Of a stretch of 64,000 nt of DNA, positions 1 to 64,000 are shown piece after piece (within the stretch, counting starts at the first letter, position 1; every line of letters begins with the position of its first letter). A program made the translations under genes and the position numbers. The DNA is from Chloranthus sessilifolius (lineage: Eukaryota > Streptophyta > Magnoliopsida > Chloranthales > Chloranthaceae). The stretch spans positions 48,063,811 to 48,127,810 of the forward strand of contig CM037584.1 of assembly GCA_021018995.1 (NCBI GenBank), written 5' to 3'. The notes beneath the pieces were generated by a model. That model was given only the letters and a program-made list of their open reading frames with translations. It did not search any database and was not told where the DNA came from.

Positions 1-46
1 AATCTCTTTTTCTCCCAAATAAAATACTATTTCGGATGAACCATAT

Positions 47-1210
47 TTGTTTAAATTCGCTCGGATCGGATCATTAGGAGATGCGTGCGAAGACGAGCAA
101 CTAAGCGTCCTAAATTTTTGCCATCTTTGGGGCTGTGGAGGCCATTTCGGAGAAGACATGAAGAAAATCCTTCAAAGCGGATTCTCATCGGCCTCAATCT
201 TTCGTGATTTTGCTCAATCCGCAAGGAATGCCAACGGTGTCAGCGACTTGGCAATATTTCACGACGAAATATGATGCCCTTAATCCAATTCGATTGTTGA
301 AATTTTCGATGTTTGGGGATTGACTTTATGGGTCCTTTTCCACCATCCTTTGGGTATTCATATATTCGTGGTCATTGACTATGTCTCCAAATGGATTGAA
401 GCCGTGGCAACCCGATCAAATGATCACAAGGTTGTGGTCAAATTTCTGAGAGAACATGTGTTTAACCGATTCGGGATCCCAAGAGCAATCATCAGTAATG
501 GCGGTTCGCATTTTTGCAATAGCCATTTTGCCACTTTAATGAAGAAGTACGACGCCACTCACAAAGTCGCCATTGCACCATCCATGACTAGTGGTCGTGG
601 AAGTGTCTAATCGGGAAATCAAGCGAATTCTAGAAAAGACGGTACGACCGGATAGAAGAGATTGGTCAAACCGGCTATCTGATGCTTTGTGGGCCTATCG
701 TACTGCATTCAAGACACCGATCGGAATGTCTCCCTTCAGAATTGTCTCACGGAAGGCATGTCATCTTCCGTCGAATTGGAGCATAAGGCATTCGGCGATC
801 AAACGATTTAATTTCGATATGCAAGCGGCAGGTTTAATCAAGGTTACGCTTGAGTGAATTAGAAGAGTTACGCCACGATGCGTATGAAAATTCAAAGATG
901 TACAAGGAAAGGTACAAAAGTTGCACGATCAATTAATTTCTAAGGAGTTTCATGTTGGCCAAAAGTTTGGTTATTCAATTCCCGACTTAAGCTTCATCAC
1001 GGGAAATTGAAATCTAGATGGAAGGCCCGTGCTTCGTTGTTTCCATTAGTGAGCACCTGCAATTGAAATTCAAAGCCTTCGACAATCGAGTTTTCAAAGT
1101 GAATGGGCAAAGACTCAAACCAATGTTTGAGCCGATGACCCGCTTTAAGATTGAGGCGATGCACCTTAGTGATCCGATTCTTGATCAATGAAGAGGTTGA
1201 GGCCGACACT
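47..1210 (+). pseudogene. Athila-like integrase region (fossil pol end)
   Basis: The first part resembles the zinc-binding N-terminal integrase domain (GGHFG..MKKILQSGF context). Next comes the catalytic core (DYVSKWIEAVATRSNDHKVV; FGIPRAIIS), then the C-terminal part ([36 protein letters not shown]) and a final stretch resembling the Athila tail (YENSKMYKERYK). Integrase inserts the cDNA copy into host DNA. The region is broken at several places and is a fossil. Confidence 0.8.
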
Positions 1211-3343
1211 TAAACTCGGCGCTCGGAGGCAACCCAAAGGTGTTTTATTTAGGAGTTGGACACACGTTTAGTTTAGGATTTAGGATTTATCTTTCTTTTC
1301 GTATGTTTAGTTCTAGGATATTAGTTTTAGTTTAGTTTAGGTTATTTTTTATTTCCAAATTAGTGTAGCCACATTACCTTCAATCTATTTTTGGTCATGT
1401 TCTAATTTGATGCCCATATTCTCGACCGATCTTTGTGTTGAGGTACTTTTCAATGTGTTTGGGGTGCCTACTTATTTCAAACAATGAGGACATTGTCATT
1501 TTAGGTTTGGGGTATGTATGATTATCTATCTTTCATCACTTATTTTTGATTTTCTTTGAAAAAAAAAAAAAAAATTTATTTATTTGGAACCATCATACAT
1601 GATTTACTTTGCAATAGTTTTCAAACTTTAGTTGATGATGCATGTGAATTTAATTTTGAGAATATTGATGTCATATTTTGAATACTTGTATCTAGGATGA
1701 TGAAGCTTAATGTGATAATTTGTGGATGACTCTGAAATTCATGCTTAGAATTTTTGCACTTATACCAAGCTAAGACTTAGAAATCGATGAACTATTTTGG
1801 ACGTTGAATCTTAGGTTCTTAGTGGGGACTAAACCCAGAAGCTTTAGAGCTAATTTCCGTCATTGATGAGTGAATATATAAACTGAGTTTTCTTTGAATA
1901 AATTATTTTGCATAATCTCATACATTTTATTTTGGCTTGTGACTTTGCATGATATCAAATTCATATTATTGTGTTAGAACGTACTGTATATCTACTCAAG
2001 ACAAATAGGCAAGGTTACCATCTTTTAAGGAAATGATTGAAGGCCATCTTTGGCTCGTTTGTGCTTAAAATGCCCCACCTCATATAAATTTATCCTTCTA
2101 GTACCCCTTTGAGCCTATAGAAAATTTTACCCTTATACATTCTTTGATAAGCCACGTTAACTTTAACCCTTCACAATTTCTGAAAATTTAGCTTTACCCT
2201 TCTTATTTCTGAGAAATTAGGAACGAGGGATGAAAATGAGCGAAAAGAGAGTAAGTGGAGAGATAATGAGTTATGGTGTTTACTGAGAGTGTATGGCAAA
2301 TATAAAAAGAAAAAAAGGGGAGAGAAAAAAAAAAAAAAAAAAAAAAAAAAGGAATGAAAAATGAGGTGCTTCAAGAAAAGGAAATTCAAAAGAGAAGAAA
2401 GAATGAGAAAAGAAAAATATTGAAAAAAAAAAAAATGGTGAGAAATTAGAAAAGAAAAAAAAAGAAAAGAAGAGAAATAAAAATAAAAAAAAAAAAAAAT
2501 CAGAAGTTAGTTCCTTTTCCAATTTCTCAGAAATTTTGAATCACAATTCCCTTTCTTTCTTACCCTTACCTGAGCCCCATTACAACCCTACAAAAGACCT
2601 TCATGATCCGATCTTGCATTGGTAATCGCCTCTGGAGAGTCAATATATAATACTTATGACATTTGATATGACATGCTTAGGATATACAAGTATCTGTTCT
2701 TATGAGATTTATTTTTGTTCATTGATTGGCATCGTGTTTCATTTATCATGTGAGACCTTTTTATTTGCTTTGTATTGATCTCTCACATGTGTGCGAAAAC
2801 TTACCCATCATCGGAGTGATTTTATTTTGAGAGTATACCTAAAGTGAGGATTGAGTCGAGACAACAGATCCGATGGTTTTCCGTTTGGACTAGTTCTGAG
2901 ATGGATGAATCTTGGTTTTGGTATGCACACACTTCACGTTTAGGCATGAATGAATGAGTTATCTAACAATTTGAGCATTAAATTAATTTGAATGGATACT
3001 AGCATGATTGACATGACTTTAATATTTGAGATTGATGATTCACATACTGAAGCAATTAATGATTTTTGTTTTTTTGAATAGTACATATGTTATAAAAAAA
3101 AAATCATGTTTTGAAAACTAAATTTTACCGATGGTTTGAAATTTTTGGTAGTTTGTGGGTAACTTCACTGCAAACCCTCAGGAGACACAACTCCTCCACT
3201 AGGGATCACCTAGGGGTTTAAAGGCTTGTTGCACATGCTAAGTGCAATCGTGTTCCCTACGAAAGTGGCATTTAAATTTTAGGATGTTAGTTTGATTTGC
3301 TTTATATTTCTATCATTCTCTTTGCTCGAGGACTAGCAAAGTG
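1211..3343 (+). other. Non-coding 3' region of the Athila-like element
   Basis: About 2.1 kb between the end of pol and the polypurine tract with no supported gene. It contains A-rich simple sequence (about 2308-2500), which produces meaningless Phe-rich frames on the minus strand. Athila elements typically carry a long spacer or env-like remnant here; I see no recognisable env-like protein. Confidence 0.6.
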
Positions 3344-3357
3344 TAGGTTTGGGGGTG
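3344..3357 (+). other. Polypurine tract
   Basis: The G-rich run GGTTTGGGGGTG lies directly before the LTR start TGATGAGTAG. This is the expected plus-strand primer position for an LTR retrotransposon. Confidence 0.7.
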
Positions 3358-4743
3358 TGATGAGTAGTGAAATATGATGATATTTCACCCCTAAATACCT
3401 ATATTTAGCCGTCCGATGAAGGCTATCTGATGAGATTTGCTAGATTTGAAGTGTTTCGTAAATCTCCAAGTTTCTAAAAGCCCAAGGATCCCGAAAATAA
3501 TGTCAAAACACTGCTATTTTGGGTCATTGAGAACTTAGTGCGACTTGCAGCTCAATTTGGACCTTCAAGACGTCAGATTCAGGAAATTGCTAAAACATAA
3601 AAGTTGTAGAGCTCGTCGTCAGCTTTCCAACGCCTCAAGAATCACCTCAATCCGAGTTCGGTATAGAAAATTATGAGCAAAATACCGAGGCAGTGTCTGA
3701 TGCAAAGCTAGGCGGGAATTCACGAAAATTACTCTTAGATGTCAATCGAGAGAGGTATTAGGTTAGGCTATTATAAAAGGAAGCCACGAGTTTCTTAGGA
3801 GGATTTTTACAATTAGAATATTATTCATTCTTTATTTTTAGTTTTAGGGCTCTTCACTTTGGGGAATATTTTCTTCATCTTTTCAAGTCTTCTTCTCTTC
3901 TTCTAGGGTTTATTCAGTGGTAGATTGTACCTAGGATTTGCATTATTTTCTCGAGAAATTCATAGATTGTATTTAGGAAAAACAATTGCAAATATCTTTT
4001 GGAAGAAATAAAAGAGGAATGACTTTGAAAGAAAAGGAGATCAAACACCAAAGATGAGCTAAATCAAGAGATCGGGAAGATGCGATCCCAGATAAGTACC
4101 CATGTTTATGATTAATACCGCTATTATTATTATCATGGAATCGTTTTGCTCAAAGTTTGTGTGATTGAAAATATTTTGAATGCTTTGTTATGACCGTTGA
4201 TTGCGATCAACTTGGCCGTAATCGCTAGATCCGGACCGCAGTCGATCTAGTCAGAGAGCGATTATGTCTTGATTGTCGTGATCTAAATATCATGAGATAC
4301 GCTTATGCTTTTTACATGACTCATACCGCAATGTTAGATGAGTCATTGTTTTTAGATAGGTATGGATTGATGATCATATTTTATTTCAAGTCATTTTTCT
4401 AGATGAATGATGGTGTGAATGATGATTTAATGAAACTGTGGGTTTTAATGATAGAAAAGGGGTACGAATCTGGGGTAGCATATTCCTTGATCTCATTTTA
4501 ATATTGTTCGTAGATTTATCAGTAATTAATTGTTTAGATTAATTTATTTTTCTGCATTTAGGAAAAGTGCGTTAAGTTTTTGGTAAAATTGAATCTGCCC
4601 TTTGGTACTTCCTTAGGGACGTTTTTAAAATCTCTAAAAAAATTAATTAAAAATTCACGTTTCCCTGTGGGTTCGACACCCCTGTTCTTGCCATACTGCA
4701 ATAGATCTTGTGCACTTGCAAGGGTTACATTCTAAATCGATCA
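3358..4743 (+). repeat. Athila-like 3' LTR (1386 bp)
   Basis: Starts TGATGAGTAG and ends CTAAATCGATCA (TG...CA). Both boundaries are supported: the start by the preceding polypurine tract, the end by the inverted copy at 62859, where similarity stops at the same base. Over the last 180 bases the two copies differ at only about four sites, so they are recent relatives. Confidence 0.85.
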
Positions 4744-7028
4744 CTCCCCATGGAGACACGCTCTGTCTAACAAACCCCTTGTCTATTAGCTCTTGTAACT
4801 ACTCTTTCAACTCCTTCAACTCAGCAGGAGCCATTCTATATGGTGCTTTAGAAACAGGTTTCGTTCCTGGTGCTAAGTCGATGGCGAACTCAACTTCTCT
4901 ATCTGGAGGTAATCCAGGTAATTATTCCGAAAACACGTCAGCGAAGTCTCGCATAACTGCTATCTCCATAATAATATTCTTCTCTTCCTTATCCTCCTTC
5001 AAGAATGTCAAGTATCCACTACACCCTTTTCTGATCAAGCGCTCGGCCCTGACTATAGAGATAGGTGGTATATACGTCGATCTCTCTCCTCAAAATCGAA
5101 ACGATCTCCTTGTGTTAGGTCTGGAGATGACGACTTTGTTCTTGCAATCCACGGTTGTACAATAAGTCGACAACCAATCCATGCCAAAGATCACGTCGAA
5201 TCCTTGCATGTCTAACATAATCAAATTTGCTAGTAGTTCAAAGACATCTCCATCCATGATTCTCACGATCATGGATTTACAGATCTTTTCGGTATCAACC
5301 AATTTCTCAATCGGAATAGCCACGATTAACACAAAGTCTAACTTCCCTAGGTTGACTTTCATCTTCTTTGTGAAGCGAGGGGTAATAAATGAGTGGGTAG
5401 ACCCCGGGTCTATCAACACTCGAGTTTCATATATCACATCGCTTTCTTTCTCATAGATTTGTAACGTACCTAGTCATACATACATATATATATATATAAT
5501 GTATACCATCATATCAAAATTATTACATACATGTTCTTTTCTATTTTCTATATGGATGCACCTTCTCTATCTAAAAATTTTTAAGAATTGAAATTCTTTA
5601 TTTAAAAGAAGTTTCACCTTGGATCACATCGTTTGTATTTTGGGCCTCTTGAGTTGTGACAGCGTAGGCTCTCCCTCGGATGATCGGCTTCCTCGATTGT
5701 ATAGGTTGTGGCATAGAAGCTGAAGTCGTCTTCTCCTTGTTTGCCTCAGGACAATCTTTGATCAAGTGACTCACCTTGCCACATTTGAAACAGCCCCGAG
5801 TTCCCTACCTACAATCCGATGTCTTGTGAGACTTGCCACACTTGACACAAGTCTCCCGCGGTGTGAAAGATGTAGCTCGTGAGAAACCCTGTGTAACTGT
5901 AGCTCCAGTGGTGATAGCAGGACTCTCATATCTTATCGATCTCCCCAACGCAAGCAATGAAAATATCTGCTGGTTGGTGTGCTGCGCCGGTCTTTGATAT
6001 CCTCCTTGGAATGGTGATCTCCCATTGTGGGCTACGAATCTTGGCTTTTTGTTCACCGACTGGTAGCTCCCCGTTCTACTCTGATCTGTGTTTCCTTTTC
6101 CCTGCTGCTCCCTCTGACGATATTTATTATTATTTTCTTCCTCTACTACGAGCTTCTTACTCATGACATCTTAATAGGTCCTCAATTGGAATGGTGCTAC
6201 TCCTCCCCTCACGTCCGGTCTCAGCCCTTGCTGAAACCTCTTTGCTATCATCATCTCCGTGATAACATAGTCGGGCGCGAAGCGAGCAAGTCGCATAAAT
6301 TTAACTCCATACTCCCTTACCGTCATTTTCCCTTACAAGAGTTGCAAAAATTGGATCTCCATCTGATTCTTCACAACTTCTGGGAAATACTGTTTATTAA
6401 ACTCCTCGACGAATTCATCCCACGTCCAAGGAAAATCTGGGGTCTCCTGAGCCCTAGTCCTAGAAGCGGACTTCCACCAAGGCTCAACCTCCCCATCTAA
6501 CATGTAGGCTGTCTAAAGGACGCTCTCGTCCTCTGTGCATGTGAGCACATTAAATACTTTTTCCATTTCACTCAGTCAATTTTCAGTCGTCATGGGCTCT
6601 GCCTGCCCTGAAAAGCTAGGAGGACACATCCTCCTAAACTCAATAAATGCTGAAGCTACTGACAGTATAGGTCCTACTGGAGGCGTAGGTGGCTGATGCT
6701 GATCGTGGGCAGTATGAGCTGCCAAGGATGCTCCCTATTGTGCCATGACAATCACCATGGTTTTCATAGTGTGCATCATCCTCTGATGCTCTTCTCTCTC
6801 TTCGTTTCTTTCTCTAACTATCTCTTGTTCCCTCTGATCTCAATCCTGATGATCTCGATCCTGATTCTCTGCCTGATCTTGGCTCTCTTGGCCACCACTA
6901 CCTGAAGCCCCTCTATCTCTCAAAGGCACTCGATTGGTATCCGAGATAAAGTCATCTCGACTATGCAAATTTCTATTATGACCGCCCCTAGGTCGGCCTC
7001 TTCCTCTAGAAGACATCACGGTCTGCAC
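4744..7028 (-). pseudogene. Fossil gag-protease-RT start of the chromovirus
   Basis: On the minus strand: an Arg/Gly-rich N terminus (6840-7028), a gag body (about 6180-6660), CCHC-type knuckles (about 5775-5860; CVKCGKSHKTSDC and a neighbouring CFKCGK motif), a protease with the DPGSTHSF active-site wording (5090-5437), and a short RT beginning at the left end. Gag packages RNA and protease cleaves the polyprotein. Several breaks; a fossil. Confidence 0.75.
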
Positions 7029-7105
7029 GTGAAACCAAAGTTTCGTTAGCAGAAGTCCCTATGCTCTGACAAAAATAATGATTGTCTGAATCTCTAAACG
7101 AAAAG

Positions 7106-7117
7106 GCTCTGATACCA
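7106..7117 (-). other. Primer binding site, initiator tRNA-Met
   Basis: The minus strand reads TGGTATCAGAGC, complementary to the 3' end of plant initiator tRNA-Met, two bases inside the LTR end at 7120. It fixes the element's orientation. Confidence 0.85.
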
Positions 7118-7119
7118 AC

Positions 7120-9480
7120 TGTGATAGCCCGAATTTCGGCACCCCGAAACTCGTGCCCTCAGCACGATCCTCCAGACTGTGTCCCATAGATTTGCGCAGA
7201 ATATTAGTATAGCAAGTAACAACTAAATAAGATAAGATAAATAACTGTACGATGCGGAAATAAATATGCTAATCTAGGCATAAACTCAAAAGACAGTTCT
7301 ACTTTTATGTCGATGCATGAACAGAGAACCAATTCGAACCATCGGTGATAAACATATTACCTCAGATGGTTCGCCAAAAGAATTATATCATTTAAATACA
7401 TTGTTTCTCAAAATAAAGGCTTGACATACCAAGCCGCACAAAATGTTCTCAAAACTCTTCTTATCAAAGTACTCAACGAAGTCTCCTAGAAGAAGTCCTC
7501 GGGAGGAGGCTCTAACTCTTCCCCGAGCACATAATATGAATCACCCGAATCCGCATCTCCCAAAACCTCAGCAGCTGCAAGCAAAGGACTTGCAACGTAT
7601 AGTCTAAAGGGGTGAGTTACATCCTAGCTTAATAGGGAACAACACAATGAACATATAAGTCAAATCCTCACATATATTCCATGATATTCTTAGCATGATG
7701 TATTTATGAACTTGCTGGAAAACAGTTTAAATGATTACAATATGCATTAAAGTTTACTGGTGGTTTACATGTTTCATTTATTCTCAAACTGTTCATGAAT
7801 TACACTGATTCGGCCTAAAGAAACTTAAATCTTCAACTTAAGTAATCCCCGAGCAATATAGCATCGAGCCCCGATGGAATACCCACCATCGTCATCTAAA
7901 GAGACAGTTGTTATCTATATTTCACACTTGAAATGCTACCCAGGTCCCTTTCTCATAGGCGGCGGGGTCTAATCTCATATTGACGCTGTGCGATGTGCGG
8001 ATTGAGTGGTTGTGCAGTCGCCACAGATATTCTGTCGAGTCAGTCGTGGGTATCCCGCCACATCGGTGGGGTATTCTGTTCAAACCTTAAATAATAAAAA
8101 TACCATGTGTTTTACATATAGTTATTCACCGTGTAAATATGTTATTTTATATCGATTAGGCCTTGTCAGTCTTTGTTCAATATTACTTTACAATCTCATT
8201 TACATCCCTGGGATGTCTAAATTACTTGCATCACACTGATGCTTTTATCACTTTCTCATTCCCTGGGGATGTCTCATTTTCATATGCTTATTTAGTGTCA
8301 CACACACACACATACATACTAAGAGGATTATATGATTAAAACATTTTCATTTCTATATCACTACATATATGCTCTTACAATCAAAGTACATGTTCAAGGT
8401 GTTCCCTATCTCAAGTGTCTGACTGTCCTAGCATCAAGGTCCCACACGGCTCCTCATGCTTGCCTTAGCTCGTACCACCTATAGTACATCATAACATATA
8501 CACAGCATCAATAAAGATGCAATAGAGAAGGTCCAAGACCCTCCATGAACCTCATGGTTCAATTAAGAAGCCAACTAAAACTGCCAAAATCGATTAATCG
8601 AAACCCTAAATCTATTAATCGAAATCCAAAATCGATTAATCGAAAGTCCACAATCGATTAATCGATTCCCAAATCGATTAATCGAAATCCAAAATCGATT
8701 AATCGATTCTCAAATCGATTAATCGGTTTCCCCAAGCCTTATTTCTCCAGCCACTGGAGGTACTCAATCGATTAGTCAATTTTCAAATCGATTAATCAAA
8801 ATCAAAATCGATTAATCGATTAATTGATTTCGGTCTTTATGCCTTTTCAACTTTCAGACCAAAATCAATTAATCGATTTGGCCAGAACTCAGCCCCTTTT
8901 CGGGCTGTTCTTCCAAATCTTTTTCTTCCTATTGTTTGTTTTCTTTTCTATGTCTTCAATTCATCATTTTCACTATACTTGGCTGAATTTAATCATCAAA
9001 ACTTTATGCATTTAAATCTAATAAAACTCACCTCAAATCAATCTCTTAAAGAATGGATTGGTTGGTTTAATGGCTAGGGTTCCAGCTCTTGCTTCAACGG
9101 TCCTTCACGCGTCGAATCCGACATTCAATGCTCAAACCCTTCCTTCAATCAAGCCACATTAACTTCTCCTTGCCATTAACTCTCCTTTACTCTCTCTCTC
9201 TCTCTCCTCTTAACTTTTTTCACTAACCAAACAAGAGAATAGCTTCTCTTAGGTTATTAAAACCCTTATAACCCTCTTCAGCTTTGGTATTAACCACATA
9301 CACCAGAGATAGGTGTATGTGACCCTTAACTAACACCATACGCTATGCTTAGGGTCATACTACATCACATAACACTTCCCTTCTCAAGTCTACCGTTTGA
9401 CCATCACTTGGTCAACCTACAACCAATCGAGCACGAATCCTGAGGTCACTGTTCATCGCTTAATTTTCAGGGATATTACA
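7120..9480 (-). repeat. Chromovirus 5' LTR (2361 bp)
   Basis: The + strand begins TGTGATAGCCCG and ends GGATATTACA. Length and ends fit Tekay/Del LTRs. It contains an array of TCGATTAATCGA palindromes (8590-8876). A TATA-like stretch lies near 9262-9275 on the minus strand, so the array would be within the transcribed part. The LTR at 40330-42841 is a diverged relative, roughly 80% alike by eye over the ends. Confidence 0.8.
8590..8876. repeat. Phased TCGATTAATCGA palindrome array in LTR
   Basis: Eleven copies or close variants. Starts at 8590, 8611, 8632, 8654, 8674, 8695 and 8715 are 20-22 bp apart; further copies lie at 8768, 8788, 8808 and 8865. The 12-bp core is its own reverse complement. 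Spacers are A/C-rich and less conserved. Confidence 0.9.
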
Positions 9481-9894
9481 AGCTAGGACTACCCACAGAA
9501 GCACATCCCAATCCTTATAAATTATCATGGCTTAAGGTAGAAAATGAGGTAACAGTTTCTAAATATTGTTTGGCTTCGTTTTCTATTAGGTGTAATTATA
9601 AAGATAAGATATGAGTGATAGGAGTGTTTCATAACATCAAAATTGCTGAGGAAACCATGACAGTATAATAAGAGTGTTTCACATGATGGTAGATCGAACA
9701 CGTATAATTTTATGTTTCATAACATTAAAATTGTGTCAATACCCAAGAAAGAGTTAACCCAATCTACTAGCCGGGGAGGGATCTAACCTCTTATCTATAA
9801 ATCGATTTATCAAGGTCACAGCAGATATCAGGACGATATATGTGTTGATCGGGAAAGATAATCACGTGGGTGGTGAATCCCTGACCCAATAAAA
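9481..9894. other. Spacer without recognised gene
   Basis: About 400 bases between the chromovirus LTR and the next gypsy fragment. A short phrase (gtgtttcataacat) recurs within it. I see no gene or clear transposon end. Confidence 0.5.
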
Positions 9895-11330
9895 AAAATT
9901 ATAAATGAATTTCAAGATGTGCTCCCTACAGATCTGCCCCCGGAATTACCACCCCTACCAGACATTCAACACCAAATTGACCTTGTCCTAGGATCTTCTT
10001 TACAGAATAGACCGCACTATCTTATGAGTTCAAAGGAGCATGATGAGTTGCGAGATAGGTAGAAGAATTACTTGATAAGGGGCACATCAGGGAGAGCCTC
10101 AGTCCTTGTGAAGTACGAGCATTATTTACACCGAAAAAAGGATGGGTCCTAGCATATGTGTGTCGATAGCAGGGCTATAAATAAAATTACTGTGCACTAC
10201 CGCTTTCCCATCCCGCGGTTGGATGACTTGTTGGATAAGTTAGGAGGAGCTACTATCTTTAGTAAGCTCGACTTGAAGAGCGGATACCATCAGATCAGAA
10301 TCCGAAAAAGAGACGAGTGGAAAATCGCCTTCAAAACTTGTGAGGGCTTATTCGAATGGATAATTATGTCGTTTGGACTTTCTAATGCCCTGAGCACTTT
10401 TATGCGAGTGATGAACCAAGCCTTTCATCATTTTATTGGCAAATTTGTTGTAGTTTATTTTGATGATATTTTTGTTTATAGTGTTAACCCAGATTTGCAC
10501 TTGCAACACTTGCGAGAAGTTCTTTTGGTGATGTACAGGAATAAATTTTTTGCTGCTGCTAGCAAATGTGCGTTTATGACAGATAGTGTCCTCTTTTTGG
10601 GCTACGTGGTGGGCAAAGACGGAATTTCAGTAAATGAATCAAAGGTAAATGCCATCAAACAATGGCCTATACCTACTAATCTGTTTGAAGTACGCAGCTT
10701 TCACGGCCTCGTGTCCTTTTATAGGCGATTCATCCCAAATTTTAGCACGATCATGGCACCAGTTTCGGATTGCATGAAAATAGGAAAATTTTCATAGACC
10801 GAAGCAGTCACAGAAGCCTTTCACAAAATCTAGTTCATTACCTCAGCACCAGTCCTCGTATTGCCAGACTTTTCTCGACCATTTGAGTTACACTCTGACG
10901 CTTCCAAAGTCGGTATTGGGGCAATATTGAATCAGAACGGTAAACCGGTTTTCTTTATCGCCAAGTTGAATGGGGCACAATTAAATTACAGCACATATGA
11001 TGTGGAGTTTTATGCGTTAGTTCAAGCCCTGCCGCATTAGCAATCTTACTTGTCCTATCAGGAGTTTGTTCTATGCACGGATCATGATGCTTTGAAACAC
11101 ATTAATAATTAAGACAAGCTCTCCAGTCGGAACACTGGTTGGGCTACATACCTTCAACAGTTCACGTTCGTCATCAGGCATAAATCTGGTGGCTTGAACA
11201 GAATAGCAGATGCACTTAACAGGCGCACCTCCTTACTAACTACGATGCATATAAAGGTACTCAATTTTGATTCTTTTTCAGATCTCTTATTTGTTGACCC
11301 TATTTTGCGTCCATTTAGAATGATGTACTG
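9895..11330 (+). pseudogene. Ty3/gypsy RT-RNase H fragment
   Basis: The longest open stretch (10156-10797) carries RT motifs in order: [38 protein letters not shown], and the catalytic YFDDI. RNase H-like wording follows (LHSDASKVGIGAIL; YDVEFYALVQAL), then a linker like that before chromovirus integrases (ADAL.RRTSLLTTM). No LTR or integrase is seen beside it. Orientation is opposite to the chromovirus on its left, so it is a separate fossil. A few breaks. Confidence 0.8.
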
Positions 11331-13394
11331 ACAGGCACGAGATTTGAATTTGTGATATACAATAGTTTCCTTTTCAAAGAAAATCTTTTGTGCATTCTCG
11401 AGTCTAGCCTCTGCTTGAAGATAATCTAAGATACTCATGAAAATTATTCCATCACTCGAGTAAGGGATTACACACAAAAAGAGCTCAGATGTATTTGTCA
11501 TTATCATAGCCTAATCGCATCTATTTGGTACTGGACTTACCAAAATTTCAAGCCTAAAAGAATATACAGTAGAGATGAAGCTTTGAAATTATAATGCACC
11601 AAAGCTCCACGTGGAACTTGTGTGAACGGTTAGGTGCACCTTACTGAGATCCGTGTCTGTTGTGTATGTCTCGTAAAGAGCAATCTGCACTCTGTCTTTT
11701 AACCCTTTTTTTTTTTTTTTTTAGATAACTCAATATTTTAAGTGCGAATTTTAGGGGGAATTCATAACATTTCACACCCAATTGTCTCCTGAACCCTTAA
11801 AACATGTGGAGACGGTCTGGATAATTTGTTTGGTAATTAAAATATGGGGTAATTAATTTCTTACATAACTAGGAGTTTTATTTGATAAAATTCCCTTTAT
11901 CATGGCCTTCCACACCAAAGTGACCAAAAAGGCATTTTATAAATGCGGTTTTTTTTGTGTGAAAAATTCCCCTGTTTTCCAAAAAAAGTTTCTTTTAATT
12001 TAATCTGTTTTTTAAAGTAATGTTTTACGCCGTTTAAAACATAGGTTTGGTTAAAATTAAACATATAGTTTTATTTTTTTTATAATTATTAATATTTTTA
12101 ATATCTAAAATTAATCATTTTTTTTTGTATATTTTCATAGCTGTATCGATGGAGTAGAAATCATCGGAGATGATTACCCTGGATCGGCGTAGGTCTACTC
12201 GTTAGAATTTTGTTCACTCGTCTGGATCGGTGTAGGTCCACTCGTTAAAATTTTGGGTCAAGCACTAGTAGAAATCATGGGCCCAAACATCTGAAAATCT
12301 CGCAAAGTCCTATTTTGGAACGGAAACGCTCAAACGGTCAATAGTCACCGTTTTGTCGTGAGGTCCGCATTTTTTAGGAAAATTCCTTCGTTTAAGACTT
12401 AAAAATAGCAATTTTGCTATTTTAAGAAATAATTTTTTTTGCAATTCCCGGAGATTTACAACTGAGAATCGATCCGTTTCGATTCTGGATTGATTCTAAT
12501 AGAAATATATTTCGGTCTATAGGCTTATCTCGTTTTTGCTATTTTTAGTAAGTTTTGCTTTCATTTTCTATTTAATGGATGTAACCAAAACGAAAAGATT
12601 ATTGAATAGATTGAAATTTCGAAGTATTCGAGATCTTTGTTTCCCATTTCTCTTGGTATTCGTGTGAATCAACAAGAACGGTATATATCCATTAGGGTTC
12701 TGCCATTTCTTCTTACAAATCAACAGTTCTAATGAAAGATTATAGTTTAGTACTGCATCATGTATTATTCTCATAACTTAAGCATTTTTTTTTATATATA
12801 TTTATGAATTTCCCATAATTTAGACTTGGTCACTGCGTTACACATGCACCATAAGCAAACACAAACTGTAGGGGGTGTGGCATTACTATGCCCACCTTTT
12901 TCTTTATGGGTCTTTTAAGGGTCTTTGCATGGTAGCCATGCAATCCAAAATTGGTCTCCTCAGCCACCAAAAGGGTAGTAGAGATCACATGCATCTCCCA
13001 CCACTCTAAAAATTTCCTATAAAAAGAGACCCAAAGCCCGCAATTTCATCATTTGTTTGCAAGCTTTACGTGACACCAACCTATTCTTTATATGGCTATC
13101 ATTCCCCACCACACTCACAAGCCGTCCACCAGTTATTTGAATTAATATAAACAAAACCCACAGACGAAAAAGAGTGATACCCACGTTACTTGAATTAATA
13201 GGACAGCAGAACTTTTGGTAAATTTGATCAAAAACCCATCGGAATCTGACCCACATCTCATCTGGGATTTCATAATATTAACTAATGTTAATTGTGAAAG
13301 CTGGAAGTCGCCATTTTAGGCACGAGTAAGGTTGCGAATAAATAGGGGCTTTTATTTTTTTGTTTATTATGTGTCAGATTTGTCTTATATATGT
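11331..13394. other. Anonymous AT-rich spacer
   Basis: No supported gene. A partial tandem duplication of about 34 bp (period 43) starts near 12178 (CTGGATCGGYGTAGGTCYAC). Homopolymer runs lie at 11706-11722 and elsewhere. Short frames here lack domain features. Confidence 0.45.

Positions 13395-13445
<51 letters not shown>
13395..13445. repeat. (TA)n microsatellite
   Basis: A nearly pure TA run that directly abuts the left terminal inverted repeat of the foldback element at 13446. Confidence 0.95.
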
Positions 13446-13448
<3 letters not shown>

Positions 13449-13801
13449 CTTTGAGTTCGCCCATGCTGAAATCCATTCACTACTTTGAATCCAACGATCC
13501 AAATTATTTTTCATCTCAATCTTTCACATGACGTATCTTGAGATCATTCTCTTACCATCCACCAATGGTTTTTGATTTCACATGGTACCCATTCCAAAAA
13601 AGTGACCTTAACATCACGTGAAACTCATCATGCTCAAATAAGGTCACTTTTTGGGATGTGTACCACATGAAATGAAAAACATATCGTCTGATGGCACTCC
13701 CATGTTCTCAAGATCCATTATGGGAAAGATTGGAATGACAAACGATCTTGATCTGCATCAGTTTCGTCAGATTCCAATTAGCATGGGTGAACTCAAAGAT
13801 T
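13446..13801. mobile_element. Foldback MITE with 22-bp TIRs
   Basis: The left end (AATCTTTGAGTTCGCCCATG...) is the inverse of the right end (13780-13801), 21 of 22 bases matching. Much of the interior also folds on itself (the Lys/Asn-poor arms around the CATCTCAATCTTTCAC motif), giving a roughly 350-bp hairpin. (TA)n or (CT)n(AT)n tracts flank both sides. No coding capacity. The interior arms recur at 21930-22356 and 57187-57602. Confidence 0.8.
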
Positions 13802-13819
13802 TTGTGGGTGGAATTAAAG

Positions 13820-13822
<3 letters not shown>

Positions 13823-13874
<52 letters not shown>
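13823..13874. repeat. (CT)n(AT)n microsatellite
   Basis: A CT run (13823-13850) continuing into an AT run (13851-13874), between two MITE-like units. Confidence 0.95.
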
Positions 13875-14271
13875 GAGGCGAATTTAGGTTAGGGACCTAA
13901 GGTTGAACCCTATGCTAGTGCCATTTGGGTGTCAAGTGGCACCTAATCCAAAAATCAGGTGCCGAGAAAACATGCACAATTTCAATCAGTTCATTCCCCT
14001 AAAAAAAATTCAAATAATATTGTTATCCACCGTTCAAAATGTAGTCAAAATTCGAAAAACTTTAATGCACGAAGTATGTCAGGAAGAACTCAATGTTTGA
14101 CCATGTTTTTTAAGCTCGAAAAGATTTTTTTTTTCTTCTTCTTATAGATCACATGTCATGTGATATATGAACCCAAAACGTATTTTTTTCCGGATCATAT
14201 GCCACAAGGCATGTAATCTTGGCACTAGCACATGGTTCAATTCTAGGTGACAAGTATATGGACTTTTTAAC

Positions 14272-14273
<2 letters not shown>
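13875..14273. mobile_element. (TA)n-bounded MITE-like unit
   Basis: About 400 bp set exactly between AT and TA runs. The ends are partly complementary: the left (GGTTGAACC..ATGCTAGTGCC) pairs with the right (GGCACTAGCACATGGTTCAA). No coding capacity. This resembles MITEs that sit in TA microsatellites, such as the rice Micron type. Confidence 0.55.

Positions 14274-14338
<65 letters not shown>
14274..14338. repeat. (TA)n microsatellite
   Basis: A pure TA run of about 65 bp between two MITE-like units. Confidence 0.95.
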
Positions 14339-14341
<3 letters not shown>

Positions 14342-14681
14342 AGCTGGTTAGGTCCTCCAATGGAGGACAGTGATCGTCCTCCAAGATACACATGGAGCTC
14401 CACATGGCAGCCAAAACACTGTTTAGGTGTCACGTGGAGCACAGGTGGACGGTTTAGATTAATATTAAAAAAGAAATTTAAAAAAAAAACTGTTTAAACT
14501 CACAAGTCAAAGTTTGACGGGTTTCATTGGTCCACATTTTACGGTTCAAAAAACTCACGGTGGAGATGAGTTTTCAATTATTTTTTTTCGAAGATGATCT
14601 AAGCAATGCACCTAAGCTCCACATGGCATCGAAACAATATTTTGGGTGTCACGTGGAAGATTGGAGGATGGACACCTTTTT

Positions 14682-14682
<1 letters not shown>
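14339..14682. mobile_element. (TA)n-bounded MITE, CTCCACATGGC family
   Basis: The left end (GGTCCTCCAATGGAGGAC) pairs with the right end (GATTGGAGGATGGACACC). Internal phrases (CTCCACATGGCA..AAACA, TGTCACGTGGA) occur as opposed copies. The same phrases recur at 18196-18690 and 50722-51259, defining a local family. No ORF of note. Confidence 0.6.

Positions 14683-14733
<51 letters not shown>
14683..14733. repeat. (AT)n(AG)n microsatellite
   Basis: A short AT run followed by about 40 bp of AG repeats. Confidence 0.95.
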
Positions 14734-14736
<3 letters not shown>

Positions 14737-15335
14737 GGGGAAATGCGTCTGGAAGCAGCCCTGGAGGGCCCCACCCAGGAGCTAAATCAAATGCCACGTG
14801 ATGACTAATTGCATTGGTTGATATTTCAAGGCTAAAAAAATTCATGGTGGAGATGAGTTTTTGAATTTTAATTTTTTAAGAATATGATGTAAGCAGTGCA
14901 TCCATGCTCTCTGTGTCACCAATCTAATTTGGTGTCCAATTGGAGGTTATCTATATATAGCTAAGAGGAAATGCGTGAGGACGCACTCCTAGAGCATGTG
15001 ACACGCAAAATAATATCCGTTTTGGGTTGTCCAAGCATGTGGGGTGTGATTTTATTTATTTATTTTATTTTATTTTTTTTTTTCGCCCCCGTTTTATGGG
15101 CACTACAAAAATAACGTGTTCCGGCGATAGTTAAAACTGTCGCTATTAACAAAAAAACTGCCGCTACTAGTCTTGTCGTCACAAAAACAATAAGGTTTTA
15201 TGTTAATAGCAACATTTTTGATTGTCGCTAATAGTCTTATTTTTTGTAGTGGAATTTAAAAAAAGGTGATGCCCTAGGCCCCCAGCACTTGGTGCATTGA
15301 ATTTGGCCAGTGGAGATGCATCGGATCAAAAGCAA
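14734..15335. mobile_element. Degenerate MITE copies around a CACTA MITE
   Basis: 14734-14960 shares phrases with 14339-14682 (GGTGGAGATGAGTTTT). A second partial unit starts near 14960 and is interrupted by the CACTA-type MITE at 15101-15251. No coding capacity. Confidence 0.45.
15101..15251. mobile_element. CACTA-type MITE (151 bp)
   Basis: Begins CACTACAAAAATAA and ends TTATTTTTTGTAGTG, the classic CACTA (En/Spm) terminal inverted repeat. The inside is a further imperfect inverted repeat (GTCGCTATTAAC / GTTAATAGCAAC). Too small to code for transposase. A relative lies at 18226-18377. Confidence 0.85.
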
Positions 15336-15336
15336 A

Positions 15337-15629
15337 CTTTTTGGTTGATACCTAATTGATATTATTCAAGTTATCATTAATAGAGAATCTTTTAAAGTTG
15401 TTACACATATGCATGTATAACTGAAGATTAAGATTAGGAATAAAATATTAAGATAAGTTCGTTAAAATTAGGATTCTTGAGATTGTATTTATCTTCATTG
15501 CATAAGCGAAAGTCTATTTATATGAAACAGAGTTAAGATTTTCACAATGTAGTCTCTCCTGTTATAGCTTTCTTCTCTCTCATATTTTTATTTCTTATTT
15601 TTTTTAGATTTTCTATGTAGTATCAGAGC
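15337..15629 (+). repeat. Degraded copia LTR end with primer-site relic
   Basis: Starts near TTGATACCTAATTG, has a TATA-like TATTTATATG (about 15518), a pyrimidine-rich end, then TAGTATCAGAGC (15618-15629), one base from the tRNA-Met primer site. This is the order expected at the LTR-body junction of a copia element. No coding part follows; an old fossil. Confidence 0.45.
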
Positions 15630-16336
15630 AGTCCCTACTTCACTTCGCGTCATCCGGTTTAATTCTCCACCTGATTTGGCTTAGTCATGTCAAAACGTGT
15701 AAAGGGGTGTTGAAGTTTAGTCACACATTGGTCAAGTATAGCCTTTTCTCTCCCCTTATAATATCTTTGGGCCAATTAGTTTTATTAAGATCTCTTTAAT
15801 GGAATTTGTCTTGTATGATTTGTCTTCAATTGCGTTAGGGGTTTTGAAAAAAAAACCATGTTGCTTTTCATAACTAGGTGAAAGTTGATAATTTACGCGT
15901 TTGACCAACATTTGAACGGCCAATAAATACCCTTTTTAAACTTTTGTTGATGGACCTGAAGGACCTCGGGCTGGGCAACTTGCCCTGGTGCCACGTGGAG
16001 CCCATGGTTCCAACGCACCAGATTCCTGGAGAACGATATGCAGATCTATATTAGCATACTCTAGATAAGATATTGTATGCAGCCATTAAAAGTTGATACA
16101 TATATTTATCAAACAAGGAATTATAGGAAGTCTGAAGAAAACCCACCGGATTCTGAATCCTAAACAAAAGATTTATTACATAATTTCATACAAGAAATTA
16201 GAAGCATTTTTTAAACACTAATTAAGAGAACCTAAATTTTCAGATCCCCAATAAATAAGTAAATATTAAGAAACTCATGCAATGACACTTTTCATGCATA
16301 GCTGATAATAGTAGAACATCAAGAGAGGTAACTATA
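15630..16336. other. 3' flank of the MYB gene
   Basis: About 700 bases with no recognised gene. The part nearest 16336 is presumably the 3' untranslated region and polyadenylation area of the minus-strand MYB gene; several AATAAA-like words occur (for example near 16250), but I cannot choose among them. Confidence 0.4.
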
Positions 16337-17791
16337 TCAGAACATTGCAGATGAACAGCAATCTACAGGCAACTCCATCATATCTTCTACTTGTCCTCCT
16401 GCTTCCCCAAAAAGCCAGTTCTCAATAAGAGATAGAGGAGGTTGGTTCTCCAATCTATGCTTGTTTGTTTCATCATCCATGCAGTTGACTTTTTCTTCAT
16501 TGGGTGTGTAGTGAGACCCGTGAAGTTTGTAATCAGATGGAGACTTCTCCCAACCTATGCTACCCAGATTATCAAATGAGAGGAGAGATTCAAATTCTTC
16601 ATGTGAAATCATTTCACAGCTCTCTTGATCAGATGGTTTAGATTGATTGTAGAGGAGAGAAGAGGTTGAAGCAGCTTTAGTATTGTGGTTGCTGGTTTTC
16701 AAAGTATTAGCCTTTGGAGAAGTTCTCATCCACCCTTCTAGTAGTCTAGATATGTTCTCTGTGCTTGAAGCATAGGTTGAGGAGGCTTGGTTTAATTTGA
16801 GAACTGAGTTGTTGTTAAAGTCTGAATTCTTTGTTTCATTGTGGCTTTTGGAGATGAGCTGAGAGGTGTTTGAATCAGCTACTTGAAACTTCTTAATCTT
16901 CTTCTTGAGGTGGGTGTTCCAGTAGTTCTTTATATCATTATCTGTCCTTTGAGGAAGATATGAAGCTATGGCTGCCCACCTGAAAATGGAATTCAGGGAA
17001 GAAGACAAAAAACATAAAAAATAAATAAATAAGTAAATAAATAAAGAAAAAGAAGAGTATTTTGAATTAGATTTCTCTGGTTGTCTTCTTCATGTCAGCA
17101 AAAAGCTGAAATCAGCCAAATTTTTTTACAGGGATCATGGGTTGACCTATATAGTAAATATGAAAATTTTCTTGATGTTTTATATAATTAAGAACCAATT
17201 TACAAAATTAAGAACTGAAGTTTAATTTAAATGAAATTCACCTGTTCCCCAATAAAGCTTGTAGATGAATTATCATCCCTTCTTCATGTGGGGTGAAATT
17301 CCCACGTTTGATTCCTGGTCTGAGATAATTTGTCCATCTCAGCCTGCAACTTTTACTGCACCTCAGCAACCCTACGTACAATTACAGGTATAAAAATGTC
17401 AAATAGAGAACCAAAAACTGTTCTGAAAAGGGGAAAAAAAAAAACACAGAATTTGTTTTTAGAAAAAATAGATATTATTTTATTTTGAAGTATCTTGAGC
17501 TATTTATATTAAAATCGAAGAAATGAAGAAAACCAGCCAAACAAACCCATTAACCATCAAAAGAGAACTCAGATAAAATTAGTTGAATTCCCAAGAACCA
17601 TCAAAAGTAGGTAAACAAAGACAAACTAGGACATCAAAATACTCTTATAGAAATTTACCAGTATTAGTAGGCACCGATCTCCAATTTCCTGGTCCATGTT
17701 CTTGTATGTAGGACACCAAGATTATATCTTCTTCAGGTGTCCAAGGCCCTTTCTTGATACCAACCTTATCACAACAAGGAGGCCTTCCCAT
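16337..17791 (-). CDS. MYB60: R2R3-MYB transcription factor, subgroup 1, MYB60-like
   Basis: Three exons on the minus strand: 17659-17791 (133 bp), 17242-17371 (130 bp) and 16337-16979 (643 bp). All introns are GT-AG, and exon 1/2 sizes are those typical of plant R2R3-MYBs. The product is 301 aa. R2 is at about 13-63 ([20 protein letters not shown]), R3 at about 66-116 ([34 protein letters not shown]). Subgroup-1 signatures follow: [17 protein letters not shown] (about 157-173), EEFESLLSF, and a C-terminal [14 protein letters not shown]. It should be a nuclear DNA-binding regulator; in Arabidopsis subgroup 1 controls guard-cell opening (MYB60) or cuticle/stress genes (MYB30/94/96). The GQWERRLQ motif found after the MYB domain in Arabidopsis members is absent. 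It looks intact. Subgroup is firm; MYB60 rather than a sister is likely. Confidence 0.88.
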
Positions 17792-17798
17792 TGCTGCT

Positions 17799-17823
17799 TC
17801 TTCTTCTTCTTCTTCTTCTTCTT

Positions 17824-17887
<64 letters not shown>
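17799..17887 (-). repeat. (GAA)n(GA)n in the MYB 5' leader
   Basis: On the + strand a TTC run (about 17799-17826) then a CT run (about 17828-17887), ending 8 bp before the MYB start codon. GA/GAA repeats are common in plant 5' leaders, where GAGA-binding factors may act; that role is inference. Confidence 0.85.
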
Positions 17888-17891
<4 letters not shown>

Positions 17892-17911
17892 GGTATTACC
17901 ATGTGACTGTA

Positions 17912-17919
17912 TATTTATA
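17912..17919 (-). promoter_or_regulatory. Probable TATA box of the MYB gene
   Basis: The minus strand reads TATAAATA, about 120 bp upstream of the ATG. With transcription starting some 30 bp on, the leader would consist almost wholly of the GA/GAA repeat. Confidence 0.6.
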
Positions 17920-17939
17920 CAAGGAGACTAATTGAGAGA

Positions 17940-18177
17940 GGGAGACTTTTTCACTGATGATCTACCTCGCTGACTCACCTGTCTTTCTGGTGTAACTTTT
18001 AAAATAGTCAAATTTCACAACCAAAGTCAGCTGAGAGCTCAATTTCTTCTCTTTTTCTTTTTCCTTTTTCCTTTTTAGTCACAAGAATCAGCAGCTTTCC
18101 CCCAAAAGAAGAAATTATTTGATGTCATTAATTTATTTATTTTTAGTTCTTCATTTATGAGTTCTCCACATGAGTTC
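17940..18177 (-). other. Upstream region of the MYB gene
   Basis: Short promoter-proximal spacer between the TATA box and the first MITE. It holds pyrimidine-rich runs (about 18045-18080). No specific operator could be assigned by eye. Confidence 0.4.
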
Positions 18178-18690
18178 ATATATATATATATATATGAAAG
18201 CGGTTAGATACCCCAATAGAGCACACGCTACCAAAAATAAGACTATTAGTGGCACCAAAAACTGCCACTATTAACAAAAAAAACTTATTGTTTCAATGAC
18301 GACAGGACTAGTAGAGACAATTTTTTTGTTAATATCGGCAATTTTTTGTGCCGCTAATAGTCTTATTTTTTGTAGTAACGGTCAGCGTGCCCCAATGGTT
18401 CACATGGAGCTTCATGTGGAACCAAAATACTATTTTGTGTCACGCCCGAGCAAAATTATTTTGTTTAGATCGTCATTTAAAAGAAATTCAAAAACTCATC
18501 TCCTCCGTATGTTCTTTTAGTTCTGAAATCTCGATCATTGAAATCAATCAATATTTAACTTTTGCTTTAAAAAATTATTTTTTTATTTTTTTATAAATTG
18601 ATTTAAATAATCCGAGCTCCACATGACACCAAAACACTATTTTGGATGCAATGTGAAATTCTACATGGACCAGTGGCCCTATTGAAATCC
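18178..18690. mobile_element. (TA)n-flanked MITE, CTCCACATGGC family, with nested MITE
   Basis: Starts after a short TA run. Left (TAGATACCCCAATAGAGC) and right (GTGGCCCTATTGAAATCC) ends are roughly complementary. It shares CACATGGAGCT..ACCAAAATACTATTTTG phrases with 14339-14682. A CACTA-type MITE (18226-18377) is inserted near its left end. Confidence 0.55.
18226..18377. mobile_element. CACTA-type MITE, nested
   Basis: Ends CTACCAAAAATAAGAC and GTCTTATTTTTTGTAGTA are imperfect CACTA inverted repeats, sharing internal words with 15101-15251 (CTAATAGTCTTATTTTTTGTAG). Flanked by ACA/ACG, a plausible decayed 3-bp target duplication. Confidence 0.75.
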
Positions 18691-19448
18691 TTACTAAGTG
18701 CTAGCTACTCAAAGTGATTGATCTGACAACGAAGGCAGTGGTGGCCTAAAAAAATCACCTTTTTGAAATTTGCATCTTTAATCTATGCACGTTAATATTA
18801 ACCATTGTTCTTATTTTTTATGACCAATATTAAAGTTCGCCTCATCAGACCACGGATCACATCTGCCAGTCGGCATGATTATTTGGCTAAGACATGTTCC
18901 AAAAGATAACTACCACTTGTACTATATAGATTGATAACAGATTTATCATGTAATATAAGAGTATACTTTAAGACATATGTTTAGGTTAGCTCTTTGTAGC
19001 TAAAGAGCGGCTATTTTGCGCTTTGACTTAGGTAGAGAACTGCTTTCACGTTTGCTAATATTGTTTCTCACCCCATTTATTATGACAAGGAGTTATTTTA
19101 ACTTTTAGGTCATAAACTCTTTATTAGAGCAAATTTGCTCTGCTCTTCCAGAAAGCAAGCAAAAAGTTGCCTCTGCCTGCTCTGAAAGTCCTTACGGTAT
19201 ATATCCTTTCTCTAGTGACCACCCTAAGTCTTTAAGGTAAATATCTTTTTTTCAAATGACCCCATTTCAAGAAAATCTTGGCTCCACCATTGGAACCTAT
19301 CAAAAGCCGACTTTAATAAAAATGTAGGCGGCTGAAAATTCTCTGAGCAAAATTTTTGGTGGCTAAAAGGTGATTCCTAAGTATGATTAATGTGGGTGAA
19401 AAGGGTTAAACCCTTCTCTCATTATATTTTGTATTTTTTTTTCTAACA
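18691..19448. other. Anonymous spacer
   Basis: No gene recognised. Contains short self-complementary words (GAGCAAATTTGCTC near 19137) but no transposon ends I can support. Confidence 0.45.
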
Positions 19449-19475
19449 CTAATAAAAAGGTGCGTGCAAATGCAC
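19449..19475 (-). other. Helitron 3' terminal hairpin
   Basis: On the minus strand, GGTGC and GCACC arms enclose a short loop about 11 bases from the ATTAG end. This is the usual Helitron termination signal. Confidence 0.65.
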
Positions 19476-19797
19476 CTAGACATTAAGACTTTTAAATGAT
19501 TGAACTTAATTTTTAGACATCTATCAGGTGATTTGAACATTAAAAAAATATATAATATTTAAATATTCTTTACTATGTTTTATGATTTATTAAAGACACA
19601 CAATAAAAAAATAAAAAATAAAATCGTTATTACTATGTTTCATATGTCTTCATTATGTATAATTTAAAATTATAAAAAAATTTAATAAAAAATAAAAAAA
19701 TATAACTTATATTGTCAACTATAAAATATAAAGAAAAAAAATAAAAACTAACAAATAAGTATAATCTAAAAAATATAATTAAATCGAAAATGGGTAT

Positions 19798-20171
19798 TTA
19801 TTCCTTCTCGACTTTAACTTTCTTGAAGATTTTATTGTCATCATCATCTGTAATCTCGTATTTAATGCTTTGACATATGTATGACCTTGTAAAATGATTT
19901 TAATAAATCGTATCTTGCACTTTGACTTGAAATAAATACTCATTTTCGAGATATTTGTTCATGTGAATTTGTAATTGTTTATTTTCATCCTGCATATAAT
20001 AAAACATAATTAGTCATACTTTTTTTATAATAAAATAAAAAATATTTCCTTCAATTTTAAAAACATAAGATCTTCTGGGGAAGAATCAATAAGAATCTTT
20101 ACTTCATTTTGAAATAATGTGTCATATTTCCCTACACTCTCATCACTAATTTGTACGCAAAGTGCATAGCT

Positions 20172-20240
<69 letters not shown>

Positions 20241-20466
20241 ATAATTAGTTCTGGACTTAAGTCACAAACTTAAATAGAATTGATCAGTCTATGTATATTA
20301 AAGTTATTACCATAACGTGTATTCTGCATTCTGTTTTTTACACTTTTTGCATCCAACTTGTTTCTCTTTTAAAATAACTCTTGTTTTGCATGTATTGCAT
20401 GTGGGGTATCAAGGATCATTATCTATGTATGCTTTTGATTTAAGCTTTGCAATAATAGTTTAAAAT
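19798..20466 (-). pseudogene. RPA1-like (replication protein A large subunit) C-terminal fragment
   Basis: Three apparent exons on the minus strand: about 20311-20466, 20064-20169 and 19798-19989. The first has a zinc ribbon, CNTCKTRVILKEKQVGCKKC, preceded by YP as in the Rep_fac-A_C domain. The second reads YALCVQISDESVGKYDTLFQ, matching the OB-fold strand after the ribbon; the third gives LFQVKV and an acidic end. RPA1 binds single-stranded DNA, and RPA-like genes are regular passengers of plant Helitrons. A stop replaces the expected Trp before the ribbon and another stop lies after QDTIY in the third exon, so it is broken. The N-terminal DNA-binding folds are missing. Confidence 0.65.
20175..20239. 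repeat. (TA)n microsatellite in an RPA1-like intron
   Basis: A pure AT run of about 65 bp between the first and second RPA1-like exons. Confidence 0.95.
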
Positions 20467-20914
20467 CTAAATATATAAAAATAAATATTACTTAAAAATA
20501 AAATAACAAATAAAATAATCATTCTAAATTTTTTTTTTATAACTCCTAGAATCAAAACAATTCATATCATAATTCTCAACACCATAAATTGAAACAAACA
20601 TTAGAATCCGAAAGAAGATTTAAAGGACAAATCGGAGGCATACATACAAAAGAATTTCAATTTCTTTTGAGATTTTGAGACCCGATTAACAGCAATATTA
20701 TAAAATAATTAATTAAAAGAATATAAGATATTATACCATGAATGTTGCCCATTGGTAGGCGTGCAAGTTTAGGTATTGAACGAAAATCAAGAATTTCGAT
20801 TTCCGATTCAGCCAAAATCGAGACGAATCTGATCATTTTCGATTCGATTTTATTTTTATTTTCGATTGATCTGATTACGATTAGGTTCATAATGCTTTAA
20901 TGGAGAAGAAGTTA

Positions 20915-21095
20915 GGAGATAAAAAAAGCAGCTTATGACCCAATTTATAAGAGGCTCAAAATTGTCTTACTAGAATGGAATAAGAACTCATTTAAAGATA
21001 TTCATGCCAAGTTATCTGTTATGACTAAATAGTTGAATCTCTTGAAAAGGATTTAATAGAGAATGGCCAGAACGCTCAAATCTTCTAAAAGAATG
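20915..21095 (+). pseudogene. Possible LINE ORF2 scrap
   Basis: The + strand reads YKRLKIVLLEWNKNSFKDIH, like the LK..LK.WN...FG.I region between endonuclease and RT of plant L1 LINEs. Too short for more; interrupted by stops. Confidence 0.3.
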
Positions 21096-21233
21096 TAAAA
21101 AAGTTAAAAGTGTCTATCATAATCGTCTAAAAGAAGAAATTTCGATTTTGGTCAAACCTTGCACCCCTACCCATCGATAGATACAGATGCAGATGCAGAT
21201 GCAGAACACCTTGCTTAGCTTAATAAAAAATTT

Positions 21234-21235
<2 letters not shown>

Positions 21236-21266
<31 letters not shown>
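21236..21266. repeat. (GA)n microsatellite
   Basis: About 30 bp of GA repeats within the Helitron. Confidence 0.95.
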
Positions 21267-21268
<2 letters not shown>

Positions 21269-21734
21269 GGGTATCTGGAGAGGAGAAGTGAATCGATGAT
21301 GAGGGATCGAAGTTCTTCCTGTAGGAGAACATCTGTTTAGGATTTGCCGAAACCCTATACAAATAGGCCCAAGGTTTGCAGAAAACATATGAAAGAGAGC
21401 GAGAGAAAGTTGCTGAAACGGAGGTAAATGGAAACAGAGTCCTAGTTTTAGAAACAGAGTCTTAATTTAATTAGAATTAGAACTCCATTTTCGGGACTTG
21501 CGGCTATGAGATATGAGTTAGGGGCATTTTAGGCATAGAAAATTAACAAACTATTTTTACTTCTATATAGTAGTAAGGATCTAGCATTCACCAAAACTAC
21601 TAAGCCTACTATAAAATGTCATTGAATCTACTAATTACTAAGCCTATTATAAAAATTTTTGGTTAAAAATTAAACTTAGCTATAAAAAAATAGTATAATT
21701 TTTTTTAATAATAAAAATCTCACAACCCAGTCAA

Positions 21735-21895
21735 ATATGTAAGTACCAGGCTTAGGATGAGTACTTCTAGACCAAGTTTAGGCCAGGTTGAAAAAATCTC
21801 TAACCCAGCTCTAACCATGCTCATGCAGCCAAGAGCGAGCCCCGTTTAAACCTGGCCCTAACCCGGCCTATTGAGAGCTCTACTTGTAAGGTCAG
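21735..21895. repeat. Possible decayed hAT-type MITE end
   Basis: The right end on the minus strand reads TAGAGCTCTCAATAGGCCGG, like hAT MITE termini (compare 50932-51202). I do not see a matching left end. Confidence 0.35.
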
Positions 21896-21929
21896 TGGAG
21901 GGAAGTTTACTTTGAGCACAGCTCTGCAA

Positions 21930-22356
21930 AGGTACCTCTGATTGCACCCACATCCCAAACCCCTTGAAAAAAATTGATTCCTTCTAATCAGATGATGGAG
22001 ATAGTTTTTCAGCCTGATCCTTCACAAAATAGATCTTGAGATCATGGCGCACTTATTAGACAATCAATTTTTTATTTCATGTGTCACAAATCCCCAAAAA
22101 ATTGCTCTAAAATCATGTTTGAGCATGATGTGTGTGCCATATGATTGATGGACCATTTTTTTGGGATATGTGACTCATGGAATCAATAACTGACTATCTG
22201 ATAGATGCACCATGATCTCAAGATCTATTGTGTGAAAGATTGGGAGTGAAAAAATAATATCCATCATCCAATTTGAAGGAATCAATGGTTTTCAAGGGGT
22301 CTGAGACATGAGTGCTCTCAAAGATTGTCTAGGCACATTTTTTTTAGAGGTATCAC
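21930..22356. mobile_element. Foldback MITE, GGTACCTCTG family
   Basis: The left end GGTACCTCTG is inverted at the right (AGAGGTATC). The whole unit folds on itself about a centre near 22120: GATCTTGAGATCATGG on the left faces CCATGATCTCAAGATC on the right. It shares arms with 13446-13801 and ends with 57187-57602. No coding capacity. Confidence 0.75.
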
Positions 22357-22391
22357 TGATCTGTGACCTTATTGACATTTGAGGTTGAGGG

Positions 22392-22649
22392 CATGGTTCA
22401 AAATTTCAGCCGAAACGCATCAGTTTCAGTGGCCTCCGAAATGAAATATACAAAATTTTGGTTTTGGTATACCGGTAGCATATCATTGACCGATAATTTG
22501 AAATTGTCGAGCGATTATTTGCTCGAAACCGAAATTTTGAAATTTCGACTGATATTTTGCTTCTTCGAAGAAAAAAAATCGGCTTGGGCCTCAAAATTTC
22601 GGTTTCAGGCAAGACCGAAACCGAAAGGAAAACCAAAATTTTGACCTTG
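22392..22649. mobile_element. hAT-type MITE (258 bp)
   Basis: Ends CATGGTTCAAAATTT and AAAATTTTGACCTTG are inverted. They are flanked by GTTGAGGG and GTGAAGGG, a decayed 8-bp target duplication (6 of 8). The interior is rich in CGAAATTTTG words, as is 28807-28967. Confidence 0.7.
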
Positions 22650-23208
22650 GTGAAGGGTGAAGAGTCTGAATCAAGGGTCAAAATACCGGAAATCCGGTAC
22701 GTATCGTCCTGACCTCCAGGACGATACGTATCGGGTATTGTCCGATACATTCAATGTATCGGTTTGATACATTCAAAAAACCGATTTTTTGAAAAAAAAT
22801 CCTAAAAAAATCTCAGAAAATCCTAAAAAATCTGAAAAATTATATTTATTTATTTTGTATTTATTTCAACTATTTTTGCTTTTATTTTTTACTTATTTGA
22901 TGCATTATTTAAATGAATATATAAGTAAGATGCCTATTTTGTAACTTAACCCAAGTCACATGCCTATTTTGTAACTTATTTTTGACTTAAGATCACATTT
23001 TTGACTTAATGTAATAGATCTTCTAACATTATGTTCGACCAGTTGTCACATGCCTATTTTATTAACAATATTTCATAATTTGATCGACGCATATTGAACA
23101 TACGCATAACTAAAATTACAATGTATATTGACAAAAATAAATTATATATTGTCAAAAATAATAGCTATGTTGATAAAAATAAATTTAATTGTACATGGAA
23201 AACTTACT

Positions 23209-26200
23209 TTAGAGCCACATTGAATTTCGTGATAGTTCTTGGCCCTCATGATCATCGTCATCATCGGTGCGCGAGCTTTCCGGCCTTTGCCTATAATGTT
23301 GCCCATATTGATACCCATGATTATATGTGCCCCCTTGAAACTGAGGCTGTAGCAACGAATATGGCTCAGTGTAGTACGTAAAGGCCGATCCTCCAAAAAT
23401 CTTACCAACGAAGTCATATGGCACCGGGTAAGTTTATTGTGGCTGGTAGTATGGGTTACTAGTTCTTTGAATCTTGTATTTTGCAAAATTGAATCCCCGA
23501 AGCCATATAACCCATATCCGTATCATCTTGTGGTGGTGGTGGTGGTGGTGGTGTTTGATATGATCCCGACGCTCCTCTTCCTTCAACCCCTCCCATTCTA
23601 AATGTAGGAGTGTCGAACTATGTTAACGGCGTCGAGTCATCGTCTCATGCCGCCATATCTCTATAAGGATCAGAGGTACCAGCATCCTCCCCTCCACCAC
23701 TAGTGCCAACGTCCCCTGCACCATCATGCCCTCCACCATCATCCTCACCACTCCCATCATCACTACCGGGTTGCGTTTCGTCATCAGATCCAACCACTGA
23801 ATAACGATTTAATCTTCTTTTTCGCCTCGGTGGTTGGGAAGCCCGTCGCTACTTCTCTTTCAAAGATTGTCCGACCATTCAGTGCTCTCACTATCCAAGA
23901 CTGGCTCTTCTCTCTCTTCGATCCATTCATTCAAAGGGTCATCCTCCTCGAATATATAATCCAGCTGGATGGGATCAAAATAATCACCGTCTGTAAAGTA
24001 GAATATGATAGATGAATTAGTATAATATGTAAGTAAGACTTCATATAATTGAGGATCTAAAACTTCATGTAATTGCTTACCACGGTTGGTCCTATGTATA
24101 TTCCTGACCCTTAATCGCATGTTGTAGTGGCAGTAGACTAACTTTTCCAATCGGTCCATAGTTAGTCTATTCCTTGTCTTAGTATGAATGAGAGAGAAAG
24201 TGCTCCAATTTCGCTCGCAGTTGGACGAGGAACACGTTTGCGACAATACCCTCATTGCTACCCGCCTCAATATCGGACCATCACCTCCATAATGCATCCA
24301 CCAATCAGTGGGTTTGTCGTGTTTAATTTGGGATTGCGCCAACGGGGTCTCAAATGACCTATGTCTCTTGCAAAACATGTCAATCTATAAAGATGAAACA
24401 CAGTAAGGCACATATCAATAAATAGATGATAATATCACATGACATTTGACTTATTACTTATAAGGTATGATACTATGATCACTCACATCTCTTATGGCTT
24501 GGCCTTGGTCCGCCAACTCAGGGAGCATTCTTTGGATTACATTGAGCAAACCGGTATACACTTCATCAGTGTCACCTCGAAGCGTCTATCTTTGGAAGGC
24601 TGGATTCAAGTAGTGTGCTACACATCAAATATGAGCAATTTCATCAGTATATGAAAATAATGAATAAATAAATAAAAATCACTACATAACTGTGCAACAT
24701 GTTATACCTGCTGCATGCAAGTACTGGTAAAATTGTGCATCCCACCTCTTGTCGATAATCGCCCAGTATCGTTTATATTTTATAGGGCATTTGGTTTTTA
24801 TAGCCAATTTTGCCTTATCCATTGACTCATAAACGTACCCTATCGTTGGTTTGTCATCACCATCAACCAATCTCAATACTTACACCAACGGGGTAGTGAC
24901 GGTGATCAGGTGGTCGACATCTGTCCAAAACTGCGTGCTGTAGATCATGTCAGCAACTTCAGTGCAAGCTAGTCTCTTCACTCGTGGGAGTCCTATTTCA
25001 TGTTGATTCCATTCTTCCGACGACACCATGTTTTTCAGCTCACGCCTATATCTAGCCAAACTCTGTAGGGCTAAGAACTGTGTTGCAAAACATGTAATCG
25101 CAGGTCGGAGCAACTCATTGTTCGTGAAGGCTCTCATTAAATTGACCAAACTTGTCCTTTGTTGTGCTGTAGGAATGTCGTTCTTCCCTTTTGAATAGTT
25201 GTCTGTGCCTTGCTTCTCTTTCCTAAATCCTTAAGAATGAGGTCCACATAATGTGCGGCACATGGGGTCCAGTACAGGTGACGTCTCTTCGCCATTAGTT
25301 TTAATCCAGCTACTTTGTAGTTTGCCGCATTGTCTGTTACCACCTGCACAACCCGCTGCTCTCCAACCTCATGAACTACCATATCCATTAGTTGAAAGAG
25401 GTAGTCAGCAGTCTTTACGTGTTTAGAAGCATCAACTGATTTCAAAAATACTGTCCCGGCATCGCTGTAAACTAAAAAGTTTATCAAACTCTTCTTTGTG
25501 GGACCAATCCATTCATCGCACATAATTGTGCAACCTCTCTCATCCCATACATCCTCAAAGCTTTGTACATAGGCAGTTATCTCATCGTACTCATCTGTTA
25601 GTAAGGGCCCAGATATCTCGAATGGAGAAGGCTTTTTAACTCCTGGACCAACTTCTGCACTTATATCAATCATGCTTTTAAAGTACGACAAGTCTGCTAC
25701 TTGGCTCGGAATGTGGTTGTATATAAAAAACTTGACAATGGATTTTCCAAGCTTCTTCCCCATTTTTGTAAGTGAGGTTGCACTCAATTTGGTTTGTTTG
25801 GAGCTTTCAGTGCGATACATGAATGGATCCATGGGGGCTGTAGTACGGCCTCTAGTAGACTGCCTATAATCCCTCCCAGATCTTTGACCCTCACAACATC
25901 CTCATCATCCTCAACAACATGTGGCCTATGACTAGATCCACCACCGATAGCAGGCATGGATGGGCCCCTCAACCTGGATCGAAATCGATAATCGGCTTCT
26001 TCCTGATCTCGCCGCTGTTGTGCTTCTCTGGCACTCTCGCTCATAGCTCTCGCTATCTGCTCATCCTCATCCTCATCCTCATCATCCTCAGGTGCAACTA
26101 ATGTAAACTCTGGATCTGGCCTTCTGATTCTCTCATACATTTCCCTATCACGATCGACTTCAGCTTTTTTCTTCTCCTTTGCCGCTTGTAAACTAGCTCT

Positions 26201-26391
26201 GATATTTTTTTTACCTCTCTGGGTACACTGGGACACCCTCTTGTCTCTCCCTTTACATGAGCCAGATGCTCTTTTAACCGTATAATACCTCCTCCTAGCA
26301 GTTTTTTTCCATAAAGCTTACATTGTATCTGGAGTCTATTACAATCTATTACTGTACCGTATTGCCACTCTGGATCTGTCGAACGTACCAT
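23209..26391 (-). pseudogene. hAT transposase (BED finger, DUF659, hATC), four exons
   Basis: Proposed exons: 24708-26391, 24487-24617, 24081-24384 and 23209-23990, with GT-AG introns. In order: a BED-like zinc finger in which the second cysteine is replaced (CKLYGK for C..C), an acidic linker, DUF659 with candidate catalytic aspartates in CDEWIG and VQVVTDNAANYK, a hydrophobic middle part, and the hATC dimerisation block with SNCERNWSTF holding the final glutamate. A DDNP.LNEW-like acidic end and a Gly/Pro/Tyr-rich tail follow. Reading changes frame near 26210 (a T run), 25875 and 25190. In-frame stops lie at 24880 and 24586, and the tail is further disrupted. So it is inactive as read, unless these are sequencing errors in homopolymers. 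Confidence 0.85.
23529..23552. repeat. (GGT)n run in transposase tail
   Basis: Eight GGT units, encoding the Pro run of the transposase C-terminal tail on the minus strand. Confidence 0.9.
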
Positions 26392-26620
26392 ATTTATTTA
26401 TTTCACCTGCATGAATGAGCAAACGATTGCATTAAAGTAAACATCTAATTTACACTTGAAAATAAAATTTATTTTTTAATTATTGCTATTTTAAAAATAT
26501 TAGATTATATTTTATTAAATTTATTTGATATTATTCTAATTTTTATAAAATTTAGATTACATTTGAATTTTTATTTTATATTATTCTAATTTTTAAAAGA
26601 TTAGATTATATTTTATCAAA

Positions 26621-26850
26621 TTTATTTGATATTATTATAATTTTTGAATATTTATTTGATATTATTATAATTTATGAATGTTTATTTGATATTATTTTAA
26701 TTTATGAATATTTATTTGATATTATTATAATTTATGAATATTTATTTGATATTATTTTAATTTTTGAATATTTATTTGATATTATTTTAATTTATGAATA
26801 TTTATTTGATATTATTATAATTTTTAAAAATTTATTTGAAATTTATTCCA
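26621..26850. repeat. 30-bp tandem repeat, hAT leader region
   Basis: About 7.5 copies of a 30-bp unit starting TTTATTTGATATTATT. Starts are at 26621, 26651, 26681, 26711, 26741, 26771 and 26801, an exact 30-bp step. Upstream of the transposase start. Confidence 0.95.
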
Positions 26851-26869
26851 TATTATTCTAATATTTTAT

Positions 26870-27240
26870 GGGACATATAACATTAATATTAATTATTTTA
26901 ATTATATGTAACGGTCACATATAATCAATATGGGTCACATATAATTAAATTTATTATTAAAATTAATATTGGTCACATATAATTTAATATGTGACCCATA
27001 AATTTAATTATATGTGACTCATATTAATTTTAAGTTTAAATTATATGTGACTCATATTGACCCCATTATTTTATTAATTATGTGTGACCCATATGATATG
27101 TGACCCATATTATATGTGACCCATATTGATTATATGTGACCCTTAATTATAATTATTTATATTATTTTTAACACATCAATTTAAATATTTTAAATGGGGT
27201 CACATATAATTATTTTTGACCCATCATATTATTTTTGACC
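26870..27240. repeat. Clustered ATATGTGACCCATA-type repeats
   Basis: Many direct and inverted copies of TATGTGACCCATAT and TGGGTCACATATAAT in AT-rich DNA. They can form several alternative hairpins. Confidence 0.85.
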
Positions 27241-27410
27241 CATTATTTATATTATTTTTAATTAATTTAAATATTTTAAATTATTTTTCCCCTTTTCTTA
27301 ATTTAAATAATTTATTTAACTAATTTAATTATTTTAAATAATTTTAATAATTTTAAATAATTTAAATAATTATAATAATTAATATTATAGGTAAATGATA
27401 AAATTTAAAG

Positions 27411-27609
27411 GTAGATCTACCTAATTTAAGGGTAGATCTACACTTATTTAAGGTAGATCTATACTTATTTAAGGTAGATCTACACTTATTTAAGGTAAAT
27501 CTACACTTATTTAAGGTAGATCTATACTTATTTAAGGTAGATATACACTTATTTAAGGTAGATCTACACTTATTTAAGGTAGATCTACTCTTAAATTAGG
27601 TAGATCTAC
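27411..27609. repeat. Exact 21-bp tandem array with GTAGATCTAC core
   Basis: Ten copies at exactly 21-bp spacing: 27411, 27432, 27453, 27474, 27495, 27516, 27537, 27558, 27579 and 27600. Each holds the palindrome GTAGATCTAC or a one-base variant, separated by ACTTATTTAAG. It lies between the right terminus of the hAT element and its transposase gene, where a promoter or transposase-binding array would be expected. Confidence 0.95.
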
Positions 27610-28030
27610 CTTATTTTAGTATTTAAAATGAAATAAAATGATGGTAAAATGATAAACACGTACCTTCCACGTTGATCTTGTGATTTTTTGTGCGATTTGG
27701 TGCCGATTTAGGGTGCAAATAACCCAAAAATGATAGAGAAAGAAGAGAGGAGGAAAATGGGAAAAAAAAAGGGAAACCCGACCCTTTAGTCGGGTCAAAG
27801 GGTGGGGCCCACCGATAATTTCGTCCTTTTTTTTATTTTATACTTTTAACCAAATTATCGGACGATAATTTAAAATTATCCGATACATATCCTATGTATC
27901 GGACGATAATTTATCTATTTTATATAGGGTACGATACATATTCTATGTATCGTACCGCTGACCTCCAAAACCGATACGTATCGTCCGATACGTATCGGTA
28001 TCGGACGATATTTTAACCCATGGTCTGAAT

Positions 28031-28430
28031 ACATATTGCACGGTTCTTCAAATTCAGTGGATCCGGGGCAGTTCATTTTCCAGAAAAGGTCATGCCCATT
28101 TGCCACAGGATTTGCGTGAAGACAAATACCACGGATCTCAAAGTTGTATAGTCAATCTCTTCATCCCTAAAAAACGTGAAAGTCAAAATCCCAAGAAAAA
28201 TATGGATAAATTATGAGGCGTCCCCATTGATATTCCAAAAAATATATATAGTTGCTCGGTTGGCTTGCTTTGGAAGTTTCTAACTTGCACCTTTGTAAGT
28301 TGAATTAAACCTAAGATCAAAGGAGGCAGGCAGCAATGGCGAGCGAGAGGTGATCTCTCAGAGGTTTACCTGACCAGAAATCACGTTCCCTCTTCGATCT
28401 CCCTCTGATTTCTTCAATTTCTCTCGCCTC
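28031..28430. other. Spacer right of the hAT element
   Basis: About 400 bases without a recognised gene. The right part may belong to the Helitron-like sequence ending at 28600. Confidence 0.4.
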
Positions 28431-28600
28431 TGCTATGATGGAGCAAAAGAGATGGCTGACACCCATTTTTCTGTTCCTCCAAAGGCCTCTGATATCTCTG
28501 CAAACCGAAAAGGAAACTTGTGACTATACGATATAATTTGAGGCATTTTAGACATAAAAAATTGACTGAAACTACTTTTACGTTTATATAGTAGTAAGGA
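28431..28600 (-). mobile_element. Helitron-like 5' end, fragment
   Basis: The minus strand begins TCCTTACTACTATATAAACG at 28600, then TGTCTAAAATGCCTC. It matches the start of the Helitron at 21579 over roughly 80 bases. The 3' hairpin was not found, so the left limit is a guess. Confidence 0.5.
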
Positions 28601-28806
28601 TTTGTCGTTAACTATTATCGATGGGCCTCTCTTGTGTAATATCTGTTTCTTAACTTCTCTTAGTGAATTAAAATTACAATGTACATCGAATCCGTACATA
28701 TTACTTACATACTAATGCCATGACATGAACAATGTGAAAATTCTTTGCGTGTTACTATAACAAAATGAATTCCACCAAAAGAGTTGGTGGGATGTCATGG
28801 GGCGGG

Positions 28807-28967
28807 CTAAGGATCAAAATTTCGGCTGAGATGACTAAAATTTCGGTCGAAATTTTTGATTTCAGTCTCTACCGAAATCAAAATTTCGGTCTACTTTATA
28901 TGGGGATCATAATTTCGGTTTCAGTCCCCTCCGAAAACGAAATGAAACCCGAAATTTTGATCCTTAG
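28807..28967. mobile_element. MITE with perfect 19-bp TIRs
   Basis: CTAAGGATCAAAATTTCGG at the left is exactly inverted at the right (28949-28967). The interior is also rich in GAAATTTTGAT palindromic words. Relative of 22392-22649. Confidence 0.8.
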
Positions 28968-28969
28968 GA

Positions 28970-29400
28970 CAGGTAGAAGCCGGGCCCCAGCCTGGCCCAG
29001 TCCAGCTACACAGGTTCAGGCATATGTTTAGAACCCGATTGTTAATTGGGTCAGGCCAAGCCAGGCAGACCCGAATGGAAAACCTCGTTCAGGTTCGGGT
29101 TTTGTGCAGATAATAAACGGGCCTAATTAAGTTGTAGGAACTAAATGGGCGGCCCCTGCAAATTTGTATTTAAAAGATTAAGTGGTAGCTCTCTCTCATC
29201 CAGTCATTTGAGCGACTGATTTGGCCCGAGTACAAGAATGAGTGCCAAAATTTTAAATAAGGCCCGGCCGACCCAGATTATAGCCAGACTAGTATCGGAT
29301 CAGGTTTGACCAGGTGAGGCTCGGGCTAAGATATTCCATAAGCAGGTTGGGCCCGACCAGACCCGGATACTAAATCTGTTTGTGTACGGGACTCACTTTG
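28970..29400. repeat. Degenerate CCGGGCC-rich repeat
   Basis: GC-richer stretch with repeated GGCCCGACC/GGGTCAGGCC-like words, resembling decayed hAT-type MITEs like 50932-51202. No clear ends, no gene. Confidence 0.35.
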
Positions 29401-29462
29401 ACTGTCAAAAATCATCGAGTCTATTGGCAGCCCTTGATAGGATTTATAAGCGTTGCAGATTT

Positions 29463-30240
29463 TGTTAGAAAAATTGTTTCGGGTTGCAGAAGAAAATAAA
29501 GAGTGAAATAAAAAAATACGCAGATCCGGTTCGAGATACGTTGAATATCACTTTCTTTAAACAGAGATTTGCCCCTACAACTATGATCTAGTGATTACCA
29601 ACAAGTTACCGAAAAATCGATTTCAGGATACAACGAACCGGCAACGTAATCTTGTGATCAGATTTGGTGAATCTGATCACGCAACCAGAACACCTGATAG
29701 CGCTAAAGAACTATGAAACAACGAAGCTTTTAAAAATAGAAAACTAAGAAATGAAATGAAAACGCAGTGAAAACAAATGAAGGTCTCGAACACCTTTTAA
29801 AGAAATCAAAAGGTGTAACTGAACGGACATGTCCGTTTAAAGCAACTAAATAGACATATCCGTTTACAAATGAGCAAATTTAAAATTTGAATAAATTAAA
29901 ACTGCAAAATGCGGTTATTCTTTTGTATAAAAAATTAACTAAATGCACCACACCGCATCGCATCGCATCGTCACGTACACGTGCTCGTGCTCGTGCCCGT
30001 CCCGACCCGACCCAGCTCGGCGCACACGCACGCGCGTGTGTGTGACTGATGGGGTGCATGACGATGGAAGCTACAAAATTCGGTGCCCCTTGGGTGAAGG
30101 CTAAAAGCTTTGAGCCAACACTATGCTATATAATAGCTAACCCTTTTTAAGAGTTACACGATGTGGGACAACTACCACAAGGCAATCTCAAAGATAAAGT
30201 TCTAAAAAAGTCAAGTCTTATATTTTAAAAATATCCAACA
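29463..30240 (-). repeat. Copia LTR 1 (778 bp)
   Basis: The + strand runs TGTTAGAAAAATTG to ATATCCAACA. It holds a variable GC-rich block of CATCG, GTGCTC and CACG repeats (about 29950-30045) that differs from LTR 2. The polypurine tract of the minus element (reverse of ATCCCCCATAATTT) follows at 30241. Confidence 0.85.
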
Positions 30241-33200
30241 ATCCCCCATAATTTAAAATATTCAAAATCCCCCACTATTTTAAAGATATTCAAAAATCCT
30301 TGAAAAAATTGAAACAGAGTAAAAGAAGAAATATGTGCATAAATGAAAATGTCTTACAGACTTGAATTTTCAGGTTAGTGAAAATAATTCAAAGTTTGTC
30401 AAGTTTTTTAGTGAAACTAAGTCTTGAACTAACTATCTTATTTGATAAATCGGAACTATTTCACACACATATGTCATATATTTGGTGTTCAATAAATAAG
30501 GCTAGCAAATTTAGGCCCTATGCTAATATCCTGATTTTCGTAAGTATATGAGATAAAGTCATGTCTCATTAAAAGCGGCTCCAACTTCACATTTATATAG
30601 GTAGACATATAAAAGATGTCCCTATAACTTTAACATTTCAACAAAAAGTGTTATAGGACTATTAAGAGTAATGCTCAACCTCACCTTATCAATTACAGAT
30701 AAAAACACGACCCTTATGGAATGTATATGAGTTTTATTTCTCATCAATGTCCTGTCCTATAGCCGTCACGTATTTACGACTTATTTTTTTCTTTGAACTT
30801 AAAGATAGATGAAACAAATATTAGGTAGGGTTCCCATCATAAGTGGTTGTTTACGTTTACTGGCTTTAAACCCATCCCAATTGAAGTTTTGTAAATTCCA
30901 TCTCTGCTAAGACTTTTAGTAAACGGATCTGTCAGGTTTTTCGCAGACCCGACCCAAATTACTGAGATTATTCCATCTCTAAGTAATTGTTTTAGATAGT
31001 TATGTCTTAGACCAATGTGTCTATTTTTTCTATTATACGTTTGACTATAAGTCTTTGATAGTGTTGCTTCACTATCACAATGCATAGAGATAGATGGCAA
31101 TAGTTTAATCATAATTGAAATTTCGATTAATAAATTTTTTAACCATTCCGCTTATTTTTCAGTTGTCGCTAAGGCAATGAATTTTGATTCCATAGTAAAA
31201 TGTATGATGCAAGTTTACTTTTTTAATCCCCATGAGATCGCAACACCTCCAAAAGTGAATATCCATCCACTTGTGGACTTTGATTCTTCCGAACCAGATA
31301 TCCAACTTGCATCACTATATCCTTCTAACACTTGAGGATATCCAGAAAAATATAAACCGTAATTAATAGTACTTTTTAAATATCTAAAAATATATAAAAT
31401 AACATTCCAATGAACAGAACTAGGATTGCTTGTAAATCTACTTAACTTACTTACGGTAAATGCAATATTCGACTTTGTACATGCATTGTATACATAAGAC
31501 TACCAATAACCCTTGAATATTCTAACTGTTGTACACATCTCCCATCATTTTTAGTTAATTTAAGATTAATATCTAAATGTGTATTGGCAGGTTTCAAATC
31601 AATATAATTAAATCTTTTTAAAATCTTTTCAACATAATGAGATTGAGTTAAATTTAACGCATTCTCATTTCTTATAATTTTGATTCCCAAGATTACATCG
31701 GCCTGTCCCAAGTCTTTCATACTAAAAGATGAACATAAGAAGTTTTTAGTTTCTAAAATAACTTCTAAATTAATTTCAAAAATAAGTAAATCATCTACAT
31801 AAAGATATTATAACATCATGATTATTAGAAAATTTATAATACATACATTTATCTACTTCATTGGTTTTGAAACCAAATTTAATAATTGTATTATCAAACT
31901 TTTTATGTCACTATTTTGATACTTGTTTTAGCCCATATAGAGATTTAATAAGTTTACAAACTTTCTTTTCTTGTCCAGGTAGAACAAATCCTTCTGATTG
32001 TTTCATATAGACCTCTTCTTTTAAATCACCATTTAAGAAAGCAGTTTTAACATCCATTTGATGGATTTGTAATTTATGTATAGAAGCTAAGGCCATTAGA
32101 AGTCTTATGGTCGAAATTCTAACAACGGGTGCGTAGGTGTCAATATAATCAATACCTTCCTTTTGTCTATATCCTTTAGCAACCAATCTTGCTTTAACTT
32201 TTTTTATAGTTCCATCTGTTTTAAATTTTCTTTTAAATATCCATCTACATCCTATGAGTTTAGATCCTTTTGATAAGTCTAATAATTTTCATGTTTTGTT
32301 TCCCATTATTGAATCTATTTCATCATTAATAGTTTCTTTCCAAAAAGCACTAGCTATAGATTTTATGGCATCGTTAAAAATGATAGAATCATCGTCTACA
32401 TTTACACATATATGTTTCTTAATACTTTTGGTCATATTTCCTTCAATCAAATAGATATAATAGTCTTTTGAAAGAATTGACGTTTATTTCGTCGAGGTTC
32501 AATGATGACCTCTTCATCACTTGAAGATTCAATAACTGCTTTAGATTTAGAAGATTCTCCATCTTCATAAGTTTTACTTTCAATATTTAATTTATTAGTT
32601 AGAGTAGTGAACTTAGATTTATAGAATATAGCATCTCTAGATTCTATTATAGTATTTTTATCGATGTTATCATTAGATTTCATAACTAAAAATCTGTAAG
32701 CTTTACTATTTTGTGCATAGCCAACAAATGCACACTCAATAGATCTAAGGCCTATCTTAGGTCTTTTAGGATCTACTAATCTAATAAGTGCCCTACACCC
32801 CCACACTTTAAAATAGGTTAGACTAGGTTTGCGATTCTTCCAAAGTTCATATGGTGTAGTTAATGTTTTCTTATGTAAAATTCTATTCAAAATATGAGTA
32901 GCAGTCAACAAAACTTCACCCCATAAAATTTTATCCAAATTAGCGTTAACTAACATTGCATTAGTCATTTCTACTAATATTCTATTTTTTCTCTCGGCAA
33001 CTCCGTTTTGTTGTGGTGTATAAGGAGCCGTCACCTCATGACAAATTCCATAAATTTCACAGAAATAGAAGAATTCATTTGACACATATTCTCCACCTTG
33101 ATCAGATCTAATGGCTTTTATTCTTTTATTTAATTGATTTTTTACTAAAGCTTTATAAATCTTAAATTTTTCAAAAGCCTCATTTTTAGTATTTAATAAA

Positions 33201-34823
33201 TATATATGAGCATATTTTAAAAAATCATCTATAAAAGTAATACAATATCGTTTTCCTCCTCTAGTAGGAACATTGTTTAAATCACAAATATCACTATGTA
33301 TTAAATCTAATAAACATGAATTTCTAATAACACTAGGCAAAGGTTTCTAGTAATTTTAGTCTTAGCACAAATACTACAAACATTACTAGCAAAAGATTCA
33401 TATTTTGAAATTAAATCTAAGTTAGACATGCATTTCATAGACCTATAATTAGCATGTCCTAATCTATCATGCCATAAATTAGAAAGAGAGACCGAGTAAG
33501 AAGAATGAGAGATTTTATTGATTGAATCAGTTATATTGTATTTAAACATGCCTCCAATGGCATATCCTTTTACAACAAATTCGTCATTCTTGGATAAGAT
33601 AAACTTATCCGATTCAAATACAAATTTAAAATCATGCTTGATTAGTAAACCACCTGATACAAGATTCTTGCAAATGTCAGGTACATGGAGCACATCAGTA
33701 AGTGTCACGACTTTTTCAGATGTGAAATTCAATTTCACTTTTCCACGCCCTATGATCTTTGTCGTAGATAAGTTCCCTATGAAGAGATCTTGATCATCGT
33801 CAGTCTTATCGTACGTCACAAACATATCACGATTATTACAAACATGTTTTGTGGCACTCGTGCCGATCCACCATTCATTGATGTCACCAATCAGATTTAC
33901 TTCCAAAAGAACGGCTATAAAGTTGCATTTTTTTCCACTACATTCGCCTGATTCTTCAACTTCTTGAAGAGGCGACAATCTCGTTTGAAATGTCCGGATT
34001 TCCCACAGTGATAGCAACCACCATTCTTCGGTACCATGGTCTTATTCTCCTTGACAAATTTCTTATTTTCCTTGAAATGAGAATATCCTCTCTTCCGCTT
34101 CTTGGACGGTCCACTGACAACCTTATATTCAACTAAGTGTGCCTTTGATGTCATATCAATGTAATCTTTTGTTTTGTCCCTAACTCGGGATTCTTCCTCA
34201 ATATGTAAATGAAGGAGAAGGTTTTCCATAGAAACCTTCTCATTATTACGTTTAAGTATTTTTTTAGTAATCTTTTCATGATGTAGGTAACTTGACGATT
34301 ACCGCACCAACCAAAAAATTCTCATCGAAATGAAAACCATTAGCAATCATATAATTTATAATTACTTGAAAATCATGCACTTGACTAAGAATTGATTTAT
34401 CATCGACCATCTTAAAATTAAAAAACTGACTGATTATATAAGAATTATACCTTGCGTCTTCAGTTTTGTATTTCTTCTCATGTGCGTCCCAGAGTTCCTT
34501 CGATGTGTTGGAGGCGCAATAGACGTCAAACAATGAATTCGACAATGCATTCAGAATGTAGCCCTTGCAAGTGTAGTCGTCTTCTTCCCATTTCTATTTT
34601 TTTCGGCCTTCATCGAGGGTGAACGATTCGATAACAATCAGACACGGAGTTGTGATAACGTACACAACTTTTAATGTGGTCAACAGAAAAGGCAATTTCT
34701 GCTGCCACCATTTAAAATTCGAACCATCAAAACTGTCCAATTTGTGGATGTTGTTGGGCAGTGCGGGATATAACTTAGTTGCATCAGTAATATGGGCCAT
34801 CAGTATAAATCTCGGTTTAAAAT
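30241..34823 (-). pseudogene. Copia body 1: gag-protease-integrase-RT-RNase H fossil
   Basis: On the minus strand: gag (about 34000-34800; LDSFDGSNFKWWQQKL), CCHC knuckle CYHCGKSGHFKRDC, protease region ending ATKHVCNNRDMF (about 33800), GAG-preintegrase LWHDRLGHANYRS, integrase core (DLIHSDICD; DQGGEYVSNEF; TPQQNGVAERKN; 32447-33340), RT (DYIDTYAPVVR; QMDVKTAFLNGDL; 31451-32186) and RNase H (30837-31330). Lineage Tork-like by wording. Many breaks. Confidence 0.85.
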
Positions 34824-35543
34824 TGTTTGAAAAATGGTTTCGGGTTGCAGAAGAAGATAAAGAGTGGAATGAAAAAATACGCAGATCCGATTCGAGGCAC
34901 GTTGAATATCGCTTCCTTTAAACTGAGATTTGCCCCTACCACTATGATCTAGTGATCACCAACAGGTTACCGGCAAATCGATTTCAGGATACAACGAACC
35001 GACAGCATATTCTTGTGATCAGATTTGGTGAATCTGATCACGCAATCAGAACACCAGATAGCGCTAAAGAACTCTGAAACAACAAAACTTTTAGAAATAG
35101 AAAACTAAGAAATGAAATGAAAACGCAGCGAAACAAATGAAGGTCTCGGGTCCCTTTTATAGAAATCAAAAGGTGTAACTGAACGGACATATCCGTTTAA
35201 AGCAACTGAACGGACATATCCGTTTACAAAGGAGCAAATTTAAAATTTGAATAAATTAAAACTGCAAAATGCGATTATTCTTTTGTGTAAAAAATTAACT
35301 AAATGCACCACACTACACTGCATCGCATCGCATCGCCACGCCACGTACACGTATACGTGCTCGTGCTCGTGCTCATGCCCGTGCCCATACTGCGCCGGCA
35401 CGGCTTGACTCGTGTGAGTGAAGGCTACAAGCCTTAAGCCAACACTACGCTATATAATAGCTAACCCTTTTTAAGAGTTACACGATGTGGGACAATTTCC
35501 ACAAGGCATTCTCAAAGATAAAGTTCTAAAAAAATATCCAACA
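34824..35543 (-). repeat. Copia LTR 2, shared (720 bp)
   Basis: The + strand runs TGTTTGAAAAATGG to ATATCCAACA. It serves as 5' LTR of body 1 and 3' LTR of body 2. The GC-rich block (about 35310-35410) differs in length and wording from LTR 1. Confidence 0.85.
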
Positions 35544-38500
35544 ATCCTCCACAATTTTAAAATATTCAAAATCTCCCACTATTTTAAAGATATTCAAAAA
35601 TCCTTAAAAAAATTAAAACAGAGTAAAGCAAGAAATATGTGCATAAATGAAAATGTGTTACAGACTTGAATTTTCAGGTTAGTAAAAATAATTCAAAGTT
35701 TGTCAAGTTCTTTAGTGAAACTAAGTCTTAAACTAATGATCTTATTTGATAAATCGAAACTATTTCACACACATATTTCACATATTTTGTGTTAAATAAA
35801 GAAGGTTAGCACATTTAGGCCCTATGCTAGTACCCTGGTTTTCGTAAGTGTATGAGATAAAGCCATGTATCATTAAAAGCGACTTCACCTTCACACTTAT
35901 ATAGGTAGACCTATAAGAGATGTCCCTGTAACTTTAACATCTCAACAGAAAGTGTTATAGGACTATTAAGAGCAATGCTCAACCTCACTTTATCCATTAC
36001 AGGTAAAAACACGACCCTTATGGGATGTATATGAGTTTTATTTCTCATCAATGTCCTGCCCTATAGCCGCCACATATTTATGACTTATTTTTCCCTTTGA
36101 ACCTAAAGATTGATGAAACAAATATTAGGTAGGGTTCCCATCATAAGTGGTTGTTTATGTTTACTGGCTTTAAACATCCCAATTAAAGTTTTATAAATTT
36201 CATCTCTTCCAAGACTTTTAGTAAACAGATCCGTCAGATTTTTCGCAGACCTGACCCCAATTACTGAGATTATTCTATCTCTAAGTAATTATTTTACATA
36301 GCTATGTCTTAGACCAATGTGTCTATTTTTTTCATTATACGTTTGACTATAAGCCTTTGATGGTGTTGCTTCACTATCACAATGTATAGAGATAGGTGGC
36401 AGGGGTTTAATTATAATTGAAATTTCAATTAATAAATTTCTTAACCATTCCGCTTCTTTTTCAGTTGCCGCTAAGACAATAAATTCTGATTCTATAGTGG
36501 AATGTGTGATGCAAGCTTGCTTCTTTGATTCTCATGAGATCGCAGCACCTCCAAAAGTGAATATCCATCCACTTGTGGACTTTGATTCTTCCGAACCAGA
36601 TATCTAACTTGCATCATTATATTCTTCTAACACTTGAGGATATCCTAAAAAATGTAAACCGTAATTAATAGTACCTTTTAAACATCTAAAAATATGTGAA
36701 ATAGCATTTTAATGAACAAAACTAGGGTTACTTGTAAATCTACTTAACTTACTTACGTCAAATGCAATGTCCGGCCTTGTACAATGCATTGCATACATAA
36801 TACTACCAATAACCCTTAAATATTCTAAGTGTTGCACACATCTTCGATCATTTTTAGTTAATTTAAGATTAATATCTAAAGGTGTATTGGCAGGTTTCAA
36901 ATCAAAATAATTAAATCTTTTCAACATAATGAGATTGACTTAAAGTTAGCGTATTCTCATTTCTTATAATTTTGATTCCCAAGATTTCATCGGCAAGTTT
37001 TTAGTTTCTAAAATAACTTCTAAATTAGTTCCAAATATAAGTAAATCATCTACATAAAGACATATTATAACACCATGATTATTAAAAAATTTATAATACA
37101 TACACTTATCTGCTTCATTGGTTTTGAAACCAAATTTAATAATTATATTATCAAACTTTTCATGCCACTATTTTGGTGCTTGTTTTAGCCCATATAGAGA
37201 TTTAATAAGTTTACAAACTTTCTTTTCTTGTCCAGGGAAAACAAATCCTTCTAGTTGTTTCATATAAACCTTTTCTTTTAAATCACCATTTAAGAAAGCG
37301 ATTTTAACATCTATTTGATAGATTTGTAATTTATGTATAGAAGTTAAGACAATTAGAAGTCTTATGATCGAAATTCTAGCAACGGGTGCGTAGGTATCAA
37401 AATAATCAATACCTTCTTTTTGTCTATATCCTTTGGCAACCAATCTTACTTTAAATTTTTCTATAGTTTCATCTGTTCTAAGTTTTCTTTTAAATATCCA
37501 TTTACATCCTATGGGTTTAGATCCTTCTGGTAAGTCTATTAATTTTCATGTTTTGTTTCTCATTATTGAATCTATTTCATCATTGATAGCTTCTTTTCAA
37601 AAATGCTATCTCTAGATTTCATGGCATCATTAAAAGTAATAGGATTATCGTCTACATTTAGACATAAATGTTTCTTAATATTTTTTGTCCTATTTCCTTC
37701 AATAAAATAGATATAATAGTCTTTTGAAAGACTAGTTTCAAACCGTTGACGTTTACTTCGTCGAGGTTCAATGATAACTTCTTCATCACTTGAAGATTCA
37801 ATAATTTCTTTATTTTTAGAAGATTCTCCATCTTCATAAGGTTTACTTTCAATATTTAATTTATTAGTTAGAGTAGTGAACTTAGATTCATAAAATATAG
37901 CATCTCTAGATTCTATTATAGTATTTTCATCAATGTCATCATTAGATTTCATAACTAAAAATCTGTAAGCTTTACTATTTTGTGCATAGCCAACAAATGC
38001 ACTTTCAATAGATCTAAGGCTTATCTTAGGTCTTTTAGGATCTACTAATCTAATAAGTATCCTACACCTCCATACTTTAAAATAGGTTAGACTAAGTTTG
38101 CGATTCTTCCAAAGTTCATATGGTGTAGTTAATGTTTTCTTATGTGGAATTCTATTCAAAATATGAGTAGCAGTCAACAAAGCTTCACCCCATAAATATT
38201 TATCGGAATTAGCATTAACTAACATTGCATTAGTCATTTCTACTAATGTTCTATTTTTTCTTTCGGCAACTCCGTTTTATTGTAGTGTATAAGGAGCTGT
38301 CACCTCATGACAAATTTCATGAATTTCACATAAATCGGAGAATTCATTTAACATTTATTCTCCACCTCGATCAAATCTAATGGCTTTTATTCTTTTATTT
38401 AATTGATTTTCTACTAAAGCTTTGTAAACCTTAAATTTTTCAAAAACCTTATTTTTAGTATTTAATAAATATATATGAGCATATTTTGAAAAATCATCTA

Positions 38501-40039
38501 TAAAAGTAATAAAATATCTTTTTTCTCCTCTTAGTAGGAACATTATTTAAATCACAAATATCACTAACATGAATTTCTAATAACACTAGGAAAATATTTT
38601 CTAATCATTTTAGTCTTAGCACAGATACTACAAACACTACTAGCAAAAGATTCATGTTTTGGAATTAAATCTAAGTTAGACATGCATTTCATAGATCTAT
38701 AATAAGCATGTCCTAATCTATCATGCCATAAATTAGAAAGAGAGACCGAGTAAGAAGAATGAGAGATTTTATCGATTGAATTAGTTACATTGAGTTTGAA
38801 CATGCCTCCCATGGCACATCCTTTTCCAACAAATTCGTCATTCTTGGATAAGATAAACTTATCCGATTTAAATACAAGTTTGAAACCATGCTTGATTAGT
38901 AAACCACCCAATACAAGATTCTTGCAAATGTCGGGTACATGAAGCACATCAGTAAGCGTCACGACTTATAATCTTTGCCGTAGATGAGTTCCCCATGAAG
39001 AGATCTTGATCATCGTCAGCCTTATCGTACGTCACAAACTTGTCACGATTATTACAAGTATGTTTTGTGACACCCGTGTCGATCTACCATTTATTGATGT
39101 CACCAATCAGATTTACCTCCAAAAGAACAGCTACAAAGTTACATTTTTCTTCCACTGCATTCGCCTGATTCTTCAGCTTCTTGAAGAGGCGACAATCCTG
39201 TTTGAAATGTCTGGGTTTCTCACAGTGATAGCAACCACCATTCTTCGGTACCATGGTCTTGTTCTCCTTGGTGAATTTCTTATTCTCCTTGATATGAGAA
39301 TATCCTCTTTTCCTCTTCTTGGACAGTCCACTGACAACCTATGATTCAATCAAGTGTGTCTTTGATGTCATATCAATGTGATCTTCTGTTTTGTCCCTAA
39401 CTCGGGATTCTTCCTCAATACGTAAATGAAGGAGAAGATCTTTCATAGAAACCTTCTCATTATTATGTTTAAGGATTTTTCGGTAATCTTTTCATGATAG
39501 AGGCAACTTGGCAATTACCGCACCAACTAGAAAATTCTCATCGAAATGAGAACCATTAGCAATCATATAATTTATAATTACTTGAAAATCATGCACTTGG
39601 CTAAGAATCGATTTATCATCGATCATCTTAAAATTAAAAAACTGACTGATTATATAAGAATTATACCCTGCATCTTCAGTTTTATATTTCTTCTCAAGTG
39701 CATTCCAGAGTTCCTTCGATGTGTTGTAGGCGTGGTAGACGTCAAACAACGAATCCAACAATGCATTCAGAATGTAGCCCTTGCAAGTATAGTCGTCTTC
39801 TTTCCATTTCTATTTTTTTCGAACCTCACCGAGGGTGGACGATTCAATAACAATCGAACACGGAGTTGTGATAACGTACACAACTTTTAACGTAGTCAAC
39901 AGAAAATTCAGTTTCTACTGCCACCGTTTAAAATTCGAACCATCAAAACTGTCCAACTTGTGGATGTTGTTGGGTAGTGCGGGATATAACTTAGTTGCAT
40001 CAGTAATCTGGGCCATCAGAATAAATCTCAGTTTGAAAT
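35544..40039 (-). pseudogene. Copia body 2: gag-protease-integrase-RT-RNase H fossil
   Basis: Same order as body 1: gag (39400-40010), protease (about 39000-39130), GAG-preintegrase (38564-38962), integrase (37572-38540), RT (36709-37443) and RNase H (36100-36700). Very close to body 1 along its whole length. Many breaks. Confidence 0.85.
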
Positions 40040-40329
40040 TGTTAGAAAAATGGTTTCGGGTTGCAAAAGAAGATAAAGAGTGGAATGAAAAAATACGCAG
40101 ATCCGGTTCGAGGCACGTTGAATATCGCTTTCTTTAAATTGAGATTTGCCCCTACCACTATGATCTAATAATCACCAATATGTTACCGACAAATCGGTTT
40201 CAGAATACAAAGAATCGGCAACATATTTTTGTGATCAGATTTGGTGAATCTGATCACGCAACCAGAACACCAGATAACACTAAAAAACTCTAAAACAATG
40301 AAGCTTTTAGAAATAGAAAACTAAGAAAT
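40040..40329 (-). repeat. Copia LTR 3, partial
   Basis: The + strand begins TGTTAGAAAAATGG as in LTR 1. About 290 of some 720-780 bp remain before the chromovirus LTR starts. The missing part is not seen on the far side of that element. Confidence 0.85.
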
Positions 40330-42841
40330 TGTGACAGCCCGAATTTCGGCACTCCGAAACCCGTGCCATCAGCACGATCATCTTGACCGTGCCCCTTAGC
40401 TAAGCACGGAACATTGGCATATCAAGCATAAAATGAAATAATAAATGAGCTGCGGAATTTAAATCTATATTAAGTAATTCTCCAAAAGACAGTTCTACCC
40501 TCATGCCTCTGCATGAATGGAGAACCGACCCGAACCATCGATGATAGCAATCATCACGGATGGTTCGCACCAACAGAATAATCTCAAACTCAATATATAC
40601 ATGGTTTAACCAAACAAGGCTTGACATACCAAGCCGTACAAATCTCTCTCAAAAAGCCCTCAAAGTGGCACAACGGAGTCCTCTAGAAGATGTCCTCAGG
40701 AGGTGGCTCCAACTCGTCGCCGGCCGCAAGGTCCGACTCATCGGGGTCAGCGTCTCCTGAAGCCTCGACCGCTGCTAGTAGTGGACCTGCGACGTATAGT
40801 CTATAGGGTGAGCTACATCCTAGCTCAATAGGGAACAAACACGGTTGAACATATAAATTATAACTCACATATATTCCATGATATGCCATGCATGAAGTAT
40901 CTATGCAGTTATTAATGAAACAGTTAAAAAGCATTTCGTTTTACTGTTGATTACTTGTATTTTCATTTACTCATGAATGATGCTGAAAAGGCCTAAAGCA
41001 AAACTTAAACTTTCAACTTAAGTAATCCCCGAGCAATATAGCATCGAGCCCCAATGAAATACCCTTCATCGTCATCTATATAGACACTTTTAACGTATTC
41101 CCTGGGAATACAATATAGTACCCAAGCCCCTTTCCCCTGGGGATTGGTGGCGGGGTTTCACTTGTCTCAAATCAACACCCCTGGGGTGTGCTTACTATGT
41201 GTGGATAAGCCTCCGCACTGGCTTACGGTTTCGCCGCCGTATCGGTCACGGATATCCTGCCGTGTCAGTCGTGGATATCTCGCCACGTCGGTGGGGTACC
41301 CTATCAAACCTCAAATAACAAAAATATCGGTGCCTTACATATAGTTATTCACCGTGTAAGTGTGCTATCTTATATCAGTTAGGCCCTATCAAACATGATT
41401 CAATCTTGGATACATCCCTGGGATGTATCCATTCACTTGCATCACACCTGATGCCCTTATCTCTTTATTTTTCTCATCCCCTGGGGATGGTTCATTATGT
41501 TTACTCTTATGGATGTCACACACACACACTTTTCATAATTCTTAAGCAATAAAAGCAAATTGAATTGAATTCTATATCACTACATACATGCTCTTGTAAA
41601 ATAAAGTACATGTTCAAGGTGTTCCCTACCTCAAGTCTTTGTTTGCTCAACGCATCAAGGTCCCACGTGGCTCCTTGTACACTAGCTCACACGTACCACC
41701 AATGGTACCACATAACAGGTGAAACACATCACTAAAGATGCAATAAAGGAGGTCCAAGACCCTCCATGAAGCTTAAAGTCAAACTCAAAAGTCAATAAAA
41801 TTTAGCACAGTCGATTAACCAAACTCCAAAATCGATTAATCGAATCTAATTTGATTAATCGATTTCCAAAATCGATTAATCGAAAATCAATATCGATTAA
41901 TCGATTCTCAAATCGATTAATCGAGATTCCCATTCGATTAATCGAAACCCAATTCGATTAATCGAAATTCTCCACTCTATCTGTCGATTCTCAATTCGAG
42001 TAATCGAATTTCTAAATCGATTAATCGAATTCCCATTTCAATTACTCGATTTCTCCAATCTATTTTCTTTCCTCCACTGGAGTTCACTGTAGGCTCCCAG
42101 TCGATCAATCGATTTCCAATTCGATTAATCGAAATCTAAAGTCGATTAATCAAAATTCAATTCGATTAATCGAGATCGGGGTCCTCTGACTTTTCAACTT
42201 CTTAGCCAATTTCGATTAATCGAAACCCCATTTCGATTAATCGAAATTGCCAGATTCAGCCCCTTTCGAGCTGTTCTTCCCAATCTTTTTTCACTCTTTT
42301 TCCTCTATTTTTCTAAATCATCATCCTACAATCTAAACCAATTTTCAACTAAAATTAACCTCTACAATCTATGCATTTTATTCACAAAAATTTACCTTTA
42401 ATCAATCTCAAATTGATTTCAAATCAAGTGGTTGAAAGGCTAGGGTTCCAGCTTTGGCTTGAGCAGTTCCTTCATGAGAATCGGCCTCTTTAATACTTGA
42501 ATCCCCCTTCCAATCACCCACAATAACTCCTTGCTTGATCACTCTCTTTACTCCTCTCTCTCTCTTCTTTACTTCTCTCTCAACAACCAAACTATTGATT
42601 TTAGGGTTATTAAACCCTTTTATCTCCCCCCTTAGCTTGTGTGTTGAGCACATGCACCTCAATAGGTGTATGTGACCTTAGATTTATAACACACACCACA
42701 TAGCCACACAATTTATCACATCTTATCCGTTCATCACACCTCATGCTAACCATTAGACTTCTATTTGGTCAAACCTATGACTGATCAGGCATGGATCCCT
42801 AGGTCACAGTTTAGCGTGATTTTTTTTTTTCGGCTATTACA
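40330..42841 (-). repeat. Chromovirus 3' LTR (2512 bp)
   Basis: The + strand begins TGTGACAGCCCGAATTTCGG and ends GGCTATTACA. A TATA-like ATAAAAGG lies near 42615 on the minus strand. The palindrome array at 41811-42244 is then some 350 bp inside the transcript. Also contains (CACA)n near 41520. Confidence 0.85.
41811..42244. repeat. Phased TCGATTAATCGA palindrome array in LTR
   Basis: Seventeen copies, eleven exact. Starts at 41811, 41832, 41851, 41872, 41893, 41913, 41934, 41954, 41996, 42017, 42038, 42101, 42121, 42142, 42162, 42212 and 42233. Steps are 19-21 bp; two gaps are 42 and 63 bp, exact multiples of 21, and one is 50. Confidence 0.95.
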
Positions 42842-42855
42842 TCCTCCCCACCTTG
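42842..42855 (-). other. Chromovirus polypurine tract
   Basis: The minus strand reads AAGGTGGGGAGGA directly before the LTR start TGTAATAGCC. Confidence 0.75.
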
Positions 42856-43115
42856 GGAATTTTTGTCCTCGAAAATAACCCAAGGTTAGTCGGTTTGGGT
42901 GTCTCCCCCCCCCCACACTCTCAGGTGAGGTGGTCCAGTTGACTAAGACGTATTTAGGTATTCACACATACAAGCATGGAAGTAAATTTAACAAAATTGA
43001 ACAATTGAAACAAAAAGTTTGATTTGTATTAAAATTAAAATTTACAAGGCCGGATAAGTTGGCGTACAAAAACAATTTACAGGTATACAATCATAACTCA
43101 AAATACATAGAAGAG

Positions 43116-44630
43116 TCAGGCAGTCCCCTCGCCAGGCTGGTCGGGTGCTACAGGAGCTGGTGGGTCTGCTGGAGCTGGCTGTGGCTGCGGTGGTAGCGGC
43201 GGCTGTGGTGGAAGCGTCTCAGTCGGCGGAGCGGATGTGGATGTGGAAGGAGCCGCGTCTGTAGTGGCTGTGGTAGGATGGAAGACGGGTCCTCGGTGGA
43301 AGGCTGTGCGTCCGGCTGTCCACTCCTCCTCCTGGGCGAGGTAGCGGCGGTAGTCTGTGGGGTAGATGTGGCGGAGGGTATGGAATAGAAGGAAGTCCAT
43401 CCTCCGGTTCATCCTTTCATTGTTGGCCTCCATACGGGCCAACACCTCCTCGATGGTCGGCCCTGCTGAAACGGCACGCCGGCGGTAGGATGAGGTGGGT
43501 GTAGCGGGCGCAGAGTGGGCTGGCGATGTCTGTGAGGCTGCTGTGTGAGAGGTGGCCCTCTCCACTGAAGGCTCGGCTGCAGCAGGGTGTGCCCTACCCA
43601 CGGGTGGGTCCTGCTGTGGTGGTGGGGGTGGCGGTGGTGCTACTGCCGGCCAAGGCGATCGAGCGGACCCGAGCCTGTGAGGGTCCGCTACATGGAAAAT
43701 GTCTTCACGCAGTCCGTAGCCCTCACCTCGTGAGGAGAGACGGCGTAGGATGGGTCGTTGGAGTAGCACTCCAACATGCTCGATATAAGGCGAGCGTAAG
43801 GCATCTTTTCCTTGGGCCGGAGGTTGCCCTTCATGAGCTTGCCCTTGATATACCTCATCCCCTCTAGGATGAGCATGGTGGCATCAAACCACCGGCCACA
43901 GAAGGCCGAGTAAAGTGCTTGTTGCACCTTTTCCACGCGCTCAGTGTCGTGGCGCATCGGGTATAGATTGCACTTGACCACCGAGTCAAGCATCCACATA
44001 TAGTGGGGAAGGTCAACCCTCTTTATGGAGGAGCCCGACCCCTTTTTACCATTTGTCATGCGGGTCATGACCTCCTCGAAGCGAGGTTCCTCCTCGAAGG
44101 GTGGGAATAGGGTGGTCTCAGGGGTAAAGTCGAGGTAGCACTCAAGCACCTCGTGTATGTGACGACGAGTGATCGTGTAGTCTCGACCCTCTATGGTGGT
44201 CTTGATCACATCGTTGGTGGTCGGGCTTGGTAGAATAATCTCACCAATCTAGGGTAGTAAGAACCCCGGATTGGTTTGAGAAGGTCGCCAAGACCGGCGT
44301 TATTGAGATAGTTTCGAGCCCATTGGGTCTCGCCCGGTACATCGGGATTTGTGAATAGGGTTGGGTCAATGACGTATTCGACCTTGAAGGTCTTGGCCGC
44401 CCACCATTCATTTTGTTGTACCACATTAGTGGGTGGTGGGGGCATTGGGGTCGATTCGCCGGAAGACTCGCGCATAGATGCTCTCGTCGAACCGGAGGTG
44501 GTCTCCGATGCCGACGGTGATGGAGTCCTCACCGGCGATGGGGTAGGTGGTGGTGGCGCGGCGTTCTTACGCCGAACTGGGAGTTTAGAAGTCGCCTTCT
44601 TTTAAGACAACCTAGTCTTGGGTGGCATTT
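43116..44630 (-). pseudogene. Extra sense ORF region, 'putative plant transposon protein'-like
   Basis: Sense-oriented with pol and placed where env would lie. It starts with a basic, Pro/Ser-rich stretch (44206-44630). A middle domain (about 43690-44480; WARNYLNNAGLGDLLKPIRG, YYPRLVRLFYQA, DYTITRRHIHEVLECYLDF) resembles the plant domain named 'putative plant transposon protein' that accompanies many gypsy elements. The end is Pro/Ala/Gln-rich with MNRRMDFLLFHTLRHIYP. No membrane segment or signal peptide, so not a classic envelope. Role unknown. Distinctly GC-richer than its surroundings. Broken, with a few breaks. Confidence 0.6.
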
Positions 44631-44864
44631 TGACGAAGGTTTCGGTAAAACTAGGGTTTTCGACTTGAAATTGAAGACATACGCGAGCCTAGGGTTTACC
44701 TTAGGTTTCGGAGGCGAATGCGGATGCGAATCGACGGAAATCCAAACCCTAGACCACACGGTTGGTTGGAGAAGAAGGAGGAGAAGAAACGCCCAAATAG
44801 CCGAAAGCCCAAATGATTTCGAATGGGAATTAAAATCCCCAATTTTCAATATATAGGCCTCGGC

Positions 44865-45492
44865 TCGATTAATCGAAATCCAGAATCGATTAATCGAGAT
44901 TTCAAACTAGGTTAAGCCGCATAAAATCGATTAATCGATTTCCCAAATCGATTAATCGAAACTCAAATTCGATTAATCAAAACCATTTCGATTAATCGAA
45001 ATCGTATCTGTTTAAATTTTTAAGTTTTTGAGCTCACTGGCGCGAGCCAGTCGATTAATCGAAATCCATTTTGATTAATCGAAATTTCAAAATCGATTAA
45101 TCGAAATTTACTTCGATTAATCGAAATCGTGCAGTAAGTTCCAAAATTTTCAGGATTCTTTAAGTTATTCGATTAATCGAATTCCACTTCGATTAATCGA
45201 AATCGTTCCTCTGACTTCATATTTCTTCCAAGTCCCTTTAGTAATTCGATCAATCGAACTTCCAGTTCGATTAATCGAAATCCCAAATCGATTAATCGAA
45301 TTTCCAAAATCGATTAATCGATCCCAAATCGATTAATCGAAATTATAACTCGATCAATCGAAATTGCATTCTATGTCTGTTCTAACTCTTTTTCAAATTT
45401 CCAGTCACTGGCAGGTGCCAGTCGACCAATCGAACAAAATCGATTAATCGAAATTCCAAATCGATTAATCGATTTGAAATTCGATTAATCGA
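44865..45492. repeat. Phased TCGATTAATCGA palindrome array, internal
   Basis: Twenty-two copies, seventeen exact. Runs at about 21-bp steps: 44865, 44886, 44927, 44948, 44969, 44988, 45051, 45071, 45093, 45113, 45169, 45189, 45246, 45267, 45288, 45310, 45329, 45350, 45422, 45440, 45461 and 45481. The 41- and 63-bp gaps are near-multiples of 21. Lies between the end of pol and the extra ORF. Confidence 0.95.
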
Positions 45493-45705
45493 TTTTGCCC
45501 AATTTCTGCAGATTTTCAATTTCTTTCGTTCTTTGATTTCTTTTGGTAGTTTATGACATCAAGTGGTTCATAGTTCCATAAAAACACATACACTTGGTCA
45601 TATGCATAAAAATCTGTTCGTTAAATCATACTTTGATCAAAACTTCCATTGAATTACAAGTATCGTGGAGATTTCACAAACATGTTTGTGGTTTACATTG
45701 GATTC

Positions 45706-46735
45706 TCACGTCGTTGGAAACAAGGCTGGATATTGTTCCTTCACATCGGCCTCTCGTTCCCAAGTAGCCTCTTCTTTTGGATGATTGTTCCACCGAACAA
45801 GCACTAAGGGAATCACTTTAGTGCGCAGTACTTGTTCCTTTCGATTCAAGATTTCCACAGGTTCCTCTATCGTGCTCATGTCCTCACACATCTTCATAGA
45901 TTGTTTTCCTAACACATGAGACGGATCATTCACATACTTTTTGAGCATCGATATGTGGAAAACGTTATGTACTCGATCAAACAGCGGTGGTAAACCAATG
46001 CGATACGCAACTTCACCTACACGTCCCAAAATTTCAAATGGTCCAACATAACGTGGGCTTAACTTCTCTCTCTTGCCAAATCTCATTACGCCTTTCATAG
46101 GTGACACTTTCACAAACACGTGCTCACCCACTTTATAGTCGACACTAGTCCGCTTCATGTCAGCGTAACTTTTCTGTCTACTCATCTTGACTTGACCGAT
46201 AATTCAACAATCTGGGTGATGGTTTTCAAGTAGTTTTGGCCCCAACACAAATTTCAATTGCTTTTCCCAATTGAGGGGTGATTTGCATCGTCGTCCATAC
46301 AGAGCTTCATATGGTGCCATGCCAATGCTCGTTTGGAAACTGTTGTTGTATGCGAATTCGAGCAACGGTAGATACTCGTCCCAGTACCCCTGCATATCTA
46401 GCATGCACGCTCTGAGCATGTCTTCTATTACTTGGTTCACTCGCTCTGTCTGCCCATCAGTTTGAGGATGGAAAGCTGAACTAAAGTCTAGTCGTGTTCT
46501 CATTCCTTCTTGAAATTTCTTCCAAAACTTGGATGTATATAGTGGATCACGATCTGAAACTATGCTGCTTGGAATCCCATGTAATCTTACAATCTCCTTC
46601 ATGTATAAGCCTGTCAGTCTTCCTGTTGTATACGTAGTATTGTATGGCAAAAAGTGCGCTGATTTGGTCAATCGGTCAATGACAATCCAAATGGCATTGT
46701 GTCTCTTGGCAGTACGGGGCAATCCAAAATTATTA
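45706..46735 (-). pseudogene. Chromovirus integrase end and chromodomain
   Basis: Integrase core part (46204-46722): DRLTKSAHFLPYNTTYT, IVSDRDPLYTSKFW, FHPQTDGQTERVNQVIEDM and YGRRCKSPLNW. C-terminal part (45706-46185): VKVSPMKGVMRFGKREKLSP and HNVFHISMLKKYV. It ends in a chromodomain-like PVEILNRKEQVLRTKVIPLV..W..H..EEATWERE. The chromodomain directs integration to marked chromatin. Tekay/Del wording. A few breaks; fossil. Confidence 0.85.
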
Positions 46736-48825
46736 ATTAATTGATTTATCTTTAAAGCTCATCTAACCGACTCAGGAAACTTTGTGTGACTGGTTCTCCA
46801 TCATAGCGTACCTACTCGACCCCACATACGTTAGTGTAAAATTTACCTCTCATGACTTGTTTTCATCAACTATTAGCCATGTAAATTGGAAACGTCTTGT
46901 GTTTTATCTAATTTCTAAAGTGTGTTTCAAAGTAATTAATTCTTATTAATAGTAAAGGTGTCGGCAGGTACGAAGGCAAAAACTTTTATGAGAGGGGGCC
47001 AAATTATAAACATATTAGTATATATGCTGCTTTGATAAAGAGTATTTTGGAAACTCAAAATTTGGTAAAAACTGTCATAAAAGGGCTGCGGCGGTGCTCT
47101 TATGGTAAGTGACATTGTTTTTATTTTTTATTTTTTATTTTAAGTTTAATTTAGGCTAGCCAATTTTGCAACTGAAGATTCTTGCGACACAACTGATAGT
47201 TCGCATCGTTGATTACCTTGAATAAGAGGATAGAGGTCATTTTTGGTTATATCTTTCACAATTTAGATTTTCATATCATGGCCCACATATCATATGGTTA
47301 GATGTTGATTTCAGTTGGCACGCATCTGTTATTATGCTGCATCATGTTAGGCATGATCACAATCACTATAGGGATGTGCGCCACATGTAAGCGACAGCTG
47401 ACCGTCTGATATTTTAATCATCTGATTCAAGGCAGTCCATGGTGTGAATTGTGAAACCATCAGTTGCGAAATCTTTGATTGCAAAACTTGCTACCCTTAA
47501 TTTAAAGGGTAGAAAAGTATCGTTAAATAGGATAGGAATCAACATCTACCTTCTGATCCGATAGTTGTCTGCAAGATCATGTATTTCAATGCAGTCAACC
47601 GATTATTCCTTTGTTTTAGTGAAGTGAGTGTAACATAAATTAGTGTTAGAGTAATAATTATGTTCGGAGCATATTCAAAGATTTAAAGTGATGGACCGAC
47701 AATAAGGGTAGCTTTTGAAATAATTATAAACATAAAAGTTAGATTTATAAATCAAAATAATAGCATGGGATAAGAAGGATGTGAAAAAGAAGTAAAAAAT
47801 ATGAATCGGTCATCAAGAATTGTGGCGCATCCTACGTTTTAAGAGAACAAAAATTGTGGTCAGGGTCATAGCCCATGTGAGCCCTCCCCTGGCTCCATCC
47901 ACATCGGAGACTTATATGGTTGCTGTTAGTTTTAAAAAGCATTAACTACTTTGAATCACATCACAAAAATGTTCTTTCTTTTTAATCCTTTACACCATCC
48001 ATCTTTAAATCATGGTATTAATATCAAACGTCACACATTTTATTTCCAAGTAATACTTATCCCTGAAAGGAACCTGTGAACCAAGTTACCTGGTAATTGG
48101 AGCGCATACCTAATGCCATACTCTTTCACTAGAACTCGCCAAGTTAAAGGAGGTCAAAGAAACCGACGGTTGGAATGCATTTATTTAATTATACACCGAA
48201 AATTATAAAGGCATGACAGATTTGTTGAGGATAAAATGCAAGCAGTTAACGTGATGCAACATAATTGACTGCACCGATCTGCATTAATTGAGTCGCATTA
48301 CACTTGCAACTAAATGCATCGGGCATAATCATAAAGATTAGTTTTGGCTGCGTTTGATTTAGCTCTTTCGGGATAAAAAGCAGCTCTTTACCTCTTTAGA
48401 TCTGCTTTTTACCTTCTCTCTCTCAGAACAGATTTTATCAGTTGTGAAGGATAGCTAGTGGGAGCTGCATCTGCTCTTATAGCCAGAGCTAACCCAAATA
48501 CAGTCTTCTACCATCGAAGGGGAGAGGTTGAATCTTTGATCTAGTGGCTCCAAACTCCTAAGTCCTAACGCAAACAAATCTCTACGATATTTGCTTAGTT
48601 GACCGTGATACAAAATCGCATCTATGTCTTGTTCGTTTTAAATAGCCTTGGTTTCCCCTAATGTGATTGACTGTGAGTCTGTGATGAAATCACTGATATC
48701 TGTATACAGGGAAAATCTCCTTTTTTTTTTTTTTTTTTTTCTGAGAAATTTTCCTTTTAACTCTTTTTTTTTTTTGAAAAATTTTCTTTTTAACTTAATC
48801 TTAATAAATGAATGAATATATATAT
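46736..48825. other. Anonymous spacer with a decayed foldback repeat
   Basis: No gene recognised over about 2.1 kb. 47240-47480 shares arm wording with the foldback MITEs (ATCTTTCACAATTTAGATTTT, CACATATCATATGG) but ends are lost. A poly-T run lies at 48720-48740. Confidence 0.45.
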
Positions 48826-50710
48826 ATTAAAGAGTTTTAAAAACTTTTGATTTATTATATGTTACTGACAAACTTGTAAAAATCACTTTCTAAAGAAGTG
48901 TTTTTTCATATTGAATTTATCTCTTCACCATAAATCTTAAGAGACACAAGTGTAGCATCTCTTTATTCTCTTACCATTATGTGAAAAGACCCAACTCTCT
49001 GAAAAGATACAAATATGAAATCTTTTTATCGTAATCTGAAAGCACATAATAATTGAAAATTTTCTCTATAAATAGAAATAAGATCTCTGTTAAAAAAAAA
49101 AAAAAAAAAGACACAAGAAAATAAGAATTTTTTTTTTTTTTTTTTTTTTTTTAACGGAGATCTTATCTTTATTTATAAATACAGAAAATCTCCAACTATT
49201 GTGTCTTTTCAGATTACGGTGAAAAGATCTCAAATTTGTGTCTTTTCAGAGAGTTGTTTCTTTTCACGGTAAAAAGAAATTGTTTCACTTGTGTCTTTTC
49301 AGATTTATGGTGAAGAGATACTAGACTTGTGTCTCTTAAGATTTAGGGTAAAGAGATAAATCCAAATCTGAAAAAACACTTCGTTAGAAAATGATTTTTA
49401 CAAATTTGTCATCTACATATAATAAATCAAGAAAGAAAGTTTTTTAAAACTCTTTAAAATATACAACAATTTTTTTCTAAACGTTACTTTGCGACATGGA
49501 AGCATCTATAGGTTACTTTGTGATTGGAACGATTTGATGGAACAAACTTTACCGGTTGGCAGCACAAGATTTTGTTCTTCCTCACGACCTTGCATGTTGC
49601 ATATATTTTAGACAAAGATCTTGCTGACTTACCACCTGCAAAATTAGACGACACTCCGGAGGTCATTACTGCGCGAAAGAAAGGTAATGATGATGATTAC
49701 ATATGCAAGGGTCATATATTGAACACGCTTACGAATTCTATTTACAATATCTACGTTAGCGTGCCTACGGTAAAAGAAATCTTGTATGCACTTGACTAGA
49801 AATATATACAGAGTAGAAGAATCTGGAAATCATATTTTATTTATTGGTAATTTATTTGATTTTAAGATAAAAAATGATAAGTCTATTCTAGCGCAAGTGT
49901 ACTACTTGCAAGTTATCATTAATCATCTTAGTTATGTTGGGATTAAACTTTCTGAGGAATTTCAAGTTGGCATTATAATTTTTAAATTACGGCTTTCTTG
50001 GAATAACTATAAAAAGAAGATGAATCATCGACAAGAGAATGAATCTTTGTCTATGCCTCAACTTTTACGTCATCTACGAATTGAGGAAGAACCAAGACTT
50101 CATTATTCTAAAGATGATAAAAGAGTTTATCCTAAGGAAAATTTGGTCAGAAACATTAAATCAAATGATTTTAAACCAAATAAAAACTTGAAGTCAAATA
50201 AGAATAAAAATCAATTCAAGAGAAAACCCACTGCTGATCAAAATGACGAGGACAAATCCAAAAAGAAAGAAAGAAATTCTTATTTTCTTGTGTCTTTTTT
50301 TTTTTTTTTTTAACGGGGATCTTATCTCTATTTATAGAGAAAATCTCCAACTATTGTGTCTTTTCAGATTATGGTAAAAAGATTTTATATTTGTACCTTT
50401 TTAGAGAGTTGTGTCTTTTCACATAACGGTAAAAAGATAAATCGATTCACTTGTGTCTTTTAAGAGAGTTGTATCTTTTCACATAACCGTAAAAAAAAAT
50501 CAATTCAGTTATGTCTTTTCAGATTCATAGTAAAAAGATGCTAGACTTGTGTCTCTTAAGATTTACAGTGAAAAAACACTTCTTTAGAAAATGATTTTTA
50601 CAAGTTTGCCATTAACATATAATAAATCAAGAAATTTTTTTTTTTAAAACTCTTTAAAATATACAACAATCTCCCACTATTTTAAAAGTTTTAAAAATAT
50701 ACAGTATATA
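48826..50710. mobile_element. Rearranged copia remnant with three LTR-like repeats
   Basis: Three copies of one LTR-like repeat: 48826-49105 (one orientation), 49150-49471 and 50312-50674 (opposite orientation). The first two form an imperfect palindrome with arms of about 300 bp and A/T-run centres. A copia gag fragment (49524-50290) lies between the second and third, in the opposite sense to its flanking repeats. After 50674 comes ATCTCCCACT, the reversed polypurine tract seen in the copia at 52736. Broken fossil. Confidence 0.6.
49524..50290 (+). pseudogene. Copia gag fragment
   Basis: MERFDGTNFTGWQHKILFFL is the start of a copia gag (UBN2-type), followed by YICKGHILNTLTNSIYNIYV and a Lys/Asn-rich stretch (PRLHYSKDDKRVYPKENLV) before the usual CCHC position. 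Gag forms the particle. Few breaks. Confidence 0.7.
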
Positions 50711-51256
50711 TATATATATATATGGACAGCCATGTCCCAATAGTGTATGTAGAGCTCCACGTGGCATCCAAAACATTGTACATCATCTTTAAAAAAAATT
50801 CATCTCTATTGTATTTTTTTAGCTCTGAAATTCATCTCTATTGTATTTTTACTAGAATTGATCAAAACAAAGCATTTGAGCTCCAAATGGTACCAAAACA
50901 ACGTTTTAGGCAGCACATGATGCTCCACATGTAAAGCTATCAACGGGTCGATCGGGCCAAAATTTTGGCTACCCAATAAGAAAATTGCATGTGCCCGACC
51001 CGATGGTTCATTAAAGCCGACCCGACCCAAAAACCCTACTCGACCCAACCTAATAAAACCTTTTGGCAGATCCCGACTATGCCCAATTGGAGAACAAGTC
51101 AGATGTCTCATGCCCGACCCGACCCGACGAGGGGGTTAAGATTTGGAATCCAACCTGGTAAAATATTGGGTTAGGTATGAGCTTGACCCGTTGAAAGCCC
51201 TATCCACATGAACTATTGTGACAGGTTTACATGCCCCATTGAGACACAACCCATTT

Positions 51257-51259
<3 letters not shown>
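50705..51259. mobile_element. (TA)n-bounded MITE, CTCCACATGGC family, with nested hAT MITE
   Basis: Starts after a TA run (50705-50722) and stops at the TA run from 51260. The left end reads ACAGCCATGTCCCAATAGTG and the right CATGCCCCATTGAGACACAA, partly complementary. Contains AGCTCCACGTGGCATCCAAAA as in 14339-14682. The hAT-type MITE at 50932-51202 is inserted in it. Confidence 0.6.
50932..51202. mobile_element. hAT-type MITE (271 bp) with perfect 8-bp TSD
   Basis: Flanked by TCCACATG on both sides (50924-50931 and 51203-51210). Ends TAAAGCTATCAACGGGTC and GACCCGTTGAAAGCCCTA are inverted, 15 of 18 matching. The interior is GC-richer with CCCGACCCGA words. No coding capacity. Confidence 0.9.

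Positions 51260-51313
<54 letters not shown>
51260..51313. repeat. (TA)n microsatellite
   Basis: About 54 bp of TA repeats between two MITE-like units. Confidence 0.95.
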
Positions 51314-51317
<4 letters not shown>

Positions 51318-51465
51318 AATGATTATACGATGCATGAGATAAATCTATGATTCGGTCCATATTTGTTGCATGTCATATTAGATCAGTGAGTTTTAAAATG
51401 TTAATTGATATGATATCCGACTAATAGGAGCTCCCGTCCATATGATAATTTTCATATATATATAT
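51314..51465. mobile_element. Possible small (TA)n-bounded MITE
   Basis: About 150 bp between TA runs. The left GAGAAATGATTATA and right TATGATAATTTTC are partly complementary. No ORF. Confidence 0.4.
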
Positions 51466-52735
51466 GAAAAGACTTTCGCCTTCTTTTTCTTCGGTTGATG
51501 TCCGCAAGTTTTGAGAAAACTTCATATGCATGCGAGGCGAGCCTGTCGGATTTAACTTGTTATGCCTGTATGAGGCTTGCGGTGTATCGTACTTTTGATT
51601 GATGCCCAAGGTCGACCCTATCACCTTTAGTTTAAGCCCGAACCCAAAGCTCAGCCCTATCACCTTTAGTTTAAGCCCTAACCCAAAGCTCAGCTCAAAT
51701 GTAGAGACATGATTAGGGGCGAATAAAAGACGGATCCTTTTCTAACGAGTAAAGCTTCTCTTCTCTTTCTCGCATGCATGAATTAAAGCAAAGAAGTCGA
51801 TCCTTCTGTCTCCACGCGGGACCTAAAAGCTCCTAATTTTACAGCCACGATTGCCGACGTCTTAAACTGTGAGTTGAGAGCGAGCTAGCTGAGGTTGCTG
51901 TGAGGCTCTAACATCCTTTAATTACCAAAAATTGACGTCCGATGTGAGACACCGTCACGTTTCCATTTCTTCCATCATTATTCCATGGGCTCAACCCAAA
52001 GCACCTCTCACTGTGGTTTCAAATCTCCCATTTTACATTATTAAAATCCAAGGTTCATCTTACATCATCAAATAATGTCTCACTTTTCTGTCATGTGTAT
52101 TTTTTTAATTAATTGTATATATTTCGACCAATGATCTTTAATATTTATTATTAAAAAAATAAGAAAAATAATAATATTAGTGTGCATAAATTTGGGAACA
52201 TCATAATAACCATTCATTATATCTCATAGCAAATAGATAAAATATGATAAGATGATATGGCAATGTGTATATAAATAGAATGAGTAGTATATTTTAATAG
52301 CGTACAAGCTTAACGCCCAATATAAATTAAAATATAAAATAAATATTTTTTTATGTTGCTTCTCCCATGATAACACCGTAATCTCGCGTTGTTGAAGTGC
52401 AAGATGAAAGACATCTCACCCGAGACAAGGCGACAATTCGAATCACTCTAAAGATGAAAAGATGAGCTACAAAATAACTCTTACTAAGATCAATCATGAG
52501 ATTTTAACTATTAACACCCGGATTGATGCAATTTCCAATGTAAAATTGTTGAATGCAACATTTCAGTTGGGGTAAAATTCCGCATTTAAGAACCCTTGCT
52601 ATCAAATTCAAGCACTTCAATAACAAAATGGCTAGGGGCCTAAGGCAACGAGTTGAACTTGAACCACATTTCATTTTCAACCAGATTTATAGTTGTTCGA
52701 TAGAAGAGAATCTTGATTTTCATTAGAGATTTTAT
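51466..52735. other. Anonymous spacer
   Basis: No gene recognised over about 1.27 kb. It holds a tandem duplication of 39 bp (51616 and 51655; CCCTATCACCTTTAGTTTAA...). Confidence 0.5.
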
Positions 52736-53370
52736 TGCAAAAATTGATATTGATAATGACTTCGAGACACGTAGTTCACTACGTTTTCTTAAAGACAGTA
52801 GACGCCTCCACTCCGTCAGAAACAAAGATATAATAGAGTTCTCAGCGAACCTGCTTTAAAGATATAATAGAGTCTGATCTTGGCAAAAATTGTATGTTCT
52901 TTTCTAGATTACACTTTCTAGAGAAAGAGCCTTCCCCACAGATTTTCTGATACACAAAAAGATTCTTAAAAAAAATAAAAACGTAAGAGAAGAAGAGAAA
53001 TAAATGCTATTGTAGTTTTTGTTATATCTTTCTAACCCGAATCTGATCTCTATTTATAGAGAAAATCACGAATCATCGTATCTTTTCAAATTTACGGTGA
53101 AGAGATGTCAAACTTGTGTCTTTTTAAAAAAGATAATGGTAAAGAGAAGATTGATTCACTTATGTCTTTTCAAATTGACGATGAAGAGATGTAAGACTTG
53201 TGTCTTTTCAACTAACGGTAAAAAGATAAATCAAAATTTGAAAATACACTTCTTCGGAGAGAATGATTTGTATAAGTTTGCTATTGAATTATTATCAATA
53301 TATATATTGATAATTATAAACTTAATTTTGAAACAATATAATATATATTACTAAATTAATATATATAATA
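52736..53370 (-). repeat. Copia LTR, 3' (left) copy
   Basis: The + strand runs TGCAAAAATTGATATTGATA to ATATAATA and is followed by ATCTCCCACT, the reversed polypurine tract. Matches 60533-61173 along its length. Confidence 0.8.
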
Positions 53371-53649
53371 ATCTCCCACTTATTTCAAAATAAAAAAAAA
53401 TGTGCATTAGAGTGATCATACTAAATATCATCAGAAGTACTGATCGGTTTGAACTATTGACTAGTACATACAACTCAAAATTTGTGAGGACTTTAAGTAG
53501 CTTATAGCTTTAAACTTAAAACTTGTCTAACAAATAGGAATTACATATACACTTACTACGACTTAAATCATTAGTGACATCAAGTTTGCACTTTACAGTA
53601 CTCATGCGCTAAAATCCTGATTTCATGAGTATCTCAAAGTGATCACAAC

Positions 53650-53760
53650 AAAAATCGGGTCCTATGCCGACGGCTATAATAAGAAGCTATTGGCGTATAT
53701 TTATCCTACGCCGATGGTTAGTATAGTATGCCTTTTTGCTACGCCCTTTTTACCACAGCC
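53650..53760. repeat. CACTA left subterminal repeats
   Basis: Copies of ATGCCGACGGCT, TTGGCGTA and TACGCCGATGG in both orientations. Confidence 0.75.
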
Positions 53761-55569
53761 CTCTTAAAGACCCCACTAAAAGCCCAAAATCCCGAAATCT
53801 CTTCAAAGCCCCAAATCCCGAAATCTCTTCAAAGCCCAAATTCTCCTCTCTCTGACTCCCTAGACCAGACCTGTTTCTCTCTCTTTGAAATCCAGAAATC
53901 CTAGCCTGACATCTCTCTCGCAATTTCTCCCGCTGAAACCCCATTTCCATCAAATTTTTTGAAAACATCATCTCCATCTGCTCAAGAACGATAGATGGAT
54001 CACTCGAATGGGGTTTAGTTCTGACAAACCATAGCTGATCGTGTCATCTTCATCTCCATTTTTGAATATGCAAAAGTGAATCACCAAGGTTAGGGTTTCA
54101 TTTTTTTTTTCATTTTGATTGCTTTATATTGCTAGTGTTTGTGGTTTTTGGAATTATTTTTTTTAAGTTTGATCTAATTTATGTAGAGGAAGACGAACCA
54201 TAGCAAATCGTAGAATCATAGCTGATCATATCGCCATTATCTCCATTTCTAGATCTGCAAAAATGAATCGCCTAAGGTTAGGGGTTTCAATTTTTTGTTA
54301 CTCATTAACTAGCTTTTATTTATTTATGGATTTTTTGTTGTTATTATTTTGGATTCCTTTTTTGTAGTTTGCATGTGGTGATGTGTTTCGTCTTTATTCT
54401 TGGTGTTTTTTTGGTTTTGTGATGAATAATCTTCATTTAGGTTCTGTGATGAATAAGATATAAATCAAGAGATTTCTAAGGTGATCATCAAGAGGATGGA
54501 CCTCTTCAACTTCATCCGATCAAAGCCCCTATTAATCAGGTATTTTGGGGGTTTCGTCTCCATTTTTGGCTTCTTTTCCACATGCAAAAGCTCCTATTTA
54601 TACAGAAAGTTGATCGGTTTTGGTTTTTGTTTTTGTTTTTGTTTTTGTTTTGCTTGTTTGTTTGCTTTTCAATTGAGTATTTAATGTGTTTTACTTTGTA
54701 TGCTCCTATGGCAAGACAAACGTTGTTATTTGAAGTTGATCTTCATTTTGTTTTGTTTGGCTAGAAATTAAAAATGGCTAGAGACCTTTGTGAATGAAAT
54801 GCCGATTTATAGATAATGATGCCTACAGGTATAGCAAACAACATTTGGATCAAAATAGAGATTTAAAAACCATGTCCCCTGCATCCCATCAATCTATTTC
54901 GCTTTATAAACAGCCTTGCCCCTTTCATCTGAATTTCTCTGCGGTTGACTGGCCCTTGGAAAGCATGTAGGGACGGTAAGGGTCATATTCTTTACCTGTA
55001 GCGCTAGCAGACACCATTGATGCTTTACACATGGCTTGCTTAGGCAATTTCTACATGGGATTTATTGGCCTAAAAAATATGTTTATGGGAAATATCGGCC
55101 AACGTTATAGGTAGCAAATACTAAAGTACCTTCTTTTTGGAGCAACATGTCACCGACTGATGCTAGTAATGGGTCCCCTCGTAATCAAGTTTAGAATGCT
55201 ACTATAAATTATTTTTTTCAAGCAAACAAGTGGCTTCAAACTAGTTAGTCTCTACTTTAAACATATCTGTTTTCCAATTTCTTATCTTCCTAGAAATATA
55301 AGCCAGCCAAACCGGCAGTCGGCATTCTATGGGGTAATGGATAAAAATCGAAGTGTTTTTAACCCAGTTCTCCTCAAGCATTTCTTACTGATTGCTCTTT
55401 ACAAATGTGGTCTTGTGCTTGTCAACTCTCAGTAGCTGTAACTGATGCTGTGATTTCTTGCAGCAATCAAGCAGTGTATGGAGAGAGCTGTAGATGAAGT
55501 GGGAAAAATTGTCAACTTTCCCATAGAAAGATAGAGAGAGAAGCCATGGTTGGAGGCCCTGTCTTGACG
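53761..55569 (+). other. CACTA cargo, left part: leader-like sequence
   Basis: No protein recognised. A pyrimidine-rich leader-like zone (53760-53960) and two GTTAGGGTTTC phrases suggest the 5' end of a captured plant gene. A tandem duplication of about 187 bp is visible (ATAGCTGATC at 54031 and 54218). (TTTTG)n-like run at 54625-54650. No NB-ARC domain is present. Confidence 0.45.
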
Positions 55570-56546
55570 CGTATTCATAGCCTTCGAGGGGATGTCTAAT
55601 TTGGAAGAATGGGTGGTATTACCTCCTCTTCTGAGGAAATTAGAAATTAGAGAATGTCCCAAGTTAACAAGAATGCCGCCGTTTCCATCATCTATTGAGG
55701 AAATAAGATTGTACAAGACCAATTCAATGCTATTAAGGTTTGGAGAATATCTAACACAACTCCACACCCTATCAATTAATAGAATTCCCGAGCTTAGGTG
55801 TCCGCCGAGGGAGATTGGAAACCTCACCGCCCTGAAACACTTGACAATCAATGGGTGTGATGATCTGGAGTCGTTGACCCCTGCTGATGATGAGGTGCTT
55901 CCAAACCTCACGTCTCTCTAAAGTTTGGAGGTCTGGAATTGCAGAAGCCTAACATGTTTGGCAGGGGAGGAGGCGATGCAAGGCTGGGTATCTCTCAAGA
56001 CTTTAGATATTAGCTACTGTGATAAATTGGCGCTATTGTCACGAGCTCGTTGCTTTGATGAAGGAGGGTTTGGAAATGGGACAACTCACCGCCCTTCGAT
56101 ACATAGCTATTATTCGATATCCTCAGTTGGAGTCTTTGCCAGGGGGCACGCATCACCTCACAGCCCTTGAGACTCTGTACATTAATGGATGTCCTGAGCT
56201 CGTTGCTTTGATGAAGGAGGGTTTGGAAATGGGACAACTCACTGCCCTTCGATACATAGCTATTATTCGATGTCCTAAGTTGGATTCTTTGCCAGGGGGG
56301 ATGCATCACCTCACATCGCTTCAGACCTTGCAAATCAGGTTCTGTTAGAAGCTGACATCACTGCCGGATGGGCTGCAACACCTCACTACGCTTAACATTA
56401 TGGATTGTCCCGAATTGGACAGACGATGTAAGAAAGAGACGGGCGAGGATTGGCACAAGATACAACACGTCCCTCATATCTATATTAATTTCAAAGATAT
56501 AAGAAGAGAAGAATCATCATTACCATCATCATCATCATCATCATGA
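55570..56546 (+). pseudogene. NLR (CC-NBS-LRR type) C-terminal LRR fragment inside CACTA
   Basis: Begins IAFEGMSNLEEWV, the wording that opens the last LRR block of RGA-type plant NLRs. Leucine-rich repeats follow (LRKLEIRECPKLTRMP, LTALKHLTINGCDDLESL, LTALRYIAIIRCPKLDSLPG). It ends with the family's typical C terminus [20 protein letters not shown], a Ser tail and TGA at 56544-56546. NLRs sense pathogen effectors, with the LRR giving specificity. Here the NB-ARC part is absent. An in-frame stop follows NLTSL (55919-55921), the frame changes near 56040, and another stop lies at 56347, so it is a captured, non-functional piece. A 153-bp unit (51 residues) is tandemly duplicated from 56043. Confidence 0.85.
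56043..56348 (+). repeat. 153-bp tandem duplication in the LRR region
   Basis: GAGCTCGTTGCTTTGATGAA recurs at 56043 and 56196. The two units are nearly identical over some 140 bp and encode two LRRs each. Confidence 0.9.
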
Positions 56547-56858
56547 ATTCATGATTGAAGACGACATGCATGCATATGCATCAACACTCTTCACTCCTCA
56601 TTTTCCACTCCCAAATTATTTTGAAGCTGCAACCAAGGAATATGGAATTTCTTCTATCAACTCAGCGCTTCCTTTTTCTTCGGTATGTTTTTAAATCTTC
56701 TGTAGTTTTGCATTAACTTTTATGGTACAACTCATAATTCCAAAATTTGCAGTAGCCAATAATTTGGGAAACAGAGTATTATTGAGGTATTTCTTGGAGC
56801 TTGCTGATCTCCATCCTTCTCTGCTCCTCACCCACCAGAAATTTTCAAGAAAAATTTT

Positions 56859-57110
56859 GATCCTCTGTTCACACCTACAGGTTTACTAAAATCATATGGC
56901 ACACATCACGCTCAAACGTGATATTTAGGGCTATTTTGTTGGCACCTGTGACATGTAGAATCAAAAATTTACCGTTTGATGGTAAGATCAGGGACTCAAA
57001 ATCCATTTTGTGGAGGATTAGGTGGAAAACGATTTTCATTGGCTGATTCCAAGTAGTCAAGGAGTGTATAGGGGTTTCGGATTAGAATAAGTACTTATTT
57101 GCTAAGAATT
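56859..57110. mobile_element. Decayed foldback MITE
   Basis: Starts CCTCTGTTCACACCTACAGG, like the end of 57187-57602, and has the same kind of arms. The second end is not clear. Confidence 0.45.
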
Positions 57111-57186
57111 TATGAAAGGTAACTTTCACTAATTGTCCAACCTTTAAATGATTTCTACACATTTAAAAGCAAGACAATTTTATTTC

Positions 57187-57602
57187 GGGTGCCTCTGTTC
57201 GCGCCTATAGCTTTACTGAAACTGCCTACATTTGAAACCAATTGACTTCTTGGAATCAGACAATAAATTTTTTTTTTTCATCTCAATCTTTTATACAATG
57301 GATCTTGAGACCATGGTCGTACCATCAACCGGTCATTTTGGACCAAATCCCAAAGCAATGGCCCTAAAATGACATTTGGGCGTAATGTGTGCCTTGTGAT
57401 TTTAGGGCCACATTTTGGGAATCCGTGGAAGGTGGAATAAAAAATGGACTGTCTAATGGTACACTTATGGTCTCAATATCCATTGAATGGAAGATTGGAG
57501 TGAAATACAATTTCCATTGTCTAATTCCACGCAGTCAATAGGTTTCAAGGGTTTCGGATGTAGACACTTTCAATAATCCTATAGGCGTGAACAGAGGTAC
57601 CC
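57187..57602. mobile_element. Foldback MITE, GGTACCTCTG family (416 bp)
   Basis: The left end (GGGTGCCTCTGTTCGCGCC...) is inverted at 57579-57602, 22 of 24 matching. The whole unit folds on itself about 57375 (CAATGGATCTTGAGACCATG faces TATGGTCTCAATATCCATTG). Nested in the CACTA cargo. Confidence 0.85.
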
Positions 57603-59167
57603 TTTTATATTTCAGTCGTGAAATTAAATTCTGGAGAAATCAAAGTAACATGGCCCTTTATGCAGCTATTTATATTCTCCATCCCAGTGCAGGTATTTTT
57701 TTGACTTGCAAAAATAATTCCAAAATAGCAAGTGAGGCATGGAGGTAATACCACCCATTCATCTCCTCAGCAGTGTTTCTTTCCTTGTGTTCACAGAGAA
57801 TGCCACCTATTTTATAGGTACACCTGGCATAATAGTTGTAGGATGCTAGCCCCATCCCTTACTTTTCTCTTTTGACTACCTGATGCTCTATGATAGCCAC
57901 ATGCAATGAGGAACTATAATCTAGATGCGTAGTTGCAGCATCCAACCCTCTAAAACTGCCTACTCAACGGTAACTTCTGCAGTGTAGGACCAGCAATAGA
58001 TATAAAGCTTCTTAGATTTCTGATGCAAAATGTATGTAACCTGGTGAAGTCACCAATAACCTTAAAACTTTCTGTTGCCCAAATTGCATTAGTCATGCAC
58101 TAGCTGTTGCACTAGTTGTATTGGTTTCGTCAGTGTCACATTTGGCTAGGCGAGGGGTGGGTAAGGAGCAAATGGCCTTTAGCTAGTGGCAGAAATATTT
58201 CATTTATGCTACCGCTGCTGCTTTCGGAACCTCACACGCAGCATCAATTGTGGCTAATTGGCTATTTGGCTATTATCACTTAAAAAGCGTGCATATATAT
58301 ATCAGGTGTGCGGTTATGGGATAATAGGTTTTGCAATTTAGCTACTTTCTTTTAGGCTCATTTGAGCTTGAGAAGTTGATAATTTGGTATTGCTCATCTT
58401 ATCTTTTTTCTGATGTAATGTTTTTTTCTCCGGATTTTTAAGTGAGAATGAAGTATGGTAAGAGTTTGCACTTGCTTTCATTCATTTTTTCAACACTCAG
58501 TGTTTCACATCACCTTAGTTCTTTCTATCTCTGTAGTCTCTTGATGAGAATATGCAATAGTTACACATGAAGAAAATTCTCCCAAAAGCTCATTTTGCAC
58601 ATGTTTGACACACTTGTGCACTAACAAGTGTTGGCAGTAATTTTCACATGCCTGGAATGGGCAATTCTGCTTAAAACATGAATGGTTATCCACCTACATA
58701 AAGGTTATTGCACACTACTTAAGCACATCGTAACTTCTAATATATAATGTGAATGATTTTGATTAAAGCACTTCTTAATGCCTTATTCCTTTAGTCTCCA
58801 ATGCCATTATGTATCAAATTTATGCTCTTTGTTGTGTCTCATCTTTGCTATTTGTGAAAATTAAATGGCTGATTTGAGTCGACTAAGGGAGATTTTTGTA
58901 TGCCTGCGTTTTTACAAAGGGAGCAGATTTAATTCGTCCCGTTAGAAAATTGGGCCCATGACCTGTGTTTGTAGCTCTCAAATACAAGTCAAAGGGAGCG
59001 AAACTTCTGCATTGATCCTTCATAAACCAGATGTTAGCCTACTGCCATGAAGAAAGAGATCAGAAAAATGATTATAAGTGGATCTACTCTTACCTGCATT
59101 GAACCGATGGCTGGGAAGGATCCTGTGAACTTTAGGTAGGTATGGCAATTGGGAAAAAAAAAATTAA
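57603..59167. other. CACTA cargo, right part: no gene recognised
   Basis: About 1.56 kb. Possibly the 3' flank of the captured NLR gene or other captured DNA; I see no domain in the short frames. Confidence 0.45.
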
Positions 59168-59383
59168 TTAATTAAGGGCCTACGCCGACGGCTGGATTTG
59201 TAGTCGTCGGCGTAGAGTTTTGAATTACACCGACGGCTCCAAACCATCAGCGTATGTATACGCCCACTGAAGTATTGCCGACGGCTGTTAGCCGTCAGTG
59301 TATGGTTTCCAGCCGTCGGCGATTAGTTTTGCCGACGGCTGGTATAGGCTACGCCGTCGGCGTATATGGCTTTATTTGTAGTG
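59168..59383. repeat. CACTA right subterminal repeats
   Basis: At least eight copies of GCCGACGGCT or its inverse AGCCGTCGGC in about 210 bp, ending in TTTGTAGTG. Confidence 0.85.
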
Positions 59384-59559
59384 GATGACCGAATCTCTGT
59401 TGAAGCGGCTTTACTTCCATACTCATATACGTAAATCTGTAATGGGTGCTCTTGTAACTACTTGATCACTCCAGCAAATAAATACCTATAGAATCATTAA
59501 GAGTTAAACACATTCTCTATCACACTATACGAGATGTGCACGAAATTTAGCACATTAAG

Positions 59560-60440
59560 GATGGCCAATAGTAGCACACTTTTATACACTTCAAGGGTCA
59601 CAGAGTAGTTTCTTTATTTCGTTGAACTTAGGATTTTGGATCTCCAACTCTACCAAGTTAATGTTCAACTACTGTACCTTTAAAAATATCAATCTTAGGT
59701 CTATCCACCTTTATGTTTTTAACATTGTATCTCTGGGTAGTATTTTTGTAAGCTTCGAAGTCACTCTGCCTCTTTTACTTTCGCAAACAATGCTATATAC
59801 TCTGATTTCATACTTGAATCAGAAAGACATTTTTGCTTCTCCCCCCACGATACTGTTCCTTTTACCAACGTAAAAATTCATCCGCTTGTGAATTTTAAAT
59901 CAGAGGAATCAAAAATTCAAGTAGCATCAGTAAACTCCTTTAAGAGTTCAGGTTTGTCACTATATTGTAAATTATAATACATAGTTCCATTCAAGTATCT
60001 TAATGCCCCATGAGTAACTTCCTAATGTTCCAACCCTGGGATGCTAGTTTTCTCAATACCCCTATTATAAATGTTATATTGGGTTTAGTACACTTCATTA
60101 AATACATAAGACTTTTATCTCAGTGATGATACACTGTAATTGTAGAGAGACCTTTGTACCGGTATCTTCAATTAAGTACTTCTTTGAAAAATTTCATAAA
60201 TCTTTGGAGGTAATGCACTTACAGAATGTCTGGAACAATCTATCGCTCATTGCATTGAGGATGTGGTCCCGACAATCTAGATCATCTATCAACTATTTGA
60301 GTCAAGCATTCGATCCTCCACTAGTCGTACTTTCCGTTATTCTCGCTGTAAAAATTGGTGGACATGATGTAGTGAGGACGTAAGCAATCTTGAATTGTCG
60401 CAAGATAAATTATACCTTTTGGTATCATCTTTTAAAATTT
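59560..60440 (-). pseudogene. Copia RNase H-like and gag-like stretches
   Basis: On the minus strand 59560-60070 resembles copia RNase H (TSGWIFTL..GTVSWG; KSEYIAL) and 60120-60440 a copia gag part (DHILNAMSDRLF). Broken, many breaks. Confidence 0.6.
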
Positions 60441-60532
60441 GACCCGTTAAATCAATCAAGTTTGATGAGATCTTGATTTATAATCAACTTTAAGCTCTGA
60501 ATCATTAGAACGATCTATTGTCTTTAAATTAT

Positions 60533-61173
60533 TGGAAAAAATGGTATTGATAATGGCTCTGAGGCACGTAGTTCACTACGCTGTCTTAAAAAATTCGTCG
60601 GATAAATGAAGATGCAATAAGGTTTCCAACGAATCTACCTTCAGGATACAACAGAGTCCGATCTTGTCAAGAACCGTTTGTTCTTTTCTAGATTGCACTT
60701 TCTAAAAAATGAACATGCCACATAGATTTCTTGATACAAAAAAAGATTCTTAAAAAAAAAAAAACGTAAGAGAAGAAGAGAAATAGATGTTATTATAGTT
60801 TCTGTTGTATCTTTTTAACTCGGATCTAATCTTTATTTATAGAGAAAATTACGAACTATTATCTCTTTCCAGAGAGTCATGTCTTTTCAGATTTACGGTG
60901 AAGAAATGTCAAACTTGTATCTTTTCAAATATTGGTAAAGAGAAGATCGATTCACTTGTGTCATTTTAGATTGACAATGAAGAGATGCGAGACTTGTGCC
61001 TTTTCAACTAACGGTAAAAAAATTAATCAAAATTAAAAAAGGCATTTCTTGGGAGAGAAAATAATTTTTATAAGTTTGCCATTAAATTATTATCAATATA
61101 TATTGATAATTATAAACTTAATTTTAAAATAATAAATATATATTACTAAACTAATATATATATATATATAACA
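60533..61173 (-). repeat. Copia LTR, 5' (right) copy
   Basis: The + strand runs TGGAAAAAATGGTATTGATA to ATATAACA. Matches 52736-53370, including the AGAAGAAGAGAAAT phrase and TATTTATAGAGAAAAT. Confidence 0.8.
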
Positions 61174-61704
61174 TATTCTCTTATATCCTCTAGTTCTAAA
61201 ATAACATAAAATCCGATTCAACTAGTTGAACATGGTCACTCCCCATTTAATCATAATGGAGGTACGAAATCTTTAAAACAGCTAGGTAAAGGGCTCTTTA
61301 AAACCGTTCAGTGGGTTTTGGTCACGACCACCTACTTGAACCCTAAATAGGGTTCAATTAAATTTAAAACCCTTGACGCATGAGAATCTTGACTTTAGCT
61401 TTGGTAAATAGATAGCCATGCATCCAACGAATTTAGAATCGGTTGAATCTCATTTACGGTTGAACTGGTTGTACTAGACCAAAACCCTTAATCCCAAAGA
61501 ATAATAGAACAACGGTCAGGTCTATTCTGGTTGAACCGAATTTCCAGTTGAACCACATTTGACGCCCTTGGAAATTAGATGCGCACCCATAGAAAGTGAA
61601 ATTGGACGAACTTGACTCTGCGTCATCCTATAGAAATTGGAGGATCTTTTCTGTCATAATTGTGCAGGTCGTGCTCTATGTTGAGCTTGCTCGGGGGTTA
61701 TAGG
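61174..61704. other. Anonymous spacer
   Basis: No gene recognised. It contains repeated GGTTGAAC/GGTTCAA-type words. Confidence 0.45.
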
Positions 61705-61712
61705 GGCAGTAT

Positions 61713-61990
61713 CAAGGTATTAAAAGCGGCATCGGTTTCGGGTATTGGTTTGCTCGGGGCCAACATCGATACGTATCGGATAATTTTACAAACAAAAAAA
61801 AAAAGAAACTAAAATCTTGGTTTCGATAGACATATCGGCCAATACCCGATACGTATCGGTAAGATCGATACGAGATACCGATACGTATCAGTTTGGCCAA
61901 AAATTAATATGTATCGGTATCGGCCGATTTTTTATACTTTGGGCAGTCAAAATTTAATATGTATCGGTATCGGCCGATTTTTATACCTTG
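61713..61990. mobile_element. hAT-type MITE (278 bp) with perfect 8-bp TSD
   Basis: GGCAGTAT flanks both sides (61705-61712, 61991-61998). Ends are CAAGGTATTAAAA and TTTTTATACCTTG. The interior repeats CGATACGTATCGG and related words also found in the subterminal zones of the 22672-28022 hAT element, so it is likely a non-autonomous relative. An internal partial duplication of the right end starts near 61907. Confidence 0.9.
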
Positions 61991-61998
61991 GGCAGTAT

Positions 61999-62353
61999 AC
62001 CCCCTGCTTGGGGATTAGGAGGCGGGGCTTCAGACCCAATTTTTTCTAGAGTTACTAACTGTATTTTCGTAATATTTTATATGAGGTGGTTATATTTAGT
62101 ATTAGATGTATAATCTAAGTATAGATTGAGGCCCAGGAGAATGCGACAGAGAGTAGGGATATCTCTACGCCTATTGAGATGGGAGCGACACGTAGCCCTT
62201 TTTTTGAAGTGATGGGTATTGCTTTATAATCATTTAATCACGTTTTAACTACGATTACCTTTGTTTTCAAAAAAGTAGATAATATTTTTGAAATATCATT
62301 TGTCTGGCAATGTGGGTGTCAGAACTCTACCAACTCATCTTTTTTCCACTAAA
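61999..62353. other. Anonymous spacer
   Basis: About 350 bases with no gene recognised. Confidence 0.45.
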
Positions 62354-62815
62354 GGGGTGTCAGCGCTTCACTGTCGGGGTGTCAGTGCTTTGCTACCGGA
62401 GTGTCAGCACTTCTCTCCCGAGGTGCGCTTCACTATCAGGGTGCCAGTGCTTCTCTCCGAGGTGCCAATATTTCACTATCGGGATGTCAACGCCTCGCCA
62501 TCGGGGTGTTAGCGCTTCTCTCACAAGGTGTCAGTGCCTCGCTATCGGTGTCCAGCGCTTCACTACCGGGGTGTCAACACTTCGTTACTGGGGTGTCAAC
62601 TCCTCGATATCGAGGTGTCGCTTCTCTCGGGTGGTAACCGCTCCAGTAGCCTCATTACGAGGTGTAAAAAAAGCGGGTGTCGGCACCTACGCCATTGAAG
62701 TGCGGTAACCGCTAAAGTGCGGGTGCCAAAAAAAAAAAAATTGGAGTGCCAGCGCCTTGTTATCGAGGTGAATCGCTTATTTCTCGGGGTGCTAGTGCTT
62801 CGCTACCGGGGGCCC
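62354..62815. repeat. 22-bp minisatellite, GGGGTGTCAGCGCTTC unit
   Basis: Starts at 62354, 62376 and 62398 show a 22-bp step. About a dozen diverged copies run to 62640 and two to three more at 62745-62815. GC-rich against an AT-rich background. Frames across it give repetitive peptides without homology. Confidence 0.85.
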
Positions 62816-62858
62816 ACATTTTTTAGTAAAATATATCTGAAAAAGTAAGTCTGACACT

Positions 62859-64000
62859 TGATCGATTTAGAATGTAACCCTTGCAAGTGCACAAGATCTA
62901 TTGCAGTATGGCAAGAACAGGGGTGTCGAACCCACAGGGAAACGTGAATTTTTAATTAATTCTTTTAGAGATTTTAAAAACATCCCTACTGAAGTACCAA
63001 AGGGCAGATTCAATTTTACCAAAAACTTAACGCACTTTTCCTAAATGCAGAAAAATAAATTAATCTAAACAATTAATTACTGATAAATCTACGAACAATA
63101 TTAAAATGAGATCAAGGAATATGCTACCCCAGATTCGTACCCCTTTTCTATCATTAAAACCCACAGTTTCATTAAATCATCATTCACACCATCATTCATC
63201 TAGAAAAATGACTTGAAATAAAATATGATCATCAATCCCAAGATACCCTATCTAAAACAATGACTCACTAACATTGCGGTATGAGTCATGTAAAAAGCAT
63301 AGCGTATCTCATGATATTTAGATCCGACAATCGACATAATCGCTCTTCAGCCTAGATCAGCCTGCAGGTCCAGATCTAGCGATTACGGCCGTTGATACGC
63401 GCAATCAACGGTCATAACAAAGCATTTAAAATATTTTCAATCACACAAACTTTGAGCAAAACGATTCCATGATAACAATAATAGATCGGTATTAATCATA
63501 AACATGGGTACTTATCGGGGATCGCATCTTCCCGATCTATCGATTTAGCGCTCATCTTTGGTGTTTGATCTCCTTTTCTTTCAAAGTCATTCCTCTTTAT
63601 TTCTTCCAAAAGATATTTGCAATTGTTTTTCCTAAATACAATCTATGAATTTCTCGAGAAAAATAATGCAAATCCTAGGTACAATCTACCTGAATAAACC
63701 CTAAGAAGAAGGAGAAGAAGACTTGAAAAGATGAAGAAAATATTCCCCAAAGTGAAGAGCCCTAAAACTAAAAAGAAAGAATGAATAATATTCTAAGTGC
63801 AAAAAATAATAATCCTCCTAAGAACCCCCTGGCTTCCCTTTTTATAATAGCCTAACCCTAATACCTCTCGATTGACATCTAAGAGTAATTTTCGTGAATT
63901 CGCCTAGCTTTGCATCAGATACTGCCTCGGTATTTTGCTTATAATTTTCTGTACCGAACTCGGATTGAGGTGATTCTTGAAGCGTTGGAAAGCTGACGAC
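62859..64000 (-). repeat. Athila-like LTR, inverted copy, cut by window edge
   Basis: Reverse complement of 3358-4743 from its 3' end (TGATCGATTTAGAATG...) through the window edge, about 1142 of 1386 bp. Similarity ends sharply at 62859. The bases left of it show no tRNA-Met primer site, so this is either a 3' LTR or a solo LTR. Confidence 0.85.

Follow-up and report, generated by a model that had tools for sequence, protein, structure and literature searches.

Fixed-pitch palindrome arrays in the LTRs and upstream of the extra open reading frame of a Chloranthus sessilifolius chromovirus: possible sites for an element-encoded protein

Arrays of the palindrome TCGATTAATCGA recur at two places in a group of Ty3/gypsy chromoviruses of Chloranthus sessilifolius, inside the long terminal repeat (LTR) and upstream of an extra open reading frame (ORF), with a conserved core and a pitch of about 21 bp, and a different palindrome with this pitch precedes PF20167 ORFs of some other elements. 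Comparison of these sequences suggests, with about an even chance of being correct, that a cooperative DNA-binding protein recognizes the arrays as multimerised dimer sites and is most likely the PF20167-type protein of the element itself, in a VANC-like role. From these observations we infer binding itself, the identity of the binder, and an effect on transcription or methylation. The stretch of DNA analyzed, referred to here as the window, comprises 64,000 nucleotides (C1:48063811-48127810) of the 2.17-Gb genome.

Scanning the whole window for TCGATTAATCGA with at most two mismatches yields 56 matches, whereas 100 dinucleotide shuffles average 4.58 and never exceed 10. Array C (44865-45492, minus strand) contains 22 palindromes within this threshold, 17 of them exact, in agreement with the count in the initial annotation; the placement of the array between pol and the extra ORF of a chromovirus is likewise borne out, with the chromodomain end of pol at 45706-46203 (minus strand) on one side and the extra ORF downstream. 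Arrays B (41811-42244, minus strand, 17 palindromes) and A (8590-8876, minus strand, 11 non-overlapping palindromes), absent from that annotation, are both inside LTRs, at LTR positions 598-1031 and 605-891, respectively. All three arrays are inside LTR retrotransposons in minus orientation. Words related to those in the gaps of array C recur in a gap of array B, indicating that the LTR and internal arrays, gaps included, have a common ancestry. Short inverted repeats (ACTGGC...GCCAGT) are found in two gaps of array C, at 45029-45054 and 45402-45425.

Element 1 is arranged in the order pol, array C, TATA box, leader, extra ORF, purine tract, and LTR B. Its truncated pol end (45706-46758, minus strand) encodes a chromodomain and a Tf2-1-like SH3 domain within 45706-46203 (Chromo, SH3_Tf2-1), and the chromodomain match (PF00385, E 9.7e-06, 25.9 bits against a cut-off of 25.1) identifies it as a plant Ty3/gypsy chromovirus. 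A candidate internal-promoter TATA box (44850-44855, minus strand) is located 9 nt past the last palindrome of array C, and the leader between this box and the ATG at 44628-44626 contains TTCTTCTCC and AGGGTTT words. The extra ORF (43116-44628, minus strand) has the sense of pol and is disrupted in the window by stops and frame changes. LTR B (40330-42841, minus strand, 2,512 bp), the 3' LTR of element 1, reads TGTAATAG...TGTCACA on the minus strand and contains a candidate TATA box (GATAAAAGGG, 42615-42624, minus strand) that is similar across 16 aligned LTRs and, read in sense, precedes array B by about 370 bp. LTR A (7121-9480, minus strand) is the 5' LTR of a related element 2 and adjoins a PBS-like TTGGTATCAGAGC, beyond which gag/protease fragments (zinc knuckle and protease) are found. 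A purine tract by LTR B and a PBS-like sequence by LTR A accompany the LTRs, the PBS evidence coming from element 2; element 1 is truncated and its own PBS lies outside the view. LTRs A and B are 68-71% identical, with the arrays at the matching LTR place. Elsewhere in the window, two tandem Ty1/copia-type copies, 88% alike over 5.6 kb, adjoin the chromovirus LTR (29462-40329) and have a common terminal repeat of about 290 bp (29462-29752, 34823-35113, and 40039-40329). Adjoining a copia terminal repeat is a 27-30-bp tandem repeat (35169-35237) whose unit contains AACGGACATATCCGTT, a palindrome that resembles in its half-sites ACGGACGTCCGT, which is described below for other elements. A cluster of repeats, 66-150 bp long and both direct and inverted, occupies 48821-50670, and short satellites with units of 30 bp and 21 bp are found at 26605-26843 and 27403-27616.

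Exact pairs of the form TCGATTAATCGA-N{5,11}-TCGATTAATCGA number 110,363 genome-wide, and the reversed pattern gives 0. Copies were sampled in 14 stretches, 10 kb each, surrounding the clusters that came first in the list, a non-random sample entirely within the first 2.9 Mb of C1. These stretches contain 17 clusters of at least three sites, 14 of which are in LTRs of the window chromovirus group at the matching place, one of which is a homologue of array C (L022, 369-865), and two of which are in an unrelated element (L032). Viral contigs searched with the TCGATTAATCGA pair gave 0 matches; bacterial and archaeal contigs gave three loci with 2-3 exact TCGATTAATCGA sites each.

Across 18 arrays, 208 of 276 steps measure 19-22 bp, and the distances between all pairs of sites peak at about 20-21, 41, 62, 83, 104, and 125 bp; the peak near 21 bp, proposed in the initial annotation as a sign of a binding platform, is therefore present in other copies. 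Within array C the pitch of 19-22 bp described there is confirmed, but the gaps are not confined to 41 and 63 bp: five long gaps measure 41, 63, 56, 57, and 72 bp, and one step is 18 bp. The accompanying claim that the gaps keep the helical phase was not supported. Although long gaps of 41-43, 50-53, 63-65, and 71-72 bp are near whole turns, those of 55-57 bp are off, and the 56- and 57-bp gaps of array C miss the phase by nearly half a turn if a turn is taken as 10.3 bp. Relative to jittered gaps, the phase of the long gaps gives P = 0.28 for array C, 0.49 for A, and 0.07 for B. A pooled test is significant, with 0 of 1000 jittered sets matching, but the gaps are common by descent, and distinct gap lengths exhibit little phase (mean cosine 0.15-0.21). 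The idea that phase is kept over every gap was dropped on the basis of the value for array C and the inherited gaps underlying the pooled test.

For 16 LTR arrays (those of the 14 loci together with window arrays A and B), the divergence of core and spacer was compared over 120 pairs. Core, spacer, and flank diverge by 0.052, 0.146, and 0.116, respectively, in the 30 closest pairs, and by 0.068, 0.221, and 0.195 in the other 90. Calling sites by similarity favors the core. In a multiple alignment that took in 60-bp flanks, sites were called more loosely, with 3 mismatches allowed in either sequence, and the values are 0.055 for non-CpG core, 0.134 for CpG core, 0.297 for spacer, and 0.334 for flank. 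The non-CpG core of the 16 arrays is thus about five-fold less diverged than the spacer, in contrast to the equal divergence that would indicate passive tandem duplication. CpG transitions make up the majority of core changes, as expected for methylated dead copies, with outer changes occupying 29 alignment columns and inner ones 14 (p = 0.03). Arrays of different copies differ by whole blocks, which indicates that unequal exchange supplies array copies while something keeps the core.

The putative internal promoter recurs with array C. Junctions consisting of a site, N9, and TATATA number 1,226 + 1,212 = 2,438 genome-wide at the 9-nt distance covered by the count, and reversed controls give 0. 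In six of six fetched junctions, 16-22 sites come before the TATA box and extra-ORF-like sequence comes after it; the TATA box is present by choice of pattern, and the array and ORF are independent of the pattern. The array C homologue in L022, located without the junction pattern, likewise has 9 nt from last site to TATA box. In a copy without the array (L020), a deletion joins pol to the start of the ORF, which is open there over 492 aa. The dN/dS values of the extra ORF, 0.12 (186 codons), 0.19 (282 codons), and 0.07 (156 codons, saturated dS), show that it is under purifying selection. Scores against PF20167 (Transposase_32) are 22.5 bits for the window piece, 29.3 for L020, 27.6 for L022, and 29.9 for L039; none reaches the curated cut-off of 45, and the ORF is therefore designated PF20167-like. 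DUF1985 and DUF287 are absent among Pfam matches with E <= 1 for L020 and L022 and E <= 10 for the window pieces. The 186-aa window piece returned 19 candidates in a protein search, none with E <= 0.001, the L020 ORF had 0 matches among PDB sequences, and a structure model of the 186-aa piece was unusable (pLDDT 42.9).

The motif had been expected to be confined to the family of the window chromovirus, but no fewer than two further kinds of element contain its class, represented by TCGATNNATCGA. One of these (L032 and L039, C1:2880001-2898000), which we take to be Athila/Tat-like, has gag, reverse transcriptase, and integrase domains, with no chromodomain among the tested frames. The two stretches contain 10 and 18 TCGATNNATCGA sites with at most one mismatch (shuffle means 0.08 and 0.32), of which 4 and 6 have the next site 19-23 bp on, compared with 0.16 and 0.19, maximum 3, for random placement; the spacers of these pairs are unrelated. 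Such sites are found ahead of a TATA box close to the 5' end, in the interval that separates integrase from a PF20167-like ORF (E 6.1e-07, below cut-off), and past that ORF. The second kind comprises short-LTR elements (L040-L042), one with a chromodomain, in which sites precede a TATA-like word and no extra ORF is seen within 3 kb. Genome-wide, TCGATCNATCGA pairs number 9,607 + 9,441 on the two strands, self-complementary pairs being counted twice, with 0 in the control. Among 70 distinct places listed, with steps of 17-23 bp permitted, the step is 21 bp in 44, 22 bp in 15, 20 bp in 6, and 17-19 bp in 5. Spacers of 42 of the 44 step-21 places (two repeats omitted) comprise 34 distinct sequences, with a mean identity of 0.43 versus 0.36 at random. 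The two central bases vary between elements (CG, CA, GA) and the TCGAT and ATCGA half-sites are constant, contrary to the earlier suggestion of a homeodomain-type factor recognizing a TAAT core.

Some PF20167 ORFs of other elements are preceded by other palindromes. A first look at the genome gave 13,856 PF20167 candidates, and all 150 scored exceed the cut-off; 0 of 14 control genomes contain PF20167. Eight of the 150 loci were examined over about 2.2 kb each, reaching upstream. TCGATNNATCGA with at most one mismatch is found in 0 of the 8, and a different 12-bp palindrome, ACGGACGTCCGT, is found in 5, with 7 sites in L044, 9 in L045, 9 in L046, 7 in L048, and 9 in L050 (at most two mismatches; shuffle means at most 0.07). 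Steps between these sites measure 20-22 bp in 16 of 36 cases and 40-42 bp in 7 of 36; the five loci may be one family by descent. The array and PF20167 ORF of L046, to which the Ty1/copia assignment applies among the five, come after a Ty1/copia pol (RVT_2, 4.9e-54, in L051). No TATA box was seen directly after the arrays of L044 and L046. At L049 (C9:44345232-44347431), an ORF above the curated PF20167 cut-off is downstream of 9 CCTCGCGAGG sites with at most two mismatches and irregular steps (shuffle mean 0.70), and the remaining two loci, L043 and L047, have no repeated palindrome. A stricter count, an exact 8-bp palindrome occurring at least four times, is positive in 5 of 8 loci (L044, L045, L046, L049, and L050) versus 4 of 66 control tiles. 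One of the four positive tiles borders window array A, one is satellite-like (TAGATCTA), and the other two are L028 and L029, whose palindromes, TCAATCGATTGA, mean that the control tiles are not a clean background. TCAATCGATTGA, a further 12-bp palindrome with steps partly of 22-25 bp (L028 7241-8755, L029 2808-3334), is possibly one more family-specific array. Palindromes of 12 bp that are unrelated in sequence thus have a common pitch and a common place before related ORFs.

These findings are consistent with a mechanism in which TCGAT-NN-ATCGA sites, with a TA center here, would bring neighboring dimers into contact at a distance of about two helix turns. The arrays would mark the two transcription units of the element, LTR and internal promoter, the TATA box 9 nt past the last site would drive the extra ORF, and the PF20167-type protein, comparable to VANC in VANDAL, would be a sequence-specific activator or anti-silencer of both its own promoter and the LTR. 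The conservation of the core, the 19-22-bp steps, the N9-TATATA junctions, and the dN/dS values of the ORF support binding by the protein of the element, as do the combination of palindrome pairs with a PF20167-like ORF in the Athila/Tat-like element and the presence of ACGGACGTCCGT upstream of five of eight PF20167 loci, one of them behind a Ty1/copia pol. The same reading is weakened by the motif in short-LTR elements without the extra ORF, by the PF20167 loci with no palindrome (L043, L047) or irregular steps (L049), by the LTR arrays of the window element group, which follow the candidate TATA box instead of preceding it, and by the lack of a TATA box right behind the ACGGACGTCCGT arrays of L044 and L046. 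To our knowledge no DNA-binding fold is known for PF20167, which also counts against it.

A host transcription factor dimer cooperating over two turns is the main alternative, though a less likely one, in which unrelated retrotransposons would have recruited the sites as LTR or internal-promoter enhancers. Half-sites and 21-bp pairing are common to the chromovirus group, the Athila/Tat-like element, and the short-LTR chromovirus-type elements, the sites are upstream of a TATA box in the short-LTR elements and just upstream of one in the Athila/Tat-like LTR, and the unrelated spacers point to repeated recruitment; the absence of an extra ORF in the short-LTR elements keeps this explanation alive. 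Nevertheless, other PF20167 elements have a different palindrome at equal pitch and place, for which a protein family of changing specificity is the easier explanation, and we know of no host factor for TCGATNNATCGA. The protein of the element itself is therefore preferred, owing to the unrelated palindromes with common pitch and place before related ORFs.

That the arrays are functionless tandem repeats grown by unequal exchange, as in many retrotransposon 3' regions, is improbable. Whole-block differences between copies agree with such growth, and tandem repeats of no known function are described as common in retrotransposons in the cited part of one report (PMC11963269), but the core is far less diverged than spacer and flank, the same pitch is seen where the spacers are unrelated and where the palindrome is, and the place before a TATA box recurs. 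The protein-binding platform of the initial annotation is thus favored over passive satellite growth by the peak near 21 bp in copies and the inequality of core and spacer, and its binder may belong to the element or to the host. Pairing of neighboring sites in the transcript as 12-bp hairpins, for packaging, dimerisation, or dsRNA, is more improbable still. Sense transcripts of the three window arrays do fold into strings of hairpins, as would those of any palindrome array, and the window alone has 13 wobble-keeping changes versus 5 mirror changes (counted by eye). However, if the hairpin in the sense RNA mattered, changes that keep G-U pairing (C>T, A>G) should exceed their mirror changes, and over 286 sites in 18 arrays the excess is gone (51 versus 63), so an RNA function was dropped. 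Least probable is that A/T-rich steps every ~10 bp position nucleosomes or bend the DNA, an idea that fits the pitch and the A/T-rich center and spacer of TCGATTAATCGA arrays but neither the elements that keep half-sites and 21-bp pitch despite CG, CA, or GA centers and G/C-rich spacers nor ACGGACGTCCGT, which lacks an A/T center.

The closest known parallel to the preferred reading, binding by the protein of the element itself, is found in Arabidopsis VANDAL MULEs, whose VANC proteins bind short motifs in family-specific tandem repeats and remove silencing, according to the sections cited (PMC5735166, PMC10398659). In both cases an element with an extra protein carries short family-specific motifs multimerised in its non-coding regions, and the repeats are quickly gained and lost between copies. 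VANDAL elements, however, are DNA transposons, their VANC domains are reported to be DUF1985 and DUF287 rather than PF20167, their motifs are not described as palindromes and a fixed pitch is not mentioned in those sections, and binding and demethylation have been demonstrated there and are putative for the chromovirus system of the window. Extra ORFs between pol and the 3' LTR are also described, in the portions cited, for maize Grande, whose gene23 has its own promoter, and for Retand, which has tandem repeats (PMC7264820, PMC11963269). Their ORFs are antisense, with domain TRP28 (PF04195) in Retand, in contrast to the sense, PF20167-like ORF of the window, and the repeats of the window chromovirus are palindromes that also occur inside the LTR. 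Drosophila gypsy is likewise a retroelement in which one DNA-binding protein, Su(Hw), has about a dozen sites, in the untranslated region; the binder here is putative. Su(Hw) is a host zinc-finger protein, its sites are non-palindromic, and gypsy is an animal element. A fixed-pitch palindrome array tied to an extra ORF was not found in a limited check of parts of the literature on VANC, Grande, and Retand, and among the papers searched TCGATTAATCGA appears in one, on Vibrio, and CGATTAATCG with 'plant' in one, on eDNA.

That plant LTR retrotransposons carry extra ORFs is old knowledge, with no function attached to them. The pairing of PF20167 ORFs, one widespread kind, with palindrome arrays of fixed geometry offers a directly testable idea of a binding target, and by it retrotransposons would appear to operate protein-target pairs in the manner of the VANC system of DNA transposons. 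More tentatively, at somewhat less than an even chance, PF20167-type proteins of Ty1/copia and Ty3/gypsy elements may be self-encoded regulators that bind family-specific 12-bp palindromes, multimerised at a two-turn pitch before their own gene and inside the LTR. Retrotransposons would then have an equivalent of VANC whose geometry is fixed and whose specificity can change, and gene-less elements may exploit it in trans. If instead a host factor binds, several retrotransposon lineages would have this regulator in common, and these lineages supply >100,000 site pairs in the genome.
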